From Zingiber officinale (Eukaryota > Streptophyta > Magnoliopsida > Zingiberales > Zingiberaceae), in assembly GCF_018446385.1 (NCBI RefSeq), contig NC_056000.1, forward strand, positions 48,454,722-48,518,721: a DNA stretch of 64,000 bases, given 5' to 3'. Shown one piece after another: positions 1-64,000 of the stretch. Both the position numbers and the translations under genes were made by a program. The notes under the pieces are model-generated. The model saw nothing but the letters and a program-made list of their open reading frames with translations, was not told the DNA's origin and searched no databases. Within the stretch, counting starts at the first letter, position 1. Each line of letters starts with the position of its first letter.

Positions 1-8
1 AGGAGCAC

Positions 9-797
9 GTGGTGTGCTTCCAATGCAAGCAAAGGGGACATTATAGGAGTCAATGTCCAAGGGGGAGGCAACCTCACAAGGACAAGAGACCAAGCACATC
101 TATGGGGGGAGCTAAGGCAAACCCTAAGGTATCCTTTAAGGCACATTCTTGCAATTCTAATAAGGCACATGCTAGTAGTTTTATTGCAATTGTCAATAAT
201 GATAAGCATGATAACCATAGAAACCGATACATGTGCTTAGGTGCCAAACATGTTAGTCTAGATAAGGACAATGCTAGAAATGTCAACCCTAGAGTTAACT
301 CATCTGAGGTTAGGGAAAACCTAGATAGGAATCCCAAAACAACTAGACATATGCCTAGGAATACCTCAAAGAAAAATGAAAAATTAAAGCTTGAGGTATT
401 AAAGAAGGAAAATCAAGTCTTGAGGTCAAGACTTGACACTTTAGAAAAGGCTCTTAAGAATTTGGAGAAGTCAACTCTAGGGTCTAAGGGTCAAAAATCA
501 AAGCCCAAGGACATGAGAGGTTTGGGTCACAAACCTAAGTCTCAAGTGGTCAAGCCCGCTTATCATAATGTTCCATTCGATTATGGAACAAGACCTAAGG
601 CTAAGAAGACCATCACCAAGGTCACAAGGGGAGTCACCCCTAGAGTTGATCTTGATGAGTCCCAAATGACCAAGGCTTTAAAGCCCAGGAGGGTCATTAG
701 GAGGGTTGCTAGGGAAGTCATCCCTAGTGAATATTTAGTGAACCCAATGAGCTCAAATAGGTATTGGGTTCCTAGGAGCGTGATTCCTTCACGCTAG
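9..797 (+). CDS. Partial retrotransposon gag with CCHC zinc knuckle (fossil)
   Basis: The frame is open from the window edge, so the true start is upstream. A CCHC knuckle (CFQCKQRGHYRSQC, spacing C-x2-C-x4-H-x4-C) lies at the visible N end. It is followed by a lysine-rich stretch and a probable coiled coil near 380-480 (leucine and lysine heptads), then a basic tail. Knuckle plus coiled coil resembles Copia gag proteins that bind genomic RNA and assemble the particle. It is followed by non-coding sequence rather than protease or integrase. Family placement within Copia is inferred from the LTR and from the Copia-type pol trace in a relative sharing that LTR. Confidence 0.7.
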   Translation: MVCFQCKQRGHYRSQCPRGRQPHKDKRPSTSMGGAKANPKVSFKAHSCNSNKAHASSFIAIVNNDKHDNHRNRYMCLGAKHVSLDKDNARNVNPRVNSSEVRENLDRNPKTTRHMPRNTSKKNEKLKLEVLKKENQVLRSRLDTLEKALKNLEKSTLGSKGQKSKPKDMRGLGHKPKSQVVKPAYHNVPFDYGTRPKAKKTITKVTRGVTPRVDLDESQMTKALKPRRVIRRVAREVIPSEYLVNPMSSNRYWVPRSVIPSR

Positions 798-3101
798 ATG
801 GTTTAGGGTGTGTCAACCTTAATTGGATAGGTAGTTAACCTACTCATGGCAAAAGGTGGCATTTTAGGAATTTTCAAGGTGTAATCAAGCCTTGAAAATG
901 AAATTAAAAATTATTCCTAAGGTGATTAGGATGTGCCAACCACATTTGAGGAGCTTTCTAGGGTCAATCTAATTGGCACATAGTGATTTAAAAACCTTTA
1001 GTATATGATTTTAGGTCTATTATACTTAGGAATATAGAATTTATGGTAAAATGATCAAAATTATCAAAAATGACAACTAAGGCTAGAATTAAGTATTTTC
1101 TATACCTTTATATGTTATTTGTCATATATTGTTTGTCATATGCCATGCCATGACATCATATTTAACTTATTATCATTTGAAATGTCATGATAATACTTAG
1201 GTTAGTTATATGTCATGCCTTATTTAAGTTTCATACTTTATGCCATGACATCATGACACTGGCACATATTTCCACTTATGATATTATTTTATGTCATGTC
1301 ATCATCTCTTGCATTTATGATCAATTAAATTGATTTAAGGATAAAAAACATAATTTGATATGGAGATCTAATTGTTGTTTAGAAAGTGCATGAGAACTTA
1401 GCTTAAGATAACCTAAACTCATATCTCACATCAAAATTGACTTGGATGTGTTTGATACACCTTAGATGTGTGTGAGATATTAGGATTATGAGTTAGGATC
1501 AAGGTGCATAGTTCTTGTACCTAGATGAGCCTAATTCGAATTTGAGGATCATAGGGAAAACTTGTGTACAAGTCATGTACATTTAGCCCTAAGATTGTGG
1601 TCCTAAATTGAATGGTTTAAGATCATTTCAAAATTGATTTGAAAAACCTTGATGAAGCTTTTCTAGTGATAGCATTCATCATTGAGCAAGTTGATACAAA
1701 GATGGATTTGTTAGCTAGAGCCCTAGAGCCAATCATTTGATGATTGTATTTTGGACTTATTGTATCATATTCTATATTAATAAAGGCATTTGGTTTTTGG
1801 TTATTATACTTACTTATATTGGTGCCAAATAAACTAAGTATAATAACGTCCTTGAGTAGAAGGTTCTTACCTATATCAATCGGTTAGCTGAACCGATAGT
1901 GAGATGATATAGGGAACACTACTCTTAATCATTCCTAGTCGAGTATTAACATTCAGGGACAATGTTAATGCAATAAGACTAGCATGTAGGTCAACTCGAT
2001 GACTTGATCTCACAAGTCATGGATATAGAGATATCAAGTTGACACATGGGTATACATTAGAGAATGTATACTGAATGACCCGCCATGAGAAAGTATCATG
2101 GATCGTTATATGAGTGTCATATACTTTCTCATGTGACTATCAGTGTGACTACTAGTCCTTAGACCTGAAGTCACCATGGTTCCCTACATAAGGAGTTATG
2201 TACTTTAGTTTCGTCAAACGTCACCCGTAACTGGGTGGACTATAAAGGCGATTACTGGGTATGTAACAAATTATGCGGAGGGATGTGAGTGATGTAGATG
2301 GGATCTATCCCTCCTATATGACGGGAGTGACATCGATATTTTTGATAGAGTGAGACCACGAAGTGCATGGCTATGCCCAAATGAGTCAATATAGGATATT
2401 GAGCTCATTTGATTTAGTGAGTCTACTTGGAGTTCAAGATTTAGATTGGTCAGAGGATGACACGGTCTATGCCTCACATTGGCCAATCTAGATGTCTAGG
2501 ATAGAAGGACACTTGTCATATATTGTGAGGAGTCACAACTAGTAGTCACAAGGTGATGTTGGATCTCAACATTCTTGTAACTTGGGTAGCAATGATGTAT
2601 TGCTAGATGCCGCTCATTGCTTATGTTTTTAAAGGAGTTTAGAAACATTGCCAACGTTACAAGAACCTATTGGGTCACACACAAAGAACAAGTGGATGGA
2701 GATTAGGTTCATATGATGAACCAATTGATTAGGTTCATATGATGAACCAATTGGATTCGGATTGATTTAAATTAGACTTATTGAGTTAGACTCAATTAGA
2801 TTCAATTGTTGAATGAGTCTAATTTAAATTTGATTCATTAAGTCAATTTATATTAATGAATTGAGATTCATTAGATTGAAATTGGCTTGAATCAAAGAAT
2901 GAATTCAACTCAACATGGAAGAGATTTGGTCAATTTTGACTTGACCAAAAATGGGAAGTTGAAACATCAAGTTTGACTTGATGAATTGCCACTTCATGGA
3001 GGATGACTCATCCTACAAGGCAGCCACATCATCTCCTAGTTGTCAAGGAGGTTACAATCCTCCATTTAATGTGGCTAGCCACATTAAATGAGGGGGTTAT
3101 T
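798..3101 (+). other. Non-coding tail of the outer element, with a possibly conserved block
   Basis: There is no convincing reading frame. About 1120-1310 is rich in short variants of tgccatgacatcat. About 1780-2640 is a compositionally ordinary block (short phrases such as ggcgattactgggtatg and cccgccatgagaaag) that I believe recurs in non-autonomous LTR elements of several plants; that is memory, not a search. About 2700-2890 is a run of attgatt/attagatt-like short repeats. The segment ends in the polypurine tract before 3102. Confidence 0.45.
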
Positions 3102-3260
3102 GTTGGAGTGTATACTGAAAGCCTAAGCTTTTGTAAACATTTGTCTTGAATAAAGAATCACATTTGGTCAAATTATCTACATTTGTTTGTAGTTATTCAA
3201 TTAATTTATATTGTAGATAACATAGCTTGTGGTGTCACATGCAGAAGATAATGTTATCAG
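3102..3260 (+). repeat. Outer 3' LTR, first part (interrupted)
   Basis: It begins tgttggagtgtatactg directly after the polypurine tract and matches, in reverse complement, the outer edge of the inner element's LTRs. It is cut at 3260 by the insertion of that inner element and resumes at 12999. The two parts make an LTR of about 2.39 kb that ends ...caaccaaca at 15226. Confidence 0.85.
3256..3260. repeat. Target-site duplication of inner Copia element, left copy (atcag)
   Basis: atcag lies directly left of the inner element and again at 12994-12998 directly right of it. Five bases is the usual duplication length for Copia integrase. Removing the inner element and one copy restores a continuous outer LTR. 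Confidence 0.9.
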
Positions 3261-5852
3261 TGTTGGTTGCTACTCGGAAAGCCTAGAGGTTCCACTGTAC
3301 AAAAATTTTGTACAAAGGTTTGAACCTTTTCCTAGCTACCATGTGTTCTTTTAAATTAAATTTTGGATCGCCTGCGGAACTTAACACGTTTGATCCAAAA
3401 CTTAATCTATTTGTTCTTTTAGGTTTTGACTTGGATCTCCTGCGGAACTTAACACGTTCAACCCAAGTCACCTTAAGTTATTAATTCCATTAAATATTAA
3501 TTTCCATAATCGGTTCCCAGTACTGACGTGGCGAGGCACATGGCCTTCTTGGATATGGGAGCAACCACCACCGACTAGACAAAACCTTTTATAGAAAGCT
3601 AATATTTAATTTCCTAAAATAACTTTAGGTTAACCGAAAAGAAAAATCAAATCACAAGGAAAATAAAAACAAAAGAACACTATATCAAAAACAAATTCGA
3701 AACTCTAGAATCATATGCCTCTTGTATTTAGTATTATTTCCAAAAATAACTAGTATAATGCGGAAAGAAAAATTACTAGTTATACCTTTAAGAAAAATCT
3801 CTTGATCTTCTACCGTATTCCTCTTCTAACCTCGGACGTTGTGTGGGCAACGATCTTCCGAGATGAGAACCACCAAGCACCTTCTTCTTCCTTGCAAGTT
3901 TCAGCCATCAAAACTTCTTCTAGGATGAAGAGGTTCGGCCACCACCATCATGCTCCAAGGGATGCTAGAAACAAAGCTTTCTTTCTCTCCTTCTTCTTCT
4001 TCTTCTCTAAACTTGATCCGGCCACCATATGAGTCTCCACAAGAAGGATGAGGTTCGGCCATCAAAGAGAAGAAAGGAGGAGAGGATGGCCGGCTACACC
4101 AAGGAAGAAAAAGAGAAAGGAAAAATAATAGAGTTGTTCTCCATGAAGGCACCTCTACCCTCTCTTTTATAATCCTTGGCCTTGGCAAATAAGGAAATTT
4201 AAATAAAAATTTCCTTAATTCTTTTGCCATTGATAAGGAAAATTTATTTAATTAAAAATATTTTTTTTTCTCATCAACAATGTGGCCGGCCACTTTAAAC
4301 CAAGCAAAGGAAATTTAATTCAATCAAGAATTAAAACTTTCCTAATTTGTTTCCGGAAATTTTATAAAAAATTTCTCTAATAATTTTCCCTTCATGATGG
4401 TCAATAAAAAGGAAATTTTATAAATTAAAATATTTCTTTTAAACATGTGGATAAAAAGAAAGTTATCTTTAAAAATTAAAATCTCTTCCAATCTACAAAT
4501 AAGGAAAGATATCTAATCTTTTCTTAATCCTTGTAGAAGCTTTATAAAAGAGATATTTAATTTTTAAACTCTCTTTTAAATCATGAACATGATTAAAAGG
4601 AAAGTTTTTATCAAAATTAAAATCAACCTTTTAATCTACAAATAAGGAAAGAGATTTAACTCTTCTCTTAATCTTTTGTAGAATCTTATAAAAGGAAATA
4701 TTTAAATTTTTAAACTCTCTTTTAAATCATATTATCCACATGATAAAAATTTTAAAAATAAAATTCCTTTTTATTTTAATAGGGTCGGCCACCTAAGCTT
4801 GAGTTCAAGCTAGGGCCGGCCACATGAATTCACCCATGAACCAAAACATGGCCGGCCCTAGCTTGGTCTCCAAGCTAGCTTGGCCGGCCCCCTATAGGAT
4901 GGGTAAGAAGGTGGGTATAGGTGGGTATAGTACTCTATAATTAAGAGGCTACGATAGGGACCGAGAGGAGGAATTGGTTTTGGTCTCCCGATAAAATTAA
5001 GCATCCCGTATTCGCCCCGAACACACAACTTAATTTTATCAATAATAATTCATTCCACTAGAGAATTATTATTGAACTACCGCACCAATCCCAAATTACA
5101 TTTTTGGGCTCCTTCTTATTATGAGTGTGTTAGTCTCCCTGTGTTTAAGATAACAAATGTCCACTAATTAAGTAAGTTACTGACAACTCACTTAATTAAT
5201 ATCTAGCTCCAAGAGTAGTACCACTCAACTTCATCGTCATGTCGGACTAAGTCCACCTGCAGGGTTTAACATGACAATCCTTTTGAGCTCCTCTTGGGGA
5301 CATTCTCAACCTAGTATCTCTAGGACACAGTTTCCTTCTATAATCAACAACACACACTATAAGTGATATCATTTCCCAACTTATCGGGCTTATTGATTCA
5401 TCGAACTAAATCTCACCCATTGACAAATTAAAGAAATAAATATCAAATATATGTGCTTGTTATTATATTAGGATTAAGAGCACACACTTCCATAATAACT
5501 GAGGTCTTTGTTTCTGTATAAAGTCAGTATAAAAGAAACGACCTCTAATGGTCCTACTCAATACACTCTAAGTGTACTAGTGTAATTATATAGTTAAGAT
5601 AAACTAATACCTAATTACACTACGACCTTCAAATGGTTTGTTCCTTTCCATCTTGGTCGTGAGCTACTGTTTATAATTTATAAGGTACTGATAACATGAT
5701 CCTCTGTGTGTGACACCACACACCATGTTATCTACAATATAAATTAATTGAACAACTACATTTATCACAAATGTAGACATTTGACCAATGTGATTCTTAT
5801 TTCTAGATAAATGTTTATACCAAAAGCTAGGCTTTTAGTATATACTCTAACA
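3261..5852 (-). repeat. Inner Copia 3' LTR (left)
   Basis: It runs 2592 bp, tgttggttgc to ctctaaca. It contains clustered ggccggcc motifs (about 4080-4290 and 4790-4890) and a duplicated phrase with cctgcggaacttaacacgtt (about 3370-3455). It is nearly identical to 10441-12993. Short frames inside it recur in all three LTR copies and are not genes. Confidence 0.9.
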
Positions 5853-8800
5853 ATCTCCCACTTATACTAAAAGACTAAGCTGCCATATCTGCTGCCATAC
5901 ATCTGATTCCCATCCCTTCAACATGCCCCTCAAAAGCTCTTGCCTTAAGGACCTTAGTGAAAGGATCTATAGGTCATCACCTGATGCAATCTAGGCGGCA
6001 ACAACTTCTCCTCGTTTATACGATTCCTCGTATTGGGTGGTACTTGCGCTCTATTGTGTTTACTTGCCTTATAGACTTATGGTTTCTTCGAGTTTGCTAC
6101 TGCACCAACATTATTACAATAAATTGTAATAATTTTTGGACAAACCAGAAATCATATCTAAATCTATCTTGAGGTTATTGAGTCATTCAGCTTTTATGGC
6201 TACCTCAGAGGCTTGCCATATACTAAGCTTCTATGGTGGAGTCCAGAAAAACACCTATGCTTATCACTCTTCCATAGTTATGACTTTACCTCCTAAAGTA
6301 AACACAAAACCCCGAGGTTGACTTATTATTGTCCCTATCCGATTGGAAGTCAAAATTCATGCAACCCACAAGGACTAAATTAACTGCCTTGTAAGCTAGC
6401 ATATAATCTCTAGTGCCTCTAAGGTACTACAATATATGCTTTACTGCAGTCCACTGTCCTTGTCCAGGGTTACTTTGATATCTGCTAACTATGCCCTTGG
6501 CAAAACAGATTTCTTATCTCGTGCATAGCATTCATTAGGCTTCCGACAGCCGAAGCATAAAGAACTGCCTTTATTTCCTTTATCTCCTTTGATGTCTACA
6601 GAGACATATCTTTAGATAAAGTTACTCCATCCTGAAAAGGTAAGAAACCTTTCTTGGAGTTTTGTATGCTTAAAACGAGCAAGGATTTTTCCGATGTATG
6701 AAGCTTGGGATAAGTAAAATATTCTTTTCTTGCGATCCCTTATTACTTTGATCTCAAGAATATATACATTCTCCCAAGTCCTTTATATCGAATTGTTTGG
6801 ACAACCATACCCTTACTTCTGACAACATTTTGATATTGTTTCCAACTACCAAAAATGTTATCTAAGTATAGTACAAGAAATACCACCACGTTTCCATCAC
6901 ATCTTTTGTATACACAAGACTTATCCGGTTACTAAATCCATAGATCTGGATTACTTTGATAAACCGGATGTTCCAAGACCTTGAAGCTTTGCCTCAGTCC
7001 ATAGACTGATTGAGCTTACACAAGATGCTCTTAGCTCTTTGCAATGAACCCTTCTGGTTGCTTTATATGGATGTTTTCTTCAAGACTTCCATTAAGGAAT
7101 GTTGTCTTGACATCCACTTGCCAAATAGATAAAAGAATCCGGATAGACTTAAGCATGGCTACCAGTGAAAAAGTTTCCTTTTTCATCTAGCCTTGCTTTG
7201 AAAGTTTCTACCTTCCTGTCTATCCTCTTTCCTAATATAGACCTTTTTACACCCAAAGGCTTTTATACCATTTGGTGGTTCTATAAGCTTCCAGATTTTA
7301 TTAGAATACATATATTCTAATTCTGTTATTCATTACTCCTTGCCAAGATATTGCATCTTTATCTTGGAGTGCTTCGTCATATATCCGGAGATCAGGTTCA
7401 TGTCCTCCAGGGATCGAGTCCAAAAACTCTCCCAAAACATAAATCTTTTTAGGTTGCCTAACAACCCTCCCACTACGATGAGGCACTTTCTGCAATTGTG
7501 TATCATTTGTGATACGTGTTGCAGTTTCCTTCTGGTATCTCATCTTGTACAGTTGGTACTAGATTAGACATGTCTTTTATTATTTCCTTAAGAACAAATT
7601 TTCTTATGGGCATGAGGTTTATTACATAGTCCTTTTCTAAAAATCGGTCATTGATGCTAACAATAACCTTCTGATTTTTAAGACTATAAACCTACTTTCA
7701 TTTCTCTAGGATATCCCACAAACAAGTGAATTCCTGTCCAACTTATCATTGTCTCTCTTCAGCATATGTGCTGGACTACCTAAATCCGAATATGCTTCAA
7801 AATAGGCTTACACCTATTCAGCAATTCTATATGAGTAGAGAGTTCTGACTTTGGAAGGTACTATGTTCACTTCCGTTTCCAGAGTATATCCTTAAAATGA
7901 ATTTGGTAATTTTCTAAATAACTCATCATCAATCTACTTATTTCCATAAGAGTCCTATACCTTCCTTTTTCTACACCATTCAGTTGGGATATACCTAGGT
8001 GTAGTTAGTTGGGATTGAATCCCTACTTCTGATAAGTGACTCCTAAATTCTCCCAAGAGGTACTTGCCACTACGATCTCACCGTAGTGTCTTGATACTTT
8101 TACCTTGACATTTCTCCACATCAGCCTCATACTCTTTGAACTAATCAAAGCACTTAGACTTGTGGCACATCAAGTAAATGTATCCGTATATCAAATAGTT
8201 GTCTATAAAATAGACGAAATATTTGAAACAACCTCTTGCTTGGATAGTCATAGGATCACACAAATCAGAATGAACCAATTTCAACATATCTTTGACTCCA
8301 TACCCCTTAGACTTGAAAGCTTCTTGGTTATTTTTCCTTCCAAGTAAGACTCGCAGGTTGGAAAGATTTCCACTACTAATGAACCCAAAAGTTCATCAGC
8401 TACCAATGAATCATACTCAAGTTAATATAACCTAGCCTTAGATGCCAAAGATATAATTGGTTCATTTCCGAAGGTTACTTTCTCTTATAGTTAGAAGATG
8501 TGTTACTAATTTCCATTTGTTGCATCGTGAGAGTTATTGGATTTATAAATTGCCATCCAACGTACCAGAACAGATAACTTCCCTCTTTTCCTTAATAACA
8601 ACTTTGTTATTAAAAGAGGCAGAATATCATGTTCTTTGAATAGTTTAGAAACTGAAAACTAGTTCTTTCTAAACTTGGTGCGTAAAGACAATTACTCAAA
8701 AATCCATGTTTTATTTTTATCAAAAGATAAACATCTCCCACTGCAACAGCTGCCACTTTTACAGCAGTGCCCATGTGGACGGTGTTTTTATTTTCATTTA

Positions 8801-10440
8801 GTTGTCGGGTTTCCTGGAACCCTGTAATGAATTGCGGACATGATTAATGGCATCTGTATCTACACTCCAGGTTCTGGTAGATAACACCACTAAATATGTT
8901 TCAACTAATGAATAAAATACACCTATATTGTTCTTAGTTCTAAGAGGACAGTCTACCTTAATGTCCAAATCCTATTTCCAATCAATTATAATTGGGACCA
9001 CTAAGTCTATCCTAAAGTATATCAGCTAGGGATTGACCATCATCCTAAGAATCACAAAAATATTTGGTTAAGACCAACTCCTTAAAAATCCCCATGAATT
9101 TTGTATGCCACGTTAGTGTGGACGTATACAAATTCAAAGAGGAAATTTTATCATTTAATTTTATTATCTCGTCAACCTTACTTTATGACGAATAAAATTA
9201 ATAGTTGATCTATCTTTAATCAAATATTTGGTCAAGACTTCTAAATTTAAAATAATATTGATTCCTCTAACAATACTATTTAAATTTACCAACACCTCAA
9301 AACACCGTGAATTTTGCATGCCACGTTAGTGTGGACGTATACAAAATCAACATTTGTAAGAGGAGGGTTTTACCCATTAACTATCTTGTCAACGTAACTT
9401 TATGACAAATAAAATTATCTCAAACACTATAAATTTTGTATGCCACGTTAGTGTGGACGTATACAAAATCAATCATTTGTAAGAGGGGTTTTAACCCTTT
9501 AATTTTATTATCTTGTCAACCTAGTTTTATGACAAATTAATAGTTGGTTTCATTTGGTCACACAAATAATAACAGTGACTCCGATGGGGAGGATACTATT
9601 AAATGTGTCTAAGTGTATACCATTACTTGACACTAAGTCCATTAATAAGATTATGCCCCTTCCGTTGGGGAAGATCACACGCTCTTAATTAACTTCCTAT
9701 AGTCATCCAAAAATGGAAGTCTGTTCTAGTGATCTGCAAACTAGTTCATCCGTTATGGAGGAAGACACTCAGAGCCAACGTGCAAGCTTGTTTGCATCAC
9801 TTACAAACCAGTAATGGAGACCATGGGATTTACTTAAAAATCCCTCTCCCACTTAGTTATTTATTAATGAGGAATTTTAACTATGCTAGCCTACTAAACT
9901 TGTAAACTAACATGCACACACCTAATATAAAAGCAATAAATAGAAAATCTAATTTTCAACTATTATGGTTTTTATCTCTAGTTGTCCTCCGTGTGTTGTC
10001 ATCCCAAGCTGCTGCCATATTTGGCCACCGCCACCGGGTCTAGCTGTCGCATCCATCTTGCTCTTTGTTCCGCTACGCCTCTGGTCCTCAGAAGGCTCCA
10101 CGCTTTGCAAGATTCGATCCGCGACATAAATAGAATTTTACAATTTTGATCCTATATTCCATAAAAGGAATGTACATGTATCTAGATCAAAAATAAAATC
10201 CTAATAAAACTAAATACAGCTCCTGCTGTATTTTATAATACAATCATGCACACACATATAAATGCCCTTGACATGTCCAAGGGTCCAATCACACACATAA
10301 AACTATAAGCCATAATAGTTGGATCCTGCATCCACAAAGTTAGCACATCCTACTATTATCCTGCATAAATTATGTATGACATGTGCATAATTAAACTAAT
10401 ACCAAATACACAGAGGCAAAACCCTAGCTCTGATATCAAT
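5853..10440 (-). other. Internal region of inner Copia element (worn pol and leader)
   Basis: It is Copia pol-derived but without any long frame. The polypurine tract (ggcagcttagtctt... on the minus strand) abuts the left LTR. A reverse-transcriptase-proximal trace lies at 7301-7543. The gag/leader side (about 9080-10440) contains a three-copy repeat near 9085-9540. Broken in many places. Confidence 0.75.
9085..9540. repeat. Three-copy 150-200 bp direct repeat in the Copia leader
   Basis: The phrase atgccacgttagtgtggacg occurs near 9109, 9319 and 9439. Each is followed by atacaaa(a)tca, a run near 'taagaggggtttta', and 'cttgtcaac..a.tttatgac'. Spacing is uneven (about 210 and 120 bp), so this is a decayed tandem array within the leader or gag side of the inner element. 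Confidence 0.75.
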
Positions 10441-12993
10441 TGTTGGTTGCTACTCGGAAAGCCTAGAGGTTCCACTGTACAAAAATTTTGTACAAAGGTT
10501 TGAACCTTTTCCTAGCTACCATGTGTTCTTTTAAATTAAATTTTGGATCGCCTGCGGAACTTAACACGTTTGATCCAAAACTTAATCTATTTGTTCTTTT
10601 AGGTTTTGACTTGGATCTCCTGCGGAACTTAACACGTTCGACCCAAGTCACCTTAAGTTATTAATTCCATTAAATATTAATTTTCATAATCGGTTCCCAG
10701 TACTGACGTGGCGAGGCACATGGCCTTCTTGGATATGGGAGCAACCACCACCGACTAGACAAAACCTTTTATAGAAAGCTAATATTTAATTTCCTAAAAT
10801 AACTTTAGGTTAACCGAAAAGAACAATCAAATCACAAGGAAAATAAAAACAAAAGAACACTATATTGAAAACAAATTCGAAACTCTAGAATCATATGCCT
10901 CTTGTATTTAGTATTATTTCCAAAAATAACTAGTATAATGCGAAAAGAAAAATTACTAGTTATACCTTTAAGAAAAACCTCTTGATCTTCTACCGTATTC
11001 CTCTTCTAACCTCGGACGTTGTGTGGGCAATGATCTTCCGAGATGAGAACCACCAAGCACCTTCTTCTTCCTTGCAAGTTTCGGCCATCAAAACTTCTTC
11101 TAGGATGAAGAGGTTTGGCCACCACCATCATGCTCCAAGGGATGCTAGAAACAAAGCTTTCTTTCTCTCCTTCTTCTTCTTCTTCTCTAAACTTGATCCG
11201 GCCACCATATGAGTCTCCACAAGAAGGATGAGGTTCGGCCATCAAAGAGAAGAAAGGAGGAGAGGATGGCCGGCCACACCAAGGAAGAAAAAGAGAAAGG
11301 AAAAATAATAGAGTTGTTCTCCATGAAGGTACCTCTACCCTCTCTTTTATAATCCTTGGCCTTGGCAAATAAGGAAATTTAAATAAAAATTTCCTTAATT
11401 CTTTTGCCATTGATAAGGAAAATTTATTTAATTAAAAATATTTTTTTTTCTCATCAACAATGTGGCCGGCCACTTTAAACCAAGCAAAGGAAATTTAATT
11501 CAATCAAGAATTAAAACTTTCCTAATTTGTTTCCGAAAATTTTATAAAAAATTTCTCTAATAATTTTCCCTTCATGATGGTCAATAAAAAGGAAATTTTA
11601 TAAATTAAAATATTTCTTTTAAACATGTGGATAAAAAGAAAGTTATCTTTAAAAATTAAAATCTCTTCCAATCTACAAATAAGGAAAGATATCTAATCTT
11701 TTCTTAATCCTTGTAGAAGCTTTATAAAAGAGATATTTAATTTTTAAACTCTCTTTTAAATCATGAACATGATTAAAAGGAAAGTTTTTACCAAAATTAA
11801 AATCAACCTTTTAATCTACAAATAAGGAAAGAGGTTTAACTCTTCTCTTAATCTTTTGTAGAATCTTATAAAAGGAAAGATTTAAATTTTTAAACTCTCT
11901 TTTAAATCATGTTATCCACATGAGAAAAATTAAAAAAAATAAAATTCCTTTTTATTTTAATAGGGTCGGCCACCTAAGCTTGAGTTCAAGCTAGGGCCGG
12001 CCACATGAATTCACCCATGAACCAAAACATGGCCGGCCCTAGCTTGGTCTCCAAGCTAGCTTGGCCGGCCCCCTATAGGATGGGTAAGAAGGTGGGTATA
12101 GGTGGGTATAGTACTCTATAATTAAGAGGCTACGATAGGGACCGAGAGGAGGAATTGGTTTTGGTCTCCCGATAAAATTAAGCATCCCGTGTTCGCCCCG
12201 AATTTATCAATAATAATTCATTCCACTAGAGAATTATTATTGAACTACACACCAATCCCAAATTACATTTTGGGCTCCTTCTTATTATGAGTGTGTTAGT
12301 CTCCTGTTTTAAGATAACAAATGTCCACTAATTAAGTTTCCGACAACTCACTTAATTAATATCTAGCTCAAGTAGTACCACTCAACTTCATCGTCATGTC
12401 GGACTAAGTCCACCGGGTTTAACATGACAATCCTTTTGAGCTCCTCTTGGGACATTCTCAACCTAGTATCTCTAGGACACAGTTTCCTTCTATAATCAAC
12501 AACACACACTATAAGTGATATCATTTCCCAACTTATCGGGCTTATTGATTCATCGAACTAAATCTCACCCATTGACAAATTAAAGAAATAAATATCAAAT
12601 ATATGTGCTTGTTATTATATTAGGATTACACACACTTCCATAATAACTGAGGTCTTTGTTCCTTTTAGTATAAAAGAAACGACCTCTAATGGTCCTACTC
12701 AATACACTCTAAGTGTACTAGTGTAATTATATAGTTAAGATAAACTAATACCTAATTACACTACGACCTTCAAATGGTTTGTTCCTTTCCATCTTGGTCG
12801 TGAGCTACTGTTTATAATTTATAAGGTACTGATAACATGATCCTCTGTGTGTGACACCACACACCATGTTATCTACAATATAAATTAATTGAACAACTAC
12901 ATTTATCACAAATGTAGACATTTGACCAATGTGATTCTTATTTCTAGATAAATGTTTATACCAAAAGCTAGGCTTTTAGTATATACTCTAACA
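10441..12993 (-). repeat. Inner Copia 5' LTR (right)
   Basis: It runs 2553 bp and pairs with 3261-5852. Most of it differs by scattered substitutions, but a zone of a few hundred bases around 12180-12670 is shorter than in the partner through several small gaps. It lies next to, and in reverse orientation to, the remainder of the outer LTR, forming a very long inverted repeat. Confidence 0.9.
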
Positions 12994-12998
12994 ATCAG
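12994..12998. repeat. Target-site duplication of inner Copia element, right copy (atcag)
   Basis: It matches 3256-3260 exactly and lies directly after ...ctctaaca. Confidence 0.9.
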
Positions 12999-15226
12999 TA
13001 CCTTATAAATTATAAACAGTAGCTCACGACCAAAATGGAAAGGAACAAACCATTAGAAGGTCGTAGTGTAATTAGGTATCAGTTTATCTTAACTATATAA
13101 TTACACTAGTACACTTAGAGTGTATTGAGTAGGACCATTTGAGGTCGTTTCTTTTATACTGACTTTATACAGAAACAAAGACCTCGGTTACTATGGAAGT
13201 GTGTGCTCTTAATCCTGATATAATAACAAGCACATATATTTGATATTTATTTCTTTAATTTATCAATGGGTGAGATTTAGTTCGATGAATCAATAAGCCC
13301 GATAAGTTGGGAAATGGTATTACTTATAGTGTGTGTTGTTGATTATAGAAGGAAACTGTGTCCTAGAGATACTAGGTTGATAATGTCCCCAAGAGGAGCT
13401 CATAAGGATTGTCATGTTAAACCCTGCAGGTGGACTTAGTCCGACATGACGATAAGGTTGAGTGGTACTACTCTTGGACTTAGATATTAATTAAATGAGT
13501 TGTCAGTAACTCACTTAATTAGTGGACATTAAATATCTTAAACACATGGAGACTAACACACTCATAATAAGAAGGAGCCCAAAAATGTAATTTGGGATTG
13601 GTGCGGTAGTTCAATGATAGTTCTCTAGTGGAATGAATTATCATTGATAAAATTAAGTTGTGTGTTCGGGGCGAACACGGGATGCTTAATTTTATCGGGA
13701 GACCAAAACCAATTCCTCCTCTCGGTCCCTATCGTAGCCTCTTAGTTATAGAGTTCTATACCCACCTATACCCACCTTCTATACCCACTCAATAAGGGGT
13801 TGGCCAAGCTAGCTTGGGAACAAGCTAGGGCCGGCCTAGGTGGGCGGCCCTAGCTTGAACCCAAGCTAGTAGGGCCGGCCAAAATAAAATTAAAAAGAAT
13901 TTTTAATTTTAATTTTTATTATGTGGAAGAAATAATTTATTAAAGAGAATTTAAATTAAAATTATCTCTCTTGTAAAATTTACAAAAGATTAAAGAAAGA
14001 GATTTGATCTCTTTCCTTATTTGTAGATTGGTGAGATATTTTACTTTCTCTTTAAAAATTATTCACATATTGTAAAATTAAAATTATGGAAATTTCTTTT
14101 TATTAACCATGTAGAGATTTTTAAAGAAATTTTATTTTTTAAAATTTCCGGAAACAAATTAGGAAGTTTTAATTGTTGATTAAAACTTGTCCAATTTGTT
14201 CTCCAATGATGTGGCCGGCCATGAGATTGTAATTGGGGAAATTTTATTTTATTTTTTCTCAATTAAATCATGACAAGGAAATTGAGGAAATTTTATTGTA
14301 ATTAAATTTCCTAATTTGCCTAGGCCAAGGAATATAAAAGAAGGGGTGAGGGTGGCTTCATGGAACAACCTCTATTGTTTTCTCTCCCTCTTTTCCTTGG
14401 TGTTGTGGCCGGCCATCATCCTCTCCCTCTCTTCCTCTTGTGGTGGCCGAATACTTCATCCCTCTTGGAGTTCTTGTGGTGGCCGGATACTACTTGGAGA
14501 AGAAGAAGAGAAAGCTAGCATCTCTTGGAGCTTGGTTAGTATTTTGGTTTTCTTCTTTGGTGAAGTTCTTCCTTTGTGGCCGAACCTTGCTTGGAGGAGA
14601 AGAAGGTGGTTGGTGGTTTCTCATCTCGGTAGATCGTTGCCCACACAACGTCCGAGGTTAGAAGAGGAATACGATAGAAGATCAAGAGGTTTTTCTACAA
14701 GGTATAACTAGTAATTTTTATTTCCGCATCATACTAGTTATTTATGGAAATAATACCAAATACAAGAGGCTTACGTTCTAGTATTTCGAATATGTTTTTC
14801 GAAGTTGTGTTCTTTTGTTTTTTTTTTCCTTGTGATTTGATTGTTCTTTTTGGTTAACCTAAAGTTATTTTAGGAAATTAAATATTAGCTTTCTATAAAA
14901 GGTTTTGTCTAGTCGGTGGTGGTTGCTCCCATATCCAAGAAGGCCATGTGCCTCGCCACGTCAGTACTGGGAACCAATTATGGAAATTAATATTTAATGG
15001 AATTAATAACTTAAGGTGATTTGGGTCGAACGTGTTAAGTTCCGCAGGAGACCCAAGTCAAAACCTAAAAGAACGAATAGGTTAAGTTTTGGATCAAACG
15101 TGTTAAGTTCCGCAGGCGATCCAAAATTTAATTTAAAAGAACACATGGTAGCTAGGAAAAGGTTCAGACCTTTGTACAAAATTTTTGTACAGTGGAACCT
15201 CTAGGTTTTCCGAGTAGCAACCAACA
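12999..15226 (+). repeat. Outer 3' LTR, second part
   Basis: It continues the LTR started at 3102 (taccttataaattataaac onward) and ends ccgagtagcaaccaaca. It is homologous to the inner LTRs in the opposite orientation, including the ggccggcc-rich zone and the paired gttaagttccgcagg phrases near 15035 and 15105. The five bases after the end (gttac) would be the outer target duplication; its partner is outside the window. Confidence 0.85.
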
Positions 15227-15807
15227 GTTACCCATGTGTGGCCGGCCACATAATGAAAGGAGGTTTCATTTTTTGTGGCAATTGATTAGGTGGTAATTAT
15301 TCCATCTTCTTCCTAGCTTCTTCCTCCTCCTTTGCTGTGGTTGCCGTGAGCTTTCATGGAGGGAGAAGGTGTATGAGTTGTGTTCCAAGAAAAGGGTGAA
15401 GTGAAGGTCAAAAAGGAGGGTACCTAGAGGATTATGTGAGATCCCTTTTTCTTTTCTTTCCTTTCTCCCCTTTTAAATCCTACCCGAGAGCCCTAGAGAG
15501 TGCTAGCACACTTGGGTGCTCTCTTCTCCATCCTTGAGTGTTAGAGAACACCTCTTGTTCGTGTGGATATCACTAGAGAGTTGTCTACGTTGACAACTTT
15601 GAGATCCGGCGTACCGTTGGACGAGCGGGATTTGCAAGGGCACGCTTCGAAGGTAAAATGTTTTTCCTTTGTAGATCTACTGTAGATCATAGTTTAAAAC
15701 TCGTACTCATATTTTCGGAAATTTTTCTTCGCACGGATCCAATGGCTAGGGGTTTCGAGGTTTTCGCGACGCGAAAAAGCGATTTTCGCGGCCCGAAAAA
15801 CCCAACA
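15227..15807 (+). repeat. LTR-like segment of another retroelement
   Basis: Its 3' edge, near 15770-15807, holds gcgacgcgaaaaagcgattt and ends cccaaca. Upstream is a leader-like stretch (gtgtggatatcactagagag) of a type common at plant Copia LTR ends. The left edge is cut by the outer Copia insertion. Neither a partner LTR nor a primer site was found, so this could be internal sequence of the element ending at 18550. Confidence 0.4.
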
Positions 15808-16684
15808 GGATTAACCTTGAGCTATTTCAAAGTCTTTCGAACTTTGTATCAAGATTAAAAAATGGGAGTTATTTTCATAGAAAACTATTTTTCCATGATA
15901 ATATATGTTATGAGGAATGTATCCTCAAAATTTTACAATTTTTGGAATTTTTTGTAATTTTTTAGGGGTTTCTGAATTTCGGGAGAAAAATCAGAAATTC
16001 TTATCAGAGAGTCGTGGACCGATCAGAGGAGATCCTGATCGGTCCAGGGAAGTCTGGATCGGTCACTGGACCGATCTAGGGCAGTGTGGATCGGTCTGGT
16101 GACCGATCCAGTGGAGTCCTGATTGGTCTGGTGACCGATCCAGTGGAGTCCTGATCGGTCTGGTGACCGATCAGAGCGTGCCAAAATGCTGATTTTCGAC
16201 TGTTGTCTGAAATTTCAGCTATGGAAGTTAGTGCTTTAGATTTCTAAAGGGTTGAAACTCTCCAAGACATTGTTGGTGCAATGGTCAAGGAGGAGTTGAC
16301 CTTTAGGGGGAGTTTTACCTATTGGTCAAGGGGGAGTTGACTTTTAGGGGGAGTTTTTACTCGTCAAGATTTCTGAGGATGAGTGATATGGGATTATCAC
16401 TAAGTTGATTGTTGATTTTAGTATCAAGGGGGAAATTAAGGGTTTCAATGAAAGGTATGGGACTTTCATTAGGAAGAAACTCTTGACCTTGATTCACTTT
16501 TTTTGGTGTGTCAAAAAAGGGGAGAATGTCCAGAGAATGTTCAAGGAAGAATATTGGAGTTTGGGGAGAATGTTCAGAGAATGTTCGAGGAAGAACATTG
16601 GAGAACTGTTGGAAAACCTAAGTTAGGTTATCGGGTTAACCTAACTTGATTATGGTTTTTGTCAAACATCAAAAAGGGGGAGAT
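15808..16684 (+). mobile_element. 3' non-coding tail of an LTR element, probably SIRE-like Copia (fossil)
   Basis: There is no convincing gene. A hairpin-rich minisatellite lies at 16010-16190, then repeated ggggga(g) phrases (16307-16435), then a purine-rich tract (aaaaagggggagat) directly before an LTR start at 16685. Purine-rich tails with such phrases precede the 3' LTR in SIRE-like elements; the assignment is by style, not by a coding domain. Confidence 0.5.
16010..16190. repeat. Minisatellite of inverted GATCGGTC / GACCGATC motifs
   Basis: Alternating gatcggtc and gaccgatc occur every 15-30 bases. The clearest unit is about 32 bp: gaccgatccagtggagtcct followed by gatcggtctggt. Each unit can fold on itself. 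The same motif pair reappears at about 17635-17920 in the neighbouring LTR. Confidence 0.8.
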
Positions 16685-16880
16685 TGTTGGTGCAACCTTA
16701 GGTCAAGGTTGACCTGGGTGACCCGACTCGAGTTGACCTGACTCGAGGTATATTTTGATGTTTGACAAGAATGAAGAAGTTATATTTTGATATTTGACAA
16801 GAATAGGAACTTGGGGGATTGTGGGTGCAACCTTTGGTCAAGGTTGACCTGGTTGACCCGACTTGAGTAGACCTGATTCG

Positions 16881-17054
16881 GGAAAAGTCCAAGTATGGAG
16901 ACTTGGCACGGAAAGGTCCAAGCAGGGAGCTTGGCACGGGAAAAGTCCAAGTATGGAGGCTTGGCACGGAAAAGTCCAAGCAGGGAGCTTGGCACGGGAA
17001 AAGTCCAAGCAGGGAGCTGGGCACGGGGAAAAGTCCAAGTATGGAAGCTTGGCA
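16881..17054. repeat. 29-bp hairpin minisatellite (6 copies)
   Basis: About six tandem copies of ggaaaagtccaagcaggg followed by agcttggcac. Each unit holds ccaag...cttgg, so each can form its own small stem. Copies alternate between a 'tatgga' and a 'caggga' version. Confidence 0.85.
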
Positions 17055-17058
17055 TGAG

Positions 17059-17605
17059 AGGTCGGAGAGGGCTCGGTAGCTCGTTCTCTGGACTAGGTCA
17101 GAGAGGGCTCGATAGCTCGTTCTCTGGACCGAACGTGGAAGTCGGAGAGGGCTCGATAGCTCGTTCTCCGGACTAGGTCAGAGAGGGCTCGGTAGCTCGT
17201 TCTCTGGACTGGATGGAGTCGGAGAGGGCTCGGTAGCTCGTTCTCCGGACTAGGTCAGAGAGGGCTCGGTAGCTCGTTCTCTGGACCGGACGAAGTTGGA
17301 GAGGGCTCGGTAGCTCGTTCTCTGGACTAGGTCAGAGAGGGCTCGGTAGCTCGTTCTCTGGACCGGACGTGGAAATCGGAGAGGGCTCGATAGCTCGTTC
17401 TCCGGACTAGGTCAGAGAGGGCTCGGTAGCTCGTTCTCTGGACCGGACGTGGAAGTCGGAGAGGGCTCGGTAGCTCGTTCTCCGGACTAGGTCAGAGAGG
17501 GCTCGGTAGCTCATTCTCTGGACCGGACGTGGAAGTCGGAGAGGGCTCGGTAGCTCGTTCTCCGGACTAGGTCAGAGAGGGCTCGGTAGCTCGTTCTCTA
17601 GATCA
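17059..17605. repeat. 80-bp two-part tandem array (about 7 copies)
   Basis: The unit is two related halves: gtcggagagggctcggtagc plus tcgttctccggactag, then gtcagagagggctcggtagc plus tcgttctctggaccggacgtggaa. Copies start near 17059, 17138, 17218, 17295, 17375, 17455 and 17535. Halves alternate strictly, so the array grew by duplicating the pair. There are no spacers, so it is not a CRISPR. Confidence 0.9.
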
Positions 17606-17634
17606 GGAAGGCTTTAGGGTTTAAGGCTGGGAAA

Positions 17635-17920
17635 TTGGATCGGTCTGCTGACCGATCCAGTGATACTATGGGTATCTGGATCGGTCTGGTGAACGATCAG
17701 TAACCAAACAGATTGGGAGAAGGAATAGGAGGGATCGGTCTGTGGACCGATCCACCTATGGCCTGATCGGTCCACAGACCGATCAGGGCCCTAAACCAAC
17801 TCTCTATGAGAGTTGGGATTGGTCTGGGGACCGATCAGCCTAGGGCCTGATCGGTCCCCTGACCGATCAGATCCATCCTGGATCGATCAGGGTGGAGCCT
17901 GATCGGTCTAGGTCTAGCCG
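17635..17920. repeat. Second GATCGGTC / GACCGATC hairpin cluster
   Basis: At least eight alternating copies of gatcggtc and gaccgatc (for example gcctgatcggtccacagacc followed by gatcagg). It is the same motif as at 16010-16190, although one cluster lies before the LTR and the other inside it. Confidence 0.8.
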
Positions 17921-18550
17921 TTGAGTCACAACGGCTAGATTTCTGTGTCTGTTTCTGTCTTCTTCGCAGGTTCAGGTTATATAACGAGGTCGAGGGCCTC
18001 TGCAAGAAGATATAAGAAAAGAAAAAAAAAGGAAGACTTTTTCTTGCTCCTGCGATCTGAGCTTTGTTGAGCTCTCCACTGCTGAAGCTTCGTGTGAGCT
18101 TCCCTCGGCTGGACTCCAACTGATCAGTTGCTGCTGTGGTTGGCATCCGTGAAGTTCATGCTTCATCAACAGTCAACGAGAAGGCAAGCAAACTAGTGTT
18201 TTTACATTCATATTGTTCTTGGCTTCTTGCTGTATTTCTTGTACTCCGATCTTGCTGTTGCAAGAGAGATTGTGGCGAGGTTTCTCCACCCAGAAGGAGT
18301 TTTTATTAGCCGGTTTTCCGGGGTCTCATCCACCGACGGATTGATAGGATTCGTCCACCTTACGGACAAGCCGAGGAGTAGGAGTATCATCTCCGAACCT
18401 CGTTATATCATCGCGTTTGAGGTTTGATATTCTCCTGTTTCGTTTCTATCTTTTATTTCCGCTGCACTAACTAAAATTATAGGAAGAAACGAGAATTTGG
18501 GGTCGGCTATTCACACCCCCCCTCTCTAGCCACGTCCGAAGGTCCTAACA

Positions 18551-19466
18551 TTTAGGAGCACAGGTAGTCGAGCGGAAGACGCAGCTAGCGAGAAGGACGG
18601 CAATCGGTACGTCCGAGGGGCGAGGCGCTGTGAAAGAGTACACCGGCAGACGAGAAGGAAGTGTGACTTGGTTTCGAGGGACGAGAAGCCATAGCGGAAA
18701 ACTGCTCGAGGAGCAAGAGACGCAGCTAGCGAGAAGGTCGGCACGGAGTGCGACCGAGGGACGAAGAATGCGGATGAGTACGCTAGCAGACGAGAAGGAA
18801 GCATGCGGCGATCCCGAGGGACAAGAAGCCGGAGCGGAAGCTTGCTTGAGAAGATCGGATGTTGGGTTCGGGTGAGCCCTATTCCGGATGGCAGAGATCA
18901 CCCAAGAGAGCAGAAGACTCGGTCTGAGATGAACGGAGTCGGAGCAGAAGACCCGGGCTGAAAAAAGTCAACGGAGTTGACTTTTCCAACCGGGCCGTCC
19001 GGAACCCTTTCGGGTGCCTGGAGTTGACTTTTTGACCATATCGCGTCAATCGCGATCTGAACGTTGGGGGATAAAGTTTTATCCCCCCAGGGCGTCCGGA
19101 ACCCCTTCAGGACGCCCCGACCAAGGCTATAAATACAGCCTTGGTCCAAAAGCTTTTAAACAACTCAAGGAATTCATTTCTAACACTTGTACGCTTCAAT
19201 TCTAGATTAGCTTCTCTGTTTGTGCACTTCATTGCTGTAAGAGGCTTCTCCGCCTGAAAGAGTATTTTAGTACTACACTTTCCTTGGATTAACAACCTCC
19301 CCGGTTGTAACCAAGTAAATATCATTGTGCCTCTTCTTTCTGTTCTGTTTCAATTTATTGCTTCTCTATTTTATGCAAGTGTTCTGTTGAAAGTTCGAGG
19401 AGAGTTTTTGTTTTTGTTTTTGCAGGCTATTCAACCCCCCTTCTAGCTGGCCGTCGTGGTCTAACA
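18551..19466 (+). repeat. Truncated LTR of a second SIRE-like element (fossil)
   Basis: It has a TATA-like box (tataaatacagcc at about 19128) and a cytosine-rich end phrase (ctattcaacccccc) before the terminal ctaaca at 19466. About 18555-18855 is an imperfect two-copy repeat of roughly 140-145 bp (agacgcagctagcgagaagg in both). The left edge is cut at the end of the preceding LTR and no left terminus is seen. Confidence 0.6.
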
Positions 19467-22206
19467 GCTTCTCAATGATGGTGTTCACCTCTAGGCGCGG
19501 GTTTTTCTGAGCGGTCCTTGCTTCTTATCTAACCATCTCAACGTAGTATCACCGAGTGGCTAATTGGTCACCTTTGACTTCTCCCGCCTTGTCATCCACC
19601 GGGAACTTAATCTTCTGGCAGTATGTGAACACTACCGCTCGGAACTTGTTCAGGGTCGGTCAGTCTAATATAATGTTGTAGGTTGATGGTGCGTATACCA
19701 CAATGAAGTTTGTGATCCTTGTCCTCTTCAGGGGCTCCTCGCCGAGTGAGATGGCCAACTTGGTCTGGCCAATTGGTAGCACTTCGTTGCCCGTGAAATC
19801 GTAGAGCGGGGTCGTAATCAGTAGCAGTTTACTCCAGTCGATTTGTAACTGATCAAATGTCTTCTTGTATATGATGTTCACCGAGCTCCCTGTATCAACA
19901 AAAGTTTGATGGATTGTATAATTGACGATTACCGCTTGGATGATCAGTGCATCATCATGAGGGACCTCCACTCCCTCTAAATCTTTAGGGACGAAGCTGA
20001 TTTCGAGTCCTTCAGCTCTCTCCTTGCTACAGCCAACAGCGTGGATCTCGAATTGCCGAGCATGCGACTGCCTTGCTCAGTTAGAATCTCCGTCGGTCGG
20101 CCCTCCGGCGATCATTCCTATCTCTCCTTGAGCAGTGTTACTTCAATTCTCTTCTTCCCGTGCCGACGGTTTGTTCCGCTCGGCAAAGACTCGGGCGGGA
20201 CTTGGATTGTTCCCACTCTGAGACCGATGGTGGCGTGGTTTGGCTATTCTTTCTTTCTCCCTTTGGATGGTTGATTGGCGCCTTTGTCGCCGATCAAGTG
20301 ATGGGGATCGACGACGATATCCCCGCGGGGCCGCCCTATTAGCTGCCAAGTTGTAGCAATCCCGGGTGTTGTGCGTTGCTAACTGGTGGAAGGAGCAGAA
20401 CATCGGCTTCCACATCTTGCCTTTTGCCTCCTTTGGATGAGCGGTCACCACATGTTTCACGACATGTGTCCTGGGCTCGTGTGGTGGGGCTCCTGATCAA
20501 GGCATCTTGGGGGGTTGATGACTGCTCATCTACCGCCGTTCAGATGCTCCTGCGGGCTCGGCGGTCATCTCCTTCTTCCTTGTCGCCCAGGCTTCTTCCA
20601 TGTTGATGTATTCGTTGTCCTTCTTTTGTAGGTGGCCAAAGTCCTTTAGCGACCTCCGAATGAGTGACCGGAAGAACTCTCCTTCGGTGATCCCTTAGGT
20701 GAAAGCATTCACCAACACGTCCGAGGAGACCACCGGGATGTCTATCGCCACCTGATTGAAGCGCTGGATATAAGCCCTCAATGCCACTCGAGACCCCTGC
20801 TTCAGTGAGAATAGATTCACACTCGTCTTTTGGTGGCGGCAATTGCTAGCGAAGTGATGCAGAAAGGCCGCTCGAAAGTCTTGGAAGCTGTGGATCGAGC
20901 TACTCGACAACCGTTTGAACCAACGTTGCGCCGATCCAAATAGCGTTGTGAGGAAGACTCGGTATTTCAATACCCCATCTGTGTACTAGTGAAGTGTGAC
21001 CACGTTATTGAACTTGGCCAAGTGGTCGTCGGGGGTAGGCCACTCCATTATATTCCCCGATCGTCAGTGGGGTATAATGCTTCAGTAGAGGGTCATTTAG
21101 GATCCCTTCCAAAAACTGCTGGTTGATCCGCTCGGGCGAATCATCCTCTTTGGGTGCTTTCCCTTTCCTTTTGTCTCAAGCCGATGCCTCATCCGAGGAA
21201 GACCCCCGATCTCTATCCGCTTGGTCCCTCTCTTTTGTTGGAGTCCATAACAGTGCTCGGTGGATTGGGACCAGCGCATTAGGGGCTTCCCTATAGGTGT
21301 CGATCGGCCTCTTGTTCGGTTCCTGAGTGGAGAGTTGTTCCACTCGGTCCCCTTGCTCAGTCTGGCGACCGGCCACTGAAGCTGCAGGCTCCTGTGCTTG
21401 TCGATCGGCCAGCGTCTGTTGTTGCTTTTGCTCCACTATCTTCGCCGCTCGGGCCTGTATCAGTAGGTCAAGATCCTCTTGCGTCAGTGTCACCATTGTG
21501 AATCGTCTAGCGTCTTCTATCTTCTCATTTGGATGCAGATTACGTTCTCACAAATGGCGCCAAAATGATCTTGTCTGAAAGCGTGAAGCTGGAAAGCTGG
21601 GGATATGGCGGCTCTGCTGACTGAATAAAGACCTCGTTCCTCTCTACAAAATAAAACCAAACCAAGGAAGGGGTCCCTGGTGTTGACCCTCCGATGCTCA
21701 AGTTAGAAACAGAATAAGAGAAAATGAAAGTACTAGGGACAGAGATGAATCTTGCCTTTCTTCATACCTATCGTACTCTTTTATACTTTTCTTAGTGACC
21801 CTTTATATTTACCTGTTTAATGATATTAATTACCGATAGAAGACATCTTTGTCTTGGCTTCTTCGCATTCAATGATAGATGGAGTGTTCTCTTTTGTTTT
21901 CTCTTTCCCTTATTAAATATCTGTCTTTTTCTCTTTTATTATATTGGTTCATTATTCACTGTCAATGTCATACCCTGAATTGGACGGATGGCTCGCTCAG
22001 CCCACTCTCCAGCCGATCGGGTTGACCGGACATTGTTCATCCAAACGGTCGACCGGACGACGGTTCCTCCGATCGGCCTATGTAGCCCCCTCTCGCTCGA
22101 GCGAAGCGATCGAGCCTCTTTGAGCCCTGATGTTAATAGTGTTGACTTTAACTTCCATCGTGGCTATTGACCCGTGTCCGATAAACTCCTCTTTATTGCC
22201 GCATCA
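19467..22206 (-). mobile_element. Ty3/Gypsy retrotransposon, 5' half, broken (fossil; Tat-like)
   Basis: It reads on the minus strand. Its 5' LTR is 21566-22206 (641 bp, TGAT...ATCA ends). A primer site with tggcgcc (21556-21562, reverse complement) follows; its first bases fit tRNA-Asp. Then come a gag N-terminal region (21176-21496), a retrotransposon-gag core (20695-20970, with a GSAQRWFKRL-type patch), a zinc-knuckle-like part (20143-20460) and an aspartic protease with a DTGSS active site (19660-19971). The layout and the protease-to-RT linker resemble the Tat/Retand branch. Reverse transcriptase and everything after it are cut off at 19467 by the LTR at left. Broken in several places. 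Confidence 0.82.
21566..22206 (-). repeat. Gypsy 5' LTR
   Basis: It runs 641 bp with a perfect four-base inverted end (tgat / atca). It shares the phrase tgctcaagt(t/c)ag and general build with LTR-like segments at 39614-41032 and 43328-44207, so all three look like distant members of one Gypsy LTR group. Confidence 0.75.
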
Positions 22207-23017
22207 ACTTTTTTTTTTTTTTTTTTTTTTTTACGTTTTTTTGTTATGTTTTAAAACTTTACGTTTTTTTTACTTTATGTTTTTCTCTTTGTTTTTTATT
22301 TTTGGTACTTTACGTTGTGTGTTTTTTTCTTTCTGTTTTGAACTTTATATTTTTTTAAGTATATTTTTAACTTTCCTATATGTATATTCAAAAATACAAC
22401 TTTATTTTCTTAAATAAAATATCATATATTTTCATTTTTATTCAATTTTCATAATTTAAAATAAAACTTTAGTTATAAAAAACTTTATAGATATTTTTAG
22501 TTAAATTTCATTTTTTCTGAAACTTTCTGATTCTGAGTTGCTATCACTTTTACTGACATTTTAGGGTTTATGGAATATGGATCATTATTTAAAAATTAAC
22601 TATTATTTAAATTAAATAAGATTTTTATTGATAATATAATTAAAATTATCAAGATAACCCGAACTAAACACCATTAATCAACATCTAAAATATCATCCTA
22701 TTTAATTTTTATTATTAATTCTGAATACTTTTATCATTGCATCAGACTTGTGGTACCTTACTAATAAATTTATCATATTATATGTCATTAGATTTAATAA
22801 TAAGATTTAAACTTTTTTTAAAAAAAAATGTTGCTAGTTAAAATTACTTTTTTATTAAAAAATCAGCAATTAGTTTTGATGCTTCTGTATCAAAATAATA
22901 AAATTTATTTATTTTCATGTGCGAATTAATTATTTTCGTTGTGCGGGTATTTAAAGTAAGCCCATAGTTAAACTTTGTAGTCCCTACTGCATACTTCGAA
23001 CTCTATGCGGTTTGTCT
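22207..23017. other. AT-rich non-coding stretch; former upstream DNA of the BSD gene
   Basis: It starts with a run of about 24 thymines, followed by loosely repeated tttacgtttttttt phrases to about 22330. The rest is AT-rich with no gene. The last part (about 22930-23017) was contiguous with the BSD gene before the hAT insertion, so it probably contains what is left of that gene's original promoter. Confidence 0.5.
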
Positions 23018-23025
23018 GCTGTAAA
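23018..23025. repeat. 8-bp target-site duplication of hAT element, left (gctgtaaa)
   Basis: It is identical to 25956-25963. Eight bases is the hAT hallmark. Confidence 0.95.
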
Positions 23026-25955
23026 TAGACCTGACCACAGTTCGGAACCGATGGTTCGACGATTCGGAACCGCCGGTTCGATGGTTCGGAACCGCCGATT
23101 CGACGGTTCCAGGCAGATCGACCTTTAACCTTAACCGCCCAAGACGGTTACGGTTCACGGTTCAGAACCACCGGTTCACGGTTCGGTTCACAGTTCGTCA
23201 CGGTTCGTCACGGTTCAAGATTAATATGTTAAAAAAATTAAAAATTAAAAATTAAACATTAAACATTAAACATTAAAAATTAGAAATTAAAATTTATTAA
23301 ACAAAGGGCTTGCACTTATTTAAGTTGCCTACGTATCCCTTTAGGGGAATCAAAGCCCACGTAGTTCTTTTACATTTTTTATCCTTTTACATTTTCATTC
23401 ACTTCCATTTCCTGTTCCTGTCGTATTTGTTCCTTCAGTATCAAAATCTTCAACTTCGTCATCTGAAAGTTGCATTCCTTGGATTCTTTTCTCCGCTCTG
23501 GTCCAATCGTCCAGTAATGCTTGGGCTTCCAAGGAGTCGGGAGACAAAGTTGATCGTCGTTCATCTAATATGTTGCCGCCGGCACTGAACGTTTGCTCCA
23601 CAGCTAAAATTTCTTTTGCGATCACGGAGAAAACGGGAAAGTTTTGAGCCTTCTGTGACCACCACTTTAAGATATCGAAGTTTTCGCTATCTGCTTCATT
23701 AAAATCAAAAGAAGTCGTAAAATAATTCTCAAGTTCCTGTGTGGAACTTGAGGATCCCCGTGGACGTTTTGTCTGTTCTTTTAATAAGAGTTGTGCTTTT
23801 GTAAGTTTTAAATTACTACTAGTAGTTTGTTGAATTTCAGAAATATTAATTTGTGTTCCATATTTTACATAATATTGATTATAAATATCATATAAATAAA
23901 TTCTAACATTATATATAATATTAGCTGGATCAGGGGAAGAAGAATATTTAATTGGAATTAAAGCATCATAATATAAAGTTAACATTTCTTGTAAAACTTC
24001 TAATTTAAATCTAGGATCTAAAGCAAATGCAATTAAATAAATTTCAGGAATTAAATAAAAATATTTTTTCATTTAGTTTTCATAGCTAAGATGCAAGGAG
24101 ATAAAGATTATTAATATGTTCATTTAAAACTAATACTATATTAGAAAAATTTTCTAAAACTAATTGAGCAGTCGGATAATAAACACCGGAAAGTTGTTCG
24201 GTTGCATCATTAAATACTTTTAAAATTTCACAAATACTACTACAAATATTCCATTGTTGTGAAAATAAATATATATTAGTATTAGTGTTTTGTGCAAAAA
24301 ATGAACATAATAATTCTTTATATTGAAATGAATCTTGTAACAATTGGTATGTTGAATTCCAACGTGTTGGTACATCACGTGGAAATTTTTTAGGTCTCAT
24401 TCCATTAATTTTACAAAACCTACCCCATTGTTTCATTATAGATGGATGAGACCATAAATAAGAAATTGCAATTCTAATTGGTTTAATATAACTTTCTAAA
24501 ATTTTTAAACCATCTTGAACACATAAATTTAAAACATGGCATACACAACGAATATGAAAAAATAAACCTCCAATAATAGGTTGACAAACAAATTTTAGAT
24601 CATCTATATAAGCGGTATTAGAACTAGCATTATCTAATGATATTGAAAATATTTTATGAGTTAAACCATATTCTTCTAAAATTAAACATAATAATTGTGC
24701 GATATTATGAGCATTATGTGATTCATCAAAAACTCTATAAGCTAATAATCTTTTTTGGAGGTTCCAAGAGTTATCGATTCAATGGCAAGTCACACTCATA
24801 TACGAATGTGTTTGTCAATGATCACTCTAAATATCGGAACATAAAGAAACTTTATTATCTAATTTACTAAATTCATCAATTAAATTCTTTTTTCCTTGTT
24901 TTACTAATTTTTTAATTGTACGAGTAAGTGTAGTCCTAGGAACACGTTTAGCACATGGATTAAGAGATTCTTTACAAAAATCTTCAAATGTGCATTTAGA
25001 TCCAAAACTAAAAGAAAGATGTTCTACGAAAACAAATTTAGCTAATGATTCTCTTAATTTATTATCCAAATATAAAAATAAACCGGAATCGGTACTACCG
25101 CTAGTTGAAGAAAATCTTGATAATTGTGTTTGAGAACGGTCGAGTTCATATTCCGTCGGGTGCTTCGTTTCTACATGTCGTTTCAACGACCCATAGCCGC
25201 CACCGGTTTGGAATTTGTAGGAAGCATTGCAGTGCTTACATTTTGCACGCATTTCTCCTGACGGAAGAGTGACCTTCTCAAAATGTTTAGTAAAAATAGA
25301 AGACTTTAGAGGAGGAAGTTCCCGAACCTTAGAAGTAATTGCATCGGTACTTCCTTGTATTTCGGGTGTCGGATTCGGAAGATGCTCGATCTCATCATCG
25401 GTAGATTGAATGTTGGGGTCCTCCTCCCGCGGATTCATTATTTGCTTTCCCTTCCGAGCTCGAGATGATGCACCTCCGCGGCCTCCTTCCATTGTAATTG
25501 AAAACGAAAGCGCGTAGAGATTAGAGAATACGAAAATGAGATTAAGAGTAGAGAAGATGTGTGTGAAAAATGATGAAATGAGCTCTCTATTTATAGAGTT
25601 TTGATGGTAACGGACACTAAATCATAACCATTGATCAAAAAACGGTCAAATAACCCTCCCAACGGCTACGAACCGCCGGTTAACTGGCGGTTCCAACGGC
25701 TATGAACCGCCGGTTAACCGGCGGTTCAAGCCGTTTTGAAAAAAAAAAAAAAATTTGCGACTGAACCGCCGGTTCAACCCACTGGTTAACCGCCGGTTCG
25801 CCGGTTTTTACATCTAATGAACTGGAACCGGCCCGGCAACTTGCCGGGCCGGTTCCGGTTCGGCCTGGCGAACCGGGTCAACGGGCAACCGGCCCGTTGA
25901 CCCGGTTACGGGCCCGGGCCGGGTCCGGGCCAGACCCGGCCCGGGGTCGGGTCTA
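23026..25955 (-). mobile_element. hAT DNA transposon with transposase remains
   Basis: The 2930-bp element has terminal inverted repeats TAGACCTGACC (left) and TAGACCCGACC (right, reverse complement), ten of eleven matching, and a perfect 8-bp target duplication. Subterminal zones are packed with short cggttc/gaaccg motifs (about 23045-23220 and 25670-25950), as expected of transposase-binding arrays in hAT elements. The transposase reads on the minus strand and is defective. The right end is extremely GC-rich (about 25840-25950). Confidence 0.93.
23395..25492 (-). pseudogene. hAT transposase, defective
   Basis: The N-terminal piece (25492-24827) has a BED zinc finger (CKHC...HVETKH) about residues 80-112. 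The catalytic RNase H-like core follows, including the SLDNASSN motif (about 24625-24650) and a DVPTRWNSTYQLL motif (24436-24086 piece). The C-terminal dimerisation domain (24072-23395 piece) has the expected WW and PVFSVIAKEILAV patch and an acidic tail. Three conserved tryptophan codons have become stops (24827-24829, 24815-24817, 24779-24781), all G-to-A on the coding strand, and one frameshift lies near 24075-24090. The gene is therefore dead, while its ends look intact, so another hAT could still move it. Confidence 0.9.
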
Positions 25956-25963
25956 GCTGTAAA
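25956..25963. repeat. 8-bp target-site duplication of hAT element, right (gctgtaaa)
   Basis: It matches 23018-23025. It lies 77 bases before the BSD gene start codon at 26041, so the transposon entered the leader or core promoter of that gene. Confidence 0.95.
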
Positions 25964-26040
25964 GAATAAGATCGCCCTCCTTATCTGTCGTCGCGATCTT
26001 GAAACGAACTCGGGACACGACAAGAGTAACGAGCAAGCCG

Positions 26041-29000
26041 ATGTCGTGGCTCGCGAGGTCTCTCGCCAACGCGCTGATCCCCGACCGCCACGCCGACGAA
26101 GTCGATCCCGCGGAGAGGGCGGACCCCGGCGGCAGCAGAGACGGCAGCGGAGAAGACGACTCTGGCGGCGGCGGCGTCAAGGAAGATTTCTTCGAGCTCA
26201 CCCAAACCCTGTCACGGCAGTTCCGCGGCGTCGCTGCGTTTCTCGCTCCTCCTCCCACCTCCTCCTCTGATGCTACCCCGTCTGGACGCGATGTGCCCGA
26301 AGAGTTCTCCGATTTCCCCTCTATCGCAGGACTTCAGAGTGACCTCGCTGAGATCGGAGGGAGATTCAGGTCCGGCATCTCCAGGCTCTCCGGATCCAAG
26401 GCGGTCACGGAGATCTCGAAGATCGCGTCCACGTTCATTCCTTTCGGGCCCGGGGACGAAGAGGATGAAGGATTGGAAGGGAAGTACGGGACGGAAGCCG
26501 TGGGCGTCACCGAGGAGGTCATGGCCTTCGTCAGGAACATCTCCATGCATCCGGAGACGTGGTTGGATTTCCCATTGTTGCCTGATGATGAAGAATCTGA
26601 CGGTATTTCTTCTTTCCTGTTAAAATTTGACTTGTTTTCTCTTTGGGTTCTTCGCTTGTCTTGGAAGAAAAGGTGGTAACTTTGAACCAATCATTAGTTC
26701 CTTGCAAATGCTTACATTTCCAAAAAAAAAAAATGGTTTGTTCATTCCTTTCCTTGGATAAGAGATACCAGAGATCCTATATCGAATATGAGTATCATTA
26801 CTCTGTGCCCATTGAATTTCGATAAAAACTTTTCTACAGGTAATCTTAGAACTGTGAATTCGAGATTACTTCTTTTCCTGATTGATTGATGGAATAATGC
26901 ATAACGTACTTACTAAGAAGTTAGGAATGTTGTGAAATTTTCAGAAACGTTGAAACTATTACTGAAGCGTTCTCGAGGTCACTAAGATAATGGGTAGTCC
27001 TTGCCTCCATTTTCAGGACATCTAAACAAATTCAATCTTCATTTACTTTTAGCTAGATACTCTTTTACTTTGTGTTCTTAATGCTGTTAAGTAATGAAGG
27101 ATTGGAGAAACCATTGCCTTAAACCTATTGAGAAAATGAATGTGTCACAGGTTTTAGTATGTTAAAGGATGTAAAATAGTCCTAGTGAGGCTCATACATA
27201 ACATGGAAGCCTCCAATTCCTAAACTCAGGTGTACTACCTACTTTCATGGGAGTGCAGGATCTTGGTTTCGTAGCCCTTGGACAACCTAAAAATTGTCTT
27301 CTTTAGTTCAAATTTAATAATTATTATTTATCTTTGTTTTATTTGTCCAATTATTTTTCCCTTTTTATGGATATTAAAGAAATTTTCAGTACAATTTACT
27401 TTGTTCATTAGCTTCACTTACAATTTTGTTGCTCGTATAATACATCATAGACATAGGGCATTAGGGTTCCTATTTGACTTGAGGAATAGAACATAAAGCT
27501 TCTCTCCCAGTATCTTTTTTTCTTTGAGATTGCATAATTGGATTCAGCAAGTTACATTTCTTCCTACTTTAATGGGGTTTCTCCTATCTATCGTCTTTCA
27601 GATTTTGACATGTCTGATGCTCAGCAAGAACATGCCTTGACAGTAGAGCGCCTTGCACCGAGATTAGCCGCTTTGAGGCTTGAACTTTGCCCAAGTCATA
27701 TGAGTGAAGGATGCTTTTGGAAAATCTATTTTGTGCTTTTGCACCCAAGGCTCGATAAGCATGATTCTGAACATCTCTCGACACCTCAGGTTCTTCTCTT
27801 CGTAGATGTTCTTTTTGTATTTTCTTCTTCTTACTATCACTGCCCACTCCTCCATTTATAACTTATAAGTAGATCCCTTAAGGTGTTATATTGTAGGCCA
27901 GATTTAAGATTCGTATTAAAGTATATGGTTTGGTATTTAAAAGTGAAGTATATGAAATAAGTCATGTTTTTAGTATTGTTCATAATCTTTTTGAAGTCCA
28001 CAAGTTTCAGCTACAATCATCATGCAAGGATAAATTACTGAGCCATACTGTAAAATTTTGGAAAGGTGATTTAGAGAAAAATAAGGATGGAACAAAAAAA
28101 ATATTTCAGAATCTGTTTAGTTTCATGCTTAGAAAATCAAGATATTATTTATTTAATAAGATGGCTAATGAAAAAAAAATAGTGAGAAAACAATGTTTGG
28201 AAAAACAATTAAGATGGCTCTATACTATTGATGTGTTGGACTTCAAAAAATTAAAAGAATCTAGTAATTATATCAATATAATAAAGGATATGTATGAAAA
28301 TGAAGCTGCTAGTGTTAAAGCTGTTAGGAATGTAAAAAATGATTTGCTATAATTATAAAGTTATTTTAAATTTCTATCTTTTACATCACTACTATATGAA
28401 CTTAATGTTGCTGAAAATTCATTAATAGGATGAAGAGTGGAACGAAATAGAGAAACTTTTAAAGTCGTGTGAATCTTCATGTGCTTGTATATTTAAAAAG
28501 TTATAATTTTGATACCCTCAATCCTATTTAATTTGTCCAAGTGTGGGGCAGTTAACAAACAACACAAATAATTAGTTTAATTCTTACATCTGCTCGAGTT
28601 AATTAGAAACTCATGCCTAATTGGTTACCTGCCTAATTAGTTAGAAATTTTGCATTTTTAATTTTCATATTTCTTTTTTGAACAGATCGTCGAAGCCAGA
28701 GCCTTGTTATTACAACAGTTGCAGCTTCCAGCAAAAACAGAGAAGCCTGAAGTAGATGTCTCCTACAGGAAAATGGACGACAGTCCACTTCAATCTAAGG
28801 AGCAGATTACAGAACAAAAGGATCTTTATGAAATCTCACCTTCCGAAACAAAGGAGGTAGTAACCGCTGTTCTCACAATCGATGTTATGACTGAAAAACT
28901 CCCAGTGCAAACAGATGAAGTAGAAATCATTGACAAAACTGTCATTGAAGAAGAACCCCCTCAGCAGACACAAAAGAGTCACAGTGATGCATCACAGGTT

Positions 29001-29138
29001 TCCGTTGAGCAGTTCAGTGAGGATGAGGAAGGGGACGATTGGTTAATAGAAGAAACAGAAGAAACGGGTGCCTCAAGAAGCACCAACATCCCTTTGGTGA
29101 ATGATGAGGATGTCTCTTTCAGTGATCTTGAGGATTGA
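26041..29138 (+). CDS. BSD domain-containing protein (3 exons)
   Basis: Exons 26041-26602, 27602-27789 and 28686-29138 join in frame with GT-AG introns to give about 400 residues. ATG 26041 is chosen because family members begin like MSWLARSLA; an ATG 42 bases upstream in the same frame is less likely. The BSD domain (about residues 200-260) spans exons 2-3 and shows the diagnostic aromatic pair in SEGCFWKIYFVLLHP. The N-terminal half is GC-rich and Gly/Asp/Ser-rich, with FFELTQTLSRQF and amphipathic helices as in plant BSD proteins similar to human BSDC1. The C end is acidic and finishes DVSFSDLED. BSD domains occur in TFIIH p62 and in synapse-associated and DOS2-like proteins; the role in plants is unclear. 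A hAT transposon lies just upstream. Confidence 0.9.
26603..27601 (+). other. BSD gene intron 1
   Basis: A 999-bp GT-AG intron in phase 1. It is AT-rich and no element was recognised in it. Confidence 0.85.
28035..28350 (+). mobile_element. RTE-type LINE reverse transcriptase fragment inside BSD intron 2
   Basis: Within intron 2 (27790-28685) an open frame (27930-28352) carries peptides in the order found in plant RTE LINE reverse transcriptases: LLSHTVKFW, then FSFM.RKS (for the usual FGFMPGRS), then YINIIKDMYENEAASVKAV (for IKDMYEGAVTSVRTV). The part between the last two is shorter than usual, so the catalytic FADD-bearing region and some of the fingers are missing. The frame is still open but has no known start or function of its own, and is spliced out. 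Same strand as the host gene. Confidence 0.75.
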
Positions 29139-29798
29139 TGCTGGTGACCAAAATGGAACACAAGCTTCCAAGAAAGTGACCTGCCCAGGAACATTAAGTT
29201 CTGACATTTCCCATTAATTTGTAAATATACATTAACAGTCGATAACAATTTCAGTTAAAAATTGGTTTTCTGAGGTCTCTTATATCCTTTTTGTTCAACC
29301 TTCTATGCTTCTTGGTATTAGCAGTTAGATTGGCACAGCCTCATATCATCCATCAAATCCATAGTTACTGTAATAGGTCATCTCTTACTCTTAATCTGAG
29401 TTTAGACAACAATGTTATTTGTAACTGTAAGTTCATATTACTGATTCTATTCATACTATATAACGCTAGATCTGTCCATGCATTACCACTATATACTTAT
29501 CCATGACTCAACCAAGGAGATAGTTTAAGTCTCTGACTATCGAAAGCAATACAAGAGTCAATTATTGTTCTTCGATATAGTTAATGAGTGTCTTAAAAAG
29601 GATACTGGAATGACTTAAAAGTTCCATATTCACCAAGTCCGAATGATAGTTTTTCAGAAATGTACAATTTTGCATAATTCATGTTTTGCGATCATAAGAA
29701 CAATGAAATGAGCCAGCTAAACCTTGAGACAATAATACCATTCAGTAGATCTAGTTTCATAGACATGGCATTATGTAAATGGAAATTTTTTCTCAACA
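29139..29798. other. Tail-to-tail gap between BSD and RsmE genes
   Basis: 660 bp between two convergent stop codons. It should contain both 3' untranslated regions. I see no further gene. Confidence 0.6.
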
Positions 29799-32700
29799 CT
29801 ACAAATGTAACTGAATCTTTTGCACATCAGACCACAGCATTAGAGTTGATAGGAGAGCAATAGTCGCTGTCTCAACTCGCAATCTGCATGAGCCAAGCCC
29901 GACGGGAGTAGCACCTGCTTCTGCCAGTAGCTTCACTTCATCATCTGTGAAATCTGAAAATAGCTATTAGCAAATCTGTCATTCAATCATAGCGATTAAC
30001 ATATTCGTTATGGTGTCAAGATGATACACAATTTTGTAAATTTGTGTAAACTGGTTTAGCAACAAAGACATCACACAGTTCAAAGGTGATTTTAGATTTA
30101 TCCTTACAGACATCAAAGAAACGCTAGCAAAGAAAGTACCTGATGAGACAAAGACAAATACTATCCAAATATATAGAAAAACTAAAAAAAGAGAAGTGAG
30201 TGTATTCTTAGAAGAAGAAAAAATAAAATAAAACAGTTATTCTAAAAGGCTTCCTGTAGGATCTGATGCAAATAAAAATACAAGGGTTTAAAAATAGACT
30301 GAACTAATAAAACAAACCAATTCGAAGATCTGTAATACAATTTCATTTTACTTTTTACCTTGTTAAGAATACAGTGTATTTAGACTGTCCTAGAGCGACC
30401 AGATTATCGTAAAAGTATATTGAAAAAGCATTCCATCACATTGTTATGATAGTCAAATCTAATACAAGCTTTCTAATCTATCATTTAATCTCCTCTTTTG
30501 TGAGAACACGAAGGCTTTAGTGAGATTGCAAGTGTTGCACCCAGATTTCTCTAGTATTATACTATGGTATTTGAGCCGAATTTCGTTCCTCGTTTACCCT
30601 CCTCACCTTATCACAGTCCATTGTCATTGCACAGATCACCTCCCCCTTCTTCTGCACCTTATCACAGTCCATTGTCATTGCACAGATCACCTCCCCCTTT
30701 CTTCTGCACGTTGCTTCCCTTGGCTCTTTCGTGAAAAAAATAAAGCAATTCTCTCTGCCCACAAACAACAAACTCCTCTCTTGCAATTGTATCATCCCTC
30801 CTCTCTCTCCTCCTATATGCAAGCTCAATTTTGTAATGCCACCTCCCCCGTCTACTTTCACTTCTTCCACCCCAATATGTAGTTGTCTCCTCCCCTGTAA
30901 ATAGTTGATCACCCCTTGGGGAAGTTTACGTTCCCAGTCGCTCCACCCTTTGTTCCCTTCCATTCCATACTATCCTTTGCAGTGAATTTATTTCAAGGGA
31001 ATTGGAAACAGTGGGACTCCGAAGAACATGAAACACATTTAAATGCATCCAGTCAAAATCAGGGGGAAGCTATAACGGTATAGAAAAATGCTAGAACTAC
31101 TAACCCCCTTCTGGTCCAACAATCAGAATTCCACTCTCTTGGGCTGTTGAATGATATAAGACATTCATAAGGGGAGTTTCTTCTGCTGAAGCAAGAAAGG
31201 CAAGCTTTGACTCTGAAACCTAGTGCAAAAAAATAGACAAACACATAAAAATCACAGATGTTGAAACCGAATGAAGAAACCTTTGGTGGAGAAACATGCA
31301 TCAGTTGAATAGAAACATAAAGCGAGCTTAGCAAAGCATACCTAAACATGTTTAACCTATGATTACCACTGAACTAGGTTCTGGAAACTGATAATAAAAT
31401 TACAAGATGAGAGTTCATATGGCATCAATCTGACATCACTTTACTACCTCTATTACACACAAGCAAACTCAAAAAAAAAAAAAATGATATATTTAACAAA
31501 ACTACAAAGTCAATTGCTCACCTTTAGATGAATTCTTCAAAGGAAGTATTCGTAATGAGGAAGATATGGTCTTACAATAAGCTCGATAACCAGGAAAGAC
31601 CCATATAGTCAACACCAACCATTGGGAATTAAGGAACATATGTTGTTTCTATTTACCAATACACGAATTCTATCTTGAGAAAACTAAGATCATCTAGGCA
31701 ATTTTTCCATAAAGAGTTGCATGGATGGTCTTATTGAAAAACAAAAGGAGCTCATTTAGTAATAAAACATTAGACACTTAGCACACAGACTGAAACAAAT
31801 GCTACAATGTATGGTACTAAAGTCGTCATCCTGTGTTTGTCCCAACTATTTAGGGTCGGTCACGTGAACTTTATCCGTGCATTGAGCTTTATAGAAAGCA
31901 ATCTCACTAGTAATATTCAAATTAACCAAATTATTTTATTTCATTAATTAATGTTTTGTTTGGTCTCCCTCTATCTCTTACACCTTCCACTTTAATAGAA
32001 TCAACATTTTAACTACACAACCAATTAAAAATCCCTATATCTTGATTGAGAACTATTACTCATGAAACACACTTGTTATAAATAAGAAATAGCATGACAA
32101 TCGGGTACTTTGCAACCAACCAAACAAGTGGCAACCTAGAATAATTTGATCTGACAAACTATCAACATATTATTTTGCCAATCAATTGATATATCACCGA
32201 ACTGAAATATTCTATTCATTGCTTAGTTTCTTCAGAAATAATATGATATTGTATAGGCCTAGGGCTCTCTAGATTTCTCCTGGAATCTAGTGTGTAATTA
32301 ATCATTGATCGTGTCCAAAGCCATCTAAGTTAACTCCAATCAGAACCTAATACTTCGGGTATGAAGCAATTGGTATAACTAAGAGAATATAAGCATGAGG
32401 TACTCAGATAGGAGAATTACAACACAGGAGATCACATAGTTATGAATGACCAAAAGAACTTACAAGTGACAAAAGTTTTTGAAGCTTCAAAGGAGGATTT
32501 AAAGTCATTTGGTGTAGTCTCTGACCTATGCACAAAAAAATAATGAGAATGCAATATAGGTATAGAAAAAACTACTAAGGTATTCTCTATGGAGTTCTAA
32601 GAAATTAATGCACTTAATTGACACGTAAAGATATATAAAATGGCAAAGTTACTACAATCCTGTAAAAGAAGCCAAAAAATGATTACATTGCTTGGCAGCA

Positions 32701-33936
32701 GCTACTACAACACGCTCCAAACGTTCTACCCGATTTTCTGCAATGGTATGTGACCTCTCCGTTAAAATGGGGGTCACACTACTAGCTCCCAGTTCCTTAA
32801 GAGAACATGCAAAAGGAAATGAACCAATTATTCATGTGATACACATAGGAAGCTGAAATTATCCACAAATAGAGGTGGCATACAGTGCACTTCTCAACAA
32901 GCCAATCTGCACGACCACCTTTCAAGGTCCCTGAAACAATGGAGCTCGACACAAGTCCAAATAATAGAGATTATAGTATGGTTGTTTGAAAAGTAGGGAT
33001 AGAAGGACTCACCAAAAGCAGCATATACATGCCATTGAATACCTTGCGGAGGAACAACTTGAGGCTCTTCTACAGCCATGATATCTAAACCAGCTCGACT
33101 GACACTCTGTATACAACCTTCAACTAAACCACCTTTCCCATCAAAAAGCTGCACCCTTGAGTGTTATACAGGAAGAAACACTATTGTAACATAAGAACCG
33201 AATGCAAGACAGATAAAAAAGGTTGCTTTTTGAGTATGGAATCAAATGACCATAAACTATATATAACCTTCAAATGCCCACCTTTCTCATGAAAAAAAAT
33301 AAACAGCATGAGAAAAAACAAAGCTAACTCCATGCATAGTTCCATAAAATGATCAAACAAACAAACAAACAAAAGGGGGAACAAGTGTCTTAGGGTAAAG
33401 GAAGGAAGAAGCCACCCCCACAATACGAGTCAAAATAGCAAGTATGAGAGTCAGATCAACAAAGAAGCCATATTTATTAGTTCTGGTATGGAACTAAAGA
33501 CCGTTCGGAAAGGCTACGAAGTTTATGCACTGCGCTGCATTTGATCCGAGTCCGCGGCATACCTATCGTTTGGTCCAAGGCGCAGCACCTTAGACATGTG
33601 CCAGAACTCGTCACCTTGGATCCGCACAACATTTCCCTGTCAAAAGTCAAAACCCCAGGAAAAAGAAACCCCCATCAAAATAACGATAAGCGAGCACCAG
33701 GAGCTCGACAAAATAGCTACAGGAAAAAAAACAGCGGCATATTGAGAAAATAAGGTCAGAGATTTAGCCGCCTTAGAGGGAAGAAGCAAGGGGGAGTGGA
33801 AGCGAGGGAGGCCGCCGCGGCTCTGGCTCCCTGCAGCATCAGATGGCACCACGCGGAGGCCGCCCGAGAACCCACGCCGCCATGTCCGGCAGAGGAGGCC
33901 GCCGCACAGTGGTAAACGCGGTGCCACTCTCGGCAT
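29799..33936 (-). CDS. RsmE-type 16S rRNA m3U methyltransferase, organelle-type (8 exons)
   Basis: Bacterial RsmE methylates N3 of U1498 in 16S rRNA; the nuclear plant copy probably serves plastid or mitochondrial ribosomes. Exons on the minus strand: 33936-33772, 33636-33563, 33148-33013, 32930-32884, 32795-32687, 32525-32464, 31219-31105, 29953-29799 (about 287 residues). Landmarks in order: GDEFWHMSKVLRL, LFDGKGG, LKGGRADWLVEKCTELGA, VTPILTERSH, then the SAM/knot part SGILIVGPEG, DFTDDEV and GSCRLRVETATIALLS. The first 50 residues are rich in Arg, Leu and Gly with few acidic residues, like a transit peptide. Six of the seven introns are GT-AG. Exon 1 has no clear GT donor at the expected place, and exons 2 and 3 meet with a one-base phase mismatch. 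Confidence 0.87.
30596..30706. repeat. 51-bp tandem duplication in RsmE intron
   Basis: Two near-identical copies of caccttatcacagtccattg plus tcattgcacagatcacctcc, in the intron between the last two exons. Confidence 0.9.
31825..31990 (+). mobile_element. 3' end of an RTE LINE or related SINE in an RsmE intron
   Basis: The phrase tttgtcccaactatttaggg followed by tcggtcacgtgaac, and caatctcactagtaatatt further on, closely resembles the conserved 3' tail of plant RTE LINEs and the SINEs that share it (usually ...aactatttggggtcggctac). Only the tail is present, on the strand opposite to the gene. Identification is from memory of the family tail. Confidence 0.5.
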
Positions 33937-34299
33937 CGCCTCCTCGCCGCTCGATAAGCTGGTTGATCCGAAATGGGCCGAGATTTTTTCAGTACAATTC
34001 AGAGTTTTTTATTTTATTTTATGAATTATTTTAGATTGGGTAAAAAGTATTTATATTTATTTTATTATTTTTCAACTAATCAAATCTTTAATTAGACGTT
34101 TGGTTTAGAGGTTTGGAAATGAAGGAATGAATTTATTTCCAAACTTTAAGTTTGATTGATAGGAATAGAATCAAGATTTTGTAATAAAACCCAAAAATTT
34201 GGGTATGGATGAAACTCACCCTCTCCCTTGGGTTTTGATTGAATGGAATAAGAATTAAGTTTTGGACGAAAATACATTTAATATATTTGTTCAATTTTT
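33937..34299. other. RsmE upstream region and start of a MITE-like segment
   Basis: The first 100 bp should hold the RsmE promoter (GC-rich near 33940). From about 34095 the phrase tttggtttagaggtttggaa and a following palindrome-like 'ttccaaac' resemble the ends of common plant miniature transposons, but no target duplication or second end was established. Confidence 0.35.
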
Positions 34300-35265
34300 C
34301 TTTCATTTCACTCTCTCTCCTTGTTATCTATCATCATACTTTCTCTCTCCTCATTCTATCATCATATTTTCTCTCTCAACATATTTTCTCTCTTCTCATT
34401 CTCTACCATTTTCTCTCTGTGTTCTCTCTCATCACACACTCTCTCTCATTATTCTCTCTCTTCATTCTCTCCTCATTTTTTCATCATACTTTCTCTCTCT
34501 TCAATCTCTTACCATACTCTCTCTCCATATTTTATCTAATCTTACTTTCTCTCTCTTCATTCTCTTTTAACACACTCTCTCTCCTCATTCTCTCTCATCA
34601 CACATTCTCTATCATTTTCTCTCTGTGTTCTCTCTCATCACACACACTCTCTCTCATTATTCTCTCTCTTCATTCTCTTATCATTTTTTCATCATAATTT
34701 CTCTCTCATCATATTTTCTCTTTCCTCAACCTCTCTTACCATACTCTATCTCCATATTTTATCTACTCTTAATTTCTCTCTCTTCATTCTCTTTCAAATA
34801 CACTCTCTCTCCTCATTCTCTCTCATCACACATTCTCTACCATTTTCTCTCTGTATTCTCTCTCATCACACACTCTCTCTCTTCATTCTCTCCTCATTTT
34901 TTAATCATACTTCCTCTGTCATCATATTTTCTCTCTCCTCAATCTCTTTTACCATACTCTCTCTTCATATTTTCTCTCATCATACTTTATCTCTCTTCAT
35001 TCTTTTCCATCACACTCTCTCTCCTCATTTTCTCTCATAACACTTTCCCTCTCTTCATTTTTTCCCATCACACTTTCTCTCTCATTCTACTTTCTCTCCT
35101 CAATTTCTCATTTTCTCTCATCAGACTTTCTCTCTCTGAATTTTCTCTCATCATTCTTTCTCTCTCAACACACTTTCTCTCTTATCATACTTTTTCTCTT
35201 CTCAATCTCTCCTATCACGCTCTCTCTCCTCATTTTCTCTCATCACACTTTCTCTCTCATCAAAA
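34300..35265. repeat. Pyrimidine-rich degenerate tandem repeat (CT/CATCA)
   Basis: Almost 1 kb of one strand is built from variants of tctctctcatcatactt with a loose 20-40 bp period. Larger repeated blocks exist, for example the phrase ctctgtgttctctctcatca near 34415 and 34622. It creates long Ser/Leu-rich frames in several phases that are not genes. Confidence 0.9.
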
Positions 35266-36180
35266 TAAATTAAAAAGAGAACATTATTTACCTTTAAAAA
35301 ATTAGCCAAGCAAAATTTGAACTTAATTTTTTTTACTAATTGAGCTAAACCTTTTTTTATATCAGACATGTTTATATCAAATATCTGATACCACCAAATA
35401 TACGTAACAATGATCCTCAAAGAAAGCCTCCGGATTGAGAACAGCGGTTAGACTTTTTAATAGATTAATTAGACATCTAAAATTTAAATTCTTATAGGGA
35501 TTTTTTTTTTCTGTAAAATGATAAATCTAAATCTAAGAATGTGAATCTCCTTAGATAGATCTTCATAAGTATTTTTCAGATTTATTTTTGATAGTCATTA
35601 GAAAATTTTTGTAAAATCAAATAGATGATCTCTAAAATTAGTCGATTTAGAAAATTAAATACTAAATACAGTACGTATACTGAAGAAACTATATAACCAA
35701 TGAATTATCATGCAGCCAAGTAAATCCAGTGGGGGCATCGCTCTATCTAGGTTATGTTTGTCAATCGACTTTCATTGCCCCATTAGGCACTGACCTCTCC
35801 TATCTATACGGCCACAGTGGTTTACTATCTTTGATGTGAAATTGACCTTACTGAGGATGGCTACTTGAAAAGCGTAGTTGGGCTAATGACTAGATAATAT
35901 CAGGAGTATAATCCAACAGTCATTGTCCTGCTTGTGTGGTTAGACAAGAGGTGGGGCTTGCTAGTGTGGTCATCCTGCGGCTTACTTAGCTCCAACTCTG
36001 AGGTTATATAAGAGTCTACGAAGGTAGGTAAAGATATAATTTTCTTCTCTTCTCTCATAATATAATGGTCAAACTTTTCTCTCTTTTTCCTTAAGCTCTT
36101 ATGCTTTCTCGTGATGACAACACTTCATGTGTTAGTCACTAGATCGTTCCGAGGGGACAGCTCTTATGCTCTCTTACACA
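35266..36180. other. Intergenic, possible LTR-like segment
   Basis: AT-rich to about 35700. About 35710-36180 is more balanced and holds a TATA-like tatataag (about 36004), followed by polypyrimidine runs and two copies of a gctcttatgct(t/c)tct phrase. This looks like part of an LTR promoter, but neither ends nor coding were found. Confidence 0.3.
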
Positions 36181-37257
36181 CACGCTAGGGGGTAAGCGAA
36201 GATTTATTAACGGAAGGAAAAAGGAGAGAGAGGGAGAAAAAGGGAGGGAAAATAAAGTATTTATATTCTCCTTATTTGGGAATGAGGGAAGGTTCATTAA
36301 TGTAATATGTGTTATCGTGTTAAAATTATAAGTAAAGGTAATGAAAGTTAAATATATAAAATTATAAAATTATCCTCACTTTTGTTAAAAACTTACGCAT
36401 TCAAGAAACTAATGCATCTTACATACATTTATTGATTAAGACGTATGCGTTCAAACATTTGTAGCTCATTTGTTAATGTTAAGGTCGGCATTGAAGTCAG
36501 CGTCGATATCAAAGTTGACGTCGGTATTGAAGTCGACGTCAACGTCAGCATTGACAGAGTGCAAGCGTTGGGTGGTGTGAGTCGGGCAATGCGAATCGAG
36601 TAGTGCGAGCTAAGTGGTACGAGTATTTTTATCACGACGTAAAGAATATCTAAAATAATGATTTTTAGAATTAATATAATAAAATAAAAATAAAATTGAA
36701 ATACAAATATTTTTAATTCTTCTTACCTTTTCTTACCTCCAAATCAGGATATAAGAGATTCTTTATTTCATGTGTAAAAGTATTAAAATTTACTTTTCCT
36801 TACAATAACTCACTCCCTTCCAAATAAAATTTTAAATTTCTCCTCTTTAGTTTTTTACCTTCCCTCGTCTCTTCACAAACAGTGCTTTGTTGCGTGGTCC
36901 CGGACGGATGCATTTGGATTCGCATGACACACGCAATGAGCGCATAAGAGGACATATCTCCACCTCAGTCTGCCAGTAAAAAGGAGAGGAGGACCCGAGA
37001 AAGGTATTTAGATATCTTTTTGGATAATTGAAGATAGATCCTGGCTATGCCATTGGCCCATTGCTGGGACGGACTATGGATATGAATGTAATCACCTTTG
37101 TGCTATTATAATCAAATTAAAATTATTTGAGATTTTTCAACTAGAATTTAGTTCTTACTCTAACGCAACAGCTCATTCGATGGAAAACAAACAAAACAAG
37201 AGAGACGACATGAACGAGCAGTGTTCATCGAGCCTCCTTTACCATTAAATTAACAAG
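36181..37257. other. Intergenic before the SEC14-like gene; possible MITE at 36200-36880
   Basis: The left part (purine-rich, ...ttatttgggaatgagggaagg) and the right part (...actcccttccaaataaaa) are roughly inverted relative to each other. This hints at a 650-700 bp miniature element, but ends and target duplication are not clear. Inside, 36483-36560 holds short repeats of ttgaagtcgacgtc type. The last 300 bp have no recognised feature. Confidence 0.3.
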
Positions 37258-38424
37258 TCAAACTGCAGTCGAAGCCTGCTGCTGCAAATCCCAAAACCTG
37301 GCCGTCTTCACGTCGTCTTCTTCCATCATCTTGGAGAACGCCTCGTGCTCGTACTCCGTTTTGTTCCTCCCCCCGAACTCCGCCGTCAGGACGTCTAGAT
37401 CGAAGAACTCGCTCATCACTTCCATGCTCTCCTGGTTCTTGGGGTACACGAACTTCACCTTCTGGAAGGTCTTCGGATCCAGGAAGTACTTCACCACCTG
37501 CAGCCAACGAAACGGAGCATGCGATCATTCGTTCATCCATTTAGATGGATCGGCGATCGATCGATCGATCGAGTTCGAACCTTCCAAAAGGCTTCAAAGA
37601 TTCTCGGGGGATTGTACAAGAAGGCAAAGCCGAGGCGCTCAGGGTAATGGTTCTGGAGAATGTTTGCGATCTCCCTCGCCTGCTTGATCGGCACCGCGTT
37701 GCTCAGCGACCACCCCGTGAAGTCGATCAGCCACATCATATCCTCCTGCTTCTCCGGCAAGTTGATGATGGCGTTCTCCAGGAGGTACACCAGGTGCCTC
37801 AGTTGATTCTCCTGCGAGCTCGTGTTCTGCAAACAAACAAACCGATCGAGAAACATGTTCAGAATTTTTTTTTTAAAAAAAAAAAAACATCAGAGAAGCT
37901 AACTAGCTAGCTAGACGTTGACCTGCTTGGCTGGTCGCATGACGATGACGGTCCTCCCCTCGCGATCATGGAAGTCGGCGCGGTAGGCTTTGCCCGTTTC
38001 GCCTTCCTCTGCGACTTCACGCTGAATTCCGATGAACTAGCTAGTTAGTCAGTAATTGCGGCTAGCTAGCAGGGATAGCGCGCGATGAGAGTCAGCAATC
38101 TCACCCATCGGATTTCCTCCGGCTTGTAGCTGGATCTCCACTCGACAGTTTCTTCCAACATCTTCTTGGATTTGGCGACGTCCCATTTCCGAGCCACCAG
38201 GTATCTTCTCAGGCATTCATCGGTGCAGTATTTCAGACTGCGGCCTTCCAGGGGGCCTATTTCAGCTCTCAGCTCTTCAATCTGTCCAGGGAAAAAAAGA
38301 ATCTGATCTCAAACAATTATTCGCAGCATAACAAGGCTAAAGATTTCGAGTAGCTTACTTTTTCCTCTTGGTTCTCGGCGTGATGGTCCTGTTTACCATG
38401 AGAATTATGCTTCCTCCGGAACAT
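37258..38424 (-). CDS. SEC14-like CRAL-TRIO lipid-transfer protein (5 coding exons)
   Basis: Exons 38424-38359, 38281-38105, 38021-37923, 37826-37581 and 37497-37258 join in frame with GT-AG introns to 275 residues. Sec14-type proteins bind and present phosphatidylinositol and other lipids. The CRAL-TRIO N-terminal helical part lies about residues 35-85 (DECLRRYLVARKWDVAKSKK). The lipid-binding domain covers about residues 95-255 (EDMMWLIDFTGWSLSN, then ERLGFAFLYNPPRIFEAFWK, then KFVYPKN). Length and lack of GOLD or nodulin tails place it with the short single-domain plant group that is often annotated as random slug protein 5-like. A probable 5' untranslated exon ends with a donor near 38669. 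Exons are GC-rich. Confidence 0.9.
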
Positions 38425-39460
38425 GATTCTCAAGAACTATTCTCAAGAACATTATCTCATTAGAAAGAAAGAAAATATGAACATAATCCAAAAAAAAACT
38501 CAGTCTAAAACATAAATTGTGCTCGAATCATAAATATATTTAGATCGAGATGCGTTTATCCAATCCATAAACACGGTACTACATGAATCAAGCAAAATAC
38601 TGCTTTCAGAACAACACGAAAATTGTCGAAAAGAGGAAGAAAGGAAGCAGAGGAAAAGACGCGCACCTTGTTGAAACTTCAGAGAGAGATGCAGATGGAA
38701 AGAGGAGCGGAGAGGAAGAAATGGAAGAGCTCGTCTTCTAGAAGAGAAGACTTTTGAGAAAAAAGAAATGATTCTTCATGTGGAATGCGAACGACTCTCT
38801 AGCTGTATCCTATGGCGGTATGACTCTTCTGTTCTCCTCCTGTGTGGAACAAAAGAAATACTACTTTGACAAATTAAAAAAAAAATGAAGAAGAAACAAT
38901 TAAAGGCGGAAACTGATGAAATGAATGTTGATGTTACAGAAAAAGGAGAAGGTGGAAGAAACGCAGATGTCATTCTCAAAAATAACTGAAGGGGACCTTA
39001 ATCATGTCAATTTCTGGTCCATTGATTTTACGAAGCAGGAAGTTGACCTCGATCAGGCAAATTTTAATCCTGATTTTGTCGAGATTCGAACCCCAGATTT
39101 CATGATGATAATATTTCATGTTCTAGCCACTAAACCTATCCGAGAGATGCAGTCTCTCCGAACTGATAATGGTGGTGGTCTAATGAACTGAATGATTGCT
39201 CTCAGCTTGATCAGTTCTTGGTGAGCTGTTTGCAAACTGCATTCATTAATTATATGTTTCGGATTTGTGGTTCAGGCTTCTTCAACGTGATCTTTCAGCG
39301 TTCTACCATCCTTCCTGATTAATTTTATAAAATTAATACTTTCTATCAACTAATTAAACAAGATTATTATATGATAATATAATTTATTTTTGAGTAGGGT
39401 AAAGATACGTCAGATTCATGTTATAATGTAATATAAAGATGACACTCTAACAGTAGCTTG
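38425..39460. other. Upstream region of SEC14-like gene and unassigned DNA
   Basis: It holds the gene's leader intron (about 38450-38668) and promoter. A frame at 38925-39191 has no recognisable domain. The phrase ttcgaacccc near 39088 is T-loop-like on the minus strand, but no cloverleaf could be built. Past 39250 it is AT-rich. Confidence 0.4.
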
Positions 39461-39521
39461 GACTCCTCTTTATAAAAAAATAATTTAATATCATACTTGA
39501 TCTTAACTAAAAAGTCACGTA
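39461..39521 (-). pseudogene. U2 snRNA pseudogene fragment, copy 1
   Basis: On the minus strand it contains aagatcaagtatgatattaa and then a Sm-site-like aattatttttttataaa and gaggag, as in plant U2 after its central part has been lost. The 5' end is more worn than in copy 2. It has the same internal deletion as copy 2, so they descend from one ancestor rather than two separate insertions. Confidence 0.65.
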
Positions 39522-39555
39522 CATTTTCTAATGTCGCCAACCCAACAGAACGTCG

Positions 39556-39613
39556 AAGTTGAGTTTTAAACTCTAGATCCCTGATTAATTAATGAAAAAA
39601 TTCTCAATAAAAC
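39556..39613. repeat. Monomer of a 75-80 bp repeat, cut by the solo LTR
   Basis: The unit carries ctctagatccctgattaatt followed by aatgaaaaaattctcaataa. Related copies are at 41043-41150 and 41650-41860. Confidence 0.75.
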
Positions 39614-41032
39614 TGATTTTGTCAGGAATCTGAGTCAAACGAAGGTCGACGAAGGTGGCGTCGGGGTTGACGGAGAGGCGACTTTGACGCACCCTGTGTA
39701 CGTGTGTCGGAAAAACGAACTTACACATGGTACTAAGGGTTTATAGTAACGAAGCCGGTGGTACTTAGGCCCTGCGTACACTCAGATAAGCACACGGAGC
39801 ATTAGAGACCAGAAACTAGGGAAAAAGTCCTTGACACAAGCCCTCCAATGCTCAAGTCAGGTCATTTTTTCGGAAAAGTAGTGTACGAACGAAGAAATGA
39901 AAAAAGAACTGTTGAAGATACGTGCGAATGTGCGTGTACTTGGCCAATGAAAAAGACCTCCCCTTTTATAAGACTCTACCTGCCTTTTGAGCATGATCAC
40001 TGTCAGAGAATGTCGGGTGTCAGGCTATGTCAAGGGAGGAAGGACGTCTGGCGACCTCCCATTAACTGAAGGAAGGTTCCACCTTCAGTGTATTGCAGAC
40101 CACTGGAATATTCCCTAAATGATGGTAGTTGTTCTCTGAAAAGCCGTTATAATTCCCTGACACTGTTGTTGCTTAGCGTTATTCGTCCTGAACGGGTACA
40201 ACTGCAGATAGTTCGAGGTGGCTGCTCAGATGTGCTACAAGGATTGAGTCTTGATAAAGAGGAAGAGTCGTGTCAACTCGGCCGGGGATTATCGGAGACG
40301 ATGGCCCAAGATCCAGCCTTCATGATCTGGCTGCTACAGAGCCGATTGGGGATTGTCTCACTCCAAAGCTTAGACCCGGGGACCTGCCCTGCCTGTGACC
40401 GACTAGGAATTATGCAGGTGTGATGCGAAGCGGGCCTGGTTCTTGTCTTCCCTTGACTGTTGACTGCCACTCCTCTTGAATATTGACTGTCACGCCCTCT
40501 TGACTATTGATTGCTACGTCCTCTTGACTATTGACTGTCACATCCCCTGAATGATGGTAGTTGTTCTCTGAAAAGCCATTATGATTCCCTGACACTGTTG
40601 TTGCTTAGCGTTATTCGTCCTGAACGGGTACAACTGCAGATAGTTCGAGGTGGCTGCTCAGATGTGCTACAAGGATTGAGTCTTGATAAAGAGGAAGAGC
40701 CGTGTCAACTTGGCCGGGGATTATCGGAGACGATGGCCCAAGATCCAGCCTTCATGATCTGGCTGCTACAGAGCCGATTGGGGATTGTCTCACTCCAAAG
40801 CTTAGACCCGGGGACCTGCCCTGCCTGTGACCGACTAGGAATTATGCAGGTGGTGATGCGAAGCGGCCCTGGTTCTTGTCTTCCCTTGACTGTTGACTGT
40901 CACTCCTCTTGAATATTGACTGTCACGCCCTCTTGACTATTGATTGCTACATCCTCTTGACTTTTGACTGTCACATCCTCTTGACTTTTGACTTCTTGGT
41001 CTTATCGGACCCTTCTTTTATGCATCATATCA
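39614..41032. repeat. Solo-LTR-like Gypsy segment with internal duplication (fossil)
   Basis: It starts tgattttgtcagg and ends catatca, the same TGAT...ATCA ends as the Gypsy LTR at 21566-22206, and shares the phrase caatgctcaagtcagg. It interrupts a repeat unit whose two halves continue on either side. No clean target duplication was found. About 430 bp of it is duplicated in tandem. Confidence 0.6.
40117..40985. repeat. 432-bp tandem duplication
   Basis: Copy 1 from about 40117 and copy 2 from about 40549 (gatggtagttgttctctgaa at 40121 and 40553). They differ by only a few bases over more than 400. The tail of each contains a short array of ctcttgactattgactgtca-like units of about 24 bp. 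It lies inside the solo-LTR-like segment. Confidence 0.93.
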
Positions 41033-41042
41033 CACGTTGCAG

Positions 41043-41260
41043 CAGTTGAGTCTCAAACTTTAGATCCCTGATTAATTAATGAGAAAAAATTTCCAATAAT
41101 ATACACAACTAAGTATTGAAGTCTAGATCCCTATTGATATATATGTGGAAATTACTAATAAACCTTTAAATTATTTTAGTTGTGAAAAAAAGATATTAAC
41201 ATAATTTAATTTTAGAATTCATCAAATTAATTAAAAGTTAGTAAAGGGTCTAAATTCTTA
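41043..41260. repeat. Repeat unit and flank, continuation of copy 1
   Basis: It resumes the 75-80 bp monomer (tagatccctgattaattaat) and continues into ttagtaaagggtctaaattc. It matches the end of the second composite copy near 41960. Confidence 0.7.
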
Positions 41261-41506
41261 ACAAAATACTAGGATCGCATGAGCTAAGCCCCTTATACCA
41301 GATGGGGGAGAGATGAGGTAAGAACTCTAGGGGTACTTACAAAAAATTGAAGTGGGATAACTGCCCCACCAATGCTATACTGCCCCTGGTTGCTTGTGTA
41401 ATATAATACATGAATGCATGCAGATAACAGACTCTCTTTCATGCCCATAAATTAGATAAGGGTACACCAAACCCATACAATAGTACAATACTTGAGAATT
41501 CCAACG

Positions 41507-41573
41507 GACTCCCCCTTATATAAAATTAATTTAATATCATACTTGATCTTAGATAAAAAGCTGAAAAAAGTAT
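41507..41573 (-). pseudogene. U2 snRNA pseudogene, copy 2 (internal deletion)
   Basis: Read on the minus strand from 41573, the first 40 bases match the U2 snRNA 5' end at about 31 of 40 positions without gaps, including ctaagatcaag. They then jump to gatattaaattaatttt...agggggag, the U2 Sm-site region. The central part, including the stem IIa/IIb area, is missing. No plant U-snRNA upstream element (tcccacatcg) was found to its right, so it is not an active gene. Confidence 0.8.
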
Positions 41574-41649
41574 ATTTTTTAACATCACGGTCCAAGGTAT
41601 TTATAAAATCTTTTCTGCTCGTGGTGTTACCCATTATAAGATACGAGAC

Positions 41650-41860
41650 TAAAGAAAACTCTAGATTTATAATTGATTAATGGAAAAAAATCTCAATAAT
41701 ACACCACAACTAAATTTAAAATTTTAGATCTCTAATTGATTAATGAGAAAAATTTCTAATAATACACCGTAATTGAGTTTCGATCTCTAGATCACTGATT
41801 GATTAATGAAAAAAATTTTAATAATATACTGCAGCTGAGTCTTGACTTCTAGATCCATAC
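41650..41860. repeat. Three tandem copies of the 75-80 bp repeat
   Basis: Successive units contain tagat(c/t)(t/c)(c/a)taattgattaatg, then aaaaa.tct.aataatacacc. They differ by roughly one base in six, so the array is old. It belongs to the second composite copy (U2 pseudogene plus array plus flank, about 41500-41975). Confidence 0.8.
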
Positions 41861-41975
41861 GTTTATGAAAATTACTAATAAATTTTAAAAATATTTTAAG
41901 TGTAAAAAGAAAAAATAGATATTAATGTAATTTTATTTTAGGGTTTACTAAAATTAGTTAGTAAAGGGAGAAATT

Positions 41976-43327
41976 CTTAACTATATATATGTTTAATAAA
42001 GTTGGATGTTATGGGATTTTGAAATATTAAATTATCTATAATGGAATATATTCTATATTGTTAATTAAATCTCGTTTTAAGCAATCTTCAAGAAAAAGGA
42101 TTGTTGTTGTAGGTTGGAAAACAATAACAAGAAAGGAAGAAGGAGAGTTGGTGCCCTTGATAGAGAAAATGGAAAACAGAGTTGTTGTTGGAGGAGGAAA
42201 AAAAGAGTCAAGTGATCGAGCATAATGGTTGATCGGGTCGAGAGGCAGGCTAAGCGAAGCAGACAGGCTAGGCTGTCAGAGAGGTCGATCGGGCGGACAA
42301 TGACCGACCGGACATGCCAAGGAGCAAAGAGGTTGGTCGTGCGAGCTAGTGCCGATCGAGCAAACAGATAGGCCAAGGAGCAAAGAGACTAGTCGGGTGA
42401 GCTAGTGTCGATCGGGCGAACAAACAGGCAGGGCGAGTGAAGCAGACAGACTGAGCTATTAGAGAGACTGGTCAAGCGAAGATTCCGAGGGGCGAGTTAA
42501 CGAGGCCTGCGAGAGTCGCAGTTTCCTTGAAACAAATTCACCTCACCTCCGACTGTGCTTCGAGACTTACTAGGGTCGTCTGTTTCCCAGGATACAATGG
42601 TTGACCGTGAATCCCACCAAGCACCGGTGGTCACGACGAACTGAGAGACACCTGATTGTTATCACGGGCACTCTGCTGAGCAATCGGGTGCCTCTCAGCA
42701 GTAAGTTTCACTCATTATCACTCGACCATTTTAATTCTGCATTAATCTCGATTTTAATGCATCAGTTTCATAGCATCAAAAAGTTAGTTGTTCCACTTGG
42801 GCAAATTTTGCCCCGACCGGTCCGACATTCGGCGCGCGCAGGTCATGCCCGCACACGAGTCAACATAGTTCAGTGCAATCCGAACCCTGAATTTGCACCT
42901 CTCTTTGCGCACCCACGCATGAAAGAGAGTCTCTCCCCATGCATTTGTTCACATCCTCAATGTATGTGAATCAATATAAACCAACTAACATACCATGAAA
43001 CTTCCAATGTGAGACTAAAGTCTCATTCACAATAGAGCTTCTATCCTCTTCCACCTCTTCTCCATTCACACATATTCAATAATCCCCTACATGAATGGAG
43101 ATAGGGTATGTGATAATATTCAGTAGTCGAGTCAAGTATAAGATAGATAGATTTTATCCTTTGAACCTTCTCTTATAAAGATATGATTGCTTATTGGCTG
43201 AGGAGCAAAGAGAGAAATTATTCTATCTAATTCTGGGTAGTTTTTCTAAAAAAAGGAAAAGTTTTTATTAGTTAAAAAAATGAATTGTAAGTAATTGTGT
43301 GACAACTTCTTGAATCACTACATTACT
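41976..43327. other. Repetitive, unclassified; possible LTR remains
   Basis: 42230-42470 is a nested short tandem repeat: two copies of aggccaaggagcaaagagac plus tagtcgggtgagctagtg, flanked by two copies of a gaagcagacag(g/a)ct unit. 42500-43090 contains LTR-like phrases such as ccaatgtgagactaaagtct. The stretch has no host gene and no clear ends. Confidence 0.4.
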
Positions 43328-44207
43328 TGATGAAAAAGGTCGGTCTAAATCTAGGAGAGATTACCTACTAGATAGGGACGTCGAGGTGGCTTTAGTGTTA
43401 ACAATGTGGAGACCGTGAGCTAGAGGCAAACATGGCCTAGCTAACTTAGAGCTGGAATTCACAATAAAAATAGAGTTTGAGAGAAGAAAGCGGTAGTCAT
43501 CATGCCAAGGAAGGGGTCTATAGCGTAGGCACTCGAACCCTCAAGTCAGAACAGTAACCAAATGAAAAATGGAGAAGAGTAGAATAGTAATATGGATGTA
43601 TGTACGCTTACACGTGAGCATGAGCCATTTTGCATAAGAATTCTCTTTTTATACCGTCTCTCATAACCTTCGTAATAATGAGGTGGCAAAAAATGTTTGA
43701 TGTAAGAATATGTTAGATAGTGAAGACCGTATATGTCAGAGTAGCGGAATATTTTCCGATGAGTAACTGTTACTCTTTGACAGGTTATTGTGATTCTATG
43801 ATAATATTATTTTCTATAAGGAATCGGGCCGACACTTGGGCCGACTCGGAACATACTTAGAGTCGCACTCTTGAGAAATGAGGAATTGGGCCCTGTAAGT
43901 AGCTCGACCGGCTGTAGACTGAGAGTCACGCTCATGAGAAATGGAGAGCTGAATCCCATAAGTCCAACCGACTCTAGGTCTGACCGGGTGTTTTGAGAAT
44001 CTTATATTGGAGAAGTAGGGTGTTGGACTTTGTAAGTCCGATCAACTTTCGGACCGACCAGCTGTAAACTGAGAGTCATGCTCATGAGAAGCGAGGAGCT
44101 GACCCCTATAGGTCCGACTGGATTAATGTTGGGGATTCGATATTCGCTCGAACAAATTGTTGATAGCCCCGAAAATTCATCCCTTCTTGACTTTGATATT
44201 CATATCA
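43328..44207. repeat. Second solo-LTR-like Gypsy segment (fossil)
   Basis: It starts tgatgaaaaaggtcgg and ends tcatatca, with ggcactcgaaccctcaagtc inside, the same style as 21566-22206 and 39614-41032. About 43830-44110 has a repeated ctgagagtcacgctcatgag phrase. No target duplication was found, so limits are tentative. Confidence 0.5.
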
Positions 44208-44297
44208 GTCGACCTTTTTGACATCAAATCTAACTTTGAGAGTCCCACCTTATTCTCCCCCTGAGTCAGTTGTGCCCAAGGGGATCATTACGTTGGG

Positions 44298-44305
44298 GTT
44301 GGAGT
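44298..44305. repeat. 8-bp target-site duplication, left (gttggagt)
   Basis: Identical to 45253-45260. Confidence 0.93.
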
Positions 44306-45252
44306 TAGAGCTGTCAAACGGGCCAACCCATGGCGGGGCGGGTCGGCCCATGGCGGGCCCACCATTTGGCGGGTCGGGGCGGGGCGGGCCGTCAAGTTGG
44401 CGGGTTGGGAAATTTCCAACCCAACCCAATCCAAGGCGGGTCGCGGGTTTGGCGGGCCAACCCGTGGGCCTATCAAATTTTTTAAAAAAAAATTTAAAAA
44501 AAAAGAGTTCATATCTTCAATGTTTTACTTCGGAAATATTTTATCAATCAAATGTATTTATAAACAAGTATTTTAAATATAAATGGGCATAAACAAGTAC
44601 TTATGTTAGGTCAAAAGTACTATTTTTATTTTAAAATTATAACAAAGAAAGATAATAAACTGCTATAAAATTGTGCAACGAAGAGGAATAGTAATTAGGA
44701 CTCCTGGTTGTGCGTCGAGCAATTTAGATTAGTGGTACCCTGATTGTGCGTGTGTAAACGAATCAAATAAGAAGGTCATCTACTTTTAAGAAGGCCATCT
44801 AGTTTGGGTACACACACAAAGCTCTTCATTATGCATAATATATATTTCAGATTTATCCTATAAATGAATCAAATAAGAAGGTCATCTACTTTTAAGATTA
44901 ATCGACTTTTTGTGCATATATATATTTCTATAACTTTTATCTATCACACTCAACTTCACAAGTATGGGCTTTTTCTAATTAGTATTCCTCTCAACGAAGA
45001 AGATAATGAAATAATATAATTTAACCCCTGGTACTCTCACAGTTGCAGCATTGACTACTGATATAAACTGCTTACATGTGTTTCTCAACCCGCGGGTCAA
45101 CCCAAGCCCATCGCGGGGTGACCCGCGCGGGTCGCGGGCCTAGGCGGGTCGACCCACGGCGAACTTGGGTTGATAAAATTCCAACCCAACCCGCTTAATT
45201 GGTTTGGCGGGGCGGGCCAACCCGACGAGTCTAACCCAAATTGACGGTTCTA
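44306..45252. mobile_element. Non-autonomous hAT element (947 bp)
   Basis: Terminal inverted repeats TAGAGCTGTCAAACGGG (left) and TAGAACCGTCAATTTGG (right, reverse complement) with a perfect 8-bp target duplication. Both subterminal zones are full of gcgggtc/gacccgc motifs (44320-44480 and 45085-45235), likely transposase-binding arrays. The AT-rich middle has no transposase and includes a short direct repeat (aaataagaaggtcatctact near 44767 and 44872). It must be moved by another hAT. Confidence 0.93.
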
Positions 45253-45260
45253 GTTGGAGT
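45253..45260. repeat. 8-bp target-site duplication, right (gttggagt)
   Basis: Identical to 44298-44305. Confidence 0.93.
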
Positions 45261-45666
45261 GATTGATGGCTTGGTCTTTTCTCCCTCCACCACCGGCTTC
45301 GACTGCTCAGCATTTCTGAGAGACTCCAAAATAGAAGAAGCTCCATTGGGGTTCGCCTGATTGATTCTAGATATGGATGTTCGCCTGAGTGATTCCCAGC
45401 GAAACGTTTCCAATTTTAGTAACGTTGACCGGAAGTGGACGCCAGATGCGGAGGTCGCCGGTGCGCTGCTGCTGCAAGTAATCAAACGCGAAATTGTCTG
45501 AAGCCGCACGATCAAAAGTAAATTAATCTCTGTCGTTAAATCATAATCAAACGGTTGGAATTATATATGGACCTATTGACTTCCGTCGCGCTAGCGCAAG
45601 TTATGATCGATTCAACGGCTATCCGTCATCTTTCGAAGATTAATGGACAGGATTTGAGACGACAGC

Positions 45667-45674
45667 TATAAATA
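45667..45674 (+). promoter_or_regulatory. TATA box, probable promoter of the glycine-rich RRM gene
   Basis: tataaata lies about 30 bases before a likely transcript start near 45700. The first coding ATG is 1.6 kb downstream behind a 5' untranslated intron (acceptor at 47300-47301), an arrangement common for plant GRP genes. Confidence 0.55.
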
Positions 45675-47316
45675 AGTCCCCGTCTGTTTACTCGTTAAAC
45701 CCTGCCCCCTTCGAAATCAGTAGGGTTTTGGCTGCGCGTAGCTGTCGACCTGCACGAATCCTCGACGCAAGTTTATCTTCCGATTCTTTTAGTTTTCGGA
45801 AACTGATGCATGCAATCAATCGATGAACTGTTTTCCCTGTTCGAATCTTTTTTTAATTTGTCTTTCGTTTTATTAGTGTAATTTGGTTATTGTGATTTGG
45901 ATCCTCGGGTTGTTACTTTGTCGAGATGTAAAGGTAGATTTTTTAGTCTGTTGGTTATCACGGTTAGTCTGGTTTGGATGATAGATGTACCATTCAGTCG
46001 GGGAATGTAAAGTACAAATAGTCTGAGGATTTTGTGCTCTCCTGGCAAAACATATTACCTGCATATACTTCGTTGTAGCATTTCATTCTGGGAGTGGCAT
46101 TCAATCCGCCTGTCTGTATAATTCCTCTATTATATGATGTGTGATTAATCCTGTGCTTCTATCTGATCTGATGATTTGGAATTGCCATATATTACTAAAG
46201 ATTCATCTAAAATAAATCAAGAAATGATAGTTGAGTGACTAAGTTGGGCAGTTTGGATTTTGCATACAAGAAGGAATAGAAGAGAGTACATGTGCTTAGA
46301 GTTTTGGGATTTTGATAAATACAACAGTATGTATGCAGCGATCTGGTGCTTAGGCACCTGCAAGACAAGGGCAAGAGGCACTAGTCATAGGCCTGATGTC
46401 AAGGGCAAGTGATGAATGTACAAGGGAAAACAGAATGCTAAAGCTTGAGGTTGTTACCTCGTCTAGGAGCATATTAACACCATATATAGTTACCATATAG
46501 ATAAGGGGCGAGCTTGTCATGTGGTGCTAGAGGAATAGCATACTCACCTAAAAAAAATGCATTTTCTTTAATTAGATATTTGTTTTTTACTAACAATGGG
46601 AGCTCAATATGAGGGTTGATCAGTGTAAGTTCCACATTTAGTTTATTGAATGCGAGATCCACAGTTCAAAATGCCAGAGGACATTGATAACACCTGGTTC
46701 TTCATTAGTGTCTTCCACTACCTATCCAAGTGTCACTAACAAACAATCAGTGTTTGCTCATTATTATGACAGAATTGCCTAATCTCTTATGAAAAATGCA
46801 GTCTAGATGGGAAGTTTTCACTATGAGATGGTTTGCCAAGGTATTTCCTTTCGAACAATCAATTGTTTGATGGGTTGCCACCTTCTGTTTGTCTAGGAAC
46901 CTAGCTCATCTCATTGTTGAGGTGACTGAATCAAATCAGATTAGGTTGGGGGGAGGACTAATCTGGATGAGTATTATATCTTATGATGAAACTGACCCTC
47001 AGTGTATGATAGTATTTTTATTTGGTTAATCAAGAGCAAGGTGCAAAACTTGGCATACAAGTTGGTCAGTCATAAATTGATTGGTCCATTTCTAACCCTA
47101 GCATGGTTATTCTTGACTTGAACCTTCTTGTTTGCAAGTTGGATTATGTCATGTCTTTCCCCTGCTGTCCCTAGATATGTTCCAGCCATCATTCTTGTTT
47201 ATAATCAGGATCTTATTTTTCAGTGCTTTTTAAAATAAACTTATGCATGGATATTTGTGTTTAAATGATTAACTCATAATGAACTTTTAACTTCATGTCA
47301 GTATTTGGTGTCAAGG

Positions 47317-49518
47317 ATGGCTTTTGCAAATAGAATTGGTAAGCTCTTGAAGAAATCTGTAACTTCCAGTCCATTATTTCAAGCAGCAAGGTGGATGTCA
47401 TCCTCAAAAGTTTTCATTGGAGGTTTGACTCAATATCTCTGAATTCTTCAAAGTTTGTGAACTGTGAATAACCATTGTTTAGCGTCTAACCCATTCTCCT
47501 ACTTGCTTATAGGACTTTCATATGGCACGGATGATCAAAGTCTGAGAGAAGCATTTACTAGTTTTGGTGAAGTGGTTGAAGGCAAGTGGTTATTTTATCA
47601 CAATATTAATAATTCAATTTTACATGCTTATGATATAACTCATAGAGATTTTTATTTGCAGCTCGAGTTATCATGGACAGGGAAACTGGACGGTCCAGGG
47701 GGTTTGGATTTGTGACATTTACTTCTAGCGAAGAAGCCTCTGCTGCCATTAGTGGCATGGATGGAAAGGTACATATGTGTAATAGTTTGTCTCAGTTATT
47801 TTCTAGTTGTTTACCATATGTAACATGAGAATCTTGTGACTTGGCTTCTTTATTGAGAAAGCATTTCTTTGCATTATTCCTTTGCTTATAATCTTATCAG
47901 TTATTATCTTTCCACTTTGATTTAATTATAAAATAACTCAATATTTTCATTTTCACTTCCTACTAGTCATCATCTATGAGCATCAGTTGGATTTCTATTC
48001 TTTTATGGTCACTGATGACGAACTTGCACTGGAATCTATTAGCTATTGCTCTGGTATTCCAAAATACCCTAGTCTATTTGAATATCATGTGTTTTAGCTT
48101 TCTATGTACCAAGTAGTTTTTTACTTATTAAAATTGTTTCTTGGCTTCAGCCTGTAACTTATGTGATTCTTTGTTTATCAGAAAATAAGATCTAAATGTT
48201 GGATTCTTTAATAAACTTCCTATCAAACAGAAAAATTAGAGAAATGTTCTTTTGTACCATTGGAATTATTGCCTCCCTACTACTGTATCTGCATTTTCAA
48301 TTCACCGAAGTTTACTCTTGTGCAATAACACCACGTCTCAACTTTTGAATTTCTAGAGATACTAGAGGTGATTGTGAAACATGCTATGAGTTGACTGTTT
48401 CAAAGGGGACAAGACCAGAACTGAAAAAAGGATTTGATTGGTGAAGTCTATAGGAAACATGTGTCAACCATGTTGAACCGTCATGCTAATATCTTATAAG
48501 CACAGCCTTTGTACCTTTGCCTAGTAAAGTTCCTATTAATTAGAGGTGGTTAAACCTCGCTACTGATGGTCTCCCACTGCCTCTCAAACATGTGGTGTTC
48601 ATCGGCTTCTGATACATCAATACATCTGGACTTTTGCCTGCCCTTATTTCATCCGAGTTAGCATCTCCGATGCCTACCCCTGTCAAACTATGTCTAAAGC
48701 AATATTATACACATATCCAGGGCATGCCATTTTGTTCTCAGCAATGACCACTAATATCGTCATCGACCCTGAAAATGCCCCTAAATTAGACTCCAACTTG
48801 CTGCACTGTGTCCATTCATGCTCCCCTTCAAAACAAATCTAGGAAGTTTTTTTATTCTTCTCAATTGTTTCTATCACTGTATCTTCCCTTTGCTACTCCA
48901 ATATTACTCCTCTCTTAACTGGTAGAATTCTTGTTTCTCACAACATTTTTGGTTTTATTTTTATTATTTTCTTACTTGAAAATAAATTCCAAGGAGGTTC
49001 TTCCTGTTTACTCAGAAGGAAATAATAGAAAATTTCTATAGGGAAGAGGAAAACTGAGTCCGATATTTTTTTTTCTTGGGCACTTGTCTACTTTTTCTGT
49101 TTGTATTCTGTTGTCATTTATGAATTTACTTTTTCATCAGGACGTTCATGGCCGGATGGTTAGAGTTAACTATGCTACTGATCGAACGGGTGGATTTCGT
49201 GGTAATGGTGGTGGTTTTGGAGGCGGCTATGGTGGTGGTGCTGCTGGAGGTGGTTATGCTGGTGGAGACAGCTACAATGGCGGCGGCTATGGTGGCGGTG
49301 CTGCTGGAGGTGGCTATGGTGGCAGTTATGGTGGTGGTGCTGCTGGAGGTGGCTATGCTGGTGGAGGCAGCTACAACGGTGGCGGTGCAAATCCTTACGG
49401 AGGTGGCAATTTTGATGTTACCGGAGGTGAAAACAGATATGGTAGCGACAATGGTGGAGGATTTGGTGGTGCCTCCGATGATGAGCAGCGTAATGACTAT
49501 GCCAACAGGGCTAATTAG
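47317..49518 (+). CDS. Glycine-rich RRM RNA-binding protein, mitochondrial GRP2/RBG type (4 coding exons)
   Basis: Exons 47317-47422, 47513-47581, 47662-47768 and 49141-49518 give 219 residues. Such proteins bind RNA through one RRM and take part in mitochondrial RNA editing and cold response in other plants. The first 28 residues (Lys/Arg/Ser-rich, no acidic residue, ending ARWMS) look like a mitochondrial presequence. The RRM spans about residues 31-108, with RNP2 KVFIGGLS (31-38) and RNP1 RGFGFVTF (71-78). The C-terminal third is glycine-rich with GGGYGGG and AAGGGY repeats, ending in an acidic DDEQRND patch. The intron after exon 2 uses a GC donor (ag/gcaagt); the others are GT-AG. Confidence 0.92.
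47582..47661 (+). other. GC-AG intron of the GRP gene
   Basis: An 80-bp intron beginning gcaagtgg and ending tttgcag. Using the GC donor keeps the RRM frame (VVE then ARVIMD). The only nearby GT (47586) would add residues and break the frame. gcaagt is the usual GC-donor consensus. Confidence 0.85.
47769..49140 (+). other. GRP gene intron 3
   Basis: A 1372-bp GT-AG intron. About 48350-48850 differs in composition and may be an old insertion, but no element was recognised. Confidence 0.7.
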
Positions 49519-50575
49519 ATGAACTTGGTTTCGGATTCTCTAGATATATCAGAGATTATTTAGTATGGTCTTCCTTATATGATTATCATTGTCGATTATC
49601 AAGCGTGGACTATGAACAGCATAAACCTTATTATTCTGGCAGTCAGGTTTAATGCGACTGTAATTGCATGTCTAAAAACGAAAAAAAAAAAAAAACCCTT
49701 TTGTTATGACGAGCTTTTAAATAATGATAATAAAATTATTAAAAGCATTTTAAAATATAATAAAATCAAGGAATAAACTACACGTTTTTGTTTCATATTC
49801 TGATATATTCTTTGTTTAACTTTCTCACCTTGCTACTTTTTGTGTTGGACCTCCTGTGATTATCTAAAATGTAATTCTCATGGAAAAAAACTTTTAAAAA
49901 AATAAAAAAAAGGCACCTCGAATTAAAAGAAATATCAAATTAGAGGCTTAATAAAAAATAAATAAATAAATAATCCATTCCATTAGTATTGTTGTGGGGA
50001 TAGCTATTATAAATAGAAGCTATCAAATAGTTACAATATGTAAAAGTTAGAACATTTGTTTTTTATTTTCAAGACTATTGAAATAAACACTATTGTAGAT
50101 TAACAGTTAACATGTAGAAATAATTCTATAACTGTTACAAGGTGAATAATTCATTGATTAAATTGTAAACTCTAAATCTTAAACACATTTTAGCAGCTAT
50201 AGCTTTAACAGTTAAGAGTACTAATAGCTATAAAAATGCTTAAATAAAGAGTATTATAAGGATAAAACATGTTCTTTTGATTATTTTTTTTTTAATGTAA
50301 GTTCTTTTGCCGATTTGTATATACGTCCGCGGTTACCAATTCTCAGCAAAATAATAAATAGACGGACTATTTAAGTAGCTAGTTTATCCAGAAGGATAGA
50401 TTTTACTCAAAGGAAACACACAGTAACTACAGATTAGTAAAGTTGAATCTGATGACGATAGACCATAGTCTACCTTTCAACCAGAATGAGTTGTATGGAT
50501 TCTAGAAATCTGGCACTTGAGACTTTGTTCTTGCTCAATGAAGCAATTCACAAAATGAGACAGGAACTCTAAACC
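49519..50575. other. Tail-to-tail gap between GRP and HDA5-type genes
   Basis: It contains both 3' untranslated regions; the GRP side ends near an adenine run at 49681-49695. The rest is AT-rich with no gene seen. Confidence 0.6.
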
Positions 50576-53500
50576 TTATAATCTTCTCGAGGCAGCATCA
50601 TCGACGTATGCAGTGGCCGCCGCCTCGGTGAGTTGCTTCCCTTCCACGAGACCATTCACCAACGTGTTCATATAGTCTCTAGAAGGCGCAGATGTCGGAA
50701 ACTCACCAGACTTGAAACACTGTATATCTGACGCTGAGCAACTGCATAGAAGAATACAGTGACAAGGTTTTGAAATGGACCTTAAATTATAAGTGCAAGG
50801 AAGAACAGCAAATCATATGGATCATTAACGAGTATCCATTTAGAGCAAATCGACAAAGAAAAGAATAAAAATCTGGACCATAGTTAAGTAACATACGTCA
50901 TTGTTAAGATTGGAACATTATCCTCCTCCCCCAAATAAAGAACAGTGGAGTACCATCCATCCTGCAGTAGCTCCACAATGGTTAGATTCTCTTCCGAAAA
51001 ATAGCATTCACATGACAAGCAACAATTTGAGAAATCTTAGGTGTAGTACCTTAATGGTTTCCAAGCGAGTAGACTTGTTCTTGGCGACATAATTAAGGAT
51101 GTCTACATCCAACAATGGAGATACCATCCTCTGAATTGCTCCATCTTCTTGGTGCAGACTATTCTCTTGAGCCAATACATCATTAAACTGCTCGAGTCTA
51201 TTAGGTAAGAATTGTGGAAAACAAGGAAAATATAAGTGGAATGTTAACAACCAAAATATGCAATTTTAGGACAAGGCAAATGACATACGTTATTCTATAC
51301 ATGCACAGGTGAGCTTTTTCGCTCGTGTCCCTTTCAGGATTAAGAAAAGCAACACCTCCCTTTCCCCATGTACGGGTATAAGATCTTCCAAACAATAATC
51401 TATGAGGCAAAACTTTCCAGATAATGCTTCTTGGTAAACTCTTATCAAGTGATCCACTGCATGGAACAGTCATACCTTGCACCTGCAAGAGTTAAAATGT
51501 TTATGTAGAAGCTCGGTACCCGGCTCAATTTATACATTTGAATATTTCTTTTCTCTAAAAAGAAAAAGAAAACGAGATTCAGCACTAGAGAGCTCGTGTC
51601 ATTAAGGTTCATCAGCAAAACTTACAATTAATTCATTCATACTTTGGATAAAGTTTGATAATATTATTCACGTCTTTTTAGTTTCAATAGTCACATATTT
51701 AAAATATGGTGTATATCTTATAAATTTATACTTTTATATTGTTTATAATATACTCATATTAAGAAAATAATATGTTTCATTTATTAGATTAATGTTTGAA
51801 CGAAAATGTAAATATAATGTTGAGCTCCATAAAAAGCCTATGTTTGACTTAATGACTTAAGCTCAATAACCAATTTTTTTTTTTAATGATCTTATGGGTT
51901 TATGCTTCTTATAAGTTTTTAGACGTTGGTATCAATAGTTTTCAGCAGTAAATCTTAGCACAGTAAATGCCAGCAGTAGCAGGTAAGAACACTGTAATGT
52001 TTATTATTCTTTTTTTTTTATTTTTTTTATTTTTATGTACAAGGTCTAGAGCTTGTTGCTTCCTTACTTCTTTCTAATGTCTTCTAGTGAGCCTCACTTG
52101 TAAAAGATCCACAAGAAGGCTAATGCCGCGGCTATGTAGGAATATGGTTATTTCGTTGCCGTCCTTTCTAAGCTAGCACAAGACTTACTTTAGCCTACTT
52201 ATCTTTTACCGTTACCGTTCTCCACCATGTTATTTGGAAAAGGACTGAAGAAGACCTTAGAAGTAAGTAAGAAAAGAAGCTAATAACTGGTCAAACTCAT
52301 CTTAAGAATTAATACTTGGTAAACTTATGACAAAACTAATGCAGGATAATTTACACATAAATCTTACAGACTGCTTTTAAAAGAAAAGAGAGGTTACTTC
52401 AGAGAGAAGGAAAGTTTTCTTGCATGAGAAGGAAAGCATCTGGAAAAGAGAGGGTTTGCTGGAATGACAGACAGGTGAGGAGATAATGGAGGGCCTTCGT
52501 TTCGGAATGGAAGACAGGTGGCAGAAAAGGAGGTAAAAGAGGACTGGTGGTAGAAAAAAGAAGAGGTCCTGCTTTTAGCTTATATGAATGAAAGGCGGGT
52601 GGCAGATAAGGAGGATAGCTTTAGGATAGGACGTACTATTAGTTGAGTAGAGTTACTATAGAGTGGGTCGAATTTTAGGAGTCGATCATGTTATCTATAT
52701 TATGTTCTCCTATGGAATCCAAAGATGGAGCTTGACGCTTGGGTTGGTGCTCTGTGCCTAGCCAGGGCAGCTAGATGAAAGTGTTGAACTTGCTAGCCGT
52801 TTGTTACTCATTTTTTCTGTCTTCTTTTGATAATGATGAAATAGAGTAGTATGTTGGGTAGTAAAGTTGAACGGAAAGAATCTAGTACCTGTTTCTTTTG
52901 GCTAGTAAATTTTCTCAGTGAAAGATTCTCTTACCAAAAAATAAGTGTCTGGGTCTTTAATTTTGTTCCAGTCCCAGCAAAAGGAGGAGCTTCCCAATCA
53001 AAGTCTGAGTAAGATGGGTAGTCTTCTAGTTATGCTTGGTAACCACCAACCTCATTAACGTCAATTTTGACTAGATGTCGAGTGGGTTCGATTTTGAGTT
53101 TCAGCCATTCAGGTGGAGTACTATCAAATGTGCAGACCATAAATATTTCTTCTTTTAATGCTGTAGAAATAACAGTGCCCAATTTCTTGGGAAAGTCTTT
53201 AACTGAATCGGGATCATGGTCCATAATTTATGCAGAGACCATAGTCTAGTAAAGTAAAAGGAGTAATAATCCGGTCTTTGTAGGCGGTTTTTGTGTAAGT
53301 TTCATAAACCACATTGGCTCTGCGAAAAGAGTAAATAAGTTGGCATTGACAACCATATTTATCAGAGTCAATACAAGGTGGGTCTTTCATTTGGCATTTG
53401 AGTTTGAGACTGAACTATGTGAAGCCCTGAAATTTTTTCACAAAACTCCTCCTGAAGGTATGACAATAGTCTATGAGGCCAAGCCCCAAACTCAAATGCC

Positions 53501-56500
53501 AAAAGAAAGACTCACCTTGTATTGACTTTGACAAATATGACAGTTTTAGGAAGCTCCTCCCTCTTTGCTGATCAACTCAAACATTGGCGTGCCTTTGTCC
53601 AAGGAATACAATAGGGCTGGGACAAAATTTAAGACCCGGATACTTATTTTCTGGTAGGAGAATCTTTCGCCAAGAAAATTTACTAACCAAAGGAAATGGG
53701 TACTAGATTCTTTTCGTTCAATTTTACTACCTAGCATACTACTCTATTTCATCATTATCAAAAATAGACAGAAAGAATGAGTAACAAACGACTAGCAAGT
53801 TCAGCACTTTCATCCAGAGCCTACCAGGCTGCCCTGGCCAGGCACAGAGCACCAACCCAAGTGTCAAGCTCACAAGTCCCATCTTTGGATTCTACAGGAG
53901 AACATAATATAGATAATATGATCAACCCCTAAAATTCGACCCACTCTATAGTAACTCCACTCAACTAATAGTACCTCCTATCCTCAAGCTATCCTCATCT
54001 ACCACCCGTCTTCCATTCCTAAAAGCTAAAAGCAGGACCTCCTCTTTTTCCTGCCACCAGTCCTCCTTTTCTACCACGTCTTCCATTCCGAAACGAAGGC
54101 CCTCCATTATCTCCTCACCTGTCTGCCATTCCAACAGACCCTCTCTTTTCCAGATGCTTTCCTTCTCATGCAAGAAAACTTTCCTTCTCTCTGAAGTACC
54201 CTCTCTTTTCTTTGTCTATAAAAGCCCCTCCTCTTCCACTTCCAAGGACTCGAAGCAATCACTCTCCTCTGCTCAAGTGTTCTCCCAGCAATAGTTCTAT
54301 AAGTTTTTAGTATCTATGTAAGAGCAGTATATTCTATCTGTAAAATTATCTTGTATATTATCTGTTATCTACCACTAGTTCTATGTAAAAGCAATATGTA
54401 AGATTTCTATGTAAATTATCCTGCGCTAGTTCTATCTATATAAGATTACTAATCTGTATACAAGTACGTACTACTTCTTAAGATGAGTCTATCCAGTTAT
54501 TAGCCTCTTTTCTTACTTACCTCTAAGGTCTTCTTTAGTCCTTTTCCAAGTAACATGGTGGTGAGCGGTAAAAGATAAGTAGGCTAAGGTAAGACCTGTG
54601 CTGTGCTGGCTTAGAAAGGATGACAACAAAATAGCCATATTCCTACATAGCTGCGGCATTAGCCTTCTTGTATATCTTTTATAGGTGAGGCTCACTAGAA
54701 GACATTAGAAAGAAGTAAGGAAGCAACAAGCCCTAGACCTAGTATATATATATATATATATATAAAGAGTATAAACATTACCGAGTATAACTGCTATTCT
54801 TACCTCCTGCTGCTGGTATTTACTGTGCTAAGCAGTGTTCGAAATTGCGCCCTAGGCGGCCGCCTAGGCGTTGTGCGGCAGGTTGCCGCGCCGGAAACCA
54901 GCGAGGCGGAAGCCTTAGGCGGCTGGGCCGCCTAGGCGATCCTCGGCGGGCTTCGACGAGCTTCGGCGGGCCTAGCTTTTTAAGGCATGTTAAACCGGTA
55001 TTTTAGGTATTTGCTAGGCGTTCGTTTGTTTCATCGCCCCGACTCTTCGTCTTCCCTGATCGCGTTGCTTCCGATAAGTTTTTTTTCCTGTTCATTTATG
55101 TTTTTTTGTTTCTCAAATCTTCGTCGCGGCAACACCGGACGCATCGTAGGTGTCAGACACTGCCTGAAGCGTCGCCGGACGCGCCGTACGCGTCCGGCGA
55201 AGTCCGGCGTTGCTTCGAGCAACGCTGGTAGAGTCGCGATGCTTCTGACTGTGCCAAAAGCTTTCCGCGCGACGCTACCGGCGCCGCTGGAAGTAACGCC
55301 GGACGCATCGGACTCGTCCGGCGAAGCTTCCGGCAGCACCGGAGCCCTCCCACGAGCTGTCGGTGGCAGCCAATGGCGTTCGCGTCGTCGCGCGAGTCGC
55401 GACAGAGACGGCGTTTTTAGCATTTTTCTTTTTTCTTTTTTAATTTTTTTTTAGATTTAATAAATTAAAACAATTCCTAACTCCTAACGGGGATAATTTT
55501 AATAATAGGGTTGAGTTCATAAAGCCTAATAAAATTAAGATCCCAATTAAATATATTTAAAATTTATCTTTTTTATAATAAATATTATTAATTTATATAA
55601 AATAAATTTAAATATATAAAATTCTAATAACCATTATTAATTTATATAATCATATTTAAATATATAAATAATATATTTAATTTTTTAAATAAATAATATT
55701 AAATATTAATTTATATATTAACAGATTTAAAAAATTATAATAAATATTATCATTTATCAGATTTAAAAATATAAAAATATTTAAAATTAAAAAACATATA
55801 ATACATATTAATAAATTAATAAATCATATTTAATTATTTATAAATTATAAATTTTATAAAATATTATAAATTTATATTAATCGAATTTATACATATTAAA
55901 ATTATATTAAAATTTTAAAAAATTTAATAAGTATTATTAATTTATCTAAATCATATTTATAAATTTTATATATTATAAATGTATATTAATCGGATTTATA
56001 AATATTAATTATTAAAATTATATTAAAATTTTAAAAATTCTAATAAATATTATTAATTTATATAAATCAGTTTTAAAAATACGAAAATTAAATTAAAATT
56101 TTAAAAATTCTAATAAATATTATTAATTTATATATAAGTATATAACAGATTTAATAATATAAAAAATATATTTAAAATTAAATTTATTTAAACAAATATC
56201 TAATAAATTTTATTAATTAGATTAAGATATATAAAAAAATATTCACTTGTTAATGACTTAATGTTATATTCCATATTTTCATTATTTTGTATTGTATATT
56301 TGTATGGTATAATTAAATTTTATTATCATATTATGTCTTGTTATATATAATTTTTTTTCCTTCAGATTATCTGTTATCAATGACAAGCAATCCATCTTCG
56401 ACAGCATCTGTCACTCAACCCGAATCCGGAATTTTTAGAAGAAAGTCAAATGATATCGAATGGGAGTTTGGGATATTGATTGATCCTAAGAACCTCGACA

Positions 56501-59500
56501 AAATTAAATGTAAGTTATGTGGAAAAGCAATGTCAGGAGGAGTGTATAGGATAAAGGAGCACATTGGAAATATACCTGAAAATGTATCTGGTTGTCGAAA
56601 AGCATCTCAAGAAGACAAAAATAAGTACAAACAGGCTATTTTAGAAGGGAGGAACAGAAAGAAGAACAAAATAATGAAAGAACAAAGTTATAGAGCAGAG
56701 GTGGCTATTTCCCTAGATGAAGAAGAAGGTCTTGAAATTGAAGGTATGGATGGAGTTAAAAACCTCTTCCACTTGGCCCCATGGATAGATATGCATCGAC
56801 AATTGCTCCAGAAAATGCAGGCTCCAGTGGAAGTAAAGTGCTTCGCCAAAAAAATATAAATGAGGCTCTTTTCAAAGAGAGAACTCAACAAGTTCAACAA
56901 TATGTTGGGAGATGAGTTTATAAACATGGAATCTCATTCAATGTTGTTGATAATGATAGCTTCAAGCAACTAATGGAGGCAGTGGGTCAATTTAGACCAG
57001 GATTCAAGCCTCCAACTCAATATCAACTTAGGGAGCCACTATTGAAAGCCGAAGTTGAAAAAACAAAACAATTGCTGAAGAAACATGAAGAAGAATGGGC
57101 AAAGAATGGATGCTCGATCATGACAGATGCATGGAGTGATAGAAAAAGAAGAAGAATCTTAAATTTGTGTATTAATTGCAAGGAGGGTACTACATTTTTA
57201 GAGTCTAAGGAGTCTTCAGAGGAGGCGCATACAGCTAAACTTATTTTTGAGTATGTTGACAAGTGTGTTGAACAAGTAGGAGCTCAGAATATTGTTCAGA
57301 TTGTTACAGGCAATGCCACCAACAATATGGCTGCAGCTAAATTGATGAGAGAAAAACGACCCGGGATCTTTTAGAGTTCATGTGCAACTCACACTATTAA
57401 TCTCATGCTTGAAAGTATTGACAAACTTTCACGATATAAAAAGGTGATTGAGCAATCCAAGGCTTTTACCATTTTCATCTATGCTCACCATAAAACTTTA
57501 TCATTGATAAGAAGTTTCACGAAGAAGAGAGACATAGTCCGACCAAGAGTTACCAGGTTTGCATCAAATTTCCTCACATTGCAAAGTTTGATTAAAAAAA
57601 AAAGCTAGTTTAAGGGTCATGTTTACAAGTGATATGTGGGAGAAATGTAAATGGTCAAAAACAAACAAAGGAAAATTGGCTTACTCTACAGTGATGAGCA
57701 TGAGTTTTTGGAATGGTGTGACACTTTGTTTGAAAATATTTGCTCCTTTGGTAAGAGTTCTTCGATTGGTATATGGAGATAGAAAGTCATCGATGGGGTT
57801 TCTATATGGGGAGCTTCATCAAGCTAAAGATCAAAATAACAGCCAGTCAGAATGTATCAACACCTATCATAGTCATTATTGAGTCAAAAATGAAGGATAG
57901 ACTTGATACATCATTGCATACCACTGCATTTTTGTTGAATCCTTATTTTTACTACAAAGATAGTTCTATTGCTCTTTATGAGGAGGTCGCGATGGGGATT
58001 TTTGAATGCATGGAAACTTTGCATGCCAATGAGTTAGATCTACAAGATACAATTATTAACAAGGAATTTCCAAAATATAGAAATAAGACTGGGTTATTTG
58101 GAAAAACATTGGCAGCAAAAGCATGTGAAAAAAATGATGATACATTTGATCCATGTGCATGGTGGAGTACATACAGTGCTCACACACCTAACTTGCTAAG
58201 GGTGACATTGAGGATACTTTCATTAACTACAAGTACATCTGGGTGTGAAAGAAATTGGAGTACATTTGAAGGAGTAAGTTTTAAACTTTCAGTCTACTCT
58301 TTAATTAAATTAGTTATAATTTTTAACGTCTATACTCTATATTCAGGTACTAACTATAGTATTTACTTTCTCTGTTTTTTTTTAGATTCACACAAAGAAA
58401 AGAAATAGGTTGAATGCCAACAGGTTGAACAATCTAGTATTTGTCCAATTTAATGCTAGATTGTTGAACAAACAAAAAAGAGAAAAAGAAAGAAATGTTG
58501 ATGTCCTTCTTGCAAAAGATGCTTCAAATGCACAAGGTTGGATTATGGATGGTGGGGAAGATGATGAAGTTGAACTAGGTTCCGGGCTCACTTGGCAAAT
58601 GGTTGATGAAGCAAGTGGAGCGGATGAAAATCTACAACCCCGAAGAAGCTCTAGAGTGAGAGAACTTCATGAAGATGATTTTGAATCCGAAGAAGAAGAT
58701 GAGGATCACAATAATGATATTGAGTTTGTGTCCGATGAAGAACAAGTTATTGAAAATTATGGAGAAGAAGAAGCAGAATAAATATGAGTCTATGAGATAT
58801 TATTAGTTGTATAATTTTGAACTCATTTTGTTAAGAGATGATTTATGTTATTTAACAATTATATTTTGTTTAGTGGTTACTAGTTCACAATGCATTGTAA
58901 TCTTGAATTGAATTATTGCTACTATTTTCCAATGTTCTACTGTTTACTAAATGATTATGATAACTTACTGCATGTTTTATTGTTTAACTGTTTCTTTTAC
59001 TCATATTTACTGAGCCTAGTATATTTCCTTTGCACAAAACTATTAGTTTTCTTTTATAGTTTTTCATTTTTTGGTATTGGAAAGTATGTATTTATTTCAG
59101 CATACATAGTTAGATCTTCATTGCTATGAAATTGTTTAAAACAACATTTAGATTTGCATATAACATTGTCCACAGTCCACGTGAAACAAGGGATACCGAG
59201 GAATCCGCCTAGCGGCGCCTAGTCCCCGCCTAGGCGGCCTAGGCGCTAGGCGCTGGTCTGCGCTCAACTAGCGCCTAGCGAATTTTAGAACCTTGGTGCT
59301 AAGATTTACTACTGAGTACTATTGATATCAACGTCCAAAAACTTCTAAGAAGCATAAACCCATAAGATCATAAAAAAAAATGGTATATATATATATATAT
59401 CCCATGTCATTTTTCCATTGATCTTTACTCTCAGCTTGCATGAATTAAAATAAACAATATGAAGGATTAACATATGCTGGCTTACACCGCATGAGATTTG

Positions 59501-62500
59501 AAAGATTGTGCATGCATGTCTTTTCTAATTGCTAGAGACATAATTGATGTTTAAAATAGAATATTACACAGGGGGCTCAGCAAAAACTCAAACTTTCCTG
59601 GTGACTTCAATTTGTACACTAAGTGAAGAGGAATTTAGAAATAATATTGATGTGTCATAGCCTACAACTAGAAGATTCTTCAACTCTGTCAAATAACTGT
59701 TTCACTTATCTAACTATAGAAACTATCGGTCATCTTTACACACATGTCCACATCGCCAACAAGTGATGCACACTAGTTTGCAGCAGTCAGTTTTTCTTAC
59801 ATAACTAGCATTTTCCCACCCAATCTCTCTTTCTCCCAGAGAAGAAATGTCATCAGCTACATGATCCATGATGTATATTAGGGCTGTTTATTTGGAAGGA
59901 TAATAGGTAGGGCAAAGTGAAAGCAACACAAAATATACATGAGTGATTTATCATTCATGAAACATGAATTCCATGATCCTTTCTTTATCCCTCTCCTTTC
60001 CTTCCTATCTTTCCACCGAAGAAAACCTAGCCTAAGGGACTACATAGAAATGTGGGATTGTAGCAGATAATAGCTATCACGTATGTGACAACTTAACTTT
60101 AGTGATTAGCTTTCTTCTTCTTTTGTAGGTAGACGGAAAGAAAGGGGGAAATGACTGATCCAAATGAAGTGAACTGCAAAGAAAGAGGAGTGAAGAGAAT
60201 AATAGGGAAGAAAGTAGGAGTAAAAATGGAGTGAGGAGAGAGGGAAAGAAAGGGATTCATAGAATAATGAATATTCATCAAAGTATAAACGCATTACAGT
60301 GCACATGAAACCTCGCATAAGAGAACTAAAAAACTGCCCACCAAACTATCTGCTAAATCCACTGAACAAGGATGTTATCTTCTTAGACCAATTATTGGGA
60401 GTGAAATTTGTACACTAAAGCATCCAAATGGTGAAGGAACCAAGAGAAAAGGCTTCAGACCTACATTGGAAGTGTAAATAGGCAGACCATACTACATATT
60501 GATCAGACAGCAAAGTGGATTTACTAAAAGAAGTATGGTATCAATTTGCAGGTAAAAAGATGCACCCACTTTCTACTTGAGTCAATTGAGAAGAATGCAA
60601 AAAGTTAACTTTCTATACAATATAAGGTAAAGCATAATTGTGAAAACATAAAATAGAAATGCCTTCTTAACAGCTCAGAAAATAAACAGAGAAGTCCCAT
60701 ATCTAGAATACCAGTAATTATTTGCTGTGCAAAAATTTACAGATACCTTTCCACCTTCTATGTAGCACAAGAACCTTGGCTTCCACATATTTGACCCATA
60801 GCTTGCATACCAAACTTCAATTTTTGACAATGAAGATCTCCATGTGAAGCTACTAGCAATAATATCGCTTGGTATCAGTGTTTGTGGATCATGACATGAT
60901 TCGCATTGAGATGAGTGTCCCTCTATTTGAAGTTTACTTGAAGCATTTATCCCATCGCAATCTTCATCTAGATCCAGTTTTGAAAGTGGTAGAATCAGAT
61001 CTTCAGCAAATTTTCCATCCTCCACATTCTCTGCAGTGTTGATGCCCTTATCCATCTCCACCTCAGATTCAGAACTAGAGTAGGTTACCTGAAATTTATA
61101 TTCAGATCCTTTTATGGCTAAAAACTGATAGATAAATGAGAAGCAACACGAGTTGTGCAGGATACTAAACATGCACAATTTGTGTTGCATTCAAAGAAGA
61201 AGAGCAAGTGTGGCGAAGTATCACAGATGTCAGACAGGTAAGGTGTGGTTGAGATTGAACTACACAAAATGATAACCAAAACCTCTTAACTTGATTATGA
61301 ACCACGGCTCATGAAGATGATCATATCACAGTTATGAGAATCCTCCACAATGGAGATCCTATTCAAACGAAGGGCTCCAAGCAAATCTCACATGAGAGGT
61401 GTGTAGTGAAGCACGAGCAAGGAGTTGGCTTTTATAGAAGAGAATCATCTTTTAATTTGAATGTAGAATAAGAACAAGCTACACAACAACCAGACTAATT
61501 CCATATTATTACTACTTTTTTGTAATGTGTCGTTTTAGTTATGTATCTGGTTATTGAGTATGAAGTTGTTCGTTTATGTACTACTAATATAGTATATATG
61601 TAGCATTCATAAGAGAGCAAGAAAATCATGAGACAACAAAAAATATACCATGATTTATAGGTATTAGCTCCCTCAAACAAATTCATCTCCTTTCTCCTCT
61701 CTCCCCATGTTAGTTCCCAACATATATGACCACTAAATCAAAATTCACAACACATGAAAAAAAAAAAAATCAATCAATCAAAACATGGTATTCAATCAAC
61801 TCATGTTGATGCTAGATACAACAACCTACCTAATGTGGTAGTGACAACAGGAGGAAGGAGAATCAAAACATGGTATTCAAGCAATTGAGATTTTAGAACT
61901 TATTATTTAATGAAAGGAATATAGTCCCATGTTCAAGAGAGTAGAACACTTTAATGCGTTTTAAAGCTCAAAGAGACTCCCACCTTACAATCTGTCTTTT
62001 GATAAAGCGCTAAACAGCAAGAATGTGCCTGACTTCCAAACCAAGTAAGAACTTGATGGACCCACAACCAAGTCAAAAATGCGCACAATATATGGCGCCA
62101 CCCTGTGGAAATGAAACGAGCTTTCAACTCTCCCCAAGGGTTGAACTTTGTCTCACCTTTATAATGAGTGGGGAACTTCAATTCCCACTAAGGTTCTAAG
62201 AGATACCTACCTATTGAGCTTATTTGAGACTGGGTAAAACTATCTCGCTCCAAAACAACAAGACCTTGTCAAGCCAGGAGTCATGGTCAATCTGCATAAA
62301 ATAACCTCAGCAATGTGCATTTGGACATCACATCTAGAATTTCATGCTGATAATGAGTGGGGAACTTCGATGCCCACTAAGGTACTTCAATGCCCACAAA
62401 GGCACTTCGATGCCCACAAAGACTCAAAGGGATTACTACCTACCGAGATGCTCATTTGAGATTGGGCTAGATTGTCTCACTTCAAAGCTGATTAAACGTC

Positions 62501-64000
62501 AATAAGACAGAAGCTATGGCTGTAAATAAATAGAACGTTCATAAACAAGCTTGGTGTTCGACTGGGTAAGAGTTTGTTTACGTTCGTTCAATATACACAA
62601 GATGTATTAAATGAACAAGCTTGAAACGACTCATTTAACTAAATGAATAAGCTTGAACATATATATGTTCAGCTCGTTAATATTAGTGAAAATGTTCGTG
62701 AACAACGTTTGTGAGCAACGTTCGTGAGCAATATTCGTCAATAAAACTCTCATCAACTTGCTAAAATAAATAAACTTTCAAAATGAACCAACAAATTTGT
62801 ATTATCAAGTACAATAACTAATCAAACAAGCTTAAAATGTAAAAATTTCAAACAATCAAACAAGTTTGAGTTAAGAGCTCGATAACATCTAAACGAACCA
62901 AGCCCAAGCCAAGCTCGAACCAAGCTCAAGCTCATAAAAAAGAAACTAAACCAAGCTTGAACAATTATTTTAATGGCTTGGTACATTTTAGGCTCGGCTT
63001 GGCTCGGTTTGGCTCGGCTATCTTATCAAACAAGCTTGAACAGCACAAAGCTTGGCTCGGCTTGTTTATAGACCTACTAGAAGCCTTGGTCAATGTGCAT
63101 AAAATATCCTACATTTGAGATTGAGCTAGTATTGTGCAGATATCACATCTAGAAAATATATGGCAAAGCATTAGTTTCCTTTAGCTCTTAAACCAGGATA
63201 TTTAAGCAAACTCTCTCTCAACTATCAAGTAATATAGGAATATAGTCCAATCCTGGTTCAGCAACCTCAGATAAATGCCTGGAAAATAAATTAACCAAAA
63301 AAGTGGGGAGTAATTTCTTTGATTTGAGTTGCACAGGTTTCAAAGATTTATAGGAAGTACATATTATATGTTGTATGCAAAACAAAAATGCAATTTAAAG
63401 ATACACTACTCACCTCAGGTGGGCGAGGTCTTCCACGGCTAGCTAGTAAGCTCTGAGGTAGCTTGATATTAAGAGCAGGCCAATATCCTTTTAGTTCATG
63501 TCGAACCTGAAGAAACCATCATGAACAGAAAAAATTGCCACAAGTGGAAATAGCCATCATGAGATGAAAATGGATGACAAATGTATTACCGCTTTTAGGA
63601 TATCCCATGTAGATTCAAAAGCAGGACTGCGTGAAGATCCAACAACTTCTTCATGCAACAGTATTTTTGCACAACTCAGAACAGAGTTAGCTATAGAATT
63701 GAGATTATATCCACCTTCCAGGGCCATTACTATCTTTCCTTGGGCAAATGGCATCAACTTTAACAGAAGACAAGCAATTACACAAAATTGTAAGTCTAAG
63801 CGTCAGAAAAATCTGTGTTCAAAGAAAAGGTTGAAGCAATTTGGATAAATATGAATTACTAAGTTTGACAGTACAATTTCTAATAATCAGGTTGGGCAAA
63901 CAAATCAGTGGTTTGGAGATTGTTTACCTTTTCTAATAGAAGTGAATAACCATAAGGTGTAACACAACAACCACCAAGAGGGTCATCAATGGCTGTTCAA
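50576..64000 (-). CDS. HDA5: Class II histone deacetylase, HDA5 type, 3' part (8 exons in window)
   Basis: Exons on the minus strand: 63992-63928, 63757-63590, 63506-63414, 61088-60747, 51482-51289, 51197-51050, 50961-50897, 50741-50576 (stop TAA), all in phase with GT-AG introns. The first visible exons are the end of an HDAC catalytic domain (DPLGGC, VTPYGYS, then KIVMALEGGYNLNSIANS). A Ser/Asp/Glu-rich linker follows, and then a region resembling gamma-glutamylcyclotransferases: YASYGSNMWKPR, HRLLFGRSYTRTWGKGGVAF, CMYRITLEQFNDV. HDA5 of Arabidopsis has the same HDAC-plus-tail design, which supports one gene rather than two. It deacetylates histones and other proteins; the tail's activity is unknown. 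The 5' half is outside the window. One intron is 9264 bp and full of transposons. Confidence 0.9.
51870..53010. repeat. Left arm of a large inverted repeat
   Basis: About 1.14 kb. Its reverse complement recurs at 53545-54832 and 59296-59381. The outer edge holds atgatcttatgggtttatgc. Relative to the right arm it lacks about 200 bp near 52370-52385. Arms differ by an estimated 10% by eye. Confidence 0.85.
53011..53544. other. Loop of the large inverted repeat, with its own palindrome
   Basis: Between the arms. About 53345-53535 is itself an inverted repeat centred near 53440: acaaggtgggtctttcattt (53376 on) returns as aaagaaagactcaccttgt (53503 on). A 64-residue frame on the minus strand (53030-53224) and a 61-residue frame on the plus strand (53340-53525) match no family I know. 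Confidence 0.7.
54825..54832. repeat. 8-bp target-site duplication, left (gtgctaag)
   Basis: Identical to 59296-59303. The uninterrupted sequence survives in the left arm near 51952-51962 (reverse complement), confirming the insertion. Confidence 0.95.
54833..59295 (+). mobile_element. hAT DNA transposon (4463 bp) nested in the inverted repeat
   Basis: Ends CAGTGTTCGAAATTGCG (left) and CAAGGTTCTAAAATTCG (right, reverse complement), with a perfect 8-bp target duplication. Subterminal gcctaggcg motifs cluster at both ends (54860-54960 and 59205-59280). A GC-rich, CpG-rich block lies at 55030-55420 and a very AT-rich block at 55440-56330, then a defective transposase gene. It lies antisense to the HDA5-type gene. 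Confidence 0.94.
56380..58781 (+). pseudogene. hAT transposase with BED finger and DUF659-like core, defective
   Basis: ATG 56380 follows a likely intron acceptor at 56364. The BED-type finger (CKLCGKAMSGGVYRIKEHI) lies within the first 70 residues. The core (56973-57374) has KPPTQYQLREPLL and CSIMTDAWSDRKRR, but the usual TDNA motif reads TGNATNN (glycine codon at 57309-57311), losing a conserved acidic residue. The dimerisation domain (about 58140-58275) shows FDPCAWWS and SGCERNWSTFEG, then an intron and a final exon from about 58386 (IHTKKRNRL...) with an acidic tail. At least two in-frame stops (near 56913 and 57372) and about three frameshifts make it inactive. Confidence 0.9.
59296..59303. 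repeat. 8-bp target-site duplication, right (gtgctaag)
   Basis: Identical to 54825-54832; the inverted-repeat arm resumes here. Confidence 0.95.
59382..60746. other. Intron flank right of the inverted repeat
   Basis: It begins with a short (ta)n run (59384-59400), then ordinary AT-rich intron sequence. Nothing recognised. Confidence 0.5.
62352..62425. repeat. 19-20 bp minisatellite (3 copies)
   Basis: Three copies of (g)acttc(g/a)atgcccacaaag in a row. The first duplication unit has only one copy, so this grew after the duplication. Confidence 0.85.
62515..63076. mobile_element. Short non-autonomous hAT-type element (562 bp)
   Basis: Ends TATGGCTGTAAATAAA (left) and TAGGTCTATAAACAAG (right, reverse complement). 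Flanking octamers acagaagc and ctagaagc match at six of eight positions, consistent with an aged 8-bp target duplication. Subterminal zones are rich in caagct/ggctcgg motifs, very common in plant hAT miniature elements. No coding capacity. Confidence 0.7.

Follow-up and report, generated by a model that had tools for sequence, protein, structure and literature searches.

A 9264-nt transposon-filled intron divides the tail domain of a predicted class II histone deacetylase gene in Zingiber officinale

The gene and the domain divided by its intron

The window, a stretch of 64,000 nt of Zingiber officinale DNA, contains on its minus strand eight exons of a gene that runs past the window edge. The reading-frame check showed that these exons form a single frame of 412 codons with the stop at 50576. 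Exon ends are AG/GT throughout, and the last exon closes with the stop codon. The exons at 63928–63992 and 63590–63757 encode the end of a deacetylase catalytic domain, and the exon at 63414–63506 lies between the catalytic and the tail domains. A fourth exon (60747–61088) encodes the linker and the start of the tail domain, which is continued by the exon at 51289–51482 and by two further tail-domain exons at 51050–51197 and 50897–50961. The last coding exon, with the stop codon at its end, is located at 50576–50741 and was placed by frame; the other exons were placed by frame and splice ends, together with PF00850 in the joined product for the first of them and the junction alignment described below for the two that flank the long intron. 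This intron (51483–60746, minus strand) is 9264 nt long and of phase 0, with the donor GT starting at 60746 and the acceptor AG ending at 51483, and the spliced frame across it reads ...CYIEGGK|VQGMTVPC....

A Pfam search of the joined fragment recovered the end of Hist_deacetyl (PF00850) with E = 1.2e-06 and a score of 28.5 bits, slightly above the family cut-off (27.9). The solved structures closest to the joined fragment are HDAC6 chains. Since these are the best solved matches, the sequence argues for a class II (HDAC6-like) histone deacetylase gene as the host of the intron. We tentatively place the gene in the HDA5/HDA18-like subgroup, named after Arabidopsis HDA5 and HDA18.

We used the tail domain to examine the junction. 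The domain belongs to no named family in Pfam or NCBIfam. When bacteria were first searched with the plant tail as query, 44 stretches fit a pattern and none was confirmed. A second search, with a consensus sequence as query, gave 144 confirmed relatives in actinomycetes, of which the best 80 were kept. At every one of these 80 fetched loci (the best 80 of 144) the plant tail aligned unbroken across the exon junction, gap-free within about eight columns on either side, with identities of 27.3–41.4% and E values, against that small set, of 3e-28 to 2e-14. The part encoded by exon 4 and the part encoded by exons 5 to 8 also matched separately in 78 of the 80 loci; the two parts were exactly adjacent in 57 of these 78 and one or two residues off in the remaining 21. 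None of 20 shuffled tails used as a control gave a match at E ≤ 1e-3. Because all 80 relatives align without a gap through the junction, the exons on both sides of the intron clearly encode parts of one domain.

The same alignments bear on the alternative that the flanking exons come from different genes, or that the assembly is wrong at the join. Apart from the large distance and the intervening repeats nothing speaks for it, and we regard it as extremely improbable: single-gene bacterial relatives span both sides, frame and phase fit, and both ends of the hAT transposon described below are intact and flanked by a perfect target duplication. The original prediction had placed the donor at 60746 and the acceptor at 51483 with the frame kept, within the tail domain of a histone deacetylase gene. 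The positions proved exact, PF00850 and the HDAC6 chains agree with the gene assignment, and the split within the tail is borne out by the bacterial alignments that span the junction.

The fold of the tail was approached through one of the bacterial relatives. A model of this relative, L071, was built from 44 aligned bacterial proteins and had a mean pLDDT of 93.1. Foldseek returned six matches to the model at E ≤ 0.001, all of them human GGCT chains (2i5t, 2rbh and 3cry), with E values of 2.9e-05 to 6.1e-05 and TM scores of 0.45–0.63; the best was 2i5t (E = 2.9e-05), and the next match after the GGCT chains was ChaC2. Read from the L071 model, the tail domain is predicted to be GGCT-like, with the gamma-glutamyl cyclotransferase fold. 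The intron follows residue 38 of the tail query; transferred to the model by alignment, this position is immediately past the first strand and the first helix. A PDB sequence search with the plant tail gave three weak matches to ribosomal proteins (best E = 0.28), which we dismissed as chance.

Two insertions in the intron

Insertions occupy 51877–59380, that is 7504 of the 9264 nt of the intron (81.0%), which matches the original estimate that about four fifths of it consists of an inverted repeat and a nested hAT. With both insertions taken out, the intron measures 1760 nt, similar to the preceding intron of 2.3 kb.

The inverted-repeat element (51877–59380) was defined by arm alignment and comprises 3033 bp once the hAT and one copy of the 8-bp duplication are subtracted. 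Arm mapping placed its 639-nt centre at 52975–53613. The arms are 89.2% identical over 1070 aligned positions, and the alignment contains 246 gap columns, mostly in one stretch found in the right arm only. By eye, a stretch near the outer ends of the repeat looks like a tRNA-Met primer site. (TA)n tracts adjoin the element.

For the classification of the repeat we looked for coding sequence and for a target duplication. Of the 18 ORFs of at least 50 aa contained entirely in the repeat, 10 were compared with Pfam, and none of these 10 reached a curated cut-off; sub-threshold matches were weak (Zn_clus, 0.016; DUF7054, 0.099; Doppel, 0.0072). Non-autonomous elements carry no transposase in any case. 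When the ends of the repeat were varied by 15 bases, no pair of 8- to 11-mers with at most one mismatch was found, and the longest symmetric pair at the ends is 3 bp. This does not fit a Mutator-like element, for which a target duplication of about 9 bp is expected. As those 10 of 18 ORFs reached no Pfam cut-off and the ends show no symmetric target duplication longer than 3 bp, we gave the repeat no family. In view of the primer-like stretch and the (TA)n tracts, a pararetrovirus or LTR element was considered as a candidate. One 65-aa piece of the repeat centre, compared with viral_contigs, had no confirmed relative. In the whole window Rfam gave no match at the gathering threshold, and ARAGORN found no tRNA.

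The second insertion is a hAT transposon of 4463 bp (54833–59295, plus strand). It is flanked by the target duplication GTGCTAAG, a perfect 8-bp match whose left copy lies at 54825–54832 and whose right copy lies at 59296–59303. As a control for chance, exact 8-mer pairs were sought at 300 random pairs of places with 31 x 31 offsets allowed, and were found at four; the GTGCTAAG pair sits exactly at the hAT ends, with no offset needed. Compared by eye, the ends themselves, CAGTGTTCGAAATTGCGC and CAAGGTTCTAAAATTCGC, resemble each other without matching perfectly. The transposase (56317–58408, plus strand) lies antisense to the host gene in several ORF pieces. Its DUF659 (7.6e-43) and Dimer_Tnp_hAT (2.4e-09) domains are both above the Pfam cut-offs, and zf-BED is below its own. 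The duplication and the transposase domains are those of the hAT superfamily, as the original prediction of a nested hAT had it, but the transposase of the present copy is broken: a stop separates two adjoining DUF659 pieces in the same frame. The transposon also contains a segment with 8.8% G+C adjoining one with 59.5%.

The hAT lies in the right arm of the inverted repeat, near its outer end. It interrupts the arm pairs 51877–51961/59296–59380 and 51954–52379/54386–54832, which are otherwise continuous. Since the inverted repeat is interrupted by the hAT, the repeat is the older of the two.

Probable transcription through the intron and its predicted hairpin

The reading that we consider very probable is that of a normal spliceosomal intron in a class II histone deacetylase gene, which received two insertions in succession and is transcribed through and spliced. 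A 3.03-kb element with a long inverted repeat would have entered the intron first; later a hAT would have landed near the outer end of one repeat arm, duplicating 8 bp. We infer that transcription passes both insertions and that splicing then reunites the C-terminal GGCT-like domain from its two parts. If splicing failed or transcription ended early, the product would be expected to have the catalytic domain and to lack most of the tail domain.

Such a truncated product is the centre of a rival explanation, namely that the insertions broke the gene, so that transcripts end in the intron, only a deacetylase without most of its tail is produced and the downstream exons are relics. Retention of the intron or an early end would add 23 residues after EGGK and then a stop, and the sense strand of the intron carries 10 AATAAA hexamers. 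This number is no more than expected by chance, however: the mean in 200 order-1 simulations was 11.7, and 143 of the 200 reached 10. In addition, the four downstream exons are intact, retaining their frame and splice sites, and their similarity to the bacterial relatives reaches the far end of the tail. We therefore consider a broken gene very unlikely. We see the locus as a well-preserved, ordinary gene whose oversized intron is filled with transposons.

The most notable feature of the locus is the long hairpin that the intron RNA can form. By calculation, the minus-strand RNA of 51954–54832 (2879 nt) folds at −1713.2 kcal/mol, compared with −724.2 to −755.6 kcal/mol for five dinucleotide shuffles of it. 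In the predicted fold 912 of the 1173 pairs are arm-to-arm, uninterrupted helices reach 61 bp, and 13 of them are at least 21 bp long (G-U pairs counted). The unspliced RNA could thus form a hairpin in which the arms pair over roughly 0.9 kb. In plants, Dicer-like proteins typically act on long RNA hairpins. For this reason it is plausible, and we infer, that the hairpin gives rise to small RNAs and that the element becomes methylated.

We also searched the sequence for footprints of silencing. The observed/expected ratio of CpG is 0.33–0.45 in the inverted repeat. It falls to 0.19 in the unique sequence on the donor side of the intron and rises to 0.91 in the 394 nt on its acceptor side; the neighbouring 2.3-kb intron and the exons both stand at 0.46. 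CpG depletion is uninformative as a mark of methylation here, as the inverted repeat is not singled out against its flanks, the neighbouring intron and the exons. Transitions between the repeat arms were more frequent at CHG cytosines (0.313) than at CHH cytosines (0.153; p = 0.002), and at CG cytosines (0.25) the excess was not significant (p = 0.20). A CHG excess at p < 0.05 was seen in two of six repeat pairs, namely in the intron arms (p = 0.002) and in an LTR-like pair (p = 0.03). Of the other four, three gave p = 1.0, and in one the tendency was reversed (p = 0.09); there is overlap among the pairs at 3–15 kb. At CG sites the LTR-like pair had an excess (p = 0.008), the 3261/13932 pair had a deficit (p = 0.04) and the other four of the six pairs gave p > 0.19. 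The divergence of the repeat arms may predate the arrival of the element in this intron. Silencing of the intron insertions is weakly hinted at by this pattern of transitions. The original remark that such introns often carry heavy silencing marks is thus weakly supported here, by the higher rate of CHG than CHH transitions in the arms; the CG transitions are not significant and the CpG depletion is unspecific.

Relation to other long introns and significance

Long introns filled with transposable elements (TEs) have precedents in other plants. In rice, according to the abstract, more than 10% of genes contain heterochromatin in their introns, usually together with TEs, and genes of this kind are where OsIBM2 acts (PMC7145194). 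As in these rice genes, a long TE-filled intron lies here in an otherwise intact-looking gene. The present intron is about 20 times longer than the rice mean of 446.9 bp given in the available part of the source. Rice heterochromatic introns are, from the same material, biased to promoter-proximal sites, whereas three introns lie between the present one and the 3′ end of the coding region; methylation is reported for the rice introns, while ours is known from its sequence. For Arabidopsis, the part of the study available gives a count of 206 intronic TEs, and about 17% of intragenic TEs are at least 1 kb long (PMC4417168). The suppression of intronic T-DNA by IBM2/EDM2, as its abstract describes it, shares with the present case an unusually long intron that contains repetitive DNA and has to be transcribed through (PMC5364540), but it is a transgene system in Arabidopsis with no link to this locus. 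The parallel to IBM2/EDM2 drawn in the original prediction is sound as general background, as far as the two abstracts go (PMC5364540, PMC7145194).

Another comparison is with IBM1; among its orthologues, methylated introns reach 27.2 kb (PMC11265718). The 7th intron of Arabidopsis IBM1 is also large and lies in a chromatin-modifier gene, and truncated and full-length products are conceivable for the present gene as well. The Arabidopsis intron sits within the catalytic JmjC domain, whereas the present one splits the tail domain; for IBM1 both methylation and isoforms were measured, while for the present gene we have the DNA sequence. With the rice, Arabidopsis and IBM1-orthologue precedents, a chromatin-modifier gene with a long TE-bearing intron is of a known kind. 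The available portions of the literature on HDA5/HDA18 introns and on intronic heterochromatin contain no report of this particular intron.

By analogy with IBM1, the intron could act as a chromatin sensor: methylation of the intron, which the deacetylase itself might influence, would determine how much full-length relative to tail-less product is made. We know of no class II deacetylase that acts on such introns. The gene is one of a chromatin modifier, the intron is long, filled with repeats and able to form a hairpin in its RNA, the arms have the CHG transition excess, and introns of the IBM1 type occur in 27 of 65 IBM1 orthologues from 34 species in the available text of the report (PMC11265718). 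The same text states, however, that most Arabidopsis genes with CHG-methylated introns keep full-length transcripts without this methylation, with IBM1 and PPD7 as exceptions; because its loss leaves full-length transcripts unaltered in most such genes, we gave feedback a lower prior, and we hold a sensor to be very unlikely. A self-contained loop from dsRNA to chromatin, in which the intronic hairpin yields small RNAs, these direct methylation of the intron and the methylation shifts the balance between the full-length deacetylase and one lacking the GGCT-like tail, likewise has a very small chance of being correct. For the earlier idea that the gene feeds back on its own intron, which had itself been labelled speculation, we found no support.

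Read as a normally spliced intron with two insertions, this locus joins the plant genes that tolerate an intron heavily loaded with transposons. The RNA of the intron would hold a very long hairpin, which arises within the gene of a chromatin modifier. Should the isoform ratio be sensitive to methylation, the gene would be an addition to a short list in which, in the available text, IBM1 and PPD7 are the named exceptions (PMC11265718). It would also be a convenient test locus, as the domain-splitting intron makes full-length and tail-less products easily distinguished.

Bacterial relatives of the deacetylase tail domain

The C-terminal domain of the plant class II deacetylase (60747-61088 and downstream exons within 50576-51482) shares 27-41% identity with its relatives at the actinomycete loci fetched (L001-L080, the best 80 of 144 confirmed). 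When this domain was aligned with the bacterial sequences, a QE pair invariant in 44 bacterial proteins corresponded to the QE of the plant motif LAQEN. The structure predicted for one of these relatives, L071, has a fold like that of gamma-glutamyl cyclotransferase. The 8 top-ranked of 155 literature matches for histone deacetylase, gamma-glutamylcyclotransferase and HDA5 contained the first and last of these terms, with the cyclotransferase term absent from them.

Intronic inverted repeat and hAT elements

The outer ends of the intronic inverted repeat (51877-51961 and 59296-59380) carry a TGGTATCA/TGATATCA stretch which, judged by eye, we take to be reminiscent of a tRNA-Met primer site. 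A (TA)n tract, also seen by eye, lies directly beyond the right end of the repeat. Within the nested hAT transposon, a 930-bp segment with irregular AT repeats (55431-56360) has 8.8% G+C, and an adjoining segment of 598 bp has 59.5% G+C with a CpG observed/expected ratio of 1.51. On the minus strand, a second hAT remnant (23395-25621) was recognized by Dimer_Tnp_hAT (7.8e-13) and zf-BED (4.3e-05).

Tandem and duplicated sequences

At 17061-17599, within a stretch of about 50% G+C (16-22 kb), lies a GC-rich tandem array with 6.8 copies of an 80-bp unit (94% matches). The strong GC skew at 34-36 kb (-0.455) is probably explained by the pyrimidine-rich TCTCTC/ATCA minisatellite at 34355-35262. 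Two repeat copies, 3252-5855 and 10431-12996, are ∼97% identical. A third copy, partial and inverted (12994-15229), gives rise to a 2.2-kb palindrome at 11813-14029.
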